Shown one piece after another: positions 1-64,000 of a DNA stretch of 64,000 bases (within the stretch, counting starts at the first letter, position 1; each line of letters starts with the position of its first letter). Made by a program: the position numbers and the translations under genes. The stretch covers positions 186,001-250,000 of the forward strand of contig NZ_VFNI01000003.1 of NCBI RefSeq assembly GCF_006715495.1, written 5' to 3'. Below the pieces are notes generated by a model. The model was not told the DNA's origin, ran no database searches, and saw only the letters and a program-made list of their open reading frames with translations. The DNA is from Herbaspirillum sp. SJZ106 (GTDB lineage: Bacteria; Pseudomonadota; Gammaproteobacteria; Burkholderiales; Burkholderiaceae_D).

Positions 1-25
1 TTTTCGCCGGGATCGGGACTTCGCC

Positions 26-1006
26 ATGTTCATGTCATCTTTGGGGCGCCTGTTGCTGGTCGCGGCGGCGCTGTGTATGTGTTCTTTCACCGCGCGGGCG
101 GAGTGTCGGCAGGCAGAGACTGCTAGTGTGATGGTGGACATTCCAAGAGAGGCCATATCGATACCGTCCAATGCCAAGGCGGGTGATGTCCTTTACGACC
201 GGATCGTGCCGTTCCAGATTGTCTTCGGGCAAGCCCCGCTCCATCTGCAATGCTCCGGTCCCACGCCTAACTATCTGTTTTTATTCAACGATTGCACGAG
301 CAAGATATGCATGACGGAGAATGCCTCCATGGGGATCACTGTCGACCTGGACCTACCCAATTATGAGCCCGGTTGGCAGCGGTACAGGCTGCCGGATGGC
401 GACTTGTCAGAGCCGATCAATGTCAAGGCGCGGGTGCGGGTCCACGCGTTGAGGGATTCCAGGGGCCTCAACAGCGGCACCGTGTTCTACTATGGTCGCG
501 GCCCTACGGCCATATCGGCGTGGCCCCCCATATCGAGCAGGGGAGCGACCGGTTGGTACTTCAGGACAAACGGTCTTTATGCGGTCCGAACGACCTGTGA
601 GATGACGGCGCCCGACGTGGTCACCCTGCCCACAGTGGCGAGCAAGGAGCTGACGGGAATAGGTTCGACCGCCAAACCCAAGGACTTCAATATCACCCTC
701 AATTGCTCCGGGGAGCGACAAGTATCCGACATTGGCGTTGCCTTCAGTCCGGCATATAGGCATCCTTCCGGTGCGCCGGGGGTGATCGCCACGGATATCG
801 GGAACGGCAACGCCAACAACGTCGCCTTCCAGATCATCAACAAAACGACGCAAAGGCCGATCGAATTCGGCCAGCTTGAGCGAGGTACCCGAATGGTCAA
901 TGGCACCGCCCAGTACCCCTTCACCGTGCAGTACTACCAGACCGGCGCGACCATCGCGCCAGGGCCGGTACGCGGGCGTGTGGTGGTGAGGGTCCAGATG
1001 CAATAG
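26..1006 (+). CDS. Two-domain fimbrial adhesin-like protein, copy 1
   Basis: 326-residue secreted protein with an N-terminal signal peptide (hydrophobic residues about 8-22, probable cleavage after ARA). The C-terminal part, from about residue 190, starts with CEMTAPDVVTLPTV and has the Cys pair and beta-strand pattern of the type 1 fimbrial pilin domain. The N-terminal part would be the receptor-binding domain. Such tip adhesins are secreted by the chaperone/usher route and sit at the fimbrial tip; no chaperone or usher is visible here, so they probably lie upstream of the window. The next gene is a paralogue: both have an 'IP.....G' strand near the N-terminus and a 'TCEMT.P..V.L' junction. 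The start could also be ATG at 32; only 25 bases precede the gene, so the ribosome site cannot be judged. Adhesin role is inferred from architecture; the ligand is unknown. Confidence 0.72.
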   Translation: MFMSSLGRLLLVAAALCMCSFTARAECRQAETASVMVDIPREAISIPSNAKAGDVLYDRIVPFQIVFGQAPLHLQCSGPTPNYLFLFNDCTSKICMTENASMGITVDLDLPNYEPGWQRYRLPDGDLSEPINVKARVRVHALRDSRGLNSGTVFYYGRGPTAISAWPPISSRGATGWYFRTNGLYAVRTTCEMTAPDVVTLPTVASKELTGIGSTAKPKDFNITLNCSGERQVSDIGVAFSPAYRHPSGAPGVIATDIGNGNANNVAFQIINKTTQRPIEFGQLERGTRMVNGTAQYPFTVQYYQTGATIAPGPVRGRVVVRVQMQ

Positions 1007-1107
1007 CGGATCAGCGCGCGGTCGGGCCTCCTGGCCCTTTGGCGAACGGCTTGCTTCGGAAGAGGCGGGTCGTTTTCTTTTTACGGGTGCCGGTAGAGCG
1101 CATTGGG

Positions 1108-1124
1108 TTTGAGATTATTCTCAT
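1108..1124. promoter_or_regulatory. 17-bp imperfect palindrome, copy 1 (candidate operator)
   Basis: TTTGAGATTATTCTCAT, containing TGAGA-TTAT-TCTCA. It lies 52 bp before the GTG start of the second adhesin gene. An identical 17-mer lies at 2407-2423 before the third fimbrial gene. Identity over 17 bases in two intergenic positions suggests a shared regulator site. The regulator is not known. Confidence 0.5.
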
Positions 1125-1176
1125 GGTGGGATGCGCAGGATATTTGGACAATCTAGGCTTTCCCAAGGAGCGAGTC

Positions 1177-2238
1177 GTGTTGTCCAAACCTAATCGCTTA
1201 CCGGCCGCCATGCTGCTTCTGTTGACCGCCGGTTCCGCTTACGGTGCTTGCACTCTCGTGCGAGTGCCTGCCGATCAAGAAATCCAAGGCCAGGAAGTGA
1301 TTTATACATTTCCGAATGGCCGTGTTTCGATTCCGCGCAATTTACCGGTCGGAAGCGTTATTGCGCGTGCGCCGATTCGCAGTATCACTAAAACTGGCCA
1401 GGCTTTGCAATGTCAACCGGGAGATCGCGTACGAGAGACTGTTAATGCGGCCACGGATACTCGTAATGATGGAATCAACGGCTATCTGAGAAGGGGAGAC
1501 GGTTCCATGACCGATGCCGGAGTCGCTTATCGTGTCCTTCAATCCGACGGCAATCCTATGCAGTTGACCAGCGTTTCGGCGTGGCCAACGAATGGGGGGG
1601 CTTGGGGGTCATCAGCTGCGCTTGTCAGAAGATACGCTGCGGAAATCGTACTGGTGAAAACTTCGGATGTCGTCCATTCCGGGACGGTATTTCCGGCGGG
1701 ACTCAAGCGGCGTATCAATGCTGTCGATTTTAACAATGCTGCCGGCGGCCGCCTGGTTGCGGCCACGATGACAACTACCAACAGCGTGACAATCGTGCCG
1801 CAGACCTGCGAGATGACATCCCCGGCAACGGTGTCGCTGGGCAATCACCGCAGAACGGCATTCACTGGCGTAGGCAGCACCACGCCGACCACCTCCTTCA
1901 GGATCAGCATTGACTGCACCGGCGTACAAACCGCCGTTCACATGACCATGAGCGATCCGAGCAATGTCGCCAATCGCAGCAGCACCTTGCCGCTGACGAG
2001 CACGTCGACCGCCTCGGGCATCGGCGTCCAAATATTGCGCGGTTCGACCGATACGCTGGTCAGTTTCGGCCCGGATTCCGCAGTCGCAGGCAACCCGAAC
2101 CAGTTCAAACTGTTCGATGCGACTGCGGCTACTCCTACCCATATCGAGACTTTCAGGGCGCGTTACGTGCAGACTGCGGAGAAGGTAGAGCCGGGTACGG
2201 CTAATAGCGTGGTCACCATGACCATGTCTTATCAGTAG
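1177..2238 (+). CDS. Two-domain fimbrial adhesin-like protein, copy 2
   Basis: 353 residues when started at GTG 1177, which has AAGGAG six bases upstream. This start puts a classic signal peptide (LPAAMLLLLTAGSAYGA) at the N-terminus. The frame is open further upstream, but that extension has no signal peptide. The layout matches the preceding gene: an N-terminal beta domain, then from about residue 210 a pilin-like domain that begins TCEMTSPATVSLG and contains an ISIDCTG Cys. It is likely a second, diverged tip adhesin or minor pilin, and may be co-expressed with copy 1. The 5' half is noticeably richer in A/T codons than the 3' half. A strong terminator follows the gene. Confidence 0.72.
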   Translation: MLSKPNRLPAAMLLLLTAGSAYGACTLVRVPADQEIQGQEVIYTFPNGRVSIPRNLPVGSVIARAPIRSITKTGQALQCQPGDRVRETVNAATDTRNDGINGYLRRGDGSMTDAGVAYRVLQSDGNPMQLTSVSAWPTNGGAWGSSAALVRRYAAEIVLVKTSDVVHSGTVFPAGLKRRINAVDFNNAAGGRLVAATMTTTNSVTIVPQTCEMTSPATVSLGNHRRTAFTGVGSTTPTTSFRISIDCTGVQTAVHMTMSDPSNVANRSSTLPLTSTSTASGIGVQILRGSTDTLVSFGPDSAVAGNPNQFKLFDATAATPTHIETFRARYVQTAEKVEPGTANSVVTMTMSYQ

Positions 2239-2340
2239 CATTGGGTGCAACAGCCGGCAGGGTGAATGCCGGTGCCGAGGTCAATTTCCCCTTTTTATTA
2301 ATCACGCCATTTATTCAATCAATACCGAGCTCAGTGATGG

Positions 2341-2385
2341 CCGGCTTGTATCGGGATGATACAAGCCGGGGTTTTATTGTCTTTT
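2341..2385 (+). terminator. Intrinsic terminator after adhesin copy 2
   Basis: Perfect 12-bp stem (2341-2352 with 2358-2369), loop GGGAT, then GGTTTTATTGTCTTTTT. It separates the adhesin genes from the DUF1120 gene, so the latter must have its own promoter. Confidence 0.88.
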
Positions 2386-2406
2386 TGAAACAAAAGACAA
2401 ATGTTA

Positions 2407-2423
2407 TTTGAGATTATTCTCAT
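2407..2423. promoter_or_regulatory. 17-bp imperfect palindrome, copy 2 (candidate operator)
   Basis: Identical in all 17 bases to the site at 1108-1124. It lies 93 bp upstream of the ATG of the DUF1120 gene and just after the terminator, where a promoter would be expected. It resembles Fur half-sites (ATTCTCAT), but the two halves are one base too close for a standard Fur box. Confidence 0.5.
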
Positions 2424-2516
2424 ATGAATACGAGAAACGAATTGGCAAACTGAGGTCACTGCATCAAGTAAACGAAGTCCGCATATCGCGGGACTTTGCC
2501 CATGGGAGGGGCAACC

Positions 2517-3179
2517 ATGAAAAAATCAATCGCCTTTATGTGCATCGGCATGCTGCTGTGTTCCGCCGCTGTATCGGCGGCGCCCAGTACCGAAGTAAAG
2601 GTCAGCGGTAAGGTGACTCCGGCCGCTTGTTCGCTCGAGATTGGCAATAGGGGTTATGTGGTCTATGGGCTGATTGCCAGTGCCAGCATCAACAAAACCT
2701 CCAATACGACATTGCCGACCCAGAGTGCAAGTTTCTCGATTACATGCGATCAACCGATAAGAATCGCGCTGTCCTTCACGGACAATCGCGCAGGCAGTAA
2801 GGTGCCGGGCCTGTTCCGGTACACCAATGCCGCGTATTCCGGCTGGTACGGGGATCAGGCGATGTATGGGCTGGGCACGGTTGGCAACAAGAATATCGGC
2901 GCTTTCCAATTGGGTCTTGCCAATGTCAGGCATGATCGCGGCAATACTTATGGGTTGATATCGACGTCGAGCGCGGCCGATGCCCACTGGGGTTATAACT
3001 CTACCAACCTGCTCGCCGCCGGCGAGTGGTATGGCTGGGGTGGCTCTACGGTAGCCCCCCTGAAAACCATCACGGGCGAGCTGACGGTGACACCGGTGTT
3101 GGAACAGGGCCAGAATTTGCCGACCGGCGAAGAAATCAACTTTGACGGTTCGGTCACGATGGAGGTGCGCTACCTTTGA
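2517..3179 (+). CDS. DUF1120 family fimbrial subunit-like protein
   Basis: 220 residues from ATG 2517, which has GGGAGGGG five bases upstream. Signal peptide is MKKSIAFMCIGMLLCSAAVSA. The mature start, APSTEVKVSGKVTPAACSLE, and the SITCDQPIRIALSFTDNRAGS block with a second Cys are typical of DUF1120 proteins. These occur in chaperone/usher clusters and are described as beta-fimbria-type subunits. Two Cys residues (about 43 and 79) probably form the immunoglobulin-like disulfide. It is the third surface-structure gene in a row. A terminator-like hairpin follows it. Function as a structural subunit is inferred from the family and context. Confidence 0.75.
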   Translation: MKKSIAFMCIGMLLCSAAVSAAPSTEVKVSGKVTPAACSLEIGNRGYVVYGLIASASINKTSNTTLPTQSASFSITCDQPIRIALSFTDNRAGSKVPGLFRYTNAAYSGWYGDQAMYGLGTVGNKNIGAFQLGLANVRHDRGNTYGLISTSSAADAHWGYNSTNLLAAGEWYGWGGSTVAPLKTITGELTVTPVLEQGQNLPTGEEINFDGSVTMEVRYL

Positions 3180-3273
3180 GCGCGATGGCCGGGCGCGGTC
3201 ATGGCGTGGTGTGGCAGGTAGGAACATCGGGACATTCCGCTTGCGCGGATGACGTCCGCCATCCGTTCGCCTT

Positions 3274-3297
3274 AAAAAAAGCCCGCCAACGGCGGGC
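3274..3297 (-). terminator. Intrinsic terminator for the minus-strand DUF1993/RND operon
   Basis: On the minus strand, a 7-bp GCCCGCC/GGCGGGC stem with a 3-base loop is followed by seven T. It lies 72 bp beyond the stop of the DUF1993 gene. Confidence 0.8.
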
Positions 3298-3327
3298 AAG
3301 TACCACGGGAAATTGCTGAATCCGTCA

Positions 3328-3356
3328 CGGCCCGCATCGCAGGATGCGGGCCGTTT
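3328..3356 (+). terminator. Terminator-like hairpin after the DUF1120 gene
   Basis: Perfect 11-bp stem (3328-3338 with 3343-3353), loop GCAG, followed by TTTCCTTT. It can end plus-strand transcription before the convergent minus-strand genes. Confidence 0.65.
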
Positions 3357-3368
3357 CCTTTGTGCGGC

Positions 3369-3872
3369 CTACAGGCCGAGATAATCCATCTTGCCCAGCT
3401 TGACGCCCCGGTGGCGCAGGATGCCGTAGGCGGTGACGACGTGGAACATGAAGTTGGGCAGGCCGAACTGGGTCAGGTAAGCCTGGCCGCTCATGGCGTG
3501 TTCTTCGCCGCGCAGCATCATCTTGACCTTGCGTTCTTCCTGGCCGTCGATGGCGTCGGCCGGGATGCCTTCGAGGAACACGATGGTCTTGTTGATGCGC
3601 GCCTGCAGTTCGTCGAAGGTGATTTCGTCGTCCGGGAAGTTGGGCGCGGCCAGGCCGGACAGGCGGCTGGCGGTGGCCTTGGCGGTATCGCTGGCGCGCT
3701 GGATCTGGGCCGACAGCGGATACATGTCGTCGAACAGACGGGCACCGGTCAGTTCGGCCGGTTCCAGCTTGTGTTCGTCGGCGTGCTGCTCGGCCTTGTC
3801 GAGCAGGGTGGACAGGGTTTGCAGGCCGCGGATGAGGAACGGGATGCTGGCTTGGTGCAGGGTGATGGGCAT
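3369..3872 (-). CDS. DUF1993 domain-containing protein
   Basis: 167 residues; AGGAAA seven bases before ATG 3872. The predicted all-helical protein begins with a short hydrophobic helix, has conserved-looking blocks EPAELTGARLFDDMYPL (about 37-53) and FLEGIPADAIDG, and ends with HVVTAYGILRHRGVKLGKMDYLG, the typical DUF1993 C-terminus. The family belongs to the DinB-like four-helix class; its biochemical role is not established. The gene starts 52 bp after the stop of the outer-membrane efflux gene on the same strand, so it may be the last gene of that operon. No signal peptide, hence cytoplasmic. Confidence 0.85.
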   Translation of the reverse strand: MPITLHQASIPFLIRGLQTLSTLLDKAEQHADEHKLEPAELTGARLFDDMYPLSAQIQRASDTAKATASRLSGLAAPNFPDDEITFDELQARINKTIVFLEGIPADAIDGQEERKVKMMLRGEEHAMSGQAYLTQFGLPNFMFHVVTAYGILRHRGVKLGKMDYLGL

Positions 3873-3924
3873 GGCGTTTTTCCTTTCTGTGCTGCCGTCT
3901 CCGTTCTTACGGGGACGGCAGCGT

Positions 3925-5454
3925 TCATTTTGCGGATGACAATTGGGTGGCCGCGGGCAACTCGCCCCAGCCGCCGCCCAGGGCGCGGATCAGGTTGACG
4001 GTCGAACGCGCGCGTTCGCCATCCAGTTGCACCGAGACGCGTTGCTGCTGCAGCACGGTGCGGTCGGCGTCGATCACGTCGAAATAGCTGACCGCGCCTT
4101 CCCGGTATTGCGTGTGCGACAGCTTGGCGGCGCGCGCCGAGGCGGCCACGGCTTCGTCCTGCGCGCGGTTCTGGTCGCCCAGGATGCGCAGGTTGGCCAG
4201 GTTGTCTTCCACTTCGCGGAAGGCGTTCAAGACCGTGCCGCGATAGCTGGCGACCTGTTCCTCGTAACTGGCGCGGGCGCGGTCGACCCCGGCCTGGCGG
4301 CGGCCGCCGTCGAACAGCGGCATGCTCAACGCGGTACCCACCAGCGGGCCCAGCAGGAAGGTGCGGCTGGACCAGTTGAACAGGTCGCCCAGTTGGGCCG
4401 ACTCGTAGCCGAGGCCGCCGGTCAGGTTCAGGCTGGGGAAGAAGGCCGATTTGGCCACGCCGACGCGGGCGTTGGCGGCGGCCATCGCGCGTTCGGCGGC
4501 GGCGATGTCCGGGCGGCGTTCAAGCAGCGCCGAGGGCAGGCCGGCCGGGATGCCGATCGAGATGCGCGTGAGCGGACGGGCCGGCAGCGAGAACTCGGCC
4601 GGCGTGCTGCCCAACAGGATCGCCAGCGCGTGCTCGGCGCTGGCGCGCTGGCGCATGATGCCGAGCGCTTCCGATTGCGCCGAGGCCAGTTCCGATTTGG
4701 CGCGCGCGACGTCGACCTCGCTGATGTCGCCCTCGTCGAAGCGGCGCTGCACCAGTTTGAGCGACTGGCCGCGCAGCTCCACGGTGCCGCGGTACAGCTC
4801 CAGCGCCGCATCCAGCTCGCGCACCTGGAAGTATTGCTGGGCGACGTCGGCCTGCAGCGCCAGCAGCACCGAATGGAACAGCGCTTCGCTGCGCTGGGCG
4901 TCGGCGGTGGCGGCATCGACGTTGGACGAGACGCGGCCGAACAGGTCGACTTCATACGACACGCCGACCTGCGCGCGGTACAGCGTGAACGGCTGCGTGT
5001 TGGCGTCGGCCGGCAAGCCTTGCGAAGCCGGGGAGGGCCGCTGGCGGGTGGCGCCGATGCCGGCGTCCACCTGCGGGAAGTAGCCCGAGCGCGCATCGCG
5101 GGTCAGGGCGCGCGCCTGGCCCAAACGGGCCGCGGCCGCCTTGAGGTCCTGGTTGGCTTGCTGGGCGCGCTCTTCCAGCGTGTTCAGGCTGTCGTCGTTG
5201 AAGATTTTCCACCATTCTCCGCGGGCGATGTCTTCGGCCGGCTGGGCCGCCTTCCATTGGCTGCCGTTTTCGCCGGCGGCTTCCTTGAAGGCGGCCGGGG
5301 TATCGACCGAGGGACGCTCGTAGGTCGGTGCCACCGAGCAGCCGGCCAGCACCAGCAGTGCGGCCAGCAGCGCGGAGCCGATCCGCGCCGGGCGCAGCAG
5401 GCGGCCAGCCAGGCCGAGGCCCGGGGCGGGGGAGTTCATGTTGATTGCATTCAT
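3925..5454 (-). CDS. RND efflux outer-membrane lipoprotein (OprM/NodT family)
   Basis: 509 residues; CTGGAG lies about seven bases before ATG 5454. A lipoprotein signal (LLAALLVLAGC) places the acylated Cys at about residue 39, followed by the family's SVAPTYERP. Two repeated coiled-coil OEP domains follow, seen as KAAAARLGQARALTRDARSGYFPQVDAG and the related GVAKSAFFPSLNLTGGLGYES. It would form the trimeric outer-membrane channel of the tripartite pump encoded just upstream. The gene starts 18 bp after the transporter stop, so the two are co-transcribed. The substrate cannot be deduced. Confidence 0.93.
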   Translation of the reverse strand: MNAINMNSPAPGLGLAGRLLRPARIGSALLAALLVLAGCSVAPTYERPSVDTPAAFKEAAGENGSQWKAAQPAEDIARGEWWKIFNDDSLNTLEERAQQANQDLKAAAARLGQARALTRDARSGYFPQVDAGIGATRQRPSPASQGLPADANTQPFTLYRAQVGVSYEVDLFGRVSSNVDAATADAQRSEALFHSVLLALQADVAQQYFQVRELDAALELYRGTVELRGQSLKLVQRRFDEGDISEVDVARAKSELASAQSEALGIMRQRASAEHALAILLGSTPAEFSLPARPLTRISIGIPAGLPSALLERRPDIAAAERAMAAANARVGVAKSAFFPSLNLTGGLGYESAQLGDLFNWSSRTFLLGPLVGTALSMPLFDGGRRQAGVDRARASYEEQVASYRGTVLNAFREVEDNLANLRILGDQNRAQDEAVAASARAAKLSHTQYREGAVSYFDVIDADRTVLQQQRVSVQLDGERARSTVNLIRALGGGWGELPAATQLSSAK

Positions 5455-5472
5455 TTTTCTACTCCAGAGAAA

Positions 5473-8400
5473 TCAGCGGTCTTCCTGCGAACCGGGGGCG
5501 GCATGCGCGGCCTGCGGCACGTGCGAGCCGGCGGTCATCGGCGCCTCATGGTGCGAGGCCGAGTGCAGCTTGCGGCGGTTCAGGGTGCGCAGCAGCACGT
5601 AGAACACCGGGGTCAGGAACAGACCGAACAAGGTCACGCCCAGCATCCCGAAGAACACCGCGATGCCCATCGCATAGCGCATTTCCGAACCGGCGCCGGT
5701 GGAGGTCACCAGCGGCACCACGCCCATGATGAAAGCGATCGAGGTCATCAGGATCGGACGCAGGCGCAGGCGGCTGGCTTCGATCGCGGCTTGCACCGCG
5801 GTGCGGCCCTGCATTTCCAGTTCGCGGGCGAACTCGACGATCAGGATCGCGTTCTTGGCCGACAGTCCCACCAGCACCATCAGGCCGATCTGGGTGAAGA
5901 TGTTGTTGTCGCCGCGGGTCAGCCAGACGCCGGTCAGGGCCGCCAGGATGCTCATGGGCACGATCAGGATCACCGCCAGCGGCAGGGTCAGGCTCTCATA
6001 CAGCGCGGCCAGCACCAGGAACACCAGCAGCACGCTGATCGGGAACACCCACACGCCGGCATTGCCCGCCAGGATCTTCTGGTAAGTCAGGTCGGTCCAT
6101 TCGAACTTGATGCCGCGCGGCAGGGTCGCCGCCGCCACGCGTTCGGCTGCGGCCTGGGCCTGGTCGCTCGAATAGCCCGGCGCCGGGCCGCCGTTGATGT
6201 CGGCGGCGGTATAGCCGTTGTAGCGCACCACCATTTCCGGGCCGAAGGTCTGCTTGACCTTGACCACCGACGACAGCGGCACCATTTCGCCGGCTTCGTT
6301 GCGGGTCTTCAGCTGCAGGATGTCGTCGGCCTTGGCGCGGAACGGAGCGTCAGCCTGGGCGCGCACCTGGTAGACGCGGCCGAAGCGGTTGAAGTCGTTC
6401 ACATACAGCGAGCCGAGGTAGATCTGCATGGTGTTGAACACGTCGGTCACCGGGATGCCCAGTTGCTTGGCCTTGATGCGGTCGAGGTCGACGTCCAGTT
6501 GCGGCACGTTGATCTGGTAGCTGGAGAACATCGGGCCCAGCGCCGGTTCCTTGGCGGCGGCCTTCATGAACTCCTGCGCGGCTTTGTCCAGTTCGGCATA
6601 GCCCAGCGCATCGCGGTCTTCGATCTGCATCTTGAAACCGCCCAGCGTGCCCAGGCCCATCACCGGCGGCGGCGGGAATACGGCGGTGAAGGCTTCCTTG
6701 ATGCCGCCGAACTTCTTGTTGAGCGAGGCGGCGATGGCGTTGCCCGACAGTTCCTTGGACTTGCGTTCCTCGAAGGGCTTCAGGCCCACGAACACGATGC
6801 CGGCCGAAGAGCTGTTGGTGAAGCCGTTGATCGACAGGCCGGGGAAGGCGATGGCGCTGTCCACGCCGGGTTCCTTCAACATGATGTCGCTCATCTTGCG
6901 CATCACGTCTTCGCTGCGGTCGATCGAGGCGCCGTTGGGCAATTGCGCGAAGGCCACCAGGTATTGCTTGTCCTGGCCCGGCACGAAACCGCCCGGCACG
7001 ATGTAGGCGATGCCCACGGTGGCCGCCAGCAGTATCGCGTACACGCCCATGGTCGTGCCCTTGCGCTTGATCACGCCGGTCACGCCGCGGCCGTAGTTGT
7101 CCGAGGCGCGGTTGAAGAAGCGGTTGAAGCGGACGAAGAAGCCGCCCAGGAAACGGTCCATCACGCGGGTCAGCCAGTCCGGCTTCTCGCCGTGGCCCTT
7201 CAACAGCATGGCGGCCAGCGCCGGCGACAGGGTCAGCGAGTTGAAGGCCGAGATCACCGTCGAGATGGCGATGGTCATGGCGAACTGCTTGTAGAACTGG
7301 CCGGTCAGGCCGGTCATGAAGGCCAGCGGCACGAACACCGCCACCAGCGTCAGGGCGATGGCGATGATCGGGCCCGAGACTTCCTGCATGGCGCGGTAGG
7401 TCGCTTCGCGCGGCGAAAGGCCGGCGGAGATGTTGCGCTCGACGTTTTCCACCACCACGATGGCGTCATCGACCACGATGCCGATGGCCAGCACCATGCC
7501 GAACAGCGACAGCGCGTTGATGGTGTAGCCGAAGCCCAGCATCAGCGAGAAGGTGCCGATGATGGAGACCGGCACCGCCAGCAGCGGAATGATCGAGGCG
7601 CGCCAGGTCTGCAGGAAGATGATCACCACGATCACCACCAGCAGGATCGCTTCCAACAGCGTATGCACCACCGCTTCGATGGAAGCGCGCACGAACTGGG
7701 TCGGGTCATACACGATGCGGTACTGGACCGAGCTGGGGAAGTCGGCCGAGAGTTCCTTCATCGCCGCGCGCACCTGGGTGGACACGTCCAGCGCATTGGC
7801 GCCGGGCGCCTGGAAGATCGGGATGGCCACCGCCGGCTTGTTGTCCAGCAGCGAGCGCAGGCCGTATTCGGAGGCGGCCAGTTCCACCCGGGCGACGTCG
7901 CCCAGCTTGGTCACGGCGCCGTCGGGCGAGCCCTTGAGGATGATGTCGCGGAACTCGGCTTCGGTCTTGAGGCGGCCTTGCGCGTTCACGGACAGCTGCA
8001 CCGGCACGTCGGGCGAACTGGGCGAGGCGCCGATCACGCCGGCGGCCACCTGCACGTTCTGCTCGCGGATGGAGCGGATCACGTCGGAGGCGGTCAGGCC
8101 GCGCTGGGCCACCTTGTTCGGGTCCAGCCACACGCGCATGGCGTAGTTGCCGGAACCGAACAGGCCCACTTCACCCACGCCCTGGATGCGCGCCAGGCGA
8201 TCCTTGACGTTCAGGACCGCGTAGTTGCGCAGGTAGGTGGTGTCGTAACGGTTGTCGGGCGAGATCAGGTGTACCACCATGGTCAGCGTGGGCGAGGACT
8301 TGATGGTTGTCACGCCCAGCCGCTGCACGTCTTCCGGCAGGCGCGGCAGCGCTTGCGCGACGCGGTTCTGCACCAGCTGCTGGGCCTTGTCTGGATCGAC

Positions 8401-8697
8401 GCCCAGGCGGAAGTTGACGGTGATGGTCAGGTTGCCGTCGCTGTTGGCCTGCGACTGCATGTACAGCATGTTTTCCACGCCGTTGATCTGCTCTTCCAGC
8501 GGCGAGGCCACGGTTTCGGCGATCACCTTGGGGTTGGCGCCGGGGTACTGCGCGCGCACCACCACCGAGGGCGGCACCACTTCGGGATATTCCGAAATGG
8601 GCAGCTGGAACATGGCCAGCACGCCGCCCAGCAATAGCAGTACCGACAGCACGCCCGCGAAGATCGGGCGGTCGATAAAGAATTTTGAGATATTCAT
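5473..8697 (-). CDS. RND efflux inner-membrane transporter (HAE1/AcrB family)
   Basis: 1074 residues. Starts MNISKFFIDRPIFAGVLSVLLLLGG, as in AcrB/MexB. The proton-relay DD pair is present in GIVVDDAIVVVEN (about residues 405-417). Twelve membrane segments and two large periplasmic loops are recognisable, with the second-half signature PMSILAALTGVWLTRGDNNIFTQIG. Length is normal, with a hydrophilic His-rich C-terminal tail of about 35 residues. It would export hydrophobic or amphiphilic compounds in exchange for protons, with the adaptor upstream and the outer-membrane channel downstream. Multidrug specificity is a family expectation, not something shown here. Confidence 0.95.
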   Translation of the reverse strand: MNISKFFIDRPIFAGVLSVLLLLGGVLAMFQLPISEYPEVVPPSVVVRAQYPGANPKVIAETVASPLEEQINGVENMLYMQSQANSDGNLTITVNFRLGVDPDKAQQLVQNRVAQALPRLPEDVQRLGVTTIKSSPTLTMVVHLISPDNRYDTTYLRNYAVLNVKDRLARIQGVGEVGLFGSGNYAMRVWLDPNKVAQRGLTASDVIRSIREQNVQVAAGVIGASPSSPDVPVQLSVNAQGRLKTEAEFRDIILKGSPDGAVTKLGDVARVELAASEYGLRSLLDNKPAVAIPIFQAPGANALDVSTQVRAAMKELSADFPSSVQYRIVYDPTQFVRASIEAVVHTLLEAILLVVIVVIIFLQTWRASIIPLLAVPVSIIGTFSLMLGFGYTINALSLFGMVLAIGIVVDDAIVVVENVERNISAGLSPREATYRAMQEVSGPIIAIALTLVAVFVPLAFMTGLTGQFYKQFAMTIAISTVISAFNSLTLSPALAAMLLKGHGEKPDWLTRVMDRFLGGFFVRFNRFFNRASDNYGRGVTGVIKRKGTTMGVYAILLAATVGIAYIVPGGFVPGQDKQYLVAFAQLPNGASIDRSEDVMRKMSDIMLKEPGVDSAIAFPGLSINGFTNSSSAGIVFVGLKPFEERKSKELSGNAIAASLNKKFGGIKEAFTAVFPPPPVMGLGTLGGFKMQIEDRDALGYAELDKAAQEFMKAAAKEPALGPMFSSYQINVPQLDVDLDRIKAKQLGIPVTDVFNTMQIYLGSLYVNDFNRFGRVYQVRAQADAPFRAKADDILQLKTRNEAGEMVPLSSVVKVKQTFGPEMVVRYNGYTAADINGGPAPGYSSDQAQAAAERVAAATLPRGIKFEWTDLTYQKILAGNAGVWVFPISVLLVFLVLAALYESLTLPLAVILIVPMSILAALTGVWLTRGDNNIFTQIGLMVLVGLSAKNAILIVEFARELEMQGRTAVQAAIEASRLRLRPILMTSIAFIMGVVPLVTSTGAGSEMRYAMGIAVFFGMLGVTLFGLFLTPVFYVLLRTLNRRKLHSASHHEAPMTAGSHVPQAAHAAPGSQEDR

Positions 8698-8777
8698 GTT
8701 CAGGTTCCTTCAGCTTTTCTGGATGTCAAAGCTGTTGTTTTTCTTGAAAGCGATGGCACGGTTGGTCCGGGTCGGCC

Positions 8778-9989
8778 TCAGGCCTTGCCGCCGGCCGGCT
8801 GGGCCTGCGCGTCGACGGTCTTGGCTTGCGGCTGCATCGGCACCACGGTCGGCGCGATGGCGTCGCCCGGGCGGATGCGCTGCAGGCCGTTGACCACGAT
8901 GCGCTCGCCGCTCTTGAGGCCGTTCTCCACCACCACCAGGCCATCCAGGCTGGCGCCGACGCGCACCTGGCGGTAGATGGCGTGGTTGTCCTTGTCGGCC
9001 ACCATGACGAAACGCTTGTCCTGGTCGGTGCCGAGCGCCTTTTCATCGATCAGCACGGCCTCGTGCGGGGCGCCGCCGCCCAGGCGCACGCGGGCGTACA
9101 GGCCGGGGATCAGTTGGCCGTCGCCGTTATCGAACACGGCGCGCACGCGGATGGTGCCGGAGGCGGGATCGAGGCGGTTGTCCACCGAGCCGACCTTGCC
9201 CTGGCGCGAGTAGCCGTCCTCATTGGCCAGGCCGAGGTAGACCGGCACCGCGGTGCCGGCGGCGCGCGCCGGGTTGACGTACTTGAGGAAGCTTTGCTCA
9301 TCGACGTCGAACGAGGCGTAGACCTTGGCCACCGAGACCAGCGTGGTCAGCGGCGCGTTGGCCGAACCGGGGTTGACCACGTTGCCGACCGTGACCTCGG
9401 CGCGCGAGATGCGGCCGGAGACCGGCGCGGTGATCTGCGTGTATTCCAGGTTCAGGCGGGCGGCGCGCACGGCGGCCTTGGCGGCCTGCACGCTGGCGGC
9501 GGCTTCGCGCGCGGCGTTCTGTTTTTCTTCAAAGTCGCGTTTGGCGATGGCGTTGTCGCCCAGCAGGCGCTGGCCGCGCGCCAGATCCGCCGAGGTATAG
9601 CCGGCACGCGCCTCGGCGCCGGCCAGCTGCGCTTCGGTACGGGCTACTTCGGCGGCATAGGGGCGCGGGTCGATGGTAAACAGCACATCGCCCTTCTTGA
9701 CCAGGGCGCCATCCTTGAAGTGCACCTGGGTCAGCGTGCCGCCGACCAAGGGGCGCACCTCGACCCGGTCGACCGCCTCGATGCGGCCGGAGTAGGCCTG
9801 CCAGTCGATGATCTGCTTGCTGACCACTTCGGCCACATCGACCGGGGCAGCCGGCGGCGCGGCCGGGGCGGTGCTGGCGTTGGCCGAGATGCCGACGGCG
9901 GAAATGGCGCCGCCGACCGTCAGGGCGATGACGGCCAGCACGGTGGCGGTGAGGGCGTAACGGCGGCGTAGTGTAGTAGGAGTGTTCAT
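8778..9989 (-). CDS. RND efflux periplasmic adaptor (membrane fusion protein)
   Basis: 403 residues from ATG 9989, chosen because GAGGAC lies six bases upstream; the frame is open further but without a signal. The N-terminal hydrophobic segment (about 10-32) has no lipobox Cys, so anchoring would be by the membrane segment rather than by lipid. Domain order is normal: lipoyl halves (GRIEAVDRVEVRPLVGGTL and ITAPVSGRISRAEVTVGNVV) flanking a helical hairpin with KRDFEEKQNAAREAAASVQAAKA, then beta-barrel and membrane-proximal domains. It bridges the transporter and the outer-membrane channel. It follows the hydrolase gene by 10 bp and precedes the transporter by 80 bp. Confidence 0.93.
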   Translation of the reverse strand: MNTPTTLRRRYALTATVLAVIALTVGGAISAVGISANASTAPAAPPAAPVDVAEVVSKQIIDWQAYSGRIEAVDRVEVRPLVGGTLTQVHFKDGALVKKGDVLFTIDPRPYAAEVARTEAQLAGAEARAGYTSADLARGQRLLGDNAIAKRDFEEKQNAAREAAASVQAAKAAVRAARLNLEYTQITAPVSGRISRAEVTVGNVVNPGSANAPLTTLVSVAKVYASFDVDEQSFLKYVNPARAAGTAVPVYLGLANEDGYSRQGKVGSVDNRLDPASGTIRVRAVFDNGDGQLIPGLYARVRLGGGAPHEAVLIDEKALGTDQDKRFVMVADKDNHAIYRQVRVGASLDGLVVVENGLKSGERIVVNGLQRIRPGDAIAPTVVPMQPQAKTVDAQAQPAGGKA

Positions 9990-9999
9990 GTTCTTGTCC

Positions 10000-11007
10000 T
10001 CAGAGAGTGGGAGATGGTTGAAGGTTGAACGGCGTATAGTCGGTGTCATTGCTATCGTCGCGATGCGCGCGGGCAAAGCGGCAGCGCAGGAAATTCACGA
10101 TTTCCTTGAGCAGCGGGATATGGGTGCGCAGCGCGCCATGCGTGATGCCGCAAAAGCGCGACACCTGCGTATGCACGCCGGCGCGGATCAGGCCGGAGGC
10201 GTATTTCTCGGCTTCCGGGCACAGCACGTCGCGCTCGGCGGTGGCGATAAAGGCCGCCGGCAGGCCGGCCAGCCGGCTCACTTCCAGCGGCGCCGCATAC
10301 GGGTGCAGGCGCTGCATGGTCTGCGGCAGGTACTGGCGATAGGAGGCGGCGCAGCGCTCGACGGTCAGGTCCGACTGCAGCCGCGCGGCGTCGCCCACCA
10401 GGCGCATGCTGGGGTCGAGCATCGGGCTGATCAGCACCTGCGCGGCCAGCGGCTTGGCGCAGCGGTCGCGCACCATCAGCGTCAGGCTGACCGCCAGGCT
10501 GCCGCCGGCGTCATCGCCGGCTACGACCATGCGGTCGACGTCGGCATTGAGTTCATCGGCATGCTTGCACGCCCATACCGCGGCGGCATAGGCATCTTCC
10601 GGCGCGGCCGGGAACGGCTTGGCCGGCGCCAGCGAATAACCCACCGACAGCACCACGCTGTCGCTGTAGCGGGCGATGAAGCTGGCCGGCGCATCGGCGT
10701 CGTCGAGCGAACCGCTGACGAAGCCGCCGCCGTGGAAGTACATCACCAGCGGCAATGGGGGGCGCTGGCCGGCGCCAGCTTTCTGTACCGGCTGGTACAG
10801 GCGCACCGGAATGCGCCCGAGCGGACCGGGAACGAAAAAATTGCGGATATCGAGGGAATGCGAGCCGTCCATGATGTGCGCCTGGGCCGAAGCCCTTTGT
10901 CGGAGAGTGAGGCGGATTGTGCGCCACAGCACGGTCTCAAATAAACTCATATAATCCAACAACACTGTTCGCCAAGTTCGAACAATCGTGGGGTCGATAT
11001 TCGTCAT
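10000..11007 (-). CDS. Alpha/beta hydrolase (HSL/Aes-like) with Asp at the nucleophile position
   Basis: 335 residues from ATG 11007. The frame stays open upstream, but there it is antisense to the LysR gene and has no start codon nearby. The oxyanion-hole motif HGGGF is present (YFHGGGFVSGSL, about residue 82). The nucleophile elbow reads VAGDDAGGS where this family normally has GDSAGG, so the catalytic Ser is Asp. Candidate acid and base residues remain: the D of TAERDVLCPEA and the H of GITHGAL. The protein may therefore be a GxDxG-type hydrolase (as in epoxide hydrolases and dehalogenases) or a non-catalytic homologue. It is the first gene of the RND operon, 10 bp before the adaptor. No signal peptide, so cytoplasmic. 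The ribosome site is weak. Confidence 0.85.
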   Translation of the reverse strand: MTNIDPTIVRTWRTVLLDYMSLFETVLWRTIRLTLRQRASAQAHIMDGSHSLDIRNFFVPGPLGRIPVRLYQPVQKAGAGQRPPLPLVMYFHGGGFVSGSLDDADAPASFIARYSDSVVLSVGYSLAPAKPFPAAPEDAYAAAVWACKHADELNADVDRMVVAGDDAGGSLAVSLTLMVRDRCAKPLAAQVLISPMLDPSMRLVGDAARLQSDLTVERCAASYRQYLPQTMQRLHPYAAPLEVSRLAGLPAAFIATAERDVLCPEAEKYASGLIRAGVHTQVSRFCGITHGALRTHIPLLKEIVNFLRCRFARAHRDDSNDTDYTPFNLQPSPTL

Positions 11008-11178
11008 AATTCGGCCCAGGATGAGGCTGGCGGCCAGGTCGAGCTGCTTGCCAAGCGGGTGTGAAAGCCGCTTCCAGCCTTGGGAGGCGACTGCCGCCTT
11101 ATCTGTTTTCTGGTGAATTTTCTGGTTTTTGAGTCGGTTTCCGCGGCGATTTGGCTGCATGACCGAAAGGAGAGAGCA

Positions 11179-12198
11179 ATGGACCGTTTCCAGGCCATGC
11201 AGGTGTTTACCGCCGTGGTGGATGCCAACAGTTTCACGCGAGCAGCCGATAACCTGAACCTGCCGCGCACCACCGTCACCACCATCATCCAGGGCTTGGA
11301 AAGCCTGCTGCAGGTGCGCCTGCTGAACCGCACCACGCGCCGCATCAGCCTCACGCCCGACGGCGCCGCTTACTACGAGCGCTGCGTGCGCATCCTGGGC
11401 GATGTCGAGGAAACCGAACAATCCTTCCGCAACGTCACGCGCGGGCCGCAGGGCCGGTTGCGCATCGACGTGCCGGCCTCGGTCGGCCGCCTGTTGCTGC
11501 TGCCCAACCTGTGCGACTTCTATACCAAGTACCCGGATATCGAACTGGTCATGGGCATGGGCGACCGCCCGGTGGACATGGTGCAGGAGGCGGTCGACTG
11601 CGTCATCCGCATCGGCGAGCTGCAGGATTCGTCGATGGTGGCGCGCCGTATCGGCACCTTCCAGACCGTGACCTGCGCCGCGCCGGACTACCTCGAACGC
11701 CACGGCGTGCCGCACACCCTCGAGGATTTGCAGCAGCACAAGTCGGTGCACTACTTCTCCAGCCGCACCGGCCGCACCATCGACTGGGATTTCGTGGTCG
11801 ACGGCGTCACGCGCGAGGTCAAGATGGACGGCAAGCTGTCCGTCAATGACGGCGACGCCTATGTCGCTTGCGCGCTGCAGGGCTTCGGCATGGTGCAGGC
11901 GCCGCTGTACATGGTGATGCCGCACATCGAGGAAGGCCGCTTGGTCGAGGTGCTGTCGCAATGGAAGCCCGCGCCGCTGCCGATCTCGGTGGTCTACCTG
12001 CACAACCGCCATCTCTCGCCCAAGGTGCGTGCCTTCGTCGACTGGGTCGCCGAGCTGTTCTCCACCTGCCCGCTGCATCGCGCCTGCACCATGGGCATGG
12101 AAAAGGTCGAGGGCGAATGCCGCTTCGTCAGCAAGGACGAGGCGACCACCGTGCGCAACGTGGTCGCGCAGCACAACATCGCCGAAAGCGTGTTCTGA
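11179..12198 (+). CDS. LysR family transcriptional regulator
   Basis: 339 residues from ATG 11179 (AAGGAGAGAG upstream). The N-terminal winged helix-turn-helix is clear: MQVFTAVVDANSFTRAADNL and TRRISLTPDGAAYYERC (residues 6-65). A periplasmic-binding-like effector domain follows from about residue 90. The protein is about 35 residues longer than most LysR proteins, with a C-terminal tail (CPLHRACTMGMEKVEGECRF) holding three Cys. It is divergent from the hydrolase-RND operon with 171 bp between the starts, the usual arrangement for a LysR regulator and its target. Control of the pump is inferred from that arrangement; the effector is unknown. Confidence 0.92.
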   Translation: MDRFQAMQVFTAVVDANSFTRAADNLNLPRTTVTTIIQGLESLLQVRLLNRTTRRISLTPDGAAYYERCVRILGDVEETEQSFRNVTRGPQGRLRIDVPASVGRLLLLPNLCDFYTKYPDIELVMGMGDRPVDMVQEAVDCVIRIGELQDSSMVARRIGTFQTVTCAAPDYLERHGVPHTLEDLQQHKSVHYFSSRTGRTIDWDFVVDGVTREVKMDGKLSVNDGDAYVACALQGFGMVQAPLYMVMPHIEEGRLVEVLSQWKPAPLPISVVYLHNRHLSPKVRAFVDWVAELFSTCPLHRACTMGMEKVEGECRFVSKDEATTVRNVVAQHNIAESVF

Positions 12199-12830
12199 CG
12201 CACGCGCGCACGCCAGCGGCGTGCGGTGGATCTCGCTGGGGCTGGGATTGTTCATCGCTGGCCTTTCTTTGTTTTTCTGTCCTGCGGGTTGCTCGCGCCG
12301 GCACTGTTCCCGCAGGCTGCGCGAGGCGGTCTGCATGGATCGGAAAGCGTCATCCCCGCCGGCGCGATGTCGGTGAGGATTCTGGAAAACGGGGTTGGTG
12401 AAGAAGCGGCGCGCTGGTCTGCGCCGGGTTTGCGGGTGCTGCTGGCGGCCTTGGGGCCGGGCTATCGCGTGGCTGCGGCGCTCGCCTCGGTGGCGGGCCG
12501 GCACGGTCTGCATCGTGAATAAAGGTGTTCTTGGCTTGGGGAGGATTATGCTGGATCGCAGCAAATCTTTCGTGCCGAAAGCTGCCGATTTCCTGCCCGA
12601 TTCTACAAAGTCAGCGATGATTGGGCAGTTTTGCGGAAAAACCGCATAATGAGCCTGCTCATGTCCCCTGTATCAAATAAAGGCTTGGGCAAGCATGTTT
12701 TCCCTTGCCGCAGATCGCGAGCATACCTAATCCTGCTGATTTTTTGCCTATTCCTGCAATCTGTGTGGCGGAGAATCAGGCAAATCGGCGAATTGCGCTA
12801 AGCTGGTTCCCATCTGATACCGGAGCCGCC
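12199..12830. other. Intergenic region without a supportable gene
   Basis: 632 bp between the LysR and AraC genes. A 7-bp hairpin (GCACGCC/GGCGTGC, 12208-12224) just after the LysR stop lacks a T-run. Short open frames exist (for example 12226-12522) but have no convincing ribosome site, domain or codon pattern. The last 180 bp are richer in A/T and probably hold the araC-type gene's promoter; no clear -35/-10 pair stands out. Confidence 0.6.
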
Positions 12831-13835
12831 ATGGACCTGAATGAACACGCCGTTTTCGAACCCGCCGCCGGCGCGGCGGGGGCGGAGCATGCCGCTGCGC
12901 CGGCGCAGCCGGACGATGGCGCGCGCTTCGATGCCATGCGGCACGAACTGCTGCAACTGATCGGGCGCTACACCGAAGGTATCGAAGGCACCCTGGAAAC
13001 CGCCATCGAGGGCCTGGGCGTGCACCGCATCACCTGTCCGACCGGCCCTAAGCATGCGGTGCAAAAGCCGGTGTTCGCGGTCATCGCGCAGGGCTCCAAG
13101 CGTGTGCTTATCGGTGACGAGGTCTATGAATACGACCCTATGCATTACCTGGTGGCCTCGGTCGACCTGCCGGTGGTGGGCAAGGTGATGATCGCCAGTC
13201 CCGACGCGCCTTATCTCGGCCTGCGGCTGGAGCTGGATACGCGCGAGATCGGCGCCCTGATCGGCGATGAGGACCTGCCCCAGGCCGTGGTTGCCGATAC
13301 CGCCGCGCGCGGCATGTACGTCAACCGCCTCGACGCCGCGCTGCTGGACGCGGTGCTGCGCTTGCTGCGCCTGCATGAGACGCCGCGCGACATTCCCATC
13401 CTGGCGCCGATGATACGGCGCGAGATCCTGTACCGCCTGCTGATGAACGGCCAGGGCGCGCTGCTGCGCCAGACCGTGCTGCAGGACAGCCAGATGAACC
13501 GCATCGCCAAGGCCATCCGCCTGATGAGGGATGGCTACGCGCAGCCGTTGCGGGTGGAAGACATCGCGCGCGACGTGCACATGAGCGTGTCTTCGTTGCA
13601 CCACCACTTCAAGCTGGTGACGGCGATGAGCCCGCTGCAATACCAGAAGAACCTGCGGCTGCAGGAGGCGCGCAGGCTGATCCTGACCGCCGACATGAGC
13701 GTGGCGCTGGCCGCGCATACGGTGGGTTACGAGAGTTCCTCGCAGTTCAGCCGCGAATACAGCCGCCTGTTCGGCGCGCCGCCGCTGCGCGACAAGCGCC
13801 GCTGGCAGGAAGAGGAAGCGGCGGTTTCCCCGTAG
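12831..13835 (+). CDS. AraC family transcriptional regulator (AraC_N type)
   Basis: 334 residues from ATG 12831, with CGGAG seven bases upstream. The N-terminal half (about 45-190) matches the AraC_N-type sensor domain: VHRITCPTGPKHAVQKPVFAVIAQGSKRVLIGDEVYEYD. The C-terminal half carries two helix-turn-helix units (about 230-325), including MSVSSLHHHFKLVTAMSPLQYQK and AAHTVGYESSSQFSREYSRLFG. Family members such as YqhC control adjacent aldehyde-reductase genes. Here the next gene, 117 bp downstream on the same strand, is an aldo/keto reductase, so control of that gene is a reasonable inference. Confidence 0.92.
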   Translation: MDLNEHAVFEPAAGAAGAEHAAAPAQPDDGARFDAMRHELLQLIGRYTEGIEGTLETAIEGLGVHRITCPTGPKHAVQKPVFAVIAQGSKRVLIGDEVYEYDPMHYLVASVDLPVVGKVMIASPDAPYLGLRLELDTREIGALIGDEDLPQAVVADTAARGMYVNRLDAALLDAVLRLLRLHETPRDIPILAPMIRREILYRLLMNGQGALLRQTVLQDSQMNRIAKAIRLMRDGYAQPLRVEDIARDVHMSVSSLHHHFKLVTAMSPLQYQKNLRLQEARRLILTADMSVALAAHTVGYESSSQFSREYSRLFGAPPLRDKRRWQEEEAAVSP

Positions 13836-13952
13836 TCCCCGGCCCGGCGCCTGCAGGCTCGGCGGCGCGGCGCTAGAATCCCTCCATGCGCCGGCACGGC
13901 GTCTGTGTCGTGCCGGCGTTCCTTATTCTCATTCCACCTGATTGGAGACAGC

Positions 13953-14960
13953 ATGCAATATCGGCGACTCGGCAAGAGCAACCTCAAAGTCTCGGCGCTG
14001 TGCCTGGGATCGATGATGTTCGGCGACCAGACCGACATCGAAGAATCCGGCCGCATCGTCGCCTCGGCGCGCGAGCACGGCGTCAACTTCATCGACACAG
14101 CCGACGTCTACACCAAGGGCCGTTCGGAAGAGCTCGTCGGCCAGCTGCTCAAGGGCCAGCGCCAGCACTGGGTGCTGGCCAGCAAGCTGGGCAACCCGAT
14201 GAGCGACGCGCCCAACGAGTCGCATTATTCGCGCAGCTGGATCGTGCGCGAGACCGACAACATCCTGCGCCGGCTCGATACCGATTACCTCGACATCCTC
14301 TACATGCACCGCGACTACCAGGATGAGAACCTGGAAGAGGCGGTGCAGTCGCTGGGCGACCTGATCCGCGCCGGCAAGATCCGCGGTTTCGGCGTGTCCA
14401 ACTTCCGCGGCTGGCGCATCGCCGAGATCGTGCGCCTGTGCGAGAAGCATAATGTGCCGCAGCCGCTGGTGTGCCAGCCTTACTACAACCTGCTGAACCG
14501 CCAGCCGGAAGTGGAAATCCTGCCGGCCTGCGCCAACTACGGCCTGGGCGTGGTGCCTTACAGCCCGATCGCGCGCGGCGTGTTGACCGGCAAGTATGCG
14601 CCGGGGCAGCAGCCGCCCGAAGGCACGCGCGCCGGGCGCGGCGACAAGCGCATCCTGGAGACCGAGTTCCGCGAAGAGTCGCTGCTCATCGCGCAGAAGC
14701 TGCAGCAGCATTGCGCGGCGCGCGGCGTCAAGCTGGGACAGTTCGCCACCGCCTGGGTGCTGGCCAATGCGGCGGTCAGCAGCGTCATCGCCGGACCGCG
14801 CACGCTGGCGCAGATGGAAGATTATTACGATGCGGTCGAGCTGAAGATCAGCGCCGAGGAAGAAGCGCTGGTGGACAGCCTGGTGACGCCGGGCCATGCT
14901 TCCACGCATGGCTACAACGATCCCAACTATCCGTTCTTCGGGCGTCTGATGCGGGGATGA
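13953..14960 (+). CDS. Aldo/keto reductase
   Basis: 335 residues from ATG 13953 (TTGGAGACA upstream). The catalytic tetrad of the superfamily is visible: D and Y in FIDTADVYTKGRSEE (about 48-62), K in WVLASKLG and H in DILYMHRDY. The C-terminal half has the NADP-binding pattern VIAGPRTLAQMEDY. It is soluble and cytoplasmic and would reduce a carbonyl substrate with NADPH; the substrate is unknown. A -10-like TAGAAT at 13874-13879 may give this gene its own promoter. It is probably regulated by the AraC protein upstream. A strong terminator follows. Confidence 0.93.
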   Translation: MQYRRLGKSNLKVSALCLGSMMFGDQTDIEESGRIVASAREHGVNFIDTADVYTKGRSEELVGQLLKGQRQHWVLASKLGNPMSDAPNESHYSRSWIVRETDNILRRLDTDYLDILYMHRDYQDENLEEAVQSLGDLIRAGKIRGFGVSNFRGWRIAEIVRLCEKHNVPQPLVCQPYYNLLNRQPEVEILPACANYGLGVVPYSPIARGVLTGKYAPGQQPPEGTRAGRGDKRILETEFREESLLIAQKLQQHCAARGVKLGQFATAWVLANAAVSSVIAGPRTLAQMEDYYDAVELKISAEEEALVDSLVTPGHASTHGYNDPNYPFFGRLMRG

Positions 14961-14979
14961 GGGGCAGGGACGGTCGTGC

Positions 14980-15008
14980 AAAAAGCCGCTGCAAGCAGCG
15001 GCTTTTTT
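14980..15008. terminator. Bidirectional intrinsic terminator
   Basis: AAAAA, an 8-bp GCCGCTGC/GCAGCGGC stem with an AA loop (14985-15002), then TTTTTT. It serves the aldo/keto reductase on the plus strand and the small minus-strand gene that ends at 15033. Confidence 0.88.
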
Positions 15009-15032
15009 GCGCGTGTTTGAGGCAGGCCGGCT

Positions 15033-15440
15033 TCAGGTCATGCGTTGCCTGATGGTGCGCCCCCGCTTTTTGGGTAACTCTGCCTGCACGTCGTCGCCCT
15101 CCGGGCGTTCGACGCTGCACAGGTGCAGCAGCATGAAATGGCTTTGCAGCGCCGCGTCGCGTTGCGGGCTGCAGGAGGCGGCGGCAGCAGCCGATGGCGC
15201 GGCCTCATCGGCAGCGGTTGCCGGCGTGACGAGTGCGGCTGGCGCCATGCCGTCGATGCTCTGTTTCCCGATAGGGGCCGTGTCGCCGGCGCCGGCCAGT
15301 CGCAGGCACAGCGCGGCGAGCATGATGCAGGCCGCCGCCAGCCAGGTGAAGTCCCTGTTCATGGCGCGCGCGATGCATGCGGCGCGTTGCCGCCAGGCGG
15401 CGATTGAGGATGGGTCGGAATGAAATGGCGATGTCGGCAT
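15033..15440 (-). CDS. Hypothetical single-pass membrane or secreted protein
   Basis: 135 residues from ATG 15440, preceded by AGGGGAG at six bases. I do not recognise the family. One hydrophobic segment (about 31-50, TWLAAACIMLAALCLRLAGAG) could anchor it. An Ala-rich linker, a Cys pair in the C-terminal half (SCSPQRD, HLCSVE) and a basic tail ending KKRGRTIRQRMT follow. The good ribosome site and the shared terminator support a real gene, but the other strand is also open here. Confidence 0.5.
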   Translation of the reverse strand: MPTSPFHSDPSSIAAWRQRAACIARAMNRDFTWLAAACIMLAALCLRLAGAGDTAPIGKQSIDGMAPAALVTPATAADEAAPSAAAAASCSPQRDAALQSHFMLLHLCSVERPEGDDVQAELPKKRGRTIRQRMT

Positions 15441-15644
15441 GGTGGCTCCCCTGGCGGGAACGGATGCGCATCATCCATCCCCCGTTTCCGGAAAATTATC
15501 CGGCGGCGGGGGTGGGGTTCCTATAGGACGATTCTCAAATTAACTTTGCGCGGGGATCGTCATCCGGGGGATGGCGCCTTTCATCGTTTCAAGGACTTGC
15601 TTGCGGGCATTGTTCATGCCGATGTCGAAGAATTTTTGCCGGGT

Positions 15645-16397
15645 TCAGCGCAGCGCCGCGATCCGGCGGGCGGCTTCCGCCTTGAGCTGCTGGATGTCGG
15701 TGCCCGGGACCACCAGATCCATGCCCAGGGCCTTCATGCGCTGGGCCATGTCCATGGTGCCGGCGAAGATTCCCACATACTTGCCCAGTCGCTTGGCCAG
15801 CGCCACCAGCGAGCCGATGGCGTCGTTGAGTTGCGGCGCGTCGTAGGCGTCGGGCGCCAGGCCCATCTCGATGTTGAGGTCGGCCGGGCCGATGAAGATG
15901 CCGTCCAGGTCGGGCACGCGCAGGATCGCTTCGGCGTTGGCGAAGCCCTGGTTGGTCTCGATCATGGCCAGCGTGAGGATGGTGCGGTTGGCATGCGTGA
16001 AGTAGTCGCTGCCGCCGTACATGAAGCCGCGCGCCGGGCCGTAGCTGCGGCCGCCGCGCGGCGAGTAGTGGCAGGCGCGCACGAAGCGTTCGGCGTCTTC
16101 GGCGGTGTTGATCAGCGGGCAGATCACGCCGTAGGCGCCGGCGTCGAGCAGTTTGTTGATCTCGCCCAGGCCGTTTTCGGAGCAGCGCACCAGCGGCACG
16201 GCATCGGTGGTGGAGATCGCCTGCAGCATCGGCACCGCCGATTCGACCGAGAACAGGCCATGCTGCAGGTCCACCGTCACGGCATCGTAGCCGCTGTTGG
16301 CGACCACTTCGGCCAGCAGCGAATTGCCCATCGATACCCAGCCGCTCAAGGCCATGGTCTTTTGCGCGAACAGGGTGCGCAGCCGGTTTTCCCGCAT
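15645..16397 (-). CDS. HpcH/HpaI family aldolase
   Basis: 250 residues from ATG 16397 (GGAGA upstream). The sequence follows the HpaI/GarL class II pyruvate aldolase pattern: GYDAVTVDLQHGLFS (about 37-51), ICPLINTAEDAERFVRACHYSP, MIETNQGFANAEAIL with the metal-binding Glu, and GIFIGPADLNIEMG with the second metal-binding Asp. Such enzymes reversibly cleave 4-hydroxy-2-oxo acids to pyruvate (or a relative) and an aldehyde. The exact substrate cannot be assigned. It lies 182 bp after the DadA-like gene on the same strand; a weak terminator between them suggests separate units. Confidence 0.92.
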   Translation of the reverse strand: MRENRLRTLFAQKTMALSGWVSMGNSLLAEVVANSGYDAVTVDLQHGLFSVESAVPMLQAISTTDAVPLVRCSENGLGEINKLLDAGAYGVICPLINTAEDAERFVRACHYSPRGGRSYGPARGFMYGGSDYFTHANRTILTLAMIETNQGFANAEAILRVPDLDGIFIGPADLNIEMGLAPDAYDAPQLNDAIGSLVALAKRLGKYVGIFAGTMDMAQRMKALGMDLVVPGTDIQQLKAEAARRIAALR

Positions 16398-16504
16398 GTT
16401 CAGTCTCCGTTGGTATGTTGTTCGTCAGCCGCCTTGATGGCATGGCCTTATGTTAACAGGCCCTGGATGCAACGGCGGTTCCGCGCCGAGCGCGGATGCC
16501 AGCG

Positions 16505-16537
16505 AAAATGGCGCGCCGCCAGCAGCGGTGCGCCATT
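16505..16537 (-). terminator. Weak terminator-like hairpin after the DadA-like gene
   Basis: 8-bp AATGGCGC/GCGCCATT arms (16507-16514 and 16530-16537) with TTTT on the minus strand at the exit. Long loop, so confidence is moderate. Confidence 0.4.
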
Positions 16538-16579
16538 GCGGGCCACGGTGAAAGCTTCTCAGGCGGGCGTGAAACTTCT

Positions 16580-17845
16580 TCAGCCTGCGAAGCGGAACGG
16601 CGCGGGGTCGATCGCCGGCTTGCGTCCGGCGATCTGGTCGGCCAGCAGTGCGGCGCTGCCGCAGGCCAGCGTCCAGCCCAGCGCGCCCTGGCCGATGTTG
16701 AGATAGAGGTTCTTGACCGGCGAGGGGCCGACCACCGGCACGCCGCTGGGGGTGGCGGGCCGGAAGCCGGTCCATGGCGACAGCGCGGCGTCTTCGCCCA
16801 GTGCGCAGGCCGGGAACAGTTCGCGCACGCCTTGCTTGAGTTCGTCGATGGCGCGCTGGGGGATGGAACGCTCCATGCCCACCAGCTCGACCCGGCCGGC
16901 CACGCGCAGGCGGTCGCCCAGGCGCGCGTAGACGATCTTGCGCGAGATGTCGGTGATCGAGACCTGGGGCGCGGCGTCGCGGCTGGCAGCATCCTGCAGC
17001 GGCACGGTGATGCTGTAGCCCTTGAGCGGGTAGAGCGGCAGCGACAGGCCGACGCGGCGCGCGAAGGCCGGGCTTTCGGGGCCGAAGCACAGCACGAAGC
17101 TGTCGGCCTCGATCCATTCGTCGCCGGCCTGCACCGCGCGCAGGGCGCCGCCGTCGGTGCGCACGTTGGCGACGTTGGCGTTGCCGATGAAGCGGAAGTT
17201 GGCGTCGGCCTGCATCGAGGCCACCAGGGCGCGGCAAAACTGCGGGCAGTCGCCGCTTTCTTCGCTGGGGGTGTAGACGCCGCCGGCCCAGTCGCGCGCG
17301 GAGTTGCCCAGCGCCGGCTCGATGGCGATGCAGCGCGCCGCGTCCAGCACTTCCTGGTGGCAGCCGAATTCCGACTGGAACCGGACCTGTTTGCGGGCGC
17401 TGTCCAGGCCGGCATGGTCGGTGTACATCACCAGCTTGCCGGAGGTCTGGTAGTCGAATTGCAGGTCCAGTTGCGCATTCCATTGCTTGAGCTGGTCGCG
17501 GCTGAAGAAGGCCAGTTGCAGCAGTTCGATGGTGGTGCGACGCACGCGCTCGGCGTTGCAGCAGCGCAGGAACTCGAACAGCCAGCGGTACTGGGCCGGA
17601 TCGAGCGTGGGTTTGAAGGTCAGCGGGGAGTCGCTGCTGAACATGTAGTAGGCCCACTTGGACCAGACCGAGGGATCGGCCAGCGGCGCCACGTAGGAGT
17701 AGCTCAGTTGCGCGCCGTTGCCCAGGCTGGTGCCGTCGCCGGGATGTGCGCGGCCGTCGACCAGGGTGACCTGATGGCCGTCTTGCAGCAGGCGGTAGGC
17801 GGTGGTGACGCCGATTACGCCGGCGCCCAATACGCAGATATGCAT
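16580..17845 (-). CDS. dadA: FAD-dependent D-amino acid dehydrogenase (DadA-like)
   Basis: 421 residues from ATG 17845, which puts the FAD-binding motif VLGAGVIGVTTAYRL at residues 4-18. The DadA hallmark GTSLGNGAQLSYSYVAPLADP (about 37-57) and the C-terminal GFRPATPSGVPVVGPSPVKNLYLNIGQGALGWT are present. DadA oxidatively deaminates D-amino acids, such as D-alanine released from the cell wall, passing electrons to the respiratory chain at the inner membrane face. No alanine racemase gene is next to it. The exact paralogue (DadA versus another DAO-family dehydrogenase) is not certain. The ribosome site is weak. Confidence 0.85.
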   Translation of the reverse strand: MHICVLGAGVIGVTTAYRLLQDGHQVTLVDGRAHPGDGTSLGNGAQLSYSYVAPLADPSVWSKWAYYMFSSDSPLTFKPTLDPAQYRWLFEFLRCCNAERVRRTTIELLQLAFFSRDQLKQWNAQLDLQFDYQTSGKLVMYTDHAGLDSARKQVRFQSEFGCHQEVLDAARCIAIEPALGNSARDWAGGVYTPSEESGDCPQFCRALVASMQADANFRFIGNANVANVRTDGGALRAVQAGDEWIEADSFVLCFGPESPAFARRVGLSLPLYPLKGYSITVPLQDAASRDAAPQVSITDISRKIVYARLGDRLRVAGRVELVGMERSIPQRAIDELKQGVRELFPACALGEDAALSPWTGFRPATPSGVPVVGPSPVKNLYLNIGQGALGWTLACGSAALLADQIAGRKPAIDPAPFRFAG

Positions 17846-18086
17846 GGTGTTGTTGATTGTTCGGAGTTGGTTGCGGATATCCCTGGCGGGAGGAGTGCGT
17901 CTGCCGCTACCCGGCATCATAGAGGGCAACTATACGAAGATTCGATGACAGTGTCATATGCATAATCGGCATGATCGCCGGCGCGCATGCCGCGGCGGCC
18001 GCACAGGCCGGTCTTGTGCGCGCGTGCAAAACGGTTTTGCGGGCGGCGCCCGCGGCGCCGGGCCCGTGCTGCGTTACAATAGCGGC

Positions 18087-18418
18087 CGATGCAGACCAGA
18101 CAGCCGCTGGCCGCGTCCGCAAGGGCGCGGCGGGAGGAAGGTCCGGACTCCACAGAGCAGGGTGACGGTTAACGGCCGTCCGCCGAAAGCCGGCGCAAGC
18201 CGGTATAAGGCGAGGAACAGGGCCACAGAGACGAGCGTATTAAGTTACGGTGAAACGCGGTAACCTCCACTCGGAGCAATTTCAAATAGGCACGCGGTGA
18301 TGCGGCTCGCGGAGCGTGCGGGTAGAAAGCTTGAGCGCCGGAGCAATCCGGCGCCTAGAGGAATGGCTGTCATAGCGGGCAACCGCCGTAACAGAATCCG
18401 GCCTACCGGTCTGCTTCA
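18087..18418 (+). ncRNA. rnpB: RNase P RNA (bacterial class A)
   Basis: Universal RNase P RNA blocks are present: GAGGAAGGTCCGGACTCCAC near the 5' end (18132-18151), ACAGAGCAGGGTGACGG, and ACAGAATCCGGCCTACCGG near the 3' end. The P1 helix closes the molecule: GCAGACC (18091-18097) pairs with GGTCTGC (18408-18414). About 330 nt, normal for proteobacteria. It is the catalytic RNA that trims tRNA 5' leaders. A -10-like TACAAT at 18075-18080 fits transcription from about 18087. Exact ends are estimated. A hairpin without a T-run (18432-18456) follows. Confidence 0.95.
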
Positions 18419-18537
18419 TTGATTTCCGGATCCCTTCCGGCGCCACGTCGGAAGGGGTTGCAACGGCAGCTCCCAATAACAACACTGCGGCCCGTGAAGA
18501 GACTGCGGGTTCCGCGCGAGACACGTCAGGATCCCTC

Positions 18538-19689
18538 ATGACCCAACCGGTTTTGTTTGAAGAACTGGCCACGCAGAACGGCCGCCGCATCGGCGTAGCC
18601 ACGCTGGCTTCCGAAAAGACCCTGCACGCCATTTCGCTGGAGATGGTGAACCTGCTCACGCCGCAGCTGCGCCAATGGCAGGCCGACCCCGGGGTGGCGC
18701 TGGTGATCCTGCAGGCGCAGGGCGAAAAGGCCTTCTGCGCCGGCGGCGACTTGCAGCAGCTGTACCGCACCATGCGCGAGCACCATGCCTCGCCCGAGCG
18801 CGGCGACATCCGCGGCAACCGCTATGCCGCCGAATTCTTCGAGCATGAATATCGCCTGGATTACCTGATCCACACGTTCGACAAGCCCATCCTGTGCTGG
18901 GGCCACGGTATCGTCATGGGCGGCGGCATCGGCCTCATGGCCGGCTGCAGCCATCGGGTGGCGACCGAGAAGTCGCGCCTGGCGATGCCGGAGATCACCA
19001 TCGGCCTGTATCCGGACGTGGGCGGCAGCTGGTTCCTGTCGCGCATGCCGGGCAAGACCGGCGTGTTCCTGGCGCTGACCGGCGCCTTGCTCAATGCCAG
19101 CGACGCGGTGTTCGCCGGCCTGGCCGATTACCGTATCGCGCAAGCCGGCAAGCAGTCCGTGTTCGATGCGCTGCTGGCGCAGCCGTGGGGCAGCGGCGAC
19201 GACGCCGAGCTGCTGGACCGCACGCTGGCCGAGGCGCAGGCCGCCTCGTTGGGCGATGAGGCCATCGCCTTCGCGCCGTCCAACCTGCGCAGCCATTTCG
19301 ACCGGATCGAAGCGCTGTGCCGCAAGCCGACGCTGCCCGAGATCGTCTATGCCATCCTGGCGATCCAGACCGACGACGCCTGGCTGCAAAAGGCCATCGC
19401 CACCCTGCGCGCCGGCGCGCCCGGTTCGGCCTGGCTGGGGTATGCGCTGCAAAAGCGGGTACGCCACCTGTCGCTGGCCGAGGTATTCCGGCTGGAGTTC
19501 GTGGTTTCGCTGCATTGCGCGACGCGGCCGGATTTTGTCGAAGGCGTGCGCGCGCTGATCATCGAGAAGGACCAGAAGCCGGCATGGCAACCGGCCACGC
19601 TGGCCGAGGCGACGCCGGCCTGGGTCGAGGGTTTCTTCGACGATCCGTGGAGCAAGGAGACGCATCCGCTGGCCGACCTTGGCGCCTGA
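18538..19689 (+). CDS. Enoyl-CoA hydratase/isomerase family, 3-hydroxyisobutyryl-CoA hydrolase-like
   Basis: 383 residues from ATG 18538. Crotonase-fold motifs: KAFCAGGDLQQLY (about 64-76, oxyanion hole), ILCWGHGIVMGGGIGLMAGCSHRVATE (second oxyanion Gly), and MPEITIGLYPDVGGSWFLSRMPG, whose Glu and PDVGG are typical of 3-hydroxyisobutyryl-CoA hydrolase. The long C-terminal ECH_2-type part explains the length. The enzyme would hydrolyse 3-hydroxyisobutyryl-CoA in valine breakdown; no other valine genes are adjacent, so the substrate is a family inference. It stands alone between rnpB and a terminator. Confidence 0.88.
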   Translation: MTQPVLFEELATQNGRRIGVATLASEKTLHAISLEMVNLLTPQLRQWQADPGVALVILQAQGEKAFCAGGDLQQLYRTMREHHASPERGDIRGNRYAAEFFEHEYRLDYLIHTFDKPILCWGHGIVMGGGIGLMAGCSHRVATEKSRLAMPEITIGLYPDVGGSWFLSRMPGKTGVFLALTGALLNASDAVFAGLADYRIAQAGKQSVFDALLAQPWGSGDDAELLDRTLAEAQAASLGDEAIAFAPSNLRSHFDRIEALCRKPTLPEIVYAILAIQTDDAWLQKAIATLRAGAPGSAWLGYALQKRVRHLSLAEVFRLEFVVSLHCATRPDFVEGVRALIIEKDQKPAWQPATLAEATPAWVEGFFDDPWSKETHPLADLGA

Positions 19690-19718
19690 GCCGTTCGGGC
19701 GGAGAGCGTCGAAAGAAG

Positions 19719-19756
19719 AACGCCGTTGCGCCGGGTCCGGTGCAACGGCGTTTTTG
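19719..19756 (+). terminator. Intrinsic terminator after the HIBCH-like gene
   Basis: 11-bp arms (19719-19729 and 19742-19752) followed by a run of T. Confidence 0.82.
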
Positions 19757-19781
19757 CTTTGGAAAGGCGGCGCCGCCGCCC

Positions 19782-20258
19782 TCAGAGACCCAGCTCGGAC
19801 AGGCCGGGATGGCCGGCCGGGCGCGGGGCGGAGCGATCCCAGTGGAACTTGCGCTCGGCGGCGGCGATCGGCAGGTCGTTGATCGAGGCGTGGCGGATGC
19901 GCATCAGGCCGTTCTCGTCGAATTCCCAGTTCTCGTTGCCATAGGAACGGAACCAGTTGCCCGAGTCGTCATGCCATTCGTAGGCGAAGCGTACGGCGAT
20001 GCGGTTGCCTTCATGGGCCCAGACTTCCTTGATCAGCCGGTATTGCTGTTCACGCGTCCATTTCTTCGTGAGGAAGGCGATGATCTCGGCCCGTCCGTTG
20101 ACGAAGTCGGCGCGGTTGCGCCAGCGGCTGTCTTCGGTGTAGGCCAGCGACACCCGTTGCGGGTCGCAGGAATTCCAGGCGTCTTCGGCCGCACGCGCTT
20201 TCTGGATGGCGGTGTCGCGCGTGAAGGGAGGTAGAGGGCGTTGCGCGGGTGTGGTCAT
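19782..20258 (-). CDS. DUF1348 (NTF2/SnoaL-like) family protein
   Basis: 158 residues from ATG 20258, preceded by GGAAG. DUF1348 features: [26 protein letters not shown] (about 24-49), [51 protein letters not shown] and a C-terminus with ERKFHW. The family has the NTF2-like cone fold, and no reaction is firmly assigned. It is cytoplasmic and single-gene, convergent with the gene on its left. No regulatory clue is visible. Confidence 0.88.
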
Positions 20259-20546
20259 GGCAGAACTTCCTGTGGAGTGTCCGGCGGCGCCGGCATGGCT
20301 TGCCTGGATTGGCGGTGCGAATCGATTGTAGGGACGATGGCGGGACAAAGGCAACCGCAAGATCGGTCTTTTGCCGGATGGATGCGCTGTGCTTGGCGCG
20401 CGGGACGGCGGCTGTGCTTTCCTTGTTGTGCAACGGCTTGTGGCGCGGATGGTGCGCTACAGGCGTACAGGTCGGTGACGCGCGGGGCTTCGGTGTGGCG
20501 GGAGGGGTAGTGCGGAGGAGGTGCGGCGGGGGTGTCGCAGCATGCC

Positions 20547-20583
20547 ATTTGAATGCCATGAACCAGGTTCATGGCATTCAAAT
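20547..20583. repeat. Perfect 18+18-bp palindrome downstream of hupB
   Basis: ATTTGAATGCCATGAACC (20547-20564), one base, then its exact reverse complement (20566-20583). It lies 8 bp past the hupB stop. It could act as the hupB transcript end or a stabilising 3' hairpin, but no T-run follows on the minus strand. Confidence 0.85.
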
Positions 20584-20590
20584 TCGGGAA

Positions 20591-20875
20591 TTATTTCTTC
20601 TTCTTGTTCACGGCTTCTTTGAAAGCCTTGCCAGCCGAGAACTTGACCGTGGTCGCTGCGGCGATCTTGATCTCTTCGCCGGTTTGCGGGTTACGGCCGG
20701 TACGCGCTGCGCGCTTGCCAGTCGAGAAAGAACCAAAACCAACCAATTGCACTGTATCGCCCTTGGTAACGGCCTTGATGATGTTCTCGATGACGGAGTC
20801 CAGCGCGCGCTGGGCAGCAGCCTTGGAGATTTCGGTGTCGGCGGCGATAACGTCAACCAATTCAGATTTGTTCAC
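20591..20875 (-). CDS. hupB: DNA-binding protein HU-beta
   Basis: 94 residues, using GTG 20875 as start (AGGAAT seven bases upstream), which gives the canonical [21 protein letters not shown]. The longer open frame upstream is not needed. The DNA-binding arm ([26 protein letters not shown], about 47-72) is complete, and the basic tail ends KKKK. HU is a dimeric nucleoid protein that bends DNA. Monocistronic, transcribed away from the dcw cluster. Confidence 0.97.
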
Positions 20876-20938
20876 TTTAAAATTCCTTTCACTGTTAAGG
20901 TGCCGAGATTTTAGCACTGTAATACGGCGAATCAGCAA

Positions 20939-21425
20939 GCCCTATCTGCGTTTGAGCCGATTTGACTTGCGCGGATCGCCCTCGATTGAAAAATATCGAT
21001 GCATTCAAACCGCTTTGTAAAAAACTGTCTTCGCTCGATATCTCCAAAACCGTGGATAGTAAAAGTAGCGCAGCGCTTTAGTCAAAATAAAAAATGGTGC
21101 TGATGGAATTTCGAGAACTAAAGCGCCCGCACAAAATCAATTCCGATTTTTCCATTGCTCGCAAAATCCATCCCGGCATCCGTTCGCCGAAGCGGTGCGT
21201 TCCGGGTTGCTCCAATCCGCTGCCGGCGGCCCGGTCATCGCGCGCAAATCCGCGTCGTTACGCAATCTTGTCGATAAACACATGTGTATATCTCAGGTTG
21301 CACATTCAATGTAAATCCTAAGTCCTTCATTTTTCTCGGGAAACTTCCTTAAACGGTGTTTTAAGGAAGTGCGCTAAGTCTTTGACTTTATTAGCAAAAT
21401 CCCGGTTTTTTCCCTGGTATACCGC
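20939..21425. other. A/T-rich intergenic region upstream of the dcw promoter
   Basis: About 490 bp with base composition clearly more A/T-rich than its surroundings and no supportable gene. It holds an inverted repeat (21343-21370) and ends at the mra promoter. It may contain the hupB promoter at its left side. Confidence 0.6.
21343..21370. repeat. 11-bp inverted repeat upstream of the mra promoter
   Basis: ACTTCCTTAAA (21343-21353), six-base loop, TTTAAGGAAGT (21360-21370). No T-run follows on the plus strand. It lies 56 bp before the -35 of the mra promoter and could be a protein site or RNA hairpin. Confidence 0.7.
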
Positions 21426-21454
21426 TTGACCTGTATTAGTGCATCCTCTAAAGT
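21426..21454 (+). promoter_or_regulatory. Candidate sigma70 promoter of the dcw cluster (Pmra)
   Basis: TTGACC (21426-21431), 17-bp spacer, TAAAGT (21449-21454). The -10 overlaps the first MraZ box, so MraZ bound there would block RNA polymerase. Confidence 0.65.
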
Positions 21455-21489
21455 GGGCGGCAGTGTCAAAAAGTGTTTTTTTGTGGGAG
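21450..21489 (+). promoter_or_regulatory. MraZ operator: four GTG boxes with 10-bp spacing
   Basis: AAAGTGGG, CAGTGTC, AAAGTGTT and TTGTGGGA place GTG at 21453, 21463, 21473 and 21483. MraZ is known to bind direct repeats of this kind (TGGGN-type in E. coli, AAAGTG[T/G] in mycoplasmas) with one helical turn between them. The boxes lie between the promoter and the mraZ start. Confidence 0.82.
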
Positions 21490-21574
21490 ATTTTGCGAAT
21501 TTATTTGCATTCGACTCCTGTCTCAAAACACCCGATCAGCTATTTCACTCGCCGCGGCGAACAGGACCAACACA

Positions 21575-22003
21575 GTGTTTCAGGGCGCGTCAGCACTCAA
21601 TCTCGATGCCAAAGGACGGATGACCATTCCGGCCAGGCATCGTGACGCCCTGATGGTGCAGTGCGAAGGGCGCGCCACGCTGACCCGCCATCCGCACGGC
21701 TGCCTGCTGTTTTTCCCGCGTCCGACCTGGGAAGCGCATCGCGAACAGATCGCCGCCTGGCCGATGTCGGCCCGCGCCTGGCAGCGCATCTTCCTGGGCA
21801 ATGCTTCCGACGTCGAGCTCGACACCGCCGGCCGCATCCTGGTCGCGCCGGAGTTGCGCGCCGCGGTCGGCCTGCAGCGCGACGTGATGCTGCTGGGCAT
21901 GGGCAGCCATTTTGAAATCTGGGATGCCGCCAAGCTGGCCGAGAGCGAATCGGCCGCGGTCGCAGCGGGCATGCCCGATGTGTTGAACGATTTTTCCTTC
22001 TGA
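21575..22003 (+). CDS. mraZ: Transcriptional regulator MraZ
   Basis: 142 residues when started at GTG 21575, giving [32 protein letters not shown] lies nine bases upstream. The frame is open further, but that part encodes the operator region. Two SpoVT/AbrB-like repeats are visible: [19 protein letters not shown] (about 8-26) and [19 protein letters not shown] (about 80-98), each with the DxxGR motif. MraZ forms a ring that binds the upstream repeats and represses the cluster. It ends 11 bp before rsmH. Confidence 0.95.
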
Positions 22004-22014
22004 CGGCAGGCACG

Positions 22015-22976
<962 letters not shown>

Positions 22977-22980
<4 letters not shown>

Positions 22981-23249
22981 CCGGGCGCCTGTGCATTCTC
23001 CTGACCGTCATGCTGGTGGGGTGCGCCCTGTCGGTGGTCAGCTCCCAATACAAGGCGCGCAGCCTGTTCATCGAGCTGGAACGCGCGCAAACGGCGTCGC
23101 GCCAGCTCGATGTCGATTGGGCGCAGTTGCAGTTGGACCAGTCCACGCTGGGCAAGAATGCCCGCATTGAAGAGCTGGCCCGGCGCGACCTCGGCATGGT
23201 GCCGCTGACGCCGGCCCGTACCCAATACCTCACCGTGGGGGGCAAATGA
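22977..23249 (+). CDS. ftsL: Cell division protein FtsL
   Basis: 90 residues. Short cytoplasmic start, one membrane helix (about 5-22), then a leucine-zipper-like coiled coil ([30 protein letters not shown]) in the periplasm and the conserved [12 protein letters not shown]. FtsL forms the FtsQLB complex that activates FtsW-FtsI at the septum. Starts by ATGA overlap with rsmH and overlaps ftsI the same way, so translation is coupled. Confidence 0.95.
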
Positions 23250-25024
23250 CCCGCATGCCCCCGCGCACCACGCTCTCCGGCGGCCGTGTGGCCGCCTCCA
23301 AGGGGGTGGCGTTTTCTTCCAATCCGATCCTGCAGGTGAAGCTGCCGGCCTGGCGGTCGCGCTTCGTGCTGTTCGTGCTGTTTGTCGCCTTCGCGGCGCT
23401 GGCGGCGCGCGCGCTGTGGCTGCAGGGCGTATCGACCGATTTCCTGCAAAAGCAGGGCGCGTCGCGCTACGCGCGCACGCTGGAGTTGCCGGCCACGCGC
23501 GGCAAGATCACCGACCGCAACGGCCAGGTGCTGGCCTCGTCGGTGCCGGTCAAGGCGATCTGGGCCATTCCCGAAGACGTGCAGGCCGCGCCCAAGGACA
23601 AGCTGCGCGAACTGGCCAGGCTGCTGGAGATGAGCGACGCCGACCTGCGCAAGAAGCTCGATTCCGACCGCAGCTTCGTCTACCTCAAGCGCCAGGTGGA
23701 GCAGGACACGTCCGACAAGATCGTCAAGCTCGGCATTCCCGGCATCGAGACCCGCAAGGAATACAAGCGCTTCTACCCCGAGGGCGAGGTGATGGCGCAC
23801 GTGGTGGGCTTCACCAACATCGAAGACGCCGGCCAGGACGGCATGGAGCTGGCCGCCCAGAAGACGCTGGCCGGCGTGACCGGCAGCCGCCGCGTCATCA
23901 AGGACCGCCTGGGCCGCATCGTGGAGGATATCGAGTCCATCCGCGATCCGCACGACGGCCGCGACCTGACCTTGTCCATCGACAGCAAGATCCAGTACAT
24001 CGCCTTCACCCAACTGAAGGAAGCGGTCGACAAGTTCAAGGCCAAGGCCGGCGGCATCATCGTGGTCGATGCCAAGACCGGAGAAGTGCTGGCATTGGCC
24101 AACATGCCGACCTACAATCCAAATGACCGCTCGGTGCTGACCGGCGCGCAGTTGCGCAACCGCGTCGTCACCGACACCTTCGAGCCGGGCTCGACCCTCA
24201 AGCCGTTCACCGTGGCGCTGGCGCTCGATACCAAGCGCGTCACGCCCTCCACGGTGTTCCAGACCGCGCCCGGTAAGATGACCATCGGCACTGCGACCAT
24301 CGGCGACTCGCATGCCCACGGTCCGCTGACGGTGGCGCAGATCATCGAGAAATCGTCCAACATCGGCACCGCCAAGATCGCGCTGCAAATGCCGCCGGAA
24401 GAGATGTGGGAAATGTTCACCACGGTCGGTTTCGGCCAGCAGCCTAAGTTCGGCTTCCCCGGTGCGGTAGCCGGCCGCGTGCGTCCCTATAAATCCTGGC
24501 GTCCGATCGAACAGGCCACGATGAGCTACGGCCACGGCATTTCGGTGTCGCTGATCCAGCTGGCCCACGCCTACCTGATCTTCGCCCGCAACGGCGACAT
24601 CATCCCGCTGTCGTTTACCAAGGTGAACGATTCGCCGATCGGCCAGCGCGTGATCTCCGAAAACACCGCGCTGCAGATGCGCCGCATGCTGGAAACCGTG
24701 GTCGCCCCCGGCGGCACGGCGCCGCAGGCCCAGGTGCCGGGCTATCGCGTGGGCGGCAAGACCGGCACCGCCTACAAGATCGAAGGCGGCAAGTACGTGC
24801 GCAAGTACGTGGCCTCGTTCACCGGCATTGCGCCCATGTCCGATCCGCGCCTGATTATCTCGGTGATGATCGACGAACCTCAGGGCCAGCACTACGGCGG
24901 CCCGGTGGCAGGCCCGGTGTTCGCCAACGTGGCCGCCAATGCGCTGCGCGCGCTCAATGTGGCGCCGGACTCCAGCGTGACCAACATCATCATCCCCAAA
25001 GAACCGCTTGAGGAGAGCATGTAA
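23246..25024 (+). CDS. ftsI: Septal peptidoglycan transpeptidase FtsI (PBP3)
   Basis: 592 residues. A cytoplasmic start, a membrane helix at about 35-55, then the pedestal domain with TRGKITDRNGQVLASS. The transpeptidase active site has SxxK at EPGSTLKPF (Ser316), SSN at IIEKSSNIG and KTG at about 505-507 (GGKTGTAYK). It crosslinks septal peptidoglycan with FtsW and is a beta-lactam target. It overlaps ftsL, and its TAA shares a base with the ATG of murE. Confidence 0.97.
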   Translation: MTRMPPRTTLSGGRVAASKGVAFSSNPILQVKLPAWRSRFVLFVLFVAFAALAARALWLQGVSTDFLQKQGASRYARTLELPATRGKITDRNGQVLASSVPVKAIWAIPEDVQAAPKDKLRELARLLEMSDADLRKKLDSDRSFVYLKRQVEQDTSDKIVKLGIPGIETRKEYKRFYPEGEVMAHVVGFTNIEDAGQDGMELAAQKTLAGVTGSRRVIKDRLGRIVEDIESIRDPHDGRDLTLSIDSKIQYIAFTQLKEAVDKFKAKAGGIIVVDAKTGEVLALANMPTYNPNDRSVLTGAQLRNRVVTDTFEPGSTLKPFTVALALDTKRVTPSTVFQTAPGKMTIGTATIGDSHAHGPLTVAQIIEKSSNIGTAKIALQMPPEEMWEMFTTVGFGQQPKFGFPGAVAGRVRPYKSWRPIEQATMSYGHGISVSLIQLAHAYLIFARNGDIIPLSFTKVNDSPIGQRVISENTALQMRRMLETVVAPGGTAPQAQVPGYRVGGKTGTAYKIEGGKYVRKYVASFTGIAPMSDPRLIISVMIDEPQGQHYGGPVAGPVFANVAANALRALNVAPDSSVTNIIIPKEPLEESM

Positions 25025-26559
25025 TGGCCCCGCAAGCGCCCGACATCAAGAACATCGTCAACTGGCTGCGCTCGGACGCGGCCATTGCCGCCGATGCGCA
25101 ACTGACCGCGGACTCGCGCCGGGTGGCGCCGGGCGACGTGTTCTTCGCCTACGTGGGCGATGCCGACGGCCGCTCTTATATAGAGGATGCGGTCGAGCGC
25201 GGCGCCGCTGCCGTGGTCTATGAAGCGGCCGGCTTCGCCTGGCCGCAGCATCTCGGCGTGCCGGGCCTGGCGGTCGACGATCTCAAGGCATTGGCCGGCG
25301 ACATCGCCGCCGACTGGTACGGCCATCCGGACCAGGACATGTTCATCGCGGCCGTCACCGGCACCAACGGCAAGACTTCCTGCGCCTGGTGGCTGGGCTC
25401 TGCCTTGTCGCGCCTGCCCGGCGCGGGCCTGGCGGGCGTGGTCGGCACCCTGGGCGTGGGCACCTTCCTCGGCGGCCGCGCCCAGGCGTTCGATGTCACC
25501 GGCTACACCACGCCGGACGCGGTGCTGTTGCAGCGTAATCTGGCGATCCTGGCCAAGGCCAAGGTCGGCGCCCTGGCCATCGAAGCCTCCTCGATCGGCC
25601 TGGCGCAGGGCCGCATGAACGGCATGCACGTGGATGTGGCGCTGTTTACCAATTTCACCCGCGACCATCTCGACTACCACGGCGACATGGCGTCCTATGA
25701 AGCCGCCAAGCGCAAGCTGTTCGAATGGGATGGGCTCAGGCATGCGGTGGTCAACCTCGACGATCCGATGGGCGTGCGCCTGGTGCCACTGGTGCAGGCG
25801 CGCCAGGTTGCGCTGATCGGCTATGCGCTGGAAGACAGCATTCACGGACCGGTCGCGGGGGTTCCTGTGCTGCGCGCCAGCGGCATCCGCAGCAGCCATG
25901 CCGGCACCGTGTTCCAGGTCGATTCGCCATTCGGCAGCGGCCAGGTCAAGACCCAACTGGTGGGGCGATTCAATGTCAGCAATGTGCTGGGCATCATGGG
26001 CGTGTTGCTGGCCAAGGGCCTGGCCTGGGATGCCGCAGTCGCGGCCGCCGGCGCCCTGAGCGCCGCTCCCGGGCGCATGCAGCAGTTCGGCGGGCCGGAT
26101 GTGCCGCTGATCGTGATCGACTACGCACACACGCCCGACGCGCTCGACAAGACCCTGGCCACGTTGCGCCAGGTGGCGATCCAGCGCGGCGGCCAGCTGT
26201 GGTGCGTGTTCGGCTGCGGCGGCGACCGCGATCCGGGCAAGCGCCCGCAGATGGGCCAGATATCCGAGCAGGCCGACCATGTGGTGCTGACCAGCGACAA
26301 CCCGCGCAGCGAGGATCCCAAGGCCATCATCGACCAGATTCGCGCCGGCATCAGCCGTATCGAGCCGGTGATCCTGGAAGACCGCGCCGGCGCCATCCTG
26401 TGGGCGATCCGCCATGCCACCAAGGCCGACGTGGTGCTGCTGGCCGGCAAGGGCCATGAGACCTACCAGGAAATCGCCGGCAAGAAGCTGCCCTTCCTCG
26501 ATGCCGACCATGTCGCGCTGGCGCTGGCTGCGCGCTCGACCATGATGGGGGGCGCATGA
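25024..26559 (+). CDS. murE: UDP-MurNAc-tripeptide synthetase MurE
   Basis: 511 residues. N-terminal substrate domain with TADSRRVAPGDVFFAY, the ATP loop AVTGTNGKTSCAWWLG (about 115-130), central-domain LFTNFTRDHLDYHGDMASYEAAKRKLF with the Lys expected to be carbamylated, and a C-terminal domain with TSDNPRSEDP, the DNPR motif of enzymes that add meso-diaminopimelate. It adds the third amino acid in the cytoplasm, using ATP. Length is normal. Its stop overlaps the ATGATG start of murF. Confidence 0.97.
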   Translation: MAPQAPDIKNIVNWLRSDAAIAADAQLTADSRRVAPGDVFFAYVGDADGRSYIEDAVERGAAAVVYEAAGFAWPQHLGVPGLAVDDLKALAGDIAADWYGHPDQDMFIAAVTGTNGKTSCAWWLGSALSRLPGAGLAGVVGTLGVGTFLGGRAQAFDVTGYTTPDAVLLQRNLAILAKAKVGALAIEASSIGLAQGRMNGMHVDVALFTNFTRDHLDYHGDMASYEAAKRKLFEWDGLRHAVVNLDDPMGVRLVPLVQARQVALIGYALEDSIHGPVAGVPVLRASGIRSSHAGTVFQVDSPFGSGQVKTQLVGRFNVSNVLGIMGVLLAKGLAWDAAVAAAGALSAAPGRMQQFGGPDVPLIVIDYAHTPDALDKTLATLRQVAIQRGGQLWCVFGCGGDRDPGKRPQMGQISEQADHVVLTSDNPRSEDPKAIIDQIRAGISRIEPVILEDRAGAILWAIRHATKADVVLLAGKGHETYQEIAGKKLPFLDADHVALALAARSTMMGGA

Positions 26560-28025
26560 TGCGGTTCGCATTCAATCAGATGCTGGAGTGGATCCGCGCC
26601 GCCGAGGCGGCCGCTTCCGCGCACCATGTGCCGGCAGTGGCCAATGCCCCGGCCGGCGCGCTGGAACTCAACGACGTGGTCACCGACAGCCGCGCGGTCA
26701 AGCCCGGCAACGTGTTCGTCGCGCTGCGCGGCGAGCGTTTCGACGCCCATGATTTCCTCGATGCCGTGGTCGCGCAAGGCGCCGCCGCCGTGGTGGTCGA
26801 GCGCGTGCCGCCGGGTTTGTCGGTGCCGGCCATCGTGGTTCCGGATACGCGCGCGGCGCTGGGCCAGATCGCCCACGGCTGGCGTTCCTTGTATAAGGTG
26901 CCGGTGATCGGCGTGACCGGCAGCAACGGCAAGACCACGGTCAAGGAAATGATCGCCTCCATCCTGGCCGCCGCCTTTGGCGAGGACGGCTACCTGGCTA
27001 CGCGCGGCAACTTCAACAACGAGGTCGGCGTGCCGCTGACGCTGTTCCGCCTGGCGCCGCCGCATCGCGCGGCCGTCATCGAGATGGGGATGAACCATCC
27101 GGGCGAGATCGCCGTCTTGTCGCGCATCGCGCAACCGACGCTGGGCCTGGTCAACAACGCCCAGCGCGAGCACCAGGAATTCATGGCCACGGTCGAGGCC
27201 GTGGCGCGCGAGAACGGCGCGGTGATCCGCCATTTGCCGGCCGACGGCGTGGCGGTGTTCCCGGCCGACGACGATTTCACGCCGCTGTGGCGCGAAGAAG
27301 CCGGCGCCCGTCGCGTGCTGACCTTCGGCTTGAGCCAGACCGCCGATGTCGGCGCCGTCTACCAACCCAGCGCCTTCGGCAGCACGCTGCAGGTGACGGT
27401 CAAGGACATCGCGGCGGCGCCGGCGCACTTCAAGGTGGAGCTGGCCGCGGTCGGCGAACACAATGTGCGCAACGCGCTGGCGGCGGCGGCTTGCGCGCTG
27501 GGTGCGGGCATCCCGGTGGATGCCGTGGCGCGCGGGCTGGAAAGCTTCGCTCCCGTCAACGGGCGCCTGCAGCGCAAGACTGCCAAAAGCGGCGCGCTGG
27601 TGATCGACGACACCTACAACGCCAATCCGGATTCGGTGCGCGCCGCCATCGATGTGCTGGCCGGCATCGACGGGCCGCGCGTGCTGGTGCTGGGCGACAT
27701 GGGCGAGGTCGGCGACCAGGGGCCGCAATTCCACCGCGAGATCGGCGCCTATGCGAAGAGCCGCGGCATCGCCCGCCTGTTCGGCCTGGGCGAACTGATG
27801 CGCCACGCGGTGCAGGCATATCAGGAGACACCGGGCGAAGCGACGGCGCAGGCCGTGCACTACGCTGACATCGATGCGCTCAATACTGCGGTCGATCAAG
27901 CCGCGCTGCAAGGACTGGGCGCGAGCATTTTGGTAAAAGGTTCACGCTTCATGAAGATGGAGCGAGTTGTACAGCATCTGGTCAACGTTGAATCCGTCAC
28001 GCAACATCAACAGGAGGCCCATTAG
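26556..28025 (+). CDS. murF: UDP-MurNAc-pentapeptide synthetase MurF
   Basis: 489 residues. N-terminal domain with [30 protein letters not shown] loop [14 protein letters not shown] (about 121-134), [11 protein letters not shown], and [18 protein letters not shown] in the C-terminal domain. It adds D-Ala-D-Ala to UDP-MurNAc-tripeptide. The start may be either Met of ATGATG at 26556. It ends two bases before the mraY start. Confidence 0.97.
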
Positions 28026-28026
28026 C

Positions 28027-29196
28027 ATGCTGGTCTGGCTCGCTCAGAATTTTCAACAGGATTTCGGCTTCTTGCGCCTGTTCAGTTTCATTACTTTCCG
28101 CGCGGTGTTCGCTACGCTGACGGCCTTGCTGATCGGCATGATCGCCGGTCCGGCGGTGATCCGCATGTTGACGCGCATGAAGGTCGGCCAGGCGGTGCGC
28201 ACCGATGGCCCGCAGACCCACCTGATCAAGTCCGGCACCCCGACCATGGGCGGCGTGCTGATCCTGATCGGCATCGGCGTCTCGACCCTGTTGTGGGCCG
28301 ACCTGTCCAACCGTTTCGTCTGGATCGTGCTGATCGTCACGCTTGGCTTCGGCGCCATCGGCTGGGTCGACGACTACCGCAAGGTGGTGTACCGCGACCC
28401 GCAAGGCATGCGCTCGCGCGAAAAGTATTTCTGGCAATCGCTGATCGGCCTGGTGGCGGCGTTCTACCTGGCGTTCTCGGTGTCCGAAGTGAGCAACATG
28501 AAGGTGCTCGAACTGTTCGTGGCCTGGGTGCAGTCCGGCTTCAGCCTGGACCTGCCGCCCAAGGCCGACCTGATTGTGCCGTTCTTCAAGAGCGTGAGCT
28601 ATCCGCTGGGCGTGTGGGGCTTCATCGCGCTGACCTATTTCGTCATCGTCGGCACCAGCAACGCGGTCAACCTGACCGACGGCCTGGATGGCCTGGCCAT
28701 CATGCCGACCGTGCTGGTGGGCGCCGCGCTGGGCTTGTTCGCCTACCTGACCGGCAGCGCCAACTACGCCAAATACCTGTTCATCCCGCACATCCCCGGC
28801 GCCGGCGAATTGCTGATCTTCTGCGGCGCCATGGGCGGCGCCGGCCTGGCCTTCCTCTGGTACAACGCTTACCCGGCGCAGGTGTTCATGGGCGACGTCG
28901 GCGCGCTGGCGCTGGGCGGCGCGCTGGGCACCATTGCCGTGATCGTGCGCCAGGAGATCGTGCTGTTCATCATGGGCGGCATCTTCGTGGTGGAAACGCT
29001 GTCGGTGATGATCCAGGTGGCCTATTTCAAGTACACCAAGAAACGTTTCGGCGCCGGCCGCCGCGTGTTGCTGATGGCGCCGTTGCACCATCACTACGAA
29101 CAGAAGGGCTGGAAGGAAACCCAGGTGGTGGTGCGGTTCTGGATCATCACCATGATGCTGGTGCTGGTGGGCCTGTCGACGCTGAAGCTGCGTTGA
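28027..29196 (+). CDS. mraY: Phospho-MurNAc-pentapeptide translocase MraY
   Basis: 389 residues from ATG 28027; AGGAGG about ten bases upstream lies within the end of murF. A polytopic membrane protein of about ten helices. Catalytic motifs: [14 protein letters not shown] with the Asp pair (about 110-123), [17 protein letters not shown], and the C-terminal [12 protein letters not shown] with the triple His. It makes lipid I on the inner membrane from UDP-MurNAc-pentapeptide. The 86 bp that follow hold a small GGGCGC/GCGCCC hairpin (29211-29225) before murD. Confidence 0.97.
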
Positions 29197-29282
29197 GTGG
29201 AGTGAAGATGGGGCGCACGGCGCCCTTGGCGGTTCAATGAAGTGATCGATGAGATCGAAGTGAAAGAAGTGGGCAGCAAACG

Positions 29283-31334
29283 ATGAATTACTCGGGCAAA
29301 CACGTACTGGTGCTCGGACTCGGCGAGTCCGGCCTGGCCATGGCGCGGTGGCTGGTCTACTGCGGCGCCGGCGTGCGCGTGGCCGATACGCGCGGGGAGG
29401 CGGCATTGGCCGAACGCCTGGCCGCCCTGCGCGCCGACGCGCCCGATGCCCAAGCCGTGCTGGGCCGCCCGTTGTCGCCCGAACTGCTGGACGGCGTGGA
29501 TTTCGTCGCCGTCAGCCCCGGCCTGGCGCCGAACGGCGAACTGGCGCCGCTGATGCCGGCCATCGCCGAGCGCGGCCTGCCGTTGTGGGGCGAGATCGAA
29601 TTGTTCGCCCAGGCGCTGGCCGCCTTGCGCGAAGAAACACTGTATAAGCCCAAGGTGCTGGCCATCACCGGCACCAACGGTAAGACCACCGTGACCAGCC
29701 TGACCGGCATGCTGTGCCAGCGCGCCGGCCTGTCGGTGCGGGTGGCGGGCAATATCAGCCCGGCCGCGCTGGACGTGCTGCGCGAAGCGGTGATCAAGGA
29801 CAAGGTATTCCTGGCCGAACTGGCTGAGCAGGATGCCATCGCCGCCGCCGAAGCGGCACGGCAGGCCGAGTTGGCCGAGGTGGCTGCTCAGGAAGAGGCA
29901 GAGGCTGCCGAAGCTGCCCGGCGCAAGCAGGCCGAGGCGCGCATCGAAGACGCTGCGGCCAGCTCGGCCCCGGCTCCGGCTCCGGCTTCAGAAGCAACTC
30001 CGGAAGCAGCGTCGCCGGCCGCCAACGATGCGCAAATGGACATGGACATGCTGCCGCAGGATGGGCAGTCGGATGCGCCTGAACCGGCTGCCGCACAAGC
30101 GCTGCACGAAGAACAGGATACGCCCGCCACCGAAATCGGCGCGGGCGTCGAGCACCTGTCGTCGGAAGCCGCCAATGCCGGACAATCCGCAGACGCCGGC
30201 TGGCAAACAGATGCCGGCGGCAATGCGGCCGAGGCGATGAACCTGGACGATTTCATGGCGGTGTCGCGCACGGCCGAAGAGCATGCGCTGGCCGAAGTGC
30301 CGCCGCCTCCGCCGCCGGAACCGACCTACCGCGGCTCGATGCCGCAGGCCTGGGTGCTGGAGCTGTCTAGCTTCCAGCTGCATACCACGCACAGCCTGCA
30401 GGCCGATGCCGCCACCGTGCTCAACCTCACGCAAGACCATCTCGACTGGCACGGCAGCATGCAGGCCTATGCCGCCGACAAGGCGCGCATCTTCGGTGCG
30501 CACACCGTGCGCGTGCTCAACCGCGACGATGCGCTGGTGATGCAGATGGCCGATGCCGGCGCGCCGGTTTCTTCATTTGGGCTGGATGAGCCGTCCGCGC
30601 CGGACAGCTTCGGGCTGATCAACGACAACGGCATGCTGTGGCTGGCCAATGCCTTCGTGCATGAGGACGACGAGCAGCCGGAAGGCAAGCGCCGCCGCAA
30701 GCAAAAGGAACTGGCGCCGCCGCCGGTGACGCTCAAGCGCCTGATGCCGGCCGACGCGCTCAAGATCCGCGGCGCGCACAATGCGATGAACGCGCTGGCC
30801 GCGCTGGCCCTGTGCCGCGCCGTCGATTTGCCGATGGCTCCGCTGTTGCATGGCTTGCGCGACTACACGGGCGAACCGCATCGGGTGGAACTGGTGGCGG
30901 TGGTGCAGGAGGTCGAGTATTACGACGACAGCAAGGGCACCAACGTTGGCGCCACGGTGGCGGCCTTGAACGGGCTGGGCCTGGGCGGCCGCCCCAACCG
31001 CATCCTGCTGATCGCCGGCGGCGACGGCAAGGGCCAGGATTTCTCGCCGCTGGCGCTGCCGGTGGAGAAATACGGCCGCGCGGTGTTCCTGATCGGGCGC
31101 GACGGCCCGGCCGTGCGCGCGGCGCTGGCCGACACCGGCGTCGAATTGATCGATTGCGCGACCCTGGAAGAGGCTGTGCAAAAGGCGGGCGATATGGCGC
31201 GCGCGGGCGAGATCGTCCTGCTCTCGCCGGCCTGCGCCAGCCTGGATATGTTCCGCAACTACGCGCACCGGGCCGAAGTCTTCGTGGACTCGGTGCGTGA
31301 ACTGGCGCTGTCGCGCGGCGAGGTGATCGCATGA
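29283..31334 (+). CDS. murD: MurD (UDP-MurNAc-L-Ala:D-Glu ligase) with a large low-complexity insertion
   Basis: 683 residues, where MurD is usually 430-500. N-terminal [18 protein letters not shown] loop [14 protein letters not shown] (about 126-139), then [14 protein letters not shown] (about 153-166). An insertion of about 180 residues (171-350) follows: an Ala/Glu helix-like stretch, an acidic Ala/Pro/Gln part and six prolines. The enzyme resumes with [18 protein letters not shown], the Lys of [21 protein letters not shown], and [11 protein letters not shown] and [12 protein letters not shown] in the C-terminal domain. A second short insertion (about 461-480) is Lys/Arg-rich. All catalytic blocks are intact, so activity is expected. 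The frame is open throughout, so this is not a frameshift artefact. The stop overlaps ftsW by ATGA. Confidence 0.95.
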
Positions 31335-32605
31335 AGCTCGGACTGTCGTCACTGCGTGGATTGCTGGGCAGCGTGAAGGAAGCTGCGCCGGCTGCCGCCG
31401 GCCGCCTCAAGGGCGGCGCGGGCGGCATCGGCGTACGTGGCGGCAGTGTCGGCTTCGAGCAGCGCTCGCGCATGATGGAGTACGACCAGCCGCTGATCTG
31501 GGTAGTGCTGCTGCTGATGCTGTTCGGCATGGTGATGGTGTATTCGGCCTCGGTGGCGCTGCCCGATTCGCCCAAGTACGCCGCCTATTCGAATTACCAC
31601 TTCCTGGTGCGCCAGGCGATCTTCATCGTGATCTCGCTGGTGGCCGGCGCGCTGGCGTTCCGCGTGCGCATCGAGACCTGGCAGAAATGGGCGCCGTACC
31701 TGTTCGCCGGCACCCTGATCCTGCTGGTGCTGGTGCTGGTTCCGGGCGTGGGCAAGGGCGTCAACGGCGCCAAGCGCTGGTTGTCGTTCAAGGTGTTCAA
31801 CTTGCAGCCATCCGAACTGATGAAGTTGTTCATCGTGCTGTATGCGGCCGATTACACGGTGCGCAAGCAGGCGGTGATGCACAAGCTGGTCAAGGGTTTC
31901 GTGCCGATGGCCGCCGCCGTCGGTTTCGTCGGCCTGCTGCTGCTGCTGGAGCCCGACCTGGGCGCCTTCGGCGTGATCGTCTGCATCGCCATGGGCATCC
32001 TGTTTTTGGGCGGCATCAACGGCGTTTGGTTCGGCGGCATCAGCGCCATGCTGGGCGGCGTGTTTACCCTGGTGATCGTGACTTCGCCGTGGCGGCGCGA
32101 GCGCATCTTCGCCTACCTCAATCCGTGGGAAGAAGAAAACGCGCTGGGCAAGGCTTACCAGCTGTCGCATTCGCTGATCGCCTTCGGCCGCGGCGAGCTG
32201 TTTGGCGTGGGCCTGGGCAGCAGCGTGGAGAAACTGCATTACCTGCCGGAAGCGCATACCGACTTCCTGCTGGCGGTGATCGGCGAGGAACTCGGTTTCG
32301 CCGGCGTGCTGGTGGTGGTGCTGCTGTTCTACTGGCTGGTCAAGCATGCCTTCGAGATCGGCCGCCAGGCCATCGCGCTGGACCTGACGTTCGCCGGCCT
32401 GGTGGCCAAGGGCATCGGCATCTGGCTGGGCGTGCAGGCTTTCATCAACATGGGCGTGAACCTGGGCCTGTTGCCGACCAAGGGCCTGACATTGCCGCTG
32501 ATGAGTTACGGCGGTTCGGGCGTGCTGCTGAACTGCGTGGGCCTGGCGATCCTGTTGCGCATCGATTACGAGAACCGGGTGCTGATGCGGGGAGGGCGCT
32601 TATGA
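31331..32605 (+). CDS. ftsW: Septal peptidoglycan glycosyltransferase FtsW
   Basis: 424 residues; SEDS family with about ten membrane helices. The N-terminal cytoplasmic tail is long (about 50 residues, Gly-rich). Signature [26 protein letters not shown] C-terminal motif is present (about 376-397), as is [26 protein letters not shown] (about 139-164). It polymerises lipid II at the septum with FtsI. Starts by ATGA overlap with murD and overlaps murG. Confidence 0.97.
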
Positions 32606-33684
32606 GCACACCCCGCAGACTGCTGATCATGGCGGCCGGCACCGGCGGCCATATCTTCCCGGGACTGGCGATCGCCGACACCATGCGCGCGCGCGGCTGG
32701 CAGGTGAGCTGGCTGGGCACCTCGCACGGCATGGAGCGCGACCTGGTGCCGCGCCACGGCGTCGAGATGGACACCATCGTGTTCGCCGGCCTGCGCGGCA
32801 AGGGGCTGATGCATACGGTCAAGGGCGCGTGGCGCATGGCGGCCAGCTTCTTCAGCTGCTTCGCCATCCTCGGCCGCCGCCGTCCGGACGTGGTGCTGGG
32901 CATGGGCGGTTATGTGACGGTGCCGGGCGGCGCCATGGCGCGCCTGCGCGGCAAGCCGCTGGTGCTGGTCAATGCCGATGCGGCGCTGCTGCTGTCGAAC
33001 AAGACGCTTACGCCCCTGGCCGACCGCGTGCTGTTTGGCTTCCCGGCCGACTTCGGCCGCGCCGCCGGCAAGGCCGAGGTCACCGGCAACCCGGTGCGCA
33101 AGGAAATCATCGCGCTGCCGCGGCCGGCCGAGCGTTACGCCAGCCACAGCGGCCCGCTGAAGATCCTGGTGGTGGGCGGCAGCCTGGGCGCCAAGGTGTT
33201 GAACGACAACGTGCCGGCTGCGCTGGCCAAGTTGCCGCCGGAGCAGCGTCCGCAGGTCACGCACCAGTCGGGCAAGCAGCATATCGCCGCTTTGCGTGCC
33301 GCGTATGAGCAGGCCGGGGTGCGGGCCGAAGTGGTCGACTTCATCGACGACATGCCGCGCCGCTATGCCGAGGCCGACCTGGTGATCTGCCGCGCCGGCG
33401 CCATCACGGTGTCGGAACTGACGGCGGCCGGCGTGGCGAGCGTGCTGGTGCCGCTGGCGGTGTCGACCACCTCGCACCAGATCGACAACGCCAAATGGAT
33501 GGCGCAGAACCGCGCGGCGATTCACCTGCCGCAACGCGAACTCACGGCCGACGCGCTGGCGGGTTTGCTGCAGAAACTGGACCGCGCTGCATGCCATGAA
33601 ATGGCGCAGGCGGCGTACGAACAAGGCCGGCGCGACGCCAACGAGGCGATCGCGCGCGTGCTGGAAGGGCTGGTAACACCATGA
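32602..33684 (+). CDS. murG: UDP-GlcNAc:lipid I N-acetylglucosaminyltransferase MurG
   Basis: 360 residues from ATG 32602, overlapping the ftsW stop and preceded by GGGGAGGG. The glycine-rich [16 protein letters not shown] (about 11-26), [15 protein letters not shown] and [24 protein letters not shown] are MurG motifs. It is peripheral on the inner membrane and converts lipid I to lipid II. Its TGA lies in an ATGA with the ATG at 33681, which opens the short MurC-like frame and not the full murC. Confidence 0.97.
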
Positions 33685-33785
33685 AGCATCGCGTCAAGAA
33701 TATTCACTTTGTCGGCATCGGTGCTGAGCCGCGCGGCCGCGCGGCGCTTTTTAGTTTTGGGCATAGCCGGTCCGCCAGCGAGTAA
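33681..33785 (+). pseudogene. Short frame repeating the MurC N-terminus (truncated duplicate or leader peptide)
   Basis: 34 residues. The first 14 ([14 protein letters not shown]) are identical to the start of MurC at 33791, but nine of the 42 bases differ, all synonymously. After that the frame diverges ([20 protein letters not shown]) and stops at TAA, five bases before the real murC ATG. Its ATG overlaps the murG stop as ATGA, the position where murC would normally begin. Inside it lies an 18-bp perfect palindrome followed by a T-run. It could be a scar of a 5' duplication or a translated leader controlling murC; the sequence alone does not decide. Confidence 0.7.
33728..33758 (+). terminator. 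Terminator-like hairpin between murG and murC (possible attenuator)
   Basis: GCCGCGCGGCCGCGCGGC (33728-33745) is a perfect palindrome that folds to a 7-bp G/C stem with a GGCC loop. GC, TTTTT, AG and TTTT follow. It sits inside the short translated frame, so ribosomes coming from murG could prevent it folding. Confidence 0.5.
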
Positions 33786-33790
33786 AGAAC

Positions 33791-35215
33791 ATGAAACATA
33801 GAGTCAAAAATATCCATTTCGTAGGCATCGGCGGATCCGGCATGAGCGGCATCGCCGAAGTCATGCTCAACCTTGGCTACGGCGTGTCCGGCTCCGATCT
33901 GGGCAGCAATGCCGCGACCCAGCGCCTGGCGCAACTGGGCGCCAGCATCCGCTATGGCCACGCGGCCGACAACATCGACGGCGCCGACGCCATCGTCACC
34001 TCCACCGCCGTCAAGGGCGACAACCCGGAAGTGCTGGCCGCGCGCAAGAAACACATCCCCATCGTCCCGCGCGCGGTGATGCTGGGCGAACTGATGCGCC
34101 TGAAGAAGGGCATCGCCATCGCCGGCACCCACGGCAAGACCACCACCACCAGCCTGGTGGCCAGCGTGCTGGCGCAGGGCGGTCTGGACCCGACCTTCGT
34201 CATCGGCGGCCGGCTGACCTCGGCCGGCGCCAACGCCAAGCTGGGCACCGGCGAATTCATCGTGGCCGAGGCCGACGAGTCGGATGCCTCGTTCCTGAAC
34301 CTGACGCCGGTGATCGAGGTGATCACCAACATCGACGCCGACCACATGGAGACCTACAACCATGATTTCGCGCGCCTGAAGCAGGCCTTTGTCGAGTTCA
34401 CCCAGCGCCTGCCGTTCTACGGCGTCGCCGTGCTGTGCCTGGACGATGCGCACGTGCGCGAGATCATGCCGATGGTGTCCAAGCCGATCCTGACTTATGG
34501 CTTCCATGAAGATGCCGACGTGCGCGCCATCGATGCCCGCGCGGTCGAAGGTCACATGGAATTCACGGTGGTCCAGGACGGCTACGCGCCGATGCAGGTG
34601 AGCCTGAACCAGCCCGGCATGCACAACGTGCAGAACGCCTGCGCGGCCATCGCCATCGCGCGCGAGCTGGATGTGGACGACGCCGCCACGCAAAAGGCGC
34701 TGACCGAATTCAACGGCGTCGGGCGCCGCTTCACCCGCTACGGCGAGGTGCCGCTGTTCGATGCCGAGGGCAAGCCGGCCGGCCATTTCACCCTGGTCGA
34801 CGATTACGGCCACCACCCGGTCGAGACCGCCGCCACGATTGCCGCCGCGCGCGGCGCGTATCCCGGCCGCCGGCTGGTGCTGGCGTTCCAGCCGCACCGC
34901 TACACCCGTACGCGCGACCTGTTCGAGGATTTCGTCAAGGTGCTGTCGCAGCCCGACGTGCTGGTATTGGCCGAAGTCTACGCGGCCGGCGAAGCGCCCA
35001 TCGTGGCGGCCGACGGCCGTTCGCTGGCGCATGCCTTGCGCGCGGCCGGCAAGGTCGAGCCGGTATTCGTCGACGACATCGCCGACATGCCCGACACCAT
35101 CAGGAATGTGGTGCGCGACGGCGACGTGGTAATGACCATGGGCGCCGGTTCGATTTCCGCGGTACCTGGCCGCCTGACGGCAACGGCAACTGAAAAGAGC
35201 GAGGCAAGCGCATGA
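33791..35215 (+). CDS. murC: UDP-N-acetylmuramate:L-alanine ligase MurC
   Basis: 474 residues from ATG 33791, preceded by TAAAGAAC. N-terminal [18 protein letters not shown] (about 8-25), ATP loop [18 protein letters not shown] (about 109-126), [22 protein letters not shown], the C-terminal [15 protein letters not shown] and [16 protein letters not shown]. It attaches L-Ala to UDP-MurNAc, the first step of the stem peptide. The first codons (AAA, AGA, AAA, GTA) are A/T-rich and unlike the rest of the gene. It overlaps ddlB by ATGA. Confidence 0.97.
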
Positions 35216-36213
35216 TCGACCAGGCCACCATCAAGGGCTTCGGCCGCGTCGGCGTACTGTTCGGCGGCCGTTCGGCCGAGCGTGAAGTGTCGAAGATGTC
35301 CGGCAGCGGCGTGCTGCAGGCGCTACTGAGCCGCGGCGTGGACGCCCATCCGTTCGACCCGGCCGAGCGCAGCCTGGGCGCGCTGGAGGCGGAGAAGTTC
35401 GACCGCGTCTTCATCGCGCTGCACGGCCGCTATGGCGAGGACGGCACGATCCAGGGCGCGCTGGAGCAGATCGGCCTGCCTTACACCGGCCCTGGCGTGA
35501 TGGCGTCGTCGATCGCCATGGACAAGGTGATGACCAAGCGCATCTGGCTGGGGCATGGCTTGCCGACGCCGCGCTTCGCTGTGCTGGACAAGGACACGCC
35601 GCGTGAAGTGCTGCGCACCGTGCCCGATGAGCTGGGTCTGCCGCTGATGCTGAAGGCGCCGCATGAGGGCTCGACCATCGGCATCGCCAAGGTCAACGGC
35701 TATTCCGACATGCAGTCGGGTTTCGAGATGTGCGCCAGATACGATGAGGTGGTGCTGGCCGAGGAGTTCATCCGCGGCCGCGAGCTGACGGTGCCGGTGA
35801 TCGGCACCGGCCGCAACGCGCGCGCCTTGCCGGTGATCGAGATTCGCGCGCCGGACGGCAATTACGACTACCAGCACAAATACTTCACCGACGACACCAA
35901 GTATCTGTGCCCGGCGCCGCTGGACGAAGCGCTGACCCGCCGCCTGCAGGAGCTGGCGGTGCAGGCCTTCCATGCGCTGGGTTGCCGCGGCTGGAGCCGG
36001 GTCGACTTCATGCTGCGCAAAAAGGACGGCCAGGCCGAGCCGTACCTGCTGGAAATCAATACTTCACCCGGCATGACCGGCCATTCGCTGGTGCCGATGG
36101 CGGCCAAGGCGGTCGGCCTGAGCTATGAGGATTTGTGCTGCGAGATCTTGCAGCTGGCGGCGCTCGACATGACGCCCTCCAAGGACTGGACGCCGCAGGC
36201 GGACGGCCACTGA
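35212..36213 (+). CDS. ddlB: D-alanine:D-alanine ligase
   Basis: 333 residues. ATP-grasp enzyme: [21 protein letters not shown] (about 12-32), [58 protein letters not shown], and the metal-binding [24 protein letters not shown] near the C-terminus. It makes the D-Ala-D-Ala used by MurF and is cytoplasmic. Translation is coupled to murC by ATGA; ftsQ starts 24 bp later. Confidence 0.97.
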
Positions 36214-36237
36214 GGACGGATCGGAGAGCGCTGAACA

Positions 36238-37008
36238 ATGTGGCAAGACGTCAAGATGCTCAATGCGGCCAGCAGCGCGCTGCTGGCGCTGGTGGTGCTG
36301 GCCTTGCTGGCGTCGGGCCTGTGGTGGGTGGCGCAGCGGCCGATGTTTACGCTGCACACCATCCGCATCGAGAGCGCCAGCGAGTTGCCGCTGGAGAAGG
36401 TGAATGCGTTGACGGTACGGGCCACGGCGCTGCCGCGGATCCACGGCAACTTCTTCACCACCGACTTGTCGGCGGTGCGCGCGGCGTTCGAGGCGGTGCC
36501 CTGGGTGCGCCGCGCGATGGTCCGGCGCGAATGGCCGGACCGGCTGGTGGTGAAGATCGAGGAACACAAGGTCCTGGGTACCTGGGGCGAAGATGGCAGG
36601 TTGCTGTCGCAGAAGGGCGATGTCTTTACCGCCAACCTGGCGGAAGCCGAGGATGACGGCGACCTGATGGAATTCGAAGGGCCGGACGGCAGCGAGAAGC
36701 AGGTGGTGGCGCGGTTGGCGCAGTTCCGCCAGTGGTTCGCGCCGATCAGGCTGGAACCGGAGGCATTGCACCTGTCCAACCGCTATGCCTGGACGGTGCG
36801 GATGGACAACGGCATGACGGTGGAACTGGGACGCGACCAGGGCGAGGCGGTGTTGAAGGAGCGCATCGACCGGCTGGTGGCGGTGTATCCGCAGTTGATG
36901 GAAAGGTTGCAGGGCAAGATCGAAAGCGTCGACATGCGCTATCCCAACGGGATGGCGCTCAAGGCGGATGGAACGGTGCTGGCGGCATTGAACGGAAAGA
37001 AAAAATAA
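36238..37008 (+). CDS. ftsQ: Cell division protein FtsQ
   Basis: 256 residues from ATG 36238 with GGAGAG upstream. One membrane helix (about 11-32), then the POTRA domain beginning FTLHTIRIESASELPLEKVNAL (about 37-58), the VPWVRRAMVRREWPDRLVVKIEEHKVLGTWG block typical of FtsQ, and the beta domain. It recruits FtsL/FtsB and regulates septal synthesis from the periplasmic side. It ends 10 bp before ftsA. Confidence 0.95.
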   Translation: MWQDVKMLNAASSALLALVVLALLASGLWWVAQRPMFTLHTIRIESASELPLEKVNALTVRATALPRIHGNFFTTDLSAVRAAFEAVPWVRRAMVRREWPDRLVVKIEEHKVLGTWGEDGRLLSQKGDVFTANLAEAEDDGDLMEFEGPDGSEKQVVARLAQFRQWFAPIRLEPEALHLSNRYAWTVRMDNGMTVELGRDQGEAVLKERIDRLVAVYPQLMERLQGKIESVDMRYPNGMALKADGTVLAALNGKKK

Positions 37009-37018
37009 GCGGAACGAT

Positions 37019-38251
37019 ATGACAAAAGACGCAAAGAACTTGATCGTCGGCCTCGACATCGGCACCTCGAAAGTGGTGGCGGTGGTGGCCGAGGTGCTGG
37101 CCGACGGCCGGCATGAGGTGATCGGCCTGGGCCAGTCCGAATCCAAGGGACTGAAGAAGGGCGTGGTCGTCAATATCGAAGCCACGGTCGAGTCGATCCA
37201 GCGCGCGCTCGAAGAGGCCGAACTAATGGCCGACTGCAAGATCAGAAACGTTTATACCGGCATCGCCGGCAGCCATATCCGCAGCTTCAATTCGAGCGGC
37301 ATGGTGGCGATCAAGGACAAGGAGGTGACGGCGGCCGACGTCTCGCGCGTGATCGAAACCGCCAAGGCCGTCAACATCCCGACCGACCAGCAGCTGCTGC
37401 ACACGGTGCCGCAGGAGTTCATCGTCGACAACCAGGAAGACGTGCGCGAGCCGATCGGCATGAGCGGCATCCGCCTGGAGGTGAAGGTGCACATCGTCAC
37501 CGGCGCGGTCTCGGCGGTGCAGAACATCGTCAAGTGCGTGCGCCGCTGCGGCCTGGAAGTGTCGGACCTGATCCTGCAGCCGATGGCCTCGGCCGACGCC
37601 GTGCTGACCACCGACGAGCGCGAACTGGGCGTGGTGCTGGTCGACATCGGCGGCGGCACCACCGACGTGGCGGTGTTTACCGAAGGCGCGATCCGCCATA
37701 CCGCCGTGATTCCGATCGCCGGCGACCAGATCACCAACGACATCGCGATGGCGCTGCGCACGCCGACGCTGGAAGCCGAGGAAATCAAGCTGCGCTACGG
37801 CGTGGCCAAGCAGATCCTGGTCGATCCGAACAATACGCTGGAAGTGCCCGGCCTGGGCGACCGCAATCCGCGCACGCTGTCGCACCAGGCGCTGGCGGCG
37901 GTGATCGAGCCGCGCGTCGAAGAGCTGTTCGCGCTGGTGCACCAGGTGGTGCGCGAGTCCGGCTACGAGGAAGTGCTGTCCTCGGGCATCGTGCTCACCG
38001 GCGGTTCGGCGATGATGCCGGGCATGACCGAACTGGCCGAAGACATCTTCCTCAAGCCGGCGCGCCTGGGCACGCCGGAATACAGCGGCCAGCTGGCCGA
38101 CGTGGTGCGCAGCCCGCGCTACTCGACCGTGCTGGGCCTGCTGCAGGAAGCCAAGAAGCAATACCTGCGCGGCTACATCGTGACGCGCCAGGAGGGTTCG
38201 GTGAAGGCGGTTTGGCAGCGCATGAAGGAATGGTTCCTCGGCAATTTCTGA
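37019..38251 (+). CDS. ftsA: Cell division protein FtsA
   Basis: 410 residues. Actin-fold ATPase: phosphate-1 loop VGLDIGTSKVVAVVAE (about 9-24), SHIRSFNSSGMVAIKD in the 1C domain, VLVDIGGGTTDVAVF (about 204-218) and GIVLTGGSAMMPGM. The C-terminal amphipathic helix (VKAVWQRMKEWFLGNF) is the membrane anchor that ties FtsZ to the inner membrane. A gap of 267 bp with an A/T-rich stretch (about 38360-38420) lies before ftsZ and could carry an extra ftsZ promoter, though no clear -35/-10 pair was found. Confidence 0.97.
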   Translation: MTKDAKNLIVGLDIGTSKVVAVVAEVLADGRHEVIGLGQSESKGLKKGVVVNIEATVESIQRALEEAELMADCKIRNVYTGIAGSHIRSFNSSGMVAIKDKEVTAADVSRVIETAKAVNIPTDQQLLHTVPQEFIVDNQEDVREPIGMSGIRLEVKVHIVTGAVSAVQNIVKCVRRCGLEVSDLILQPMASADAVLTTDERELGVVLVDIGGGTTDVAVFTEGAIRHTAVIPIAGDQITNDIAMALRTPTLEAEEIKLRYGVAKQILVDPNNTLEVPGLGDRNPRTLSHQALAAVIEPRVEELFALVHQVVRESGYEEVLSSGIVLTGGSAMMPGMTELAEDIFLKPARLGTPEYSGQLADVVRSPRYSTVLGLLQEAKKQYLRGYIVTRQEGSVKAVWQRMKEWFLGNF

Positions 38252-38518
38252 GGCGGCATTCCCAAGATGATTCAGGATGTAAAAGGTTGGGCGGCAAATG
38301 GGTTTTGACAGCAAAGTCAACGGCAGTACGGTTCAGGGAGTTTAGGTCTTCATCGCAGTAGCAGGAGTTGGAAACAAACATTGCAGCATCGGTATTTTGA
38401 TTTTGTTTTTTTTGGATGTTGAGTTTTGGACGGACGCGCAGTTTTCAGTTGCTAGTCGTCACACCGCGTGATGCCTATCAACTGCCAGCTGCAGATACAC
38501 ATATTTTAAGGAGTCATC

Positions 38519-39703
38519 ATGGAAATCGATATGGTCGACAATGCGACGCTCGGTACGATCATCAAGGTCGTCGGCGTCGGTGGCGCTGGCGGCAACGCTG
38601 TGCAGCATATGATCAACAAGGGGGTGTCGGGCGTGGAGTTCATCGCGGCCAACACCGATGCGCAAGCACTCAAGCAGTCCAAGGCGCATAACGTGATCCA
38701 GATCGGCGAAACCGGCCTGGGCGCCGGCATGCAGCCGGACGTCGGTCGCCGTCTGGCCGAAGACACCCGTTCGCGCATTGAAGACGCGCTGCGCGGCGCG
38801 CACATGGTCTTCATCGCCGCCGGCATGGGTGGCGGCACCGGCACCGGCGCCGCTCCCGTGGTGGCGCAGGTGGCCAAGCAGCAGGGCGCGCTGACGGTGG
38901 CCGTGGTCTCCAAGCCGTTCTCGTACGAAGGCCAGAAGTGCATGGACATCGCCGACGCCGGCCTGGAAGAGCTGTCCCAGCACGTCGACTCGCTGATCAT
39001 CATCCTCAATGAAAAGCTGGAAGAGATCTACGAGGACGACAGCATGATCGAATGGCTGTCCCACGCCGACGACGTGTTGAACAACGCGGTCGCCGGGATT
39101 GCCGAAATCATCAATGTGCCGGGCCACATCAACGTCGACTTCAACGACGTCAAGACCATCATGGGCGAGCAGGGCAAGGCCATGATGGGCACCGCGACCG
39201 CTGCCGGCGTCGACCGTGCGCGCGTGGCGGCCGAGCAGGCGGTGGCCTCGCCGCTGCTGGACGGCATCGACCTGTCGGGCGCACGCGGCGTGCTGGTCAA
39301 CGTGACCGCAAGCCGTAGCCTGAAGGGCAAGGAAATCAAGGAAGTGATGGCGACCGTGCGCGCTTTCGCCGCTCCCGACGCATCGATCGCCCAGGGCATC
39401 GCCTATGACGACATGATGGGCGACGAGATCCGCGTGACCGTGGTGGCGACCGGCCTGGGCCGTGCACGCAAGACGGTGCAGCTGGTGCAGACCCCGGTGA
39501 TGCGTACCGGTACCCACAACGAGCCGATGATGGCCGCCACCGGCATGATGCAAGGCGCCGCGCAACCTGCGGCGACGTTCGGCGGCCTGAAGGCGCCGGC
39601 GGTATGGCGTCGCGAGTCGGCTTCCGACACCGTGCGCGCGCTGGAGAAGAACGGCATGGAAACCTACGACATTCCGGCGTTCCTGCGCAAGCAGGCGGAC
39701 TGA
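38519..39703 (+). CDS. ftsZ: Cell division GTPase FtsZ
   Basis: 394 residues from ATG 38519 with AAGGAG upstream. Tubulin signature GGGTGTG lies at about 107-113; KVVGVGGAGGNAVQHM and the NADDVLNNAV-like helix match FtsZ. A variable linker leads to the conserved C-terminal peptide (YDIPAFLRKQAD), the docking site for FtsA and other partners such as ZapD (encoded at 51.3-52.1 kb). It polymerises with GTP into the division ring. A structured repeat lies just after the stop. Confidence 0.98.
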   Translation: MEIDMVDNATLGTIIKVVGVGGAGGNAVQHMINKGVSGVEFIAANTDAQALKQSKAHNVIQIGETGLGAGMQPDVGRRLAEDTRSRIEDALRGAHMVFIAAGMGGGTGTGAAPVVAQVAKQQGALTVAVVSKPFSYEGQKCMDIADAGLEELSQHVDSLIIILNEKLEEIYEDDSMIEWLSHADDVLNNAVAGIAEIINVPGHINVDFNDVKTIMGEQGKAMMGTATAAGVDRARVAAEQAVASPLLDGIDLSGARGVLVNVTASRSLKGKEIKEVMATVRAFAAPDASIAQGIAYDDMMGDEIRVTVVATGLGRARKTVQLVQTPVMRTGTHNEPMMAATGMMQGAAQPAATFGGLKAPAVWRRESASDTVRALEKNGMETYDIPAFLRKQAD

Positions 39704-39723
39704 TCGCAGGTTGTCCGGCCGGT

Positions 39724-39887
39724 AAGAACCTGTTCAAGGTGACGGCGAGAGTTGGGCAGATGTCATTTCAGGATGGCATGCAAGGCGCAAAACGCAGCCG
39801 GGCTGGTGGCCCGGCGAGGCCTTGCAACGCCGCAGGCCGCCTGAAAGGGCATTTGGACAAGCTCGTCGCCACCTTGAACAGGTTCTA
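39724..39887 (+). repeat. Structured intergenic repeat, copy 1 (between ftsZ and the peroxiredoxin gene)
   Basis: Long imperfect inverted repeat. The outer arms at 39725-39749 and 39862-39886 match at 23 of 25 bases. They enclose a 58-nt core (39778-39835) whose apex is GCCGGGC-TGGTG-GCCCGGC. The core recurs in reverse orientation at 49225-49281, where the apical stem is changed on both sides. It encodes no plausible protein. Confidence 0.85.
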
Positions 39888-39900
39888 TAGGGCATACTAG

Positions 39901-39928
39901 CGCCGCGCCTTGAGCGCGGCGTTTTTTT
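39901..39928 (+). terminator. Intrinsic terminator before the peroxiredoxin gene
   Basis: CGCCGCGC, short loop, GCGCGGCG (39901-39921), then seven T. Together with the repeat just upstream it separates the division genes from the peroxiredoxin. Confidence 0.7.
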
Positions 39929-39972
39929 GCCCGCGCGGGCCATCCAGACACACAACCAGACAAGGAAACATC

Positions 39973-40476
39973 ATGACCATCAAGATCGGCGACCGCCTGC
40001 CGGAAGGCAACCTGGCTGAATTTATCGAGACCGAAACCGAAGGCTGTTCGCTCGGCCCCAATACCTTCAAGGTGTCGGACCTGGTCAAGGGCAAGAAGAT
40101 CGCGCTGTTCGCGCTGCCCGGCGCCTTTACCCCGACCTGTTCGGCCAAGCACGTGCCGGGCTACATCGCCCACGCCGCGCAGTTCAAGGCCAAGGGCGTC
40201 GACGAAATCTGGTGCCTGTCGGTCAACGACCCGTTCGTCATGGGCGCCTGGGGCCGCGAGCAAAAGGCGACCGGCATCGTGCGCATGCTGGGCGACGGCA
40301 GCGCCATCTTCACCAAGGCGCTGGGCATGGTGTTCGACCTGACCGAAAAGGGCATGGGCATCCGCTCGCAGCGCTACTCGATGCTGATCGAGGATGGCGT
40401 GGTCAAGCAACTGAACCTGGAAGCGCCGGGCAAGTTCGAGGTTTCCAACGCGGAAACCCTGCTGGGCCAACTGTAA
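39973..40476 (+). CDS. Peroxiredoxin (Prx5-type, AhpC/TSA family)
   Basis: 167 residues from ATG 39973 (AAGGAAAC upstream). The peroxidatic Cys lies in [17 protein letters not shown] (about residue 50), and a second Cys is in [17 protein letters not shown]. Length and the SVNDPFVM block match the Prx5/hybrid redoxin group. It reduces hydroperoxides in the cytoplasm using glutathione or thioredoxin; the reductant is not deducible. A short CGCCGCGC/GCGCGGCG hairpin with TTTTTTT (39901-39927) lies just upstream and may terminate transcription from ftsZ. Confidence 0.93.
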
Positions 40477-40600
40477 GCTTCAGGGCAACTGGCCGTTCCT
40501 GCTTGCGCGGGAACGGCCGGATTTGTTGCCGGGAGCCACAAGTCGCTTCCCGCTGACCCCGATTTGCAACATCCTGCAGGCCCGGCCCCGTCGCCTTGGC

Positions 40601-40606
40601 TATAAT
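40601..40606 (+). promoter_or_regulatory. Perfect -10 hexamer six bases before the lpxC start
   Basis: TATAAT, then GCAGGG, then ATG. Transcription would start at or next to the A of the start codon, giving a leaderless mRNA. No good -35 lies 16-18 bp upstream, and there is no usual Shine-Dalgarno for this ATG. Confidence 0.5.
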
Positions 40607-40612
40607 GCAGGG

Positions 40613-41548
40613 ATGTTGAAACAGCGCACAATCAAGAATCTGGTCCAGACCGTCGGCGTCGGGCTCCACTCGGGTACCAAGGTCGAGCTGACCCTGCGTC
40701 CGGCCGCGCCGGATACCGGCATCATCTTCCGCCGCATCGACCTCGATCCGGTGGTCGAGCTGCCGATGAGCGCAACCGGGGTGGGCGATACGCGCATGGC
40801 ATCGACCCTGACCAAGGATGGCGCCAAGGTATCCACCGTCGAACATCTGCTGTCGGCCTGCGCCGGCCTGGGCATCGACAACCTTTACATCGACCTGACC
40901 GCGGAAGAAATCCCGATCATGGACGGTTCGGCCTCTTCCTTCGTGTTCCTGCTGCAGCAGGCCGGCTTGCAGGAACAGGGTGCGGCCAAGAAATTCATCC
41001 GCGTGAAGAAACCTGTCGAAGTGCGCGAAGGCACGGGCGACAAGGAAAAATGGGCGCGCCTTGAGCCCTACGACGGTTTCCGCCTGAAGTTCTTCATCGA
41101 GTTCAACCACCCCGCAGTGGACGGCACCGGCCAGATGGCCGAAGTCGATTTCGGCATCGATTCCTATGTGAAGGAAATCGCCCGCGCGCGCACCTTCGGT
41201 TTCATGCAGGATGTCGAAACCTTGCGCGGCATGGGCCTGGCGCGCGGCGGCTCGTTCGAGAACGCGATCGTGATGGACGAATACCGCATCCTCAACGCCG
41301 ACGGTTTGCGTTATGACAACGAATTCGTGCGCCACAAGATCCTGGACGCCATCGGCGACCTCTACCTCATCGGCCATCCGCTCCTGGCCAGCTACGATGC
41401 CCACAAATCGGGCCATGGCCTGAACAACCAGTTGCTGCGCGAGCTGCTCAGGCATCCCGACGCCTATGAAGTGGTGACCTTCGATTCGCTCGACGATGCG
41501 CCGCAGACCTATGTGATGCAGGCCCGGCAGGAATGGGCGCTGAACTGA
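40613..41548 (+). CDS. lpxC: UDP-3-O-acyl-N-acetylglucosamine deacetylase
   Basis: 311 residues from ATG 40613, giving [21 protein letters not shown]. Zinc ligands are visible: H in [18 protein letters not shown] (about residue 78), and H and D in [17 protein letters not shown]. The VGVGLHSG and [14 protein letters not shown] blocks are typical. It is the committed step of lipid A synthesis in the cytoplasm, and the usual right-hand neighbour of the dcw cluster in proteobacteria. Expression probably comes from its own promoter. Confidence 0.97.
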
Positions 41549-41676
41549 TTGGGCCGGCGTCCCGGAACGGCAGGATGTTTCGCGGCGCCTTTCCCAAGGC
41601 GTAAATTTTTTACAAGAAAAAGCGCCAGGCGGGTTTTCTAACCGGAAACAACCCCGCTTTCCCTTCCTTGTTCCTC

Positions 41677-42186
41677 TTATGCGCGCGCCTTGCGGCGGCG
41701 TACCATGGCGTCGATGGCGTCCTTGAGCCCCTGGCTGCGCGGGTCGTCGGACAGCGCATTGCTGAGTTCGGCGAAGGAGGACAGCGCGCCGTCAGTCAGT
41801 TCGAGTACCCGCTTGGGAGCGGGCGGCGGGGCGACCCTGCCAACTTGCACTTTGATTCGGATTGAATTAACCTGCCATCCGTCTTTTTGCAAGCGGTCTT
41901 GCAGCGTGGGGAGCTGTTGTTTGAGCCGGGCCGCCAATGCTGCGTTGGGCGCGCTCATCACCAGCGCGCCTACTTCGAAATTCAATATCTCGCACGCGGC
42001 AAACATCGTGGGCAGGGTAGCGGCGCATGCCTTTTGCAGCGCGCTCATGCGCGAGAGGGCCGGCAACAGCGCCGCCATCGCCGAATTCGACCGCAAGAAA
42101 TCTGAAGCGTCTTTCGTGCTCTTCGCCATGCGTTGGGCGCTCGAGAGGCTTGGCCGATAAGGGGTGAACGTGGATGGATACTTCAT
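41677..42186 (-). CDS. dciA: DUF721/DciA family protein (replicative helicase-interacting)
   Basis: 169 residues. The KH-like DUF721 core is seen in SRMSALQKACAATLPTMFAACEILNFEVGALVMSAPNAALAARLKQQLPTLQDRL. The family (DciA) helps load the DnaB helicase in bacteria that lack DnaC. The start may be ATG 42186 or the internal Met at about residue 20. It lies opposite in direction to its neighbours and is divergent from the M23 peptidase gene, with 53 bp between starts. The symbol rests on family membership. Confidence 0.8.
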   Translation of the reverse strand: MKYPSTFTPYRPSLSSAQRMAKSTKDASDFLRSNSAMAALLPALSRMSALQKACAATLPTMFAACEILNFEVGALVMSAPNAALAARLKQQLPTLQDRLQKDGWQVNSIRIKVQVGRVAPPPAPKRVLELTDGALSSFAELSNALSDDPRSQGLKDAIDAMVRRRKARA

Positions 42187-42239
42187 CTTTAAACCTTATC
42201 ACATCCGGTTGCTAGCCGGCCGGAGTCCAAGGAGCAAAG

Positions 42240-43217
42240 ATGCAAATTATCCTGCTGCACCCCCGTTTCACCCGGGCCCGTTCCGTTACGCTGGGATCGA
42301 AACACCTGCTGATCATGCTGGTTCTGCTGATGGGCGCGATCGCAGCTTGCTCGGTACTGCTCTCCTATCTCTTGCTGCGCCACGCGGCCGACGCCGATGC
42401 CTCGCCCATGTTCCACAAGCTGGCCATCTCGATGAGCCGGCAGGAAGACGACCGCAAGGAAAAATACCTCAAGGAAAACCTGGCCATGATGGCCGTCAAG
42501 GTCGGCGAGATGCAGGCCCAGATGATGCGCCTGGACGCGCTGGGCGAGCGGGTGCAGGGCCTGGCCGGCATCCGCCCCGAGGAGTTCAACTTCAAGGAAT
42601 TGCCGGGCCGCGGCGGCGCCGAAGTCTCCAGCATCGCCGGCCCGGGCCGCGACGTCGGCATGGATGAGCTGCTCCGGATGCTGGATTCGCTGGTGGTCGA
42701 TGCCGGCCACCGCACCGACTATCTCAATGCGGTCGAGTCGACGCTGATGAGCGACAAGATCAAGTCGCGCCTGCTGCCGACCAACCAGCCGGTCAATGTG
42801 GCCTACAACTCGTCGAGCTTCGGCTGGCGCCTGGACCCTTTCACCGGTCATAACGCTTTCCATGAAGGCCTCGACTTTCCCGCCCCGGTCGGCACCCGGA
42901 TCGTGGCGGCGGCGGCCGGCGTGGTGATCGCCTCCGAGTACCATTATCAGTTCGGCAACATGCTGGAGATCGACCACGGCAACAACATCATCACGCGCTA
43001 TGCCCATGCCTCGCAGCTGTACGTGAAGGTCGGCGACATCGTCAAGCGCGGCCAGCATGTGGCCGACGTCGGTTCGACCGGCCGCTCGACCGGGGCCCAC
43101 CTGCATTTCGAGGTGCGCATCCGCGGCATCGCCCAGGACCCGCGCAAGTTCCTGGCGCTGGGCGCCACCGGCGGCAACCAGCCCAAGCCGGCGCCGGTGT
43201 TCGTCGCGGGCCGCTGA
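42240..43217 (+). CDS. M23 family peptidase (LytM/EnvC-like), membrane anchored
   Basis: 325 residues from ATG 42240 (AAGGAG upstream). A cytoplasmic start is followed by one membrane helix (about 23-45), a coiled-coil stretch (DDRKEKYLKENLAMMAVKVGEMQAQMMRLD) and a C-terminal M23 domain (about 190-305). Zinc-site motifs are intact: H and D in FTGHNAFHEGLDFPAP and HLHF in STGAHLHFEVRIRG. It would cut peptidoglycan crosslinks in the periplasm. Active-site completeness suggests a true hydrolase rather than an EnvC-type activator. A terminator follows. Confidence 0.92.
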   Translation: MQIILLHPRFTRARSVTLGSKHLLIMLVLLMGAIAACSVLLSYLLLRHAADADASPMFHKLAISMSRQEDDRKEKYLKENLAMMAVKVGEMQAQMMRLDALGERVQGLAGIRPEEFNFKELPGRGGAEVSSIAGPGRDVGMDELLRMLDSLVVDAGHRTDYLNAVESTLMSDKIKSRLLPTNQPVNVAYNSSSFGWRLDPFTGHNAFHEGLDFPAPVGTRIVAAAAGVVIASEYHYQFGNMLEIDHGNNIITRYAHASQLYVKVGDIVKRGQHVADVGSTGRSTGAHLHFEVRIRGIAQDPRKFLALGATGGNQPKPAPVFVAGR

Positions 43218-43267
43218 ACCGGCCCGGATTGCCTGCCGATGACCGGATTGGCGGCCAAAATGCCCGC

Positions 43268-43292
43268 AAAACCCGCCGACAGGCGGGTTTTT
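43268..43292 (+). terminator. Intrinsic terminator after the M23 peptidase gene
   Basis: AAAACCCGCC-GACA-GGCGGGTTTTT; 6-bp G/C stem plus A-T pairs and a T-run. Confidence 0.85.
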
Positions 43293-43459
43293 CTATTGAA
43301 TCTTTGCAATCGGGCCCGATCTACAGGCGATGCAGCCGGCCGGCGGCCCGGGAAAGCCATCGCCATGGGCCTGCGTGCTAAAATCCACGGTTTATTATTG
43401 GGCGTTCTTTCGGCCGGGTGCCAAACGTCTGCCTGCCGGATCTTTCATCGGCGCTTTTA

Positions 43460-43465
43460 TAGAAT
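43460..43465 (+). promoter_or_regulatory. -10-like hexamer six bases before the secA start
   Basis: TAGAAT, CCAAGC, ATG: the same spacing as at lpxC. No Shine-Dalgarno is visible, so the transcript may be leaderless or nearly so. The -35 region is poor. Confidence 0.35.
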
Positions 43466-43471
43466 CCAAGC

Positions 43472-46228
<2,757 letters not shown>

Positions 46229-46268
46229 TCCGGTACGCCAGTCGGAGAAGCTGTTCGGAAGAAAGAAG

Positions 46269-46302
46269 CCGTTCACCATCGATGTGGTGAACGGTTTTTT
46301 TT
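46269..46302 (+). terminator. Intrinsic terminator after secA
   Basis: 9-bp CCGTTCACC/GGTGAACGG stem (46269-46277, 46286-46294), then eight T. Confidence 0.9.
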
Positions 46303-46329
46303 CGACCTCGTTGATGAGAGAACAACAAA

Positions 46330-47145
46330 ATGCCAACCGCCAAGCTTTCCCCGATAGCGTCCGTCATCCTGGCGGCCCTTGCCGCCGGGCTGCTGGCCGG
46401 CTGCGCCTCCATCCAGATACCGGAATGGAAGGGCGCCGCCGGTTCCGGCGATGTACCGGTGCGCCCGGCCCAGCTTGAGCCTGTTGTGACTGCGGTGACC
46501 GCGGTGCCCTCCGTGGCCATCAGCACCGCGCCGCCCACGCGCGCGGCGCTGGTGGCGGCGGCCAGGGCCGAATGGGACTTCTTCGGCAACCAGCAGATCG
46601 ACATGCGCCACGAGCCCTTCAGCGCGCCGCGCCTGGGTTTGCTGGAAGATGAGGGCGAGGCGGTGCAGCGCGTCGCCGAATATTGGTATGCGGTCGGCAA
46701 GAACCTCACCGGCGCCGATTGCCAGCAAGCCTGGTCGGCCGCCTTCATTTCCTGGCTGATGGTCAGCAGCAACGTGGCGCCGCAGGATTTCACCCCCAGT
46801 GAAACCCATTTCAACTACCTGAGCTTCCTCCGGCAGCGCGAGTCGCTGCCGTCGCCGCAGTTCGTGCTGCGCCCGGCCGCCAGCGAGCCCATTGCGCCGG
46901 GCGACTTGCTCTGCGCGCCGCGCGGCAGCAACGCGGCCGCCACGCTCGACGAGATCCAGCCCGGCCTGGCGGGACATTGCGACATGGTGGTGGAAGTGCA
47001 TGCGAATGAAGGCTGGGCCGGGGTGATCGGCGGCAACGTGTTCAACTCGGTATCCGAATCGCTGATCCCGGTGGATGCGCAGGGGCGCGCGCTTCCGATT
47101 TCCCAGCGGCCCTGGCTGGCGGTGGTGAAGAACCTGCTGCCATGA
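46330..47145 (+). CDS. DUF2272 domain-containing lipoprotein
   Basis: 271 residues. Lipoprotein signal LAALAAGLLAGC gives acylated Cys at about residue 25. The DUF2272 domain (about 75-265) contains GADCQQAWSAAFISWLMVSS and QPGLAGHCDMVVEVH, a Cys/His arrangement reminiscent of NlpC/P60-type peptidases. This suggests, but does not prove, a cell-wall amidase role. It would sit in the periplasm, attached to the outer membrane. It starts 28 bp after the secA terminator and is followed after 10 bp by the SGNH hydrolase, likely in one operon. Confidence 0.85.
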   Translation: MPTAKLSPIASVILAALAAGLLAGCASIQIPEWKGAAGSGDVPVRPAQLEPVVTAVTAVPSVAISTAPPTRAALVAAARAEWDFFGNQQIDMRHEPFSAPRLGLLEDEGEAVQRVAEYWYAVGKNLTGADCQQAWSAAFISWLMVSSNVAPQDFTPSETHFNYLSFLRQRESLPSPQFVLRPAASEPIAPGDLLCAPRGSNAAATLDEIQPGLAGHCDMVVEVHANEGWAGVIGGNVFNSVSESLIPVDAQGRALPISQRPWLAVVKNLLP

Positions 47146-47155
47146 GGAGCGGCGC

Positions 47156-47887
47156 TTGTTGACCTTGGCGAAAATCCTGCTCGGGCCGGTGCTGCTGGCC
47201 CAGGCCAAATGGCTGCGCAAGACCGCGCTGCGCCTGCCGGAAGCCGAAGGCCCGCGCACCGGCGTGGAAGCGCCCGACATGCCGCGGGCGGCGCCGGCCG
47301 CGCCGATCGGGCTGCTGGTGGTGGGCGACTCGTCGGCCGCCGGCGTTGGCGTCGACCACCAGGAGCGCGCGCTGGCGCAACCCCTCGCGCGCCGGCTGGC
47401 GCAGCGCAGCGGGCGCACGGTGCAGTGGCAACTGGTGGCCAAGAGCGGCATCAACTCGCTGGAAGCGCTGGAACTGCTGGCGCAGCACGAGATCGGTCCG
47501 GCCGCCGTGCTGGTGGTGGCGCTGGGCACCAACGATGTCACTTCGCAGATGCCGCCGCGGCGCTATATCGCCAACCTCAGGCTGCTGGTGGAGCGCCTGA
47601 TGGCGCAGGCCGGGGTCGAGCATATCGTGTTCACCGGCTTGCCGCTGCTGCACAACCTGCCGGCCGCGCCGCAGCCGCTGCGCTGGTACCTGGGCCGCTA
47701 CGCGCGCACGCTTGACCATGCGCTGCGGGCCTGGATCGCCCGGGAACCGATGTTGCGTTATTGTTCGCTGCAATGGGCCTTGCCGCATGAGATGGCGATC
47801 GACAAATTCCATCCCGGCCCGGGCCAGTATGCGCAATGGGCGCACATGACGGCCGAGATCATCGAGGACAGGTTGGCTGGCGCCTGA
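47156..47887 (+). CDS. SGNH/GDSL family hydrolase
   Basis: 243 residues from TTG 47156, selected because GAGGAG lies six bases upstream; no ATG fits. Family blocks: LLVVGDSSAAGVGV (Ser nucleophile, about residue 59), the Asn block of SGIN, GTND in VVALGTNDVTSQMPP, and DKFHPGPGQYAQWA with the catalytic Asp and His (about 221-224). It would hydrolyse an ester or acyl group; the substrate is unknown. The N-terminal segment is weakly hydrophobic, so membrane association is possible. Likely co-transcribed with the DUF2272 gene. Confidence 0.87.
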   Translation: MLTLAKILLGPVLLAQAKWLRKTALRLPEAEGPRTGVEAPDMPRAAPAAPIGLLVVGDSSAAGVGVDHQERALAQPLARRLAQRSGRTVQWQLVAKSGINSLEALELLAQHEIGPAAVLVVALGTNDVTSQMPPRRYIANLRLLVERLMAQAGVEHIVFTGLPLLHNLPAAPQPLRWYLGRYARTLDHALRAWIAREPMLRYCSLQWALPHEMAIDKFHPGPGQYAQWAHMTAEIIEDRLAGA

Positions 47888-47961
47888 TTTCACGCCGCTG
47901 TCATCGGGCGGCCGGTGAAAGTGTTTAAAATAGGCGCTTTGATTTTTGCTGAAAGCACGCC

Positions 47962-49197
47962 ATGGCCGTCAATTCCCCGATTCCCGTCCCTTCCGACCTG
48001 CAAGCCGTCGCCGGCATCGAACTCGGCCACGCCGAAGCGGGCGTGCGCAAGGCCAACCGCAAGGACTTGCTGGTGCTGAAACTGGCGCCCACGGCGACGG
48101 TGGCCGGCGTGTTCACCAAGAACCGCTTCTGCGCGGCGCCGGTGCAGGTCTGCAAGACCCACCTGGAACAGCTCAAGGATGGCGCCCCGATCCGCGCCTT
48201 GGTGATCAACACCGGCAACGCCAACGCCGGCACCGGCGAAGAGGGCCTCAAGCGCGCCAACGCCACTTGTGAAGCGCTGGCCGGCCTGCTGGGCTGCGCG
48301 CCGTCGCAGATCCTGCCGTTCTCGACCGGCGTAATCCTGGAGCCGCTGCCGGTCGAGCGCATCACTGCCGGCCTGCCGCAGGCCATCGGCAACCTGAAGG
48401 CCGACAACTGGTTCAATGCCGCCGAATCCATCATGACCACCGACACCCAGCCCAAGGCGGCGTCGCGCACCGTCACCATCGGCGGCAAGAAAGTGGTGAT
48501 GACCGGCATCAGCAAGGGGGCCGGCATGATCAAGCCCAATATGGCGACCATGCTGGGCTTCCTGGCCTTCGACGCGAAGCTGCCGCAGGCGCTCTTGAAC
48601 CAACTGGTCAAGGACGCCGCCGACCATTCGTTCAACTGCATCACCATCGATGGCGACACCTCGACCAACGACTCCTTCATGCTGATCGCCACCGGCGCCG
48701 GCGAGCTGGAGATCGCCAGCGCCGACAGCCCCGAATACAAGCAGCTGGCCGCCGCCGTGACCGAACTGTCGCAGAACCTGGCGCACCAGATCGTGCGCGA
48801 CGGCGAAGGCGCCACCAAGTTCATCGAAGTGGCCGTGGAAGACGGCAAGAGCGTCGAGGAATGCCGCCAGATCGCCTACTCGATCGGCCACTCGCCGCTG
48901 GTCAAGACCGCCTTCTTCGCCTCCGACCCGAACCTGGGGCGCATCCTGGCCGCCATCGGCTACGCCGGCGTGGACGACCTGGACGTGTCGAAGATCAACC
49001 TGTGGCTGGACGACGTCTGGGTCGCCAGGGACGGCGGCCGCAACCCCGACTACCGCGAGGAAGACGGCCAGCGCGTGATGAAGAAGGCCGAGATCGTGGT
49101 GCGCGTGAAACTGGCGCGCGGCAATGCCAAGGCTTCGATCTGGACCTGCGACCTGTCGCACGACTACGTCTCGATCAACGCGGACTACCGTTCGTGA
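47962..49197 (+). CDS. argJ: Bifunctional ornithine acetyltransferase/N-acetylglutamate synthase
   Basis: 411 residues. The self-cleavage site lies in [22 protein letters not shown], with Thr at about residue 197 becoming the N-terminal nucleophile of the beta chain. Also present: [35 protein letters not shown] motif and the C-terminal [16 protein letters not shown]. It recycles the acetyl group in arginine synthesis. A structured repeat begins 5 bp after the stop. Confidence 0.97.
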
Positions 49198-49201
49198 ACC
49201 T

Positions 49202-49305
49202 CGCGCGGGCGCTATTGGGGTGATCTGCGGCGTTGCAAAGCCTCGCCAGACGCCAGTCTGGCTGCGTTTTGCGCCTTGCATCTCATCCCCAATAGCACCC
49301 GTGCG
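49202..49305 (-). repeat. Structured intergenic repeat, copy 2 (between argJ and the DUF815 gene)
   Basis: Reverse-orientation copy of the element at 39724-39887. The shared core is at 49225-49281; its apical stem is GCCAGAC-GCCA-GTCTGGC. The outer arms (49202-49220 and 49287-49305, around CTATTGGGG) also pair with each other but differ in sequence from those of copy 1. Confidence 0.85.
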
Positions 49306-49463
49306 ACGTCCACGAGTGTGATGGAAATACCCTGTTTTGTTGTGTTGTCCCGGGATGGTGGCGGCAACATGAATGCCGGAGCCCTCGGAAGAATTTAATT
49401 CACTCAGGTGCCGGCCGCTTTGCGTCAAAATGGCGCTAACCATCGTTCCCAGACTTATTCATC

Positions 49464-50336
49464 ATGACCCAGTTAGACCAATTCCTGCAGCGTGCCGAAG
49501 CCTTGCTGGCGCGCGTCGAATCGCTGTTGCCAGCCTCGTCCAGGGAGCCGGACTGGAATGCCGGCGTCGCCTTCCGCTGGCGCGGCGCCAGCGGCCAGCG
49601 GCCGGGTTACCTGCAGCCGGTCGGCCATATTTCGAAGATCGCGTTGTCGGACCTGCATAACATCGGCCCGCAAAAAGAGCAGATCGACCAGAATACCCGC
49701 CAGTTCGTCGAAGGCCGTCCGGCCAACAACGTGCTGTTGACCGGCGCGCGCGGCACCGGCAAGTCCTCGCTGATCAAGGCTTGCCTGAACCAGTACGCCG
49801 ACCGCGGCTTGCGCCTGATCGAAGTCGACAAGGACGACCTGCATGACCTGCAGGACATCGTCGAGATGGTCTCGGCGCGCCCGGAGCGCTTCATCGTGTT
49901 TTGCGACGACCTGTCCTTCGAAGAGGGCGAGGGCGGCTACAAGGCGCTCAAGGTGGCGCTGGACGGCAGCATCGCCGCGCAGTCGGACAACGTGTTGATC
50001 TACGCCACCTCCAATCGCCGCCACCTGATGCCGGAACGCCTGTCCGACAACAGCACCTACACCCATACCGACGACGGCGACCTGCATCCCGGCGAGACGG
50101 TGGAAGAAAAGATCTCGCTGTCCGAGCGTTTCGGCCTGTGGGTGACCTTCTACCCGTTCAAGCAGGACGATTTCCTGGAGATCGTCGCTCACTGGCTGCG
50201 CCATTTCGGCTGCAACGACGCCCAGATCGAGCAAGCGCGCGGCGATGCGCTGCGCTGGGCGCTGCAGCGCAGCTCGCGTTCGGGCCGCGTGGCCTGGCAA
50301 TTCGCGCGCGACTACGCCGGCAAGGCGCAGGGCTGA
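49464..50336 (+). CDS. DUF815 family AAA ATPase
   Basis: 290 residues. Walker A LTGARGTGKSSLIKA (about 92-106), Walker B-like RFIVFCDDLSFEEGEGGYKALK, and the DUF815 blocks LIYATSNRRHLMPERLSDN and ERFGLWVTFYPFKQDDFLEIV. It belongs to the AAA superfamily; its client is unknown. Cytoplasmic. Its TGA overlaps the ATG of the Nudix gene, so the two are translationally coupled. Confidence 0.92.
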   Translation: MTQLDQFLQRAEALLARVESLLPASSREPDWNAGVAFRWRGASGQRPGYLQPVGHISKIALSDLHNIGPQKEQIDQNTRQFVEGRPANNVLLTGARGTGKSSLIKACLNQYADRGLRLIEVDKDDLHDLQDIVEMVSARPERFIVFCDDLSFEEGEGGYKALKVALDGSIAAQSDNVLIYATSNRRHLMPERLSDNSTYTHTDDGDLHPGETVEEKISLSERFGLWVTFYPFKQDDFLEIVAHWLRHFGCNDAQIEQARGDALRWALQRSSRSGRVAWQFARDYAGKAQG

Positions 50337-50785
50337 TGGGCGAGACGACCAAGCCCATCGACGTTGCCGTCGGCATCCTGATGCAGCCCAACGGCGACGT
50401 GCTGCTGGGCCAGCGTCCGGAGGGCAAGCCCTATGCCGGCTATTGGGAATTCCCGGGGGGCAAGGTCGAGCCGGGCGAAACCATCTTCGCCGCCTTGCAG
50501 CGCGAGTTCAAGGAAGAGCTGGGAATCGAGGTGTTGGACGGCGAAGGCTGGTGCGGGGTCGAGCACGTCTATCCGCACGCGCATGTGCGATTGCATTTCT
50601 ATATCAGCCGCAACTGGCGCGGCCAGCCGCAAAGCCTGGAAGGCCAGGCGTTTGCCTGGCAGGGCAGCGTGGGCGTGGAGCCGCTGCTGCCGGCGACCAT
50701 TCCCCTGATCGAGTGGCTGGACCTGCTGCGGTATGGCGAGGCTGGCAGCCCGCCATTCGTGCCGGCGCCAGGGCAGGCTTCTTGA
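50336..50785 (+). CDS. mutT: MutT-type Nudix hydrolase (8-oxo-dGTP diphosphatase-like)
   Basis: 149 residues from ATG 50336. The Nudix box is complete: GGKVEPGETIFAALQREFKEELGI runs from about residue 40 to 63, with REFKEEL as its core. The N-terminal VAVGILMQPNGDVLLGQRPEGKPYAGYWEFPGG and C-terminal EPLLPATIPLIEWL match MutT. It removes oxidised GTP/dGTP from the nucleotide pool. Downstream (convergent with yacG) lies a nested inverted-repeat element that can form terminators. Confidence 0.9.
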   Translation: MGETTKPIDVAVGILMQPNGDVLLGQRPEGKPYAGYWEFPGGKVEPGETIFAALQREFKEELGIEVLDGEGWCGVEHVYPHAHVRLHFYISRNWRGQPQSLEGQAFAWQGSVGVEPLLPATIPLIEWLDLLRYGEAGSPPFVPAPGQAS

Positions 50786-50819
50786 TGACGCCGACGTTGT
50801 AGCCGATCGCAAGAGCGAT

Positions 50820-51076
50820 AAAAAAGCCGCAATATGCGTAATGCCGTTCAGTTAAGAACTGAACGGCATTTGTATTTGTGGCGGTTTGTGGAGTCCAGAC
50901 GCCGTTCGCCCTGAGTAGCTGCGCAGCAGCGTATCGAAGGGCAGTCAAGAGCGCTGACGCTGACACGCTGGCTTCGATACGGCCCTGGCGGGCCTACTCA
51001 GCCCGAACGGGTTCTGTGATGAGTGCTTCAGAGTTAGCCTTAACTGAACGGCATTACCGCAATATGCGGCTTTTTT
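50820..51076. repeat. Nested inverted-repeat element between mutT and yacG
   Basis: Outer arms of about 37 bp (50820-50856 and about 51040-51076) are near-perfect reverse complements (AAAAAAGCCGCAATATGCG...GTTAAG). Inside are a perfect 14-bp hairpin (50840-50870), inverted arms CCGTTCGCCCTGAGTAG/CTACTCAGCCCGAACGG (50902-50918, 50994-51010; two mismatches) and GTATCGAAG/CTTCGATAC (50931-50939, 50972-50980). It fills nearly all of the 313 bp between convergent genes. No coding frame is supportable. Confidence 0.85.
51055..51076 (+). terminator. Terminator for the mutT transcript (right arm of the element)
   Basis: ACCGCAATATGCGGC followed by TTTTTT; 5-bp stem with ATA loop. The left arm (50820-50838) gives a weaker version for the opposite strand. 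Confidence 0.6.
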
Positions 51077-51098
51077 GTCGATACGGCAATGATCGCGC

Positions 51099-51284
51099 TT
51101 ACTGCAGGGGCTTGTCCTGGTCGCTTTCCTGCGGCAGGTTGACTGCCGGGATCGCGTACTTTTCCTCGGCCCAGGCGCCCAGGTCGATCTGTTTGCAGCG
51201 TTCCGAACAGAACGGGCGGTACTTGTTCTTTTCCGTCCATTCCACCTTGGCCCCGCAGGTCGGGCAATCGACTATGGTCGCCAT
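51099..51284 (-). CDS. yacG: DNA gyrase inhibitor YacG
   Basis: 61 residues. Zinc ribbon Cys pattern [10 protein letters not shown]...[19 protein letters not shown] is complete. YacG binds the GyrB C-terminal region and inhibits gyrase. It follows zapD by 10 bp, the same order as in many proteobacteria (coaE-zapD-yacG). Confidence 0.95.
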
Positions 51285-51294
51285 ACCGTACTCC

Positions 51295-52050
51295 TTAAAA
51301 TCCGCACAGCGCCAGTTCGAACGGTACTTCGCCTTCGAAGGCGCGCGGCTTCTCGTCGCCGTCCTGCTGGGTAAAGCGCACCCACAGCATGTACTTGTTG
51401 GCGGAGATCTCGGGGATGGCGCCCAGTTCGATGTCCAGCGACAGACGCAACATCTGGTAGATTTTCCCCTGCAGCATCTGCTGGTAGCTGCCGTCCACGG
51501 CGTTGATCTTCACCGTGTGGCCCGATTCGCGCAGCAGGCGCAGCACGATGGAGATGGCGTCGAATAGCGGGATCAGCGGGGCGAACCAGTTGGAGATGTC
51601 GTTGAAGCGGCGCTCGAAGCTGTGCTGTTGCCAGGCATAGTACGCCGGCAGGTCGAATTCGCAGGCGCCGCCGGGGATGATGGTGCGGCCGCGGATGCTC
51701 ATCAGCCATTCGTTGTCGCGGATGTTCTGCCCGGTCTTGCCCTGGGCCGCGGCCAGCGCGCTGCTGGCCTTGTCGACCTCGGAGAGGATGGCGTTGAGCA
51801 TCTCCGGCTCGACATTGGGGTTGGACTGGTAGGCCAGCAGCATCTGCTTCTGGCGCTCGAGTTCTTGCAGCAGGTCCGACTTGAGGTCGGCGCGTCCGGC
51901 TACCTCCAGCATTTCGAAAATGGTGGCAAGGGCGATGTGATGCTGTTGCGGGCTTTCCTGGTGCAGGAAGAAGACGAACTTCTCGTACAGGTCTTCCAGT
52001 CGCAACAGCGTGCGAATACGCTCGTTGAAAGGGTATTCGTAGACGATCAA
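51295..52050 (-). CDS. zapD: Cell division protein ZapD
   Basis: 251 residues from TTG 52050 (AAAGGGA upstream); no in-frame ATG fits. The N-terminal [22 protein letters not shown] (about 4-25) and the beta-sheet C-terminal domain ([27 protein letters not shown]) are diagnostic. ZapD crosslinks FtsZ filaments through the FtsZ C-terminal peptide, present in the FtsZ encoded here. It is 243 bp from coaE, so it probably has its own promoter. Confidence 0.95.
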
Positions 52051-52293
52051 AGCATGATCCCTTTAGTGGTTGAACCGGATTCGATGGTGGGCCGCAGGCC
52101 AACTGCTGTTGGCTGCGTTGTGTGTGATTCTGACCCATGCAGAGGAAAATTACAAATGCATGGCGCAATAGGGAAGCGGCGCACGTGCCGTTCGGGCATG
52201 GGTGCGGCCACAAATGCCAAGGAGGCGGCAAGGAAGCGGCAATGGATGGGCGGGAACCGCTGCCGGATGTAAAGCGTTTTCGTCCTTGCGGCC

Positions 52294-52914
52294 TCAGGCG
52301 GCGCGCGCCAATTCCAGGTAGCTCGCATGCAGTTGGCGCACGCGCGGCAGCAACCCGGCTGTGTCGCCATTGTTCTCGATGACGTCGTCGGCCACCGCCA
52401 AGCGGGCCTGGCGGCTGGCCTGCGCGGCCATGATGGCTTCCACCTCGTCACGCTGCAAGCCGTTGCGCTGCATCACGCGGGCGATCTGCACCTGTTCCTC
52501 GCAATCGACCACCAGGATGCGCGAGGTGCGTCCCACCCAGGTGCCCGATTCCACCAGCAGCGGAACCACGAAGATGAGGTAGTCGCCGGTTGCCGCCTCG
52601 GCCGCGCGCGCGGTCTCGCTGCGGATGAGCGGGTGCAGGATGGCTTCCAGCGCATGGCGCTCGCCCGGGTTGCCGAACACATGGCTGCGCATGCGCGCGC
52701 GGTCCATGGCGCCGCTTCCGTCGATGAAGTCGGCGCCGAAGCGGTCGCGGATGCCGGCGATGGCCAGGCCGCCGGGAGCGGTCAACTGATGGGCGATGGC
52801 GTCGGTGTCGACCAGGGCGGCGCCCAGTTCGCCGAACAGGTTGGCCACGGTGGTCTTGCCGCTGCCGATGCCGCCGGTGAGGCCGACCGAAAAGCGCTGG
52901 TTGATGGATGTCAT
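52294..52914 (-). CDS. coaE: Dephospho-CoA kinase
   Basis: 206 residues from ATG 52914. P-loop [35 protein letters not shown] (about 9-43), [12 protein letters not shown] and [18 protein letters not shown] match CoaE. It catalyses the last step of coenzyme A synthesis in the cytoplasm. It starts 16 bp after the pilD stop and is probably co-transcribed with the pil genes. The frame continues upstream, but only antisense to nothing conserved and overlapping pilD. Confidence 0.95.
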
Positions 52915-52930
52915 GGAAAAGCCGCGAATC

Positions 52931-53794
52931 TCAATAATCGTAAATGCCAAGGGACAGCCAGTCGCCGCCGTAGAGAAGCGCCAGCATACCCGCAATCGCC
53001 AGGTAGGGGCCGAACGGGATCGCCTGTCCGCGCTCATGGCGCCTGGCCGCGACCAGCGCGAGGCCGACGATGGCGCCCAGCGCCGAAGCCGAGAGCAGCA
53101 CGAAAGGCAGCGCCTGCCAGCCCAGCCATGCGCCGAGCGCGGCCATCAGCTTGAAGTCGCCATAGCCCAGGCCCTCCTTGCCGGTGGCCAGCTTGAAGAC
53201 CCAGAAGATCAGCCACAAGGCGGCATAGCCGAGCGCCGCGCCCAGCACCGCGTCCTGCAAGGGCGCGATGCGATGGTTCAGGTTGACCAGCAGGCCCAGC
53301 CATAGCAGCGGCAGGGTCAGGTCGTCGGGCAGCAGCATGGTCCGGGCATCGATGAACGCGAGCGCGATGAGGAAGGCGCAGCAGGCCATCGCGGCCAGTC
53401 CGGCCAGGCCGGCGCCGAATTTCCAGGCGGCCAGCGCGAACACCGCGGCCGTGAGCAATTCGACCGCCAGGTAGCGCACGCCGATGGGCGCCTTGCATTC
53501 TGCGCAACGGCCGCGCAGCAGCAGCCAGCTCAGTACCGGCACATTGTGGTGCGCCGGCAGCGCGGCGCCGCAGTGCGGACAGGCCGAACGCGGCAGCAGC
53601 AGGTCGTAGCGCCCGGCATGCGGCAAGGCTTCGCCGCGCTCTTGGGCGACAAAGTTGGCCGTTTCGCGCAGCATCATCTTCGGCAGGCGGTGGATCACCA
53701 CGTTCAGGAAGCTGCCCACGAGCAGGCCCAGCAGGGCCGCCATCAGGCTGATGGCCGTGTTGTGCGGTGCGCTGTAAGCGTCGAGGAAGGACAT
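52931..53794 (-). CDS. pilD: Prepilin peptidase PilD
   Basis: 287 residues. Starts with a membrane helix, then the zinc Cys pairs CPHCGAALP and CAECKAPIG (about 72-102). Asp residues of the aspartyl protease site lie in [20 protein letters not shown] and in [16 protein letters not shown]. It cleaves and N-methylates type IV prepilins at the inner membrane. The gene lies 70 bp after pilC on the same strand. Confidence 0.96.
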
Positions 53795-53864
53795 GGGAGC
53801 GAGTTTGGGTATGTGGGTAACGATTCGGGAGCGGCTATCGAGGATCTTTATTTTATTGAGGATC

Positions 53865-55142
53865 TTATACGACGGAGCCCATGCGGAAGATCGGCAGGTA
53901 CATCGCCACCACCAGGCCGCCGATCAGTATGCCCAGCACCGCCATGATAATCGGTTCCATCAGGCTGGTGAGCGCGGCGACGGCGTCGTCGACTTCGCGC
54001 TCGTTGAGGTCGGCGATCTTGCCCAGCATGGCATCGAGCGCGCCGGCTTCTTCACCCACCGCAGCCATCTGCACCGTCAGGTCGGGAAAGACGCCGGTCT
54101 GCTCCATGGCCGCATGCAGCGAGGCGCCGTTGCGCACGGCGTCGCGGATGGCCAGGCTGGCGTCGGCATAGACCACGTTGCCGGCGGCGCCGGCCACCGT
54201 TTCCAGCGCATCGACCAGCGCAATGCCGGCGCCGAACAGGGTGCCGAACGTGCGGCTCCAGCGCGCGATGGCCGCCTTGCGCAGCAACGGGCCGAACACC
54301 GGCAGGCGCAGGCTGGCGCGCTGGGCCGCCGCCCGCATGCCGGGCCAGCGGCGCCAGGCGTGCAGGCCGGCCGCGCCCAGCATGCCGATGGCCGCCAGCA
54401 GCCAGGGCCACCATTGGGCGAGCAGGCGCGAGACCTGCATCACGCTGCGCGTCAACAGCGGCAGCTCGGCGCCGAAGTTGCGGAACATCTGCTCGAAGGC
54501 CGGCACCACCCACAGCATGATCACCAGCGTCACCACCACCGCCACCAGCATCACTGCGCAGGGATAGGCCAGCGCCGAACGTACCTTGCCTTTCAGAGCG
54601 AGCGATTTTTCGCGGTAGCCGGCGATGCGTTCCAGCATGGTGTCGAGCATGCCGGCTTCTGCGGCGGCGCGCACCAGGTTGCAGGACAGCGTATCGAAAT
54701 GGCGCGGATGGCGGCCCAGGGCGGCATGCAGGCTTTCGCCCTGCGACACGTCGTTGCGGATGGCCTGCAGCAGCGCCGCCATGGGCGTGGCGCCGGCGCC
54801 GCGAATGGCGATGTCCAGCGCCTGCAGCAACGGCAGGCCGGCTTGCAGCATGGTCGCCAGTTGCCGCGTGAACAGCACGACCTGTTTTTCCGGGATATGG
54901 CCGCGTGTCGAACCGGGGAACGGCCCTTGCGCAGCGCCGGGCCTGCGCCCGGCCGCGGCGCCATCGGCCGCCCGGATGCGCGCCACGCGGATACCCTGGC
55001 GGCGCAGCAGGGCGCGCGCCAGTGCGGCGTCGCTGGCGGCCAGTACGCCGCTTTGCGCCCGGCCGTGACGATCCAGGCCTTGCCAGTGGAAGGCGCTGCG
55101 GGAGGCGGGAGGGGAAGCGCCGGAGGCGTCAGGTGCAGGCAA
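53865..55142 (-). CDS. pilC: Type IV pilus inner-membrane platform protein PilC
   Basis: 425 residues from TTG 55142, overlapping the end of pilB by 14 bp. Two GspF domains: [22 protein letters not shown] (about 90-111) and the later [27 protein letters not shown], each with a membrane helix pair, and the C-terminal [27 protein letters not shown]. It anchors the assembly ATPase. The N-terminal region ([15 protein letters not shown]) matches other PilC proteins, which supports the TTG start. Confidence 0.95.
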
Positions 55143-56466
55143 GGACTTCCCTCAGGCTGGTTTCGCCGCGCAGGGCTTTCATGAGCCCGGCGCGGCGCAG
55201 GTCGGCAATGCCTTCGCTGCGCGCCTGGCGGGCGATGTCCTGGGTGTTGCCGTGGCGCAGGATCAGGCTCTCCATGGCGGCGCTGATGGGCATGACCTGA
55301 TAGATCCCGGTGCGGCCGCGATACCCGCTCTGGTTGCATTTGTCGCAGCCGCGGGGGTGGAACAGGCTGGCGCCACGCGCGATGTCGGCCTCGCTGAAGC
55401 CGGCGCGTAGCAGGCTGTCGGGCGCGGCGGCCACCTCCTCGCGGCAGCTGCACAGCCGCCGCACCAGGCGCTGCGCCACGATCAGGCTGACCGACGAGGC
55501 CACGTTGAAGGCCGGCACGCCCATGTTGAGCAGCCGCATCAGCGTGGCCGGGGCGTCGTTGGTGTGCAAGGTGGAAAAGACCAGGTGGCCGGTCTGGGAA
55601 GCCTTGACGGCGATGTCGGCGGTTTCCAGGTCGCGGATCTCGCCCACCATCAGTACGTCCGGATCCTGGCGCAGGAAGGCGCGCAAGGCGACGGCGAAGC
55701 TCAGGCCGGCGCGTTCGTTGATGCCGACCTGGTTCACGCCCGGCAGGTTGATCTCGACCGGATCCTCGGCGGTGGCGATATTTACCCCCGGGCGGTTGAG
55801 CAGTTGCAGGCAGGCGTACAGCGAGACGGTCTTGCCCGAGCCGGTCGGCCCGGTCATCAGCACCATGCCGTGCGGTTTGCCGATGGCGCGCAGCAGCGCC
55901 TGCCGCTGCTGCGGCTCATAGCCCAGCCGGTCGATGTCGAGACTGGTGTGGCCGCCATGGAGGATGCGCAGCACGATCTTCTCGCCGAACTGGGTCGGCA
56001 GCGTCGACACGCGCATGTCCACCTCGCGCCCGCCGCCCAGCGCCAGCCGCATCTTGCCGTCCTGCGGCAGGCGCTTTTCGGCGATGTCCAGGCGCGACAG
56101 GATCTTGATGCGGGTCGAGAGCTTGTCCTTGAGCGACAGCGGCGGCTGCGCCATTTCATGCAGCACGCCGTCGATGCGAAAGCGCACCCGGCAGAAATGC
56201 TCGAAGGGTTCGAAATGCAGGTCGGATGCGCCCATGCCGACCGCATCGGCCAGCATCTTGTGCAGCAGGCGCACGACCGGAGCGTCGTCGATATGGACGT
56301 CGGCCGTTTTGCCCAGGGAAGCGGCGCCGGCTGCTGGCAACGGGTGTTGTTCGATGATGATCGCCTCTCGATGAGGGACCGCCGTCGGAACCTGTTTCCA
56401 ATGCCCAGGGGATCTCGAACAGGTTCTGAGGAAAGGCGGCGCATGGGGGAGGAAAAAGTCTCCCAC
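55129..56466 (-). CDS. pilB: Type IV pilus assembly ATPase PilB, lacking the N-terminal domain
   Basis: 445 residues if started at GTG 56466; PilB is usually about 560-580. The catalytic part is complete: [23 protein letters not shown] (about 77-99), Walker [15 protein letters not shown], Walker [15 protein letters not shown], the zinc tetracysteine motif in the region of CSCREEV and [17 protein letters not shown]. The MshEN/GspE-N domain that normally precedes it is absent; the first 45 or so residues are not recognisable, contain a small inverted repeat (56388-56426), and the start codon has no ribosome site. The real start may lie elsewhere. It would power pilus extension with PilC. Confidence 0.85.
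56388..56426. repeat. 9-bp inverted repeat at the 5' end of pilB
   Basis: GAACCTGTT (56388-56396) and AACAGGTTC (56418-56426). The longer AGAACCTGTTC is also found in both outer arms of the repeat after ftsZ. It may be a relic of a related element. Confidence 0.5.
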
Positions 56467-56559
56467 ATTTGCCGCGCTGCGCCGGGTAGTCGCCCACGCT
56501 TTGCCTTGAATTTTCGCGCGAGTTCGAAAGACCGGCGAAGACGCGCAGCAGGCGCGGGA

Positions 56560-57876
56560 TCAGCGCGCGACGGCGCCGTCCGCGTCGCCGTTTCCGGCGG
56601 CGTCCTGGGGCGGGGCGATCAGCTTGACCATGCGGATCGCCTGGTTCTGCACCTGCACGATCTCGATCACGCAGCCGGCGATCTTCAGGGAGACGTTGGC
56701 TTCCGGAATGTCCTGCAGGTATTCCAGCAGCAGGCCGTTGATGGTCTTGGGGCCGTCCAGCGGCAACTGCAGGCCCAGGCGCTTGTTGATGTCGCGCAGG
56801 GTGGTGCTGCCTTCGAGCAGGCAGGCGCCGTCCTTGTCCCAGCCGAAGCCTTCGGCCGAAGAGCCGGGCGAGGAGGTGGTGAATTCGCCGATCATCTCCT
56901 CGATGATGTCTTCCAGCGTCACCAGGCCCTGCACTTCGCCGTATTCGTCGACCACGATGCCCAGGCGCTCGTGGTTTTCCTGGAAGTACTGCAGTTGGGT
57001 GAAGACGTCGGTTTCTACCGGCACGTAATAGGGGGCGGACAGCAGTTCGCGGATGGCCTCGTGGGTGATCTCGTCCTCGCGGTTGAACAGCGACACCGCC
57101 TTGCGCACGTGCAGGATGCCGGCGATGTGGTTGATCTCGCCCTCGAACACCGGCAACTTGTTGTGGTAGCAGGTGGCCAACTGGCCCAGGATGTCTTCGA
57201 TGGGTGCGGCCAGGTTCAGCGCCTCGACCTGGGCGCGCGGCGTCATCACGTCTTCCACCGAGATCTTTTCCAGGTCGAACAGGTTCAGCAGGATGCTCTT
57301 GTGCTTTTGCGGGATGAAGCTGCCGCCCTCCAGCACGATGGAGCGCAATTCCTCGGGCGAGATGCGCTGCTCGCGGGCGCGCGCGCCGGCCTTGATGCGC
57401 AGCAGCTTGAGCACGGCCGAGACGAACAGGTTGACGAACCAGACCAGCGGCTTGGCTACCCGCATCAACGGCTTCAGGATGAAGCTGGTGAACAGCGAAA
57501 TGCGTTCCGGATAGGTGGCGCCGATCACCTTGGGCACGATCTCGGCGAAGATGATCAACAGGCCCGCCACGCAGGCGGTGGCGACAGTGATGACGCGCTG
57601 GTGGTTGCCGAAGGCGGAAATGGCGATGGCGGTCACCAGCGCGGTGGCCAGCGCGTTGATCGCGGTGTTGGCGATCAGCACCAGCGAGAGCAGGCGCTCA
57701 GTGCGGTCGAGCAGCCACAGGATGGTGATGGCGCGGCGGTTGCCCTGCTTGGCGAGGTGCCGCAGGCGATGGCGGTTGGCGGCCATCAGCGCCGTCTCGG
57801 TCATGGAAAAGAAGGCCGAGAGCAGTATCAGGACGAAGAGTGCAAGCAGTTGCACCCATATGGGTACGGATTCCAA
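56560..57876 (-). CDS. HlyC/CorC family membrane protein (DUF21-CBS-CorC)
   Basis: 438 residues from TTG 57876. Domain order: DUF21/CNNM membrane domain with SAFFSMTETALMAANRHRL (about 20-38) and four helices; a CBS pair (about 205-325) with VMTPRAQVEALNL, KLPVFEGEINHIAGILHVRKAV and GIVVDEYGEVQGLVTLEDIIEEMIGE; and a C-terminal CorC_HlyC domain. These proteins are linked to Mg/Co efflux. Separated by 93 bp from pilB; probably a separate unit. Confidence 0.93.
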   Translation of the reverse strand: MESVPIWVQLLALFVLILLSAFFSMTETALMAANRHRLRHLAKQGNRRAITILWLLDRTERLLSLVLIANTAINALATALVTAIAISAFGNHQRVITVATACVAGLLIIFAEIVPKVIGATYPERISLFTSFILKPLMRVAKPLVWFVNLFVSAVLKLLRIKAGARAREQRISPEELRSIVLEGGSFIPQKHKSILLNLFDLEKISVEDVMTPRAQVEALNLAAPIEDILGQLATCYHNKLPVFEGEINHIAGILHVRKAVSLFNREDEITHEAIRELLSAPYYVPVETDVFTQLQYFQENHERLGIVVDEYGEVQGLVTLEDIIEEMIGEFTTSSPGSSAEGFGWDKDGACLLEGSTTLRDINKRLGLQLPLDGPKTINGLLLEYLQDIPEANVSLKIAGCVIEIVQVQNQAIRMVKLIAPPQDAAGNGDADGAVAR

Positions 57877-58050
57877 ACATCACCGTGAGGTTGGTTGCCC
57901 TTGTGGAAGGGAGGCGGCGGGCCCGCTGCATTGCTTTTGTTGCAATATCGGCGGGGCGGCCAGTGAGCGGCAAAGTCTAGACGATGGCCTGTATTACCGC
58001 AAGACAGCCGCTCTTGCCGGCGCGTCAGTGCCGCATGTGATTACCGCATT

Positions 58051-59799
58051 TCATTGCAATGTGCAGCGGAAACTGCTCGCCTCGTCGAGGCTGCCGCGGC
58101 CCTTGTATTGCGGCCAGGCCGGATACGTGCACAACGGCCGGGTTCGTCCGGGCACGCCGGCGGTGTCGGTGACGATGGGATCGGCGGGCGCGATGTCCCA
58201 CTCTACCCAGTTCTCCAGCAAGGCCAGTGAATCCCAGGCGGCATTGAAGGCGGTGCCGAAGACATGGCCATAGCCGGCAATTTCATAGTAGCGGACGAAG
58301 CTGTCGACCCGGTTCCCGCCCATGGCCGTACGCAGCCGCTCCATGTATTGCCGCGTGGCTTGCGTGCTGACCAGGGCGTCCGCGGTGCCGTGGGCGATGA
58401 GGATCTTGCCGCCCCTGGCCTGGAAGGCGGACAGGTCGGTGCGGTTGGCGTCCTGCAGGCCGTTGAGCTGCACAATGCGGGCCTGCCAGGGGCCGGGATT
58501 CCGGCCGTCCAGTTTGGCCCAGTCGTAGCCGCTGTCGCGCGTTACGAAATACCGCACCCACTGGTCCCAGAAGGTACTGTGATAGGGCGGGCTGCCGTTG
58601 GCGCTTACCGCCGGCATGGGGCTGGCCGGTTGCAGGGTGCCCAGGCCCAGTGTCAGGATCGTGGATTGAACGCCGGCGCCGCCGGTGCCCCAGTTCGTGC
58701 CCCAGGTATTGAAGCCGGGATAAGTGCTCTCGCCGCTGGCCAGCGTGTAGCCGAGTTGCAGCGGGGTGCTGATCACCTTGAAGGCGTCGATCTGGACATC
58801 GGACAGGCAGTTGTCGCCGCCATGGCCGCCGTCGGGGCAGCGCAGAGGCGTGCCATTGAGCGTTGCCGTGGCGGGATCGAAGGCGGCATTGCAGGCGTCG
58901 ACGTTGCTGATGACGCCGTCGGGCGCACCGTCGAGGCCGTCGCAGGCGGCCATGGCGGCGTCATACAGCCGCTTGCGCTGCGCCGGGGACGGATAGGCGC
59001 CGGGGCGCGCCAGCGCCTGGGTGATGCGGCCGAACTGCAGGTTCAGCGCCACCGCATTCCAGGCCGGATACAGGGCGATCACGCCATTGAAGTCGTCAGG
59101 CCAGTTGCCCGCCGCCAGCAAGGCCTCGCGGCCGCCCGTGGAACCGCCGGCGAAATAGGTCTTGCCCGGTTTGGCGCCATAGCGGGCGGCGATGAGATGG
59201 AGTGCAGCGTCGTGGGTTTTCTTGATGGCGTCGCCGGCGAAGTTGCGCAGCGCCTCGTCGTTGAGGCCGAACGAGCCGTCGCGCGAGGTGGTGGCGTTGG
59301 CCTGGTGCCCGCTGTCGCTGCTGAAGGTGGCGTAGCCGCGGCCCAGCGGCGTGGGGCGGTCGATCGGGCCGGCGGGTAGATTGCCGGCGGGGTCGGGAAT
59401 GGTGCCGTTGTAACCGCCGCCGCCCAGCATCAGGGCGCGGCCGTTCCATTGCGCGGGCAGGTCGAGCTGGAAGCGGATGGCGGGCGCGGCGGGATCCACC
59501 GGCGCAATTTCGCCCAGCACCTTGCAATAGACGCCGATGGCCTTGGCGCCGTCGCCCGCCGCGGCGACCGTCTCGGCACGGATGACGCGCGCGCCGCCGG
59601 TGGGCAGCCCGATGGCCTGGGCCGGAACGGTCATGGCATTGAGGTCGGCGCAGGTTTTCTGGTGGGCGCCGGCATAGGGTTGGCCGGGCGCGGCGACGGT
59701 GCCGCAGCCGGCGAGTGCGCCCAAAAGGGCCAGACCCGGGGCGATGGCGGCGAACCGCCCAAGATGCGGGCGCTGCCGATGTGAATGCTGGTCAGGCAT
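58051..59799 (-). CDS. Tannase/feruloyl esterase family lipoprotein
   Basis: 582 residues from ATG 59799 (AGGAGA upstream). Lipoprotein signal LALLGALAGC puts the acylated Cys at about residue 32. Catalytic Ser in YFAGGSTGGREALL (about 215-228), acid in LIAHGTADALVS, His in YYEIAGYGHVFG. Family calcium-site-like sequence CDGLDGAPDGVISN and paired Cys residues around it are present. It would cleave ester bonds of gallic or hydroxycinnamic acid conjugates, or a similar aromatic ester, at the cell surface; the substrate is not determined. Monocistronic. Confidence 0.9.
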   Translation of the reverse strand: MPDQHSHRQRPHLGRFAAIAPGLALLGALAGCGTVAAPGQPYAGAHQKTCADLNAMTVPAQAIGLPTGGARVIRAETVAAAGDGAKAIGVYCKVLGEIAPVDPAAPAIRFQLDLPAQWNGRALMLGGGGYNGTIPDPAGNLPAGPIDRPTPLGRGYATFSSDSGHQANATTSRDGSFGLNDEALRNFAGDAIKKTHDAALHLIAARYGAKPGKTYFAGGSTGGREALLAAGNWPDDFNGVIALYPAWNAVALNLQFGRITQALARPGAYPSPAQRKRLYDAAMAACDGLDGAPDGVISNVDACNAAFDPATATLNGTPLRCPDGGHGGDNCLSDVQIDAFKVISTPLQLGYTLASGESTYPGFNTWGTNWGTGGAGVQSTILTLGLGTLQPASPMPAVSANGSPPYHSTFWDQWVRYFVTRDSGYDWAKLDGRNPGPWQARIVQLNGLQDANRTDLSAFQARGGKILIAHGTADALVSTQATRQYMERLRTAMGGNRVDSFVRYYEIAGYGHVFGTAFNAAWDSLALLENWVEWDIAPADPIVTDTAGVPGRTRPLCTYPAWPQYKGRGSLDEASSFRCTLQ

Positions 59800-59971
59800 T
59801 GCTTGTCTCCTGTTTTCTCGCTATTTGAAGAATGCGGGCGCGCGGATGGGACGCTTTGTTATCGTCTTGATCGGGCGTCTGGCCGGCGGGCGGATCATCA
59901 TAGCGCACATAGCGCAGTCGCCGGGGGAGGGCGAGGCGGGTGGGGGGAGGCGCAAACCAAAGGCAAAAACG

Positions 59972-60005
59972 AAAAAGCCGGATCATCCAAGAGAATGATC
60001 CGGCT
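59972..60005 (-). terminator. Intrinsic terminator after tRNA-Pro/ispB
   Basis: On the minus strand, an 11-bp AGCCGGATCAT/ATGATCCGGCT stem is followed by TTTTT. It lies 8 bp beyond the tRNA 3' end. Confidence 0.88.
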
Positions 60006-60013
60006 TCATATTC

Positions 60014-60090
60014 TGGTCGGGGTGAGAGGATTCGAACCTCCGGCCTCTACGTCCCGAACGTAGCGCTCTACCAGGCTAAGCTACACCCCG
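60014..60090 (-). tRNA. tRNA-Pro (anticodon CGG)
   Basis: 77 nt including encoded CCA. The acceptor CGGGGTG pairs with CACCCCG, the anticodon stem CTACG/CGTAG encloses TTCGGGA with anticodon CGG, and the T-arm GGTTCGAATCC is complete. The 3' end ACCA is encoded. It reads CCG codons. It lies 15 bp after the ispB stop on the same strand, so it may be processed from the ispB transcript. Confidence 0.97.
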
Positions 60091-60105
60091 TCGAGTGGAT
60101 GCGTA

Positions 60106-61095
60106 TCAGTGATTACGATCTACCGCGAAAGCCGATAATTCTATCAGGGATTTTTTGAATTGGCTATCCGGAAGTGGGGTGATCGCCTGTGCCGCGCGCC
60201 GGGCTGCGATTTCCGCCTGCTCGCGGGTATACGCCAGCGCGCCGGAGTGGGTGATGGCGGCCAGCACCTGGTCGAAGCGCTGTTCGTCGCCGTTCTCGAT
60301 ACAGGTGCGCACCAGTTCCCGTTCCGCGGGGGAGCCATGTTGCATCAGCCAGATCAGCGGCAGGGTGGGTTTGCCTTCGCGCAGGTCGTCGCCGACGTTC
60401 TTGCCGATTTCCTCGCTGTTGCCGGAGTAGTCCAGCACGTCGTCGATCAGCTGGAACGCGGTGCCGATGGAGCGGCCGTATTCGCCGGCGGCTTCGATGC
60501 CGGCTTCATCGGCGCCGGCGATCAGGGCGCCGATCTGGCTGGCGGCTTCGAACAGTTTGGCGGTTTTGGAGCGGATCACCTGCAGGTAGCCGGCTTCGTC
60601 CACGTCCGGGTTGTGCATATTGAGCAACTGCAGCACTTCGCCTTCGGCGATGACGTTGGTGGCGTCGGCTACGATCTCCATCACGCGCGGGTTGCCCACG
60701 GCGACCATCATCTGGAAGGCGCGCGAGTACAGGAAGTCGCCCACCAGCACCGAGGCGGCATTGCCGAACAGGGCGTTGGCGGTCTGCTTGCCGCGGCGCA
60801 GCGACGATTCGTCGACTACGTCGTCATGCAGCAGGGTGGCGGTGTGGATGAATTCGATGACTGCCGCCAGCGAATGGTGGTGTTCGCCCTTGTAGCCGAA
60901 GGCGTTGGCCATGAGCAACACCAGCACCGGGCGCAGGCGCTTGCCGCCGGCGCCGATGATGTATTCGGCGACCTGGTTGACCAGCGGCACCTCGGAATAC
61001 AGTTGCCGGCGGATGACGGCATTGACTGCCTCCATGTCGGCGACGATCGGTTGCAGGATGGTTTGTTGCGAGGCGGTATGTACGGCGGCGGACAA
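60106..61095 (-). CDS. ispB: Octaprenyl diphosphate synthase
   Basis: 329 residues from TTG 61095; an internal ATG at residue 21 (MEAVNAVIRRQL) is the alternative. Trans-prenyltransferase motifs: GGKRLRPVLVLLMANAFGY (about 50-68), first Asp-rich LLHDDVVDESSLRRGKQTANALFGN, second Asp-rich FQLIDDVLDYSG. It makes the ubiquinone side chain. It is divergent from rplU-rpmA-obgE, the standard arrangement in proteobacteria. Confidence 0.95.
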   Translation of the reverse strand: MSAAVHTASQQTILQPIVADMEAVNAVIRRQLYSEVPLVNQVAEYIIGAGGKRLRPVLVLLMANAFGYKGEHHHSLAAVIEFIHTATLLHDDVVDESSLRRGKQTANALFGNAASVLVGDFLYSRAFQMMVAVGNPRVMEIVADATNVIAEGEVLQLLNMHNPDVDEAGYLQVIRSKTAKLFEAASQIGALIAGADEAGIEAAGEYGRSIGTAFQLIDDVLDYSGNSEEIGKNVGDDLREGKPTLPLIWLMQHGSPAERELVRTCIENGDEQRFDQVLAAITHSGALAYTREQAEIAARRAAQAITPLPDSQFKKSLIELSAFAVDRNH

Positions 61096-61247
61096 GGGGA
61101 AACCTGTGGAAAATGGTTATTCGCGAGATTATACGATGACAACGGCCCCCGACGCCAAAGGCCGTGGCGGCGGCGGCATCTTGCCCAAATGGAAATTATC
61201 TTGCCGGAAACTGTGTTGCGCAGCGGTCGCGCAAGGCGCCTATCGTT

Positions 61248-61276
61248 TTGACCGGGCAGCTAAGTCTATGTATAAT
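61248..61276 (+). promoter_or_regulatory. Sigma70 promoter of the rplU-rpmA operon
   Basis: TTGACC (61248-61253), 17-bp spacer, TATAAT (61271-61276). Near-consensus, 74 bp before the rplU start and 152 bp from ispB. Confidence 0.85.
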
Positions 61277-61350
61277 TGGAGGTTTTCCTGATTGTCCGGC
61301 TATTTTGGCGCAGGGGAAAATCGTTCATTAATCATTCGATGAGGTTTCAC

Positions 61351-61662
61351 ATGTACGCGGTCATAAAAACCGGCGGCAAACAATACAAAGTTGCTGCTGG
61401 CGAAAAACTTAAAGTAGAACAGATACCGGCAGACATTGGCTCCCAAATCACTTTGGATCAAGTGCTCGCAGTGGGCGCAGGCGATACCGTCAAATTTGGC
61501 GCGCCTTTGGTCGAGGGTGCAACGGTGCTGGTTACTGTCATAGCGCAAGGTCGCCACGATAAGGTCAAGATCTTCAAGATGCGTCGTCGTAAGCATTACC
61601 AGAAGCGTCAAGGCCATCGTCAGAACTACACCGAACTGCAAATCGTCTCGATCAACGCTTAA
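61351..61662 (+). CDS. rplU: Large ribosomal subunit protein L21
   Basis: 103 residues from ATG 61351, giving [14 protein letters not shown], the standard bL21 start; the open frame upstream is leader. The C-terminal [26 protein letters not shown] binds 23S rRNA. It is the first gene of the rplU-rpmA pair. The transcript has a 68-nt leader after the promoter. Confidence 0.98.
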
Positions 61663-61698
61663 TTGCGCAGGTCGAACTTAGATACAAGGAGTCATTAA

Positions 61699-61956
61699 AT
61701 GGCACACAAAAAAGGCGGCGGCACTACGCGCAACGGCCGTGATTCAGAGTCGAAACGTCTTGGCGTGAAGGTCTACGGCGGTCAGGCCATCAACGCTGGC
61801 GGCATCATCGTGCGTCAACGCGGCACCCGCGTCCACGCTGGCGAAAACGTCGGCGTCGGCAAGGACCACACCCTGTTCGCCCTGAAGGACGGCAAGGTGA
61901 AGTTCGTTGTGAAGGGCCTGCAACAGCGCCAATACGCGACCGTCGTTCCGGCGTAA
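61699..61956 (+). CDS. rpmA: Large ribosomal subunit protein L27
   Basis: 85 residues with AAGGAG upstream. The N-terminal [19 protein letters not shown] reaches the peptidyl transferase centre; no cleavable N-terminal extension is present. Follows rplU by 36 bp. A terminator-like hairpin lies downstream. Confidence 0.98.
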
Positions 61957-61997
61957 GCGTAATCAGCCATCCGGCTTTGCCGGAGTCAGGCACAAGA

Positions 61998-62026
61998 AAG
62001 GCTCTGCCGGTGGTGGAGCCTTTTTA
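61998..62026 (+). terminator. Terminator-like hairpin after rpmA
   Basis: AAGGCTC (61998-62004) pairs with GAGCCTT (62016-62022), with a T-run TTTTT. Partial read-through into obgE is possible. Confidence 0.65.
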
Positions 62027-62065
62027 GTTTTTTGAGCCGTCAACAAAGCGCCGAGTCTTTCGTGA

Positions 62066-63226
<1,161 letters not shown>

Positions 63227-63314
63227 CGGATTGCCAGGGCCGCCTATGGGCGGCTGCGCAGCCGGAGCGTTCCGGCTATCATCTTCGCTTTCGGATTTTG
63301 CGTCTTAGAAGAAT

Positions 63315-64000
63315 ATGCAATCGGTCATTCAGAACGCCAAGCGGCTGATCATCAAGGTAGGCTCATCGCTGGTCACCAACGACGGCAAGGGGCTGGACGC
63401 CAACGCCATCGCCCGCTGGGCCGAGCAGATCGCGCAATTGCGCGGCCTCGGCAAGGAAGTGGTGCTGGTCAGTTCGGGCGCGGTGGCCGAAGGCATGCAG
63501 CGCCTCGGCTTCGACAAGCGCCCGACCGGCATCCACCACCTGCAGGCCTGCGCCGCCGTCGGCCAGATGGGCCTGGCGCAGATTTATGAAACCAGTTTCC
63601 GCAAGCACGACCTGCACACCGCCCAGGTGCTGCTGACGCATGCCGACCTGGCCGACCGCGAACGCTACCTGAACGCCCGCTCGACCTTGTTCGCCCTGCT
63701 GCAACTGGGCGTGGTGCCGGTCATCAACGAGAACGACACGGTGGTCACCGACGAAATCAAGTTCGGCGACAACGACACCCTGGGCGCCCTGGTGGCCAAC
63801 CTGATCGAAGCCGACGCGCTGGTCATCCTGACCGACCAGCCCGGCCTGTTCACCGCCGATCCGCGCAAGGATCCGGCCGCTACCCTGATTTCCGAAGCGC
63901 GCGCCGGCGACCCGTCGCTGGAGCTGATCGCTGGCGGCACCGGCACCGGCATCGGCCGCGGCGGCATGCTGACCAAGATCCTGGCCGCCAAGCGCGCGGC
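63315..64000 (+). CDS. proB: Glutamate 5-kinase (partial, runs off the window)
   Basis: At least 228 residues from ATG 63315; no stop before the window end. Amino acid kinase motifs: [18 protein letters not shown] (about 11-28), [58 protein letters not shown] and [19 protein letters not shown]. It phosphorylates glutamate in the first step of proline synthesis. The usual C-terminal PUA domain would lie outside. It stands 88 bp after obgE, the conserved rpmA-obgE-proB order. Confidence 0.95.

Follow-up and report, generated by a model that had tools for sequence, protein, structure and literature searches.

A candidate cis-regulatory leader carrying a copy of the murC start between murG and murC in some Oxalobacteraceae

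The segment that lies between murG and murC in Herbaspirillum sp. SJZ106 is, on balance, probably an old, family-restricted cis-regulatory leader of murC, which would couple the translation of murC to that of murG through RNA structure and which, as part of this reading, would have been made from a tandem copy of the murC 5' end placed around a hairpin-bearing spacer. Comparison among related genomes supports an open short frame, covariation in the hairpin and in an arm of the spacer, a close spacing of stop and start, and a signal of vertical descent. The segment was analysed in a stretch of 64,000 nucleotides of contig NZ_VFNI01000003.1 (the window, whose genome is designated G000), and positions are numbered within it.

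Architecture of the murG–murC junction

MurC performs the first step of the peptidoglycan peptide stem, and its gene precedes ddl, ftsQ and ftsA. The gene order in the window is murD, ftsW, murG, the segment (33681–33790), murC, ddl, ftsQ and ftsA; the NCBIfam names of murG, murC, murD, ftsW, ddl and ftsA were borne out, and ftsQ fell below its cut-off. The closest named murC, the best among the 80 matches listed, is that of Herbaspirillum robiniae (97%). The features of the junction are as follows, with the start of murG taken from its overlap with ftsW and from the start of the TIGR01133 match:

32602–33684, + strand: murG (TIGR01133), ending in a stop that overlaps the short-frame ATG
33681–33785, + strand: leader frame of 34 codons and TAA, open in 20 of 20 complete units
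33681–33722, + strand: copy 1 of murC codons 1–14, from the comparison of both copies
33728–33745, + strand: hairpin HP1, arms 33728–33734 and 33739–33745, loop GGCC
33746–33758, + strand: GC and then the T-rich tail of HP1, TTTTTAGTTTT, which itself occupies 33748–33758
33766–33776, + strand: spacer arm GCCGGTCCGCC, complementary to murC codons 14–17
33777–33790, + strand: AGCGAGTAAAGAAC, end of the leader frame and the stretch just 5' of the murC start
33791–35215, + strand: murC (TIGR01082)
33791–33832, + strand: copy 2, the true first 14 murC codons, fixed among unit-bearing Herbaspirillum genomes
33830–33841, + strand: GGCGGATCCGGC, partner of the spacer arm with one bulged T, from the pairing analysis

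The initial annotation is correct to the base. An ATG at 33681, which shares bases with the murG stop as ATGA, starts a 34-codon frame closed by TAA, and the first 14 residues of the leader equal those of MurC, the 42-base copies (33681–33722 and 33791–33832) having nine differences, all synonymous. GCCGCGCGGCCGCGCGGC (33728–33745) is a perfect palindrome of 18 bases, behind which come GC and TTTTTAGTTTT, and the leader stop does end five bases upstream of the murC ATG. The A/T-richness ascribed to the murC start likewise holds, with a GC content of 0.33 over nucleotides 1–36 compared with a mean of 0.44 (range 0.33–0.53) for 25 murC starts from this genus that lack the element. Points absent from that annotation are the stem that covaries with murC codons 14–17, the tandem units, the age of the unit and its spread through the family.

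Elsewhere in the cluster, the murD frame (29283–31334, 683 amino acids) matches TIGR01087 in two stretches separated by a long low-complexity insert rich in Ala, Glu and Pro. In Noviherbaspirillum galbum and an Oxalobacteraceae MAG (L098 and L086), an unrelated, longer murG–murC intergenic sequence stands directly before murC.

Distribution and inheritance of the unit

The unit consists of a copy of murC codons 1–12 or 1–14, a 7-bp hairpin, a spacer and the true murC ATG. Of the 392 Oxalobacteraceae genomes sampled, 19 were read as carrying it; these belong to six genera and always have it at murG–murC. The 392 genomes are a sample of a larger set from this family, and the search comprised a DNA search of 61 genomes, 80 named murC loci and a covariance model, R1, run over all 392. 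Since R1 contains the murC start, it matches murC in 378 of the 392 genomes, and the unit was recognised by reading the best R1 matches; most absences were judged by model score, which may overlook decayed units. The bearers are G000, G010 (LeCh32-8), G001 (RV1423), G004 (a MAG labelled Duganella), G006 (H. lusitanum P6-12), G082, G250, G079, G355, G076 and nine genomes of genus g29; by genus, they make up 5 of 34 in g1, 9 of 21 in g29, 2 of 13 in g47, 1 of 43 in g56 and one genome each in g44 and g50. The 373 genomes without a recognised unit mean that it is dispensable. Absence from close relatives and frameshifts in the short frame, which had been named beforehand as marks of a neutral scar, gave a mixed picture: 29 of 34 genomes of the same genus lack the segment (25 checked by script and 4 by model score only), and none of the bearers shows a frame-closing frameshift.

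A second model, R2, covering the spacer, gave one match over 74 further named loci (L064, which is G250 again), and across 399 genomes of the order no unit was recognised outside the family. The order-wide matches were the known G000 and G061 together with 20 weak ones in 19 further genomes; ten of the weak matches were read and set aside, having no murC context and no flanking repeat of at least 14 bases, and two, from genus g70, look like ordinary terminators. A dispersed mobile or palindromic element was also considered and rejected: in the 14 bearing genomes searched, the hairpin pattern has two matches with two mismatches away from murC (G006:C792 and G000:C2) and others with three, and a search of the segment against its own genome gave nothing below E 0.3 except the site itself (0.026 for the palindrome on the other strand).

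The distance from ATG to ATG is 110 in 9 of the 20 complete units, 122 in five and 103–125 in the remainder. G076 and G174 carry two units in tandem, and so seemingly does G061, where the second is inferred across a contig break. In G293 (L200), the murC start is fused in frame to a unit remnant, MKHKVKHIHFVGQVHFVGIGG, and this N-terminal MurC extension looks like what is left of a deleted unit. Some assemblies end within the unit: that of G061 (L161 / L131) breaks within the hairpin or array, and in G006 (L041 / L125) a contig end splits the unit inside the hairpin, with a misplaced murC 3' piece before the hairpin that is probably an assembly artefact.

Among 13 units, spacer distances rise with murC-body distances (Mantel Spearman r 0.71, a value that 3 of 5000 permutations reach). 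When presence is mapped on a murC tree of 103 distinct rows, at least 11 changes are needed, eight of which are forced by well supported branches, compared with a mean of 13.3 for shuffled labels (15 of 500 shuffles as low as 11). Both results fit an old unit that is mainly vertical and often lost; it was perhaps lost by deletion between its direct repeats, and it may also have been gained by recombination between relatives.

Hairpin, leader frame and long-range stem

HP1 is paired in 91 of 91 cells across 13 units, with double changes at four of its seven pairs; its percentage paired and its covariation score were each reached by 0 of 500 shuffles, and 261 of 500 matched it in further pair types, a measure on which it is unexceptional. 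Over 20 units, 140 of 140 cells are paired (shuffle maximum 131 in 2000), a figure that placement by best pairing favours. The ten bases that follow HP1 hold 50 T among 110 positions in 11 lineages, compared with 21.2 (sd 3.7) in shuffles of the remaining spacer, none of which reached the observed count in 5000 trials, and a run of at least five T is found in only 3 of 20 units (G000, G010 and G271, five or six long). The significance of hairpin and terminator comes from the relatives only and not from the window sequence alone. Within the window, a terminator scan of 25000–42000 returned 13 terminator-like sites against 12.5 in shuffles, which is not above chance, the fold energy of 33660–33850 is ordinary (z = 0.10), and 33500–34000 contains no Rfam family above the gathering threshold (best symR, 21.1 bits against 61). 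The built-in terminator is the weak point of the initial annotation, given T-rich tracts behind the hairpins but few runs of five or more T; it is a plausible part of the unit, yet not the best conserved one.

The frame that begins in copy 1 is open through the spacer, with no stop in any of the 20 complete units, whereas the other two frames, counted over the spacer minus its last 9 bases, contain 8 and 22 stops, spread over 4 and 11 units respectively. Lineages whose copy stops short at codon 12, so that a different frame runs through the hairpin, keep it open as well. By dinucleotide shuffling, the product probability is about 0.002 if the 11 less related units are treated as independent. 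The first base of the leader stop is at −8, −4, +1 or +8 from the murC ATG in all 20 complete units. Over the 20 units, copy 1 differs from the next copy by 69 synonymous and 8 nonsynonymous codons, the latter confined to six units, and without constraint 0.82 of single changes would be nonsynonymous. The suggestion of selection on the short peptide is favoured by this low nonsynonymous count, part of which is constraint that belongs to MurC, whose side is constrained anyway; it does not extend past the MurC-like start, where the peptide is not conserved among units. The leader of the window is a short open frame running through a hairpin, as in leader-peptide attenuators; its peptide matched no NCBIfam family, and inspection of its 34 residues revealed no run of regulatory codons.

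The 3' half of the spacer is complementary to murC codons 14–17 (33766–33776 with 33830–33841 in the window) and covaries with those codons. The arm paired with its own partner gives −430.6 kcal/mol in 14 units (permuted partners −389.6, sd 8.9), −341.5 kcal/mol in 11 lineages (permuted −307.9, sd 7.4) and −458.7 in 15 lineages (permuted −418.2, sd 9.6), with 0 of 20000 permutations reaching the observed value in each case, although these permutation values are not probabilities because the units are related. In the arm alignment, 87% of 154 cells are paired and 10 cells have double changes, neither of which, nor the covariation score, was reached in 500 shuffles, and on two of the five covariation measures the arm does not stand out, with 83 and 251 of 500 shuffles doing as well. 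Serine codon 16 offers the clearest case, as all four genomes with AGC carry C in the arm, and the ten with TCN carry the pairing G in seven and A in three. Folds that include 75 nt of murC are expected to form at least 9.9 arm:murC pairs in 13 of 14 units (0.1 in G271); the predicted stem encloses the murC start and its ribosome-binding region and does not cover the start, positions −12 to +20 being unpaired with a probability of 0.58–0.78.

The arm is eroded in part of one genus, and in G271, G288 and G174b the match is gone or neutral, without preference for its own partner. In single genomes the arm is unremarkable, since across 19 genomes 0–28% of the other sites nearby reach the same pairing strength, and a control with synonymous recoding gave values of at most 0.04 in just 3 of 14 units, the recoded murC pairing as well in 11 of 14. 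An origin of the spacer as a degenerate murG tail was tried and rejected, as in 9 of 11 units its local alignment does not rise above the background (fraction 0.12–0.77), with lower but inconsistent values in G001 (0.047) and G271 (0 of 192).

Across G000, G010, G001 and G004, whose murC bodies diverge by 0.09–0.18, none of 36 bases differs at the true murC start, while copy 1 differs by 2–8; element-free pairs at divergences of 0.08–0.17 have a mean of 3.8–6.3 differences in 42 bases, with minima of 0–1. As far as pairs that are not independent allow, this suggests that the RNA of the real murC start is under constraint in genomes with the unit. In the folds predicted for several units (33788–33826 in the window), the murC start codon is weakly paired with codons 9–10 (GAAC-AUG with CAU-UUC), which do not vary in copy 2 among the Herbaspirillum bearers.

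Proposed mechanism, alternatives and significance

From this layout we infer that the leader is translated, that ribosomes reinitiate, and which way and how strongly expression would change. Ribosomes that finish murG would restart at copy 1 (at the overlapping ATGA in the window), translate the leader through HP1 and the spacer arm, stop beside the true murC ATG and restart there, and during this passage neither HP1 nor the arm:murC stem could form. If the leader were untranslated, HP1 with its T-rich tail would favour release of the transcript, and the arm would pair with murC codons 14–17, closing the murC start region into a loop; both structures would lower uncoupled expression of murC and probably also that of ddl, ftsQ and ftsA downstream. 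The translated leader of the initial annotation is retained here for its open frame abutting both neighbours, its conserved hairpin and its T-rich tail, and not for a working terminator.

Transcription attenuation proper, the proposal of the initial annotation, in which HP1 and the T-tract form an intrinsic terminator held open by ribosomes on the leader and the arm:murC pairing is incidental, is unlikely but the strongest of the alternatives. It would account for a GC-rich hairpin kept in 20 of 20 units, for the T enrichment behind it (50 of 110 against 21.2) and for the T-run of five or six in the window, G010 and G271, but such runs of at least five are found in 3 of 20 units only, the terminator scan of the window is at chance level, and both the covariation of the arm and the fixed murC start are left unexplained. 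It is rather improbable that the unit is a DNA-level feature without regulatory function, in which template switching would have created the direct and inverted repeats, and slippage together with hairpin-templated correction would maintain their similarity. The layout of direct repeat, hairpin, inverted copy and direct repeat is what such a process would leave, as are the tandem units of G076, G061 and G174, the in-frame remnant of G293 and the 36-nt identity between copies in G079, G061 and G293; however, it does not predict a frame open in 20 of 20 units with stops beside the ATG, and a useless unit should disappear by deletion between its repeats, yet this one persists in six genera.

That persistence also speaks against a neutral duplication scar, to which we give very little credence, even though 373 of 392 genomes have no recognised unit and copy 1 differs from the next copy in amino acids in 6 of 20 units. 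Three signals oppose it: the open short frame, the paired hairpin with its compensatory changes and, as weaker evidence, the covarying arm. Least probable of all is the footprint of a site-specific mobile element with the murC 5' end as attachment site. The constant site, the scattered presence, the duplicated target and the 11 changes on the murC tree (eight of them forced by well supported branches) would suit it, but in the 14 bearing genomes the hairpin pattern with 0–1 mismatches is found only at murC, no match was obtained in viral contigs (exact 31-base pattern) or in phages or plasmids (blastn of the segment), and spacer divergence tracks murC divergence, with 3 of 5000 permutations as high.

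Leader-peptide attenuators of the trp type place a short translated frame and a hairpin with a T-rich tail before a structural gene. The candidate murC leader shares the short frame, the hairpin and the T-rich tail, and it differs from them in having no run of one regulatory codon in the window, in its position inside an operon and in its copy of the gene's start. The mgtQ frame of Salmonella, an 8-codon ORF between mgtC and mgtB, is likewise a small intra-operon ORF overlapped by stem-loops, and its translation controls the next gene; it is no copy of the mgtB start, its inhibitory stem covers the RBS and its alternative stems were shown by mutation, whereas the murC stem is predicted from sequence, pairs with coding sequence and encloses the start (PMC8092293). 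Translational coupling by RNA unfolding or reinitiation similarly involves an adjoining stop and start (ATGA or a few bases apart), with upstream translation opening structure at the downstream start, and the murC case differs by an extra leader ORF with its own hairpin between genes that are adjacent in most relatives (PMC12548453). UpsM, in the dcw cluster of Rhodobacter, is also a family-restricted, terminator-bearing leader in a division and cell wall cluster, but it is an sRNA-producing 5' UTR located where the cluster begins, and not a leader ORF at murG–murC (PMC5089854). In a limited search of open-access literature, no system was found whose leader copies the start of the controlled gene, and nothing was found on translational coupling of murG and murC or on the unit.

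If the reading as a coupling leader is right, the genomes with zero, one or two units, with intact or eroded arms, and the bearing and lacking sister species would form a natural series for the role of RNA structure in coupling and for how a regulatory ORF can arise from a gene's own start. A conserved leader at murC would show how levels of a cell wall enzyme are tied to upstream translation in these bacteria. More tentatively, and with doubt outweighing confidence, murC may have made its own regulatory leader by copying its start in front of itself around a hairpin and an inverted copy of the next codons, so that the result is translated and acts as a clamp on the coding region; such a module could expand into tandem arrays, disappear through deletion between its repeats or fuse back into the protein, and would thus tune an essential cell wall and division operon over evolution.
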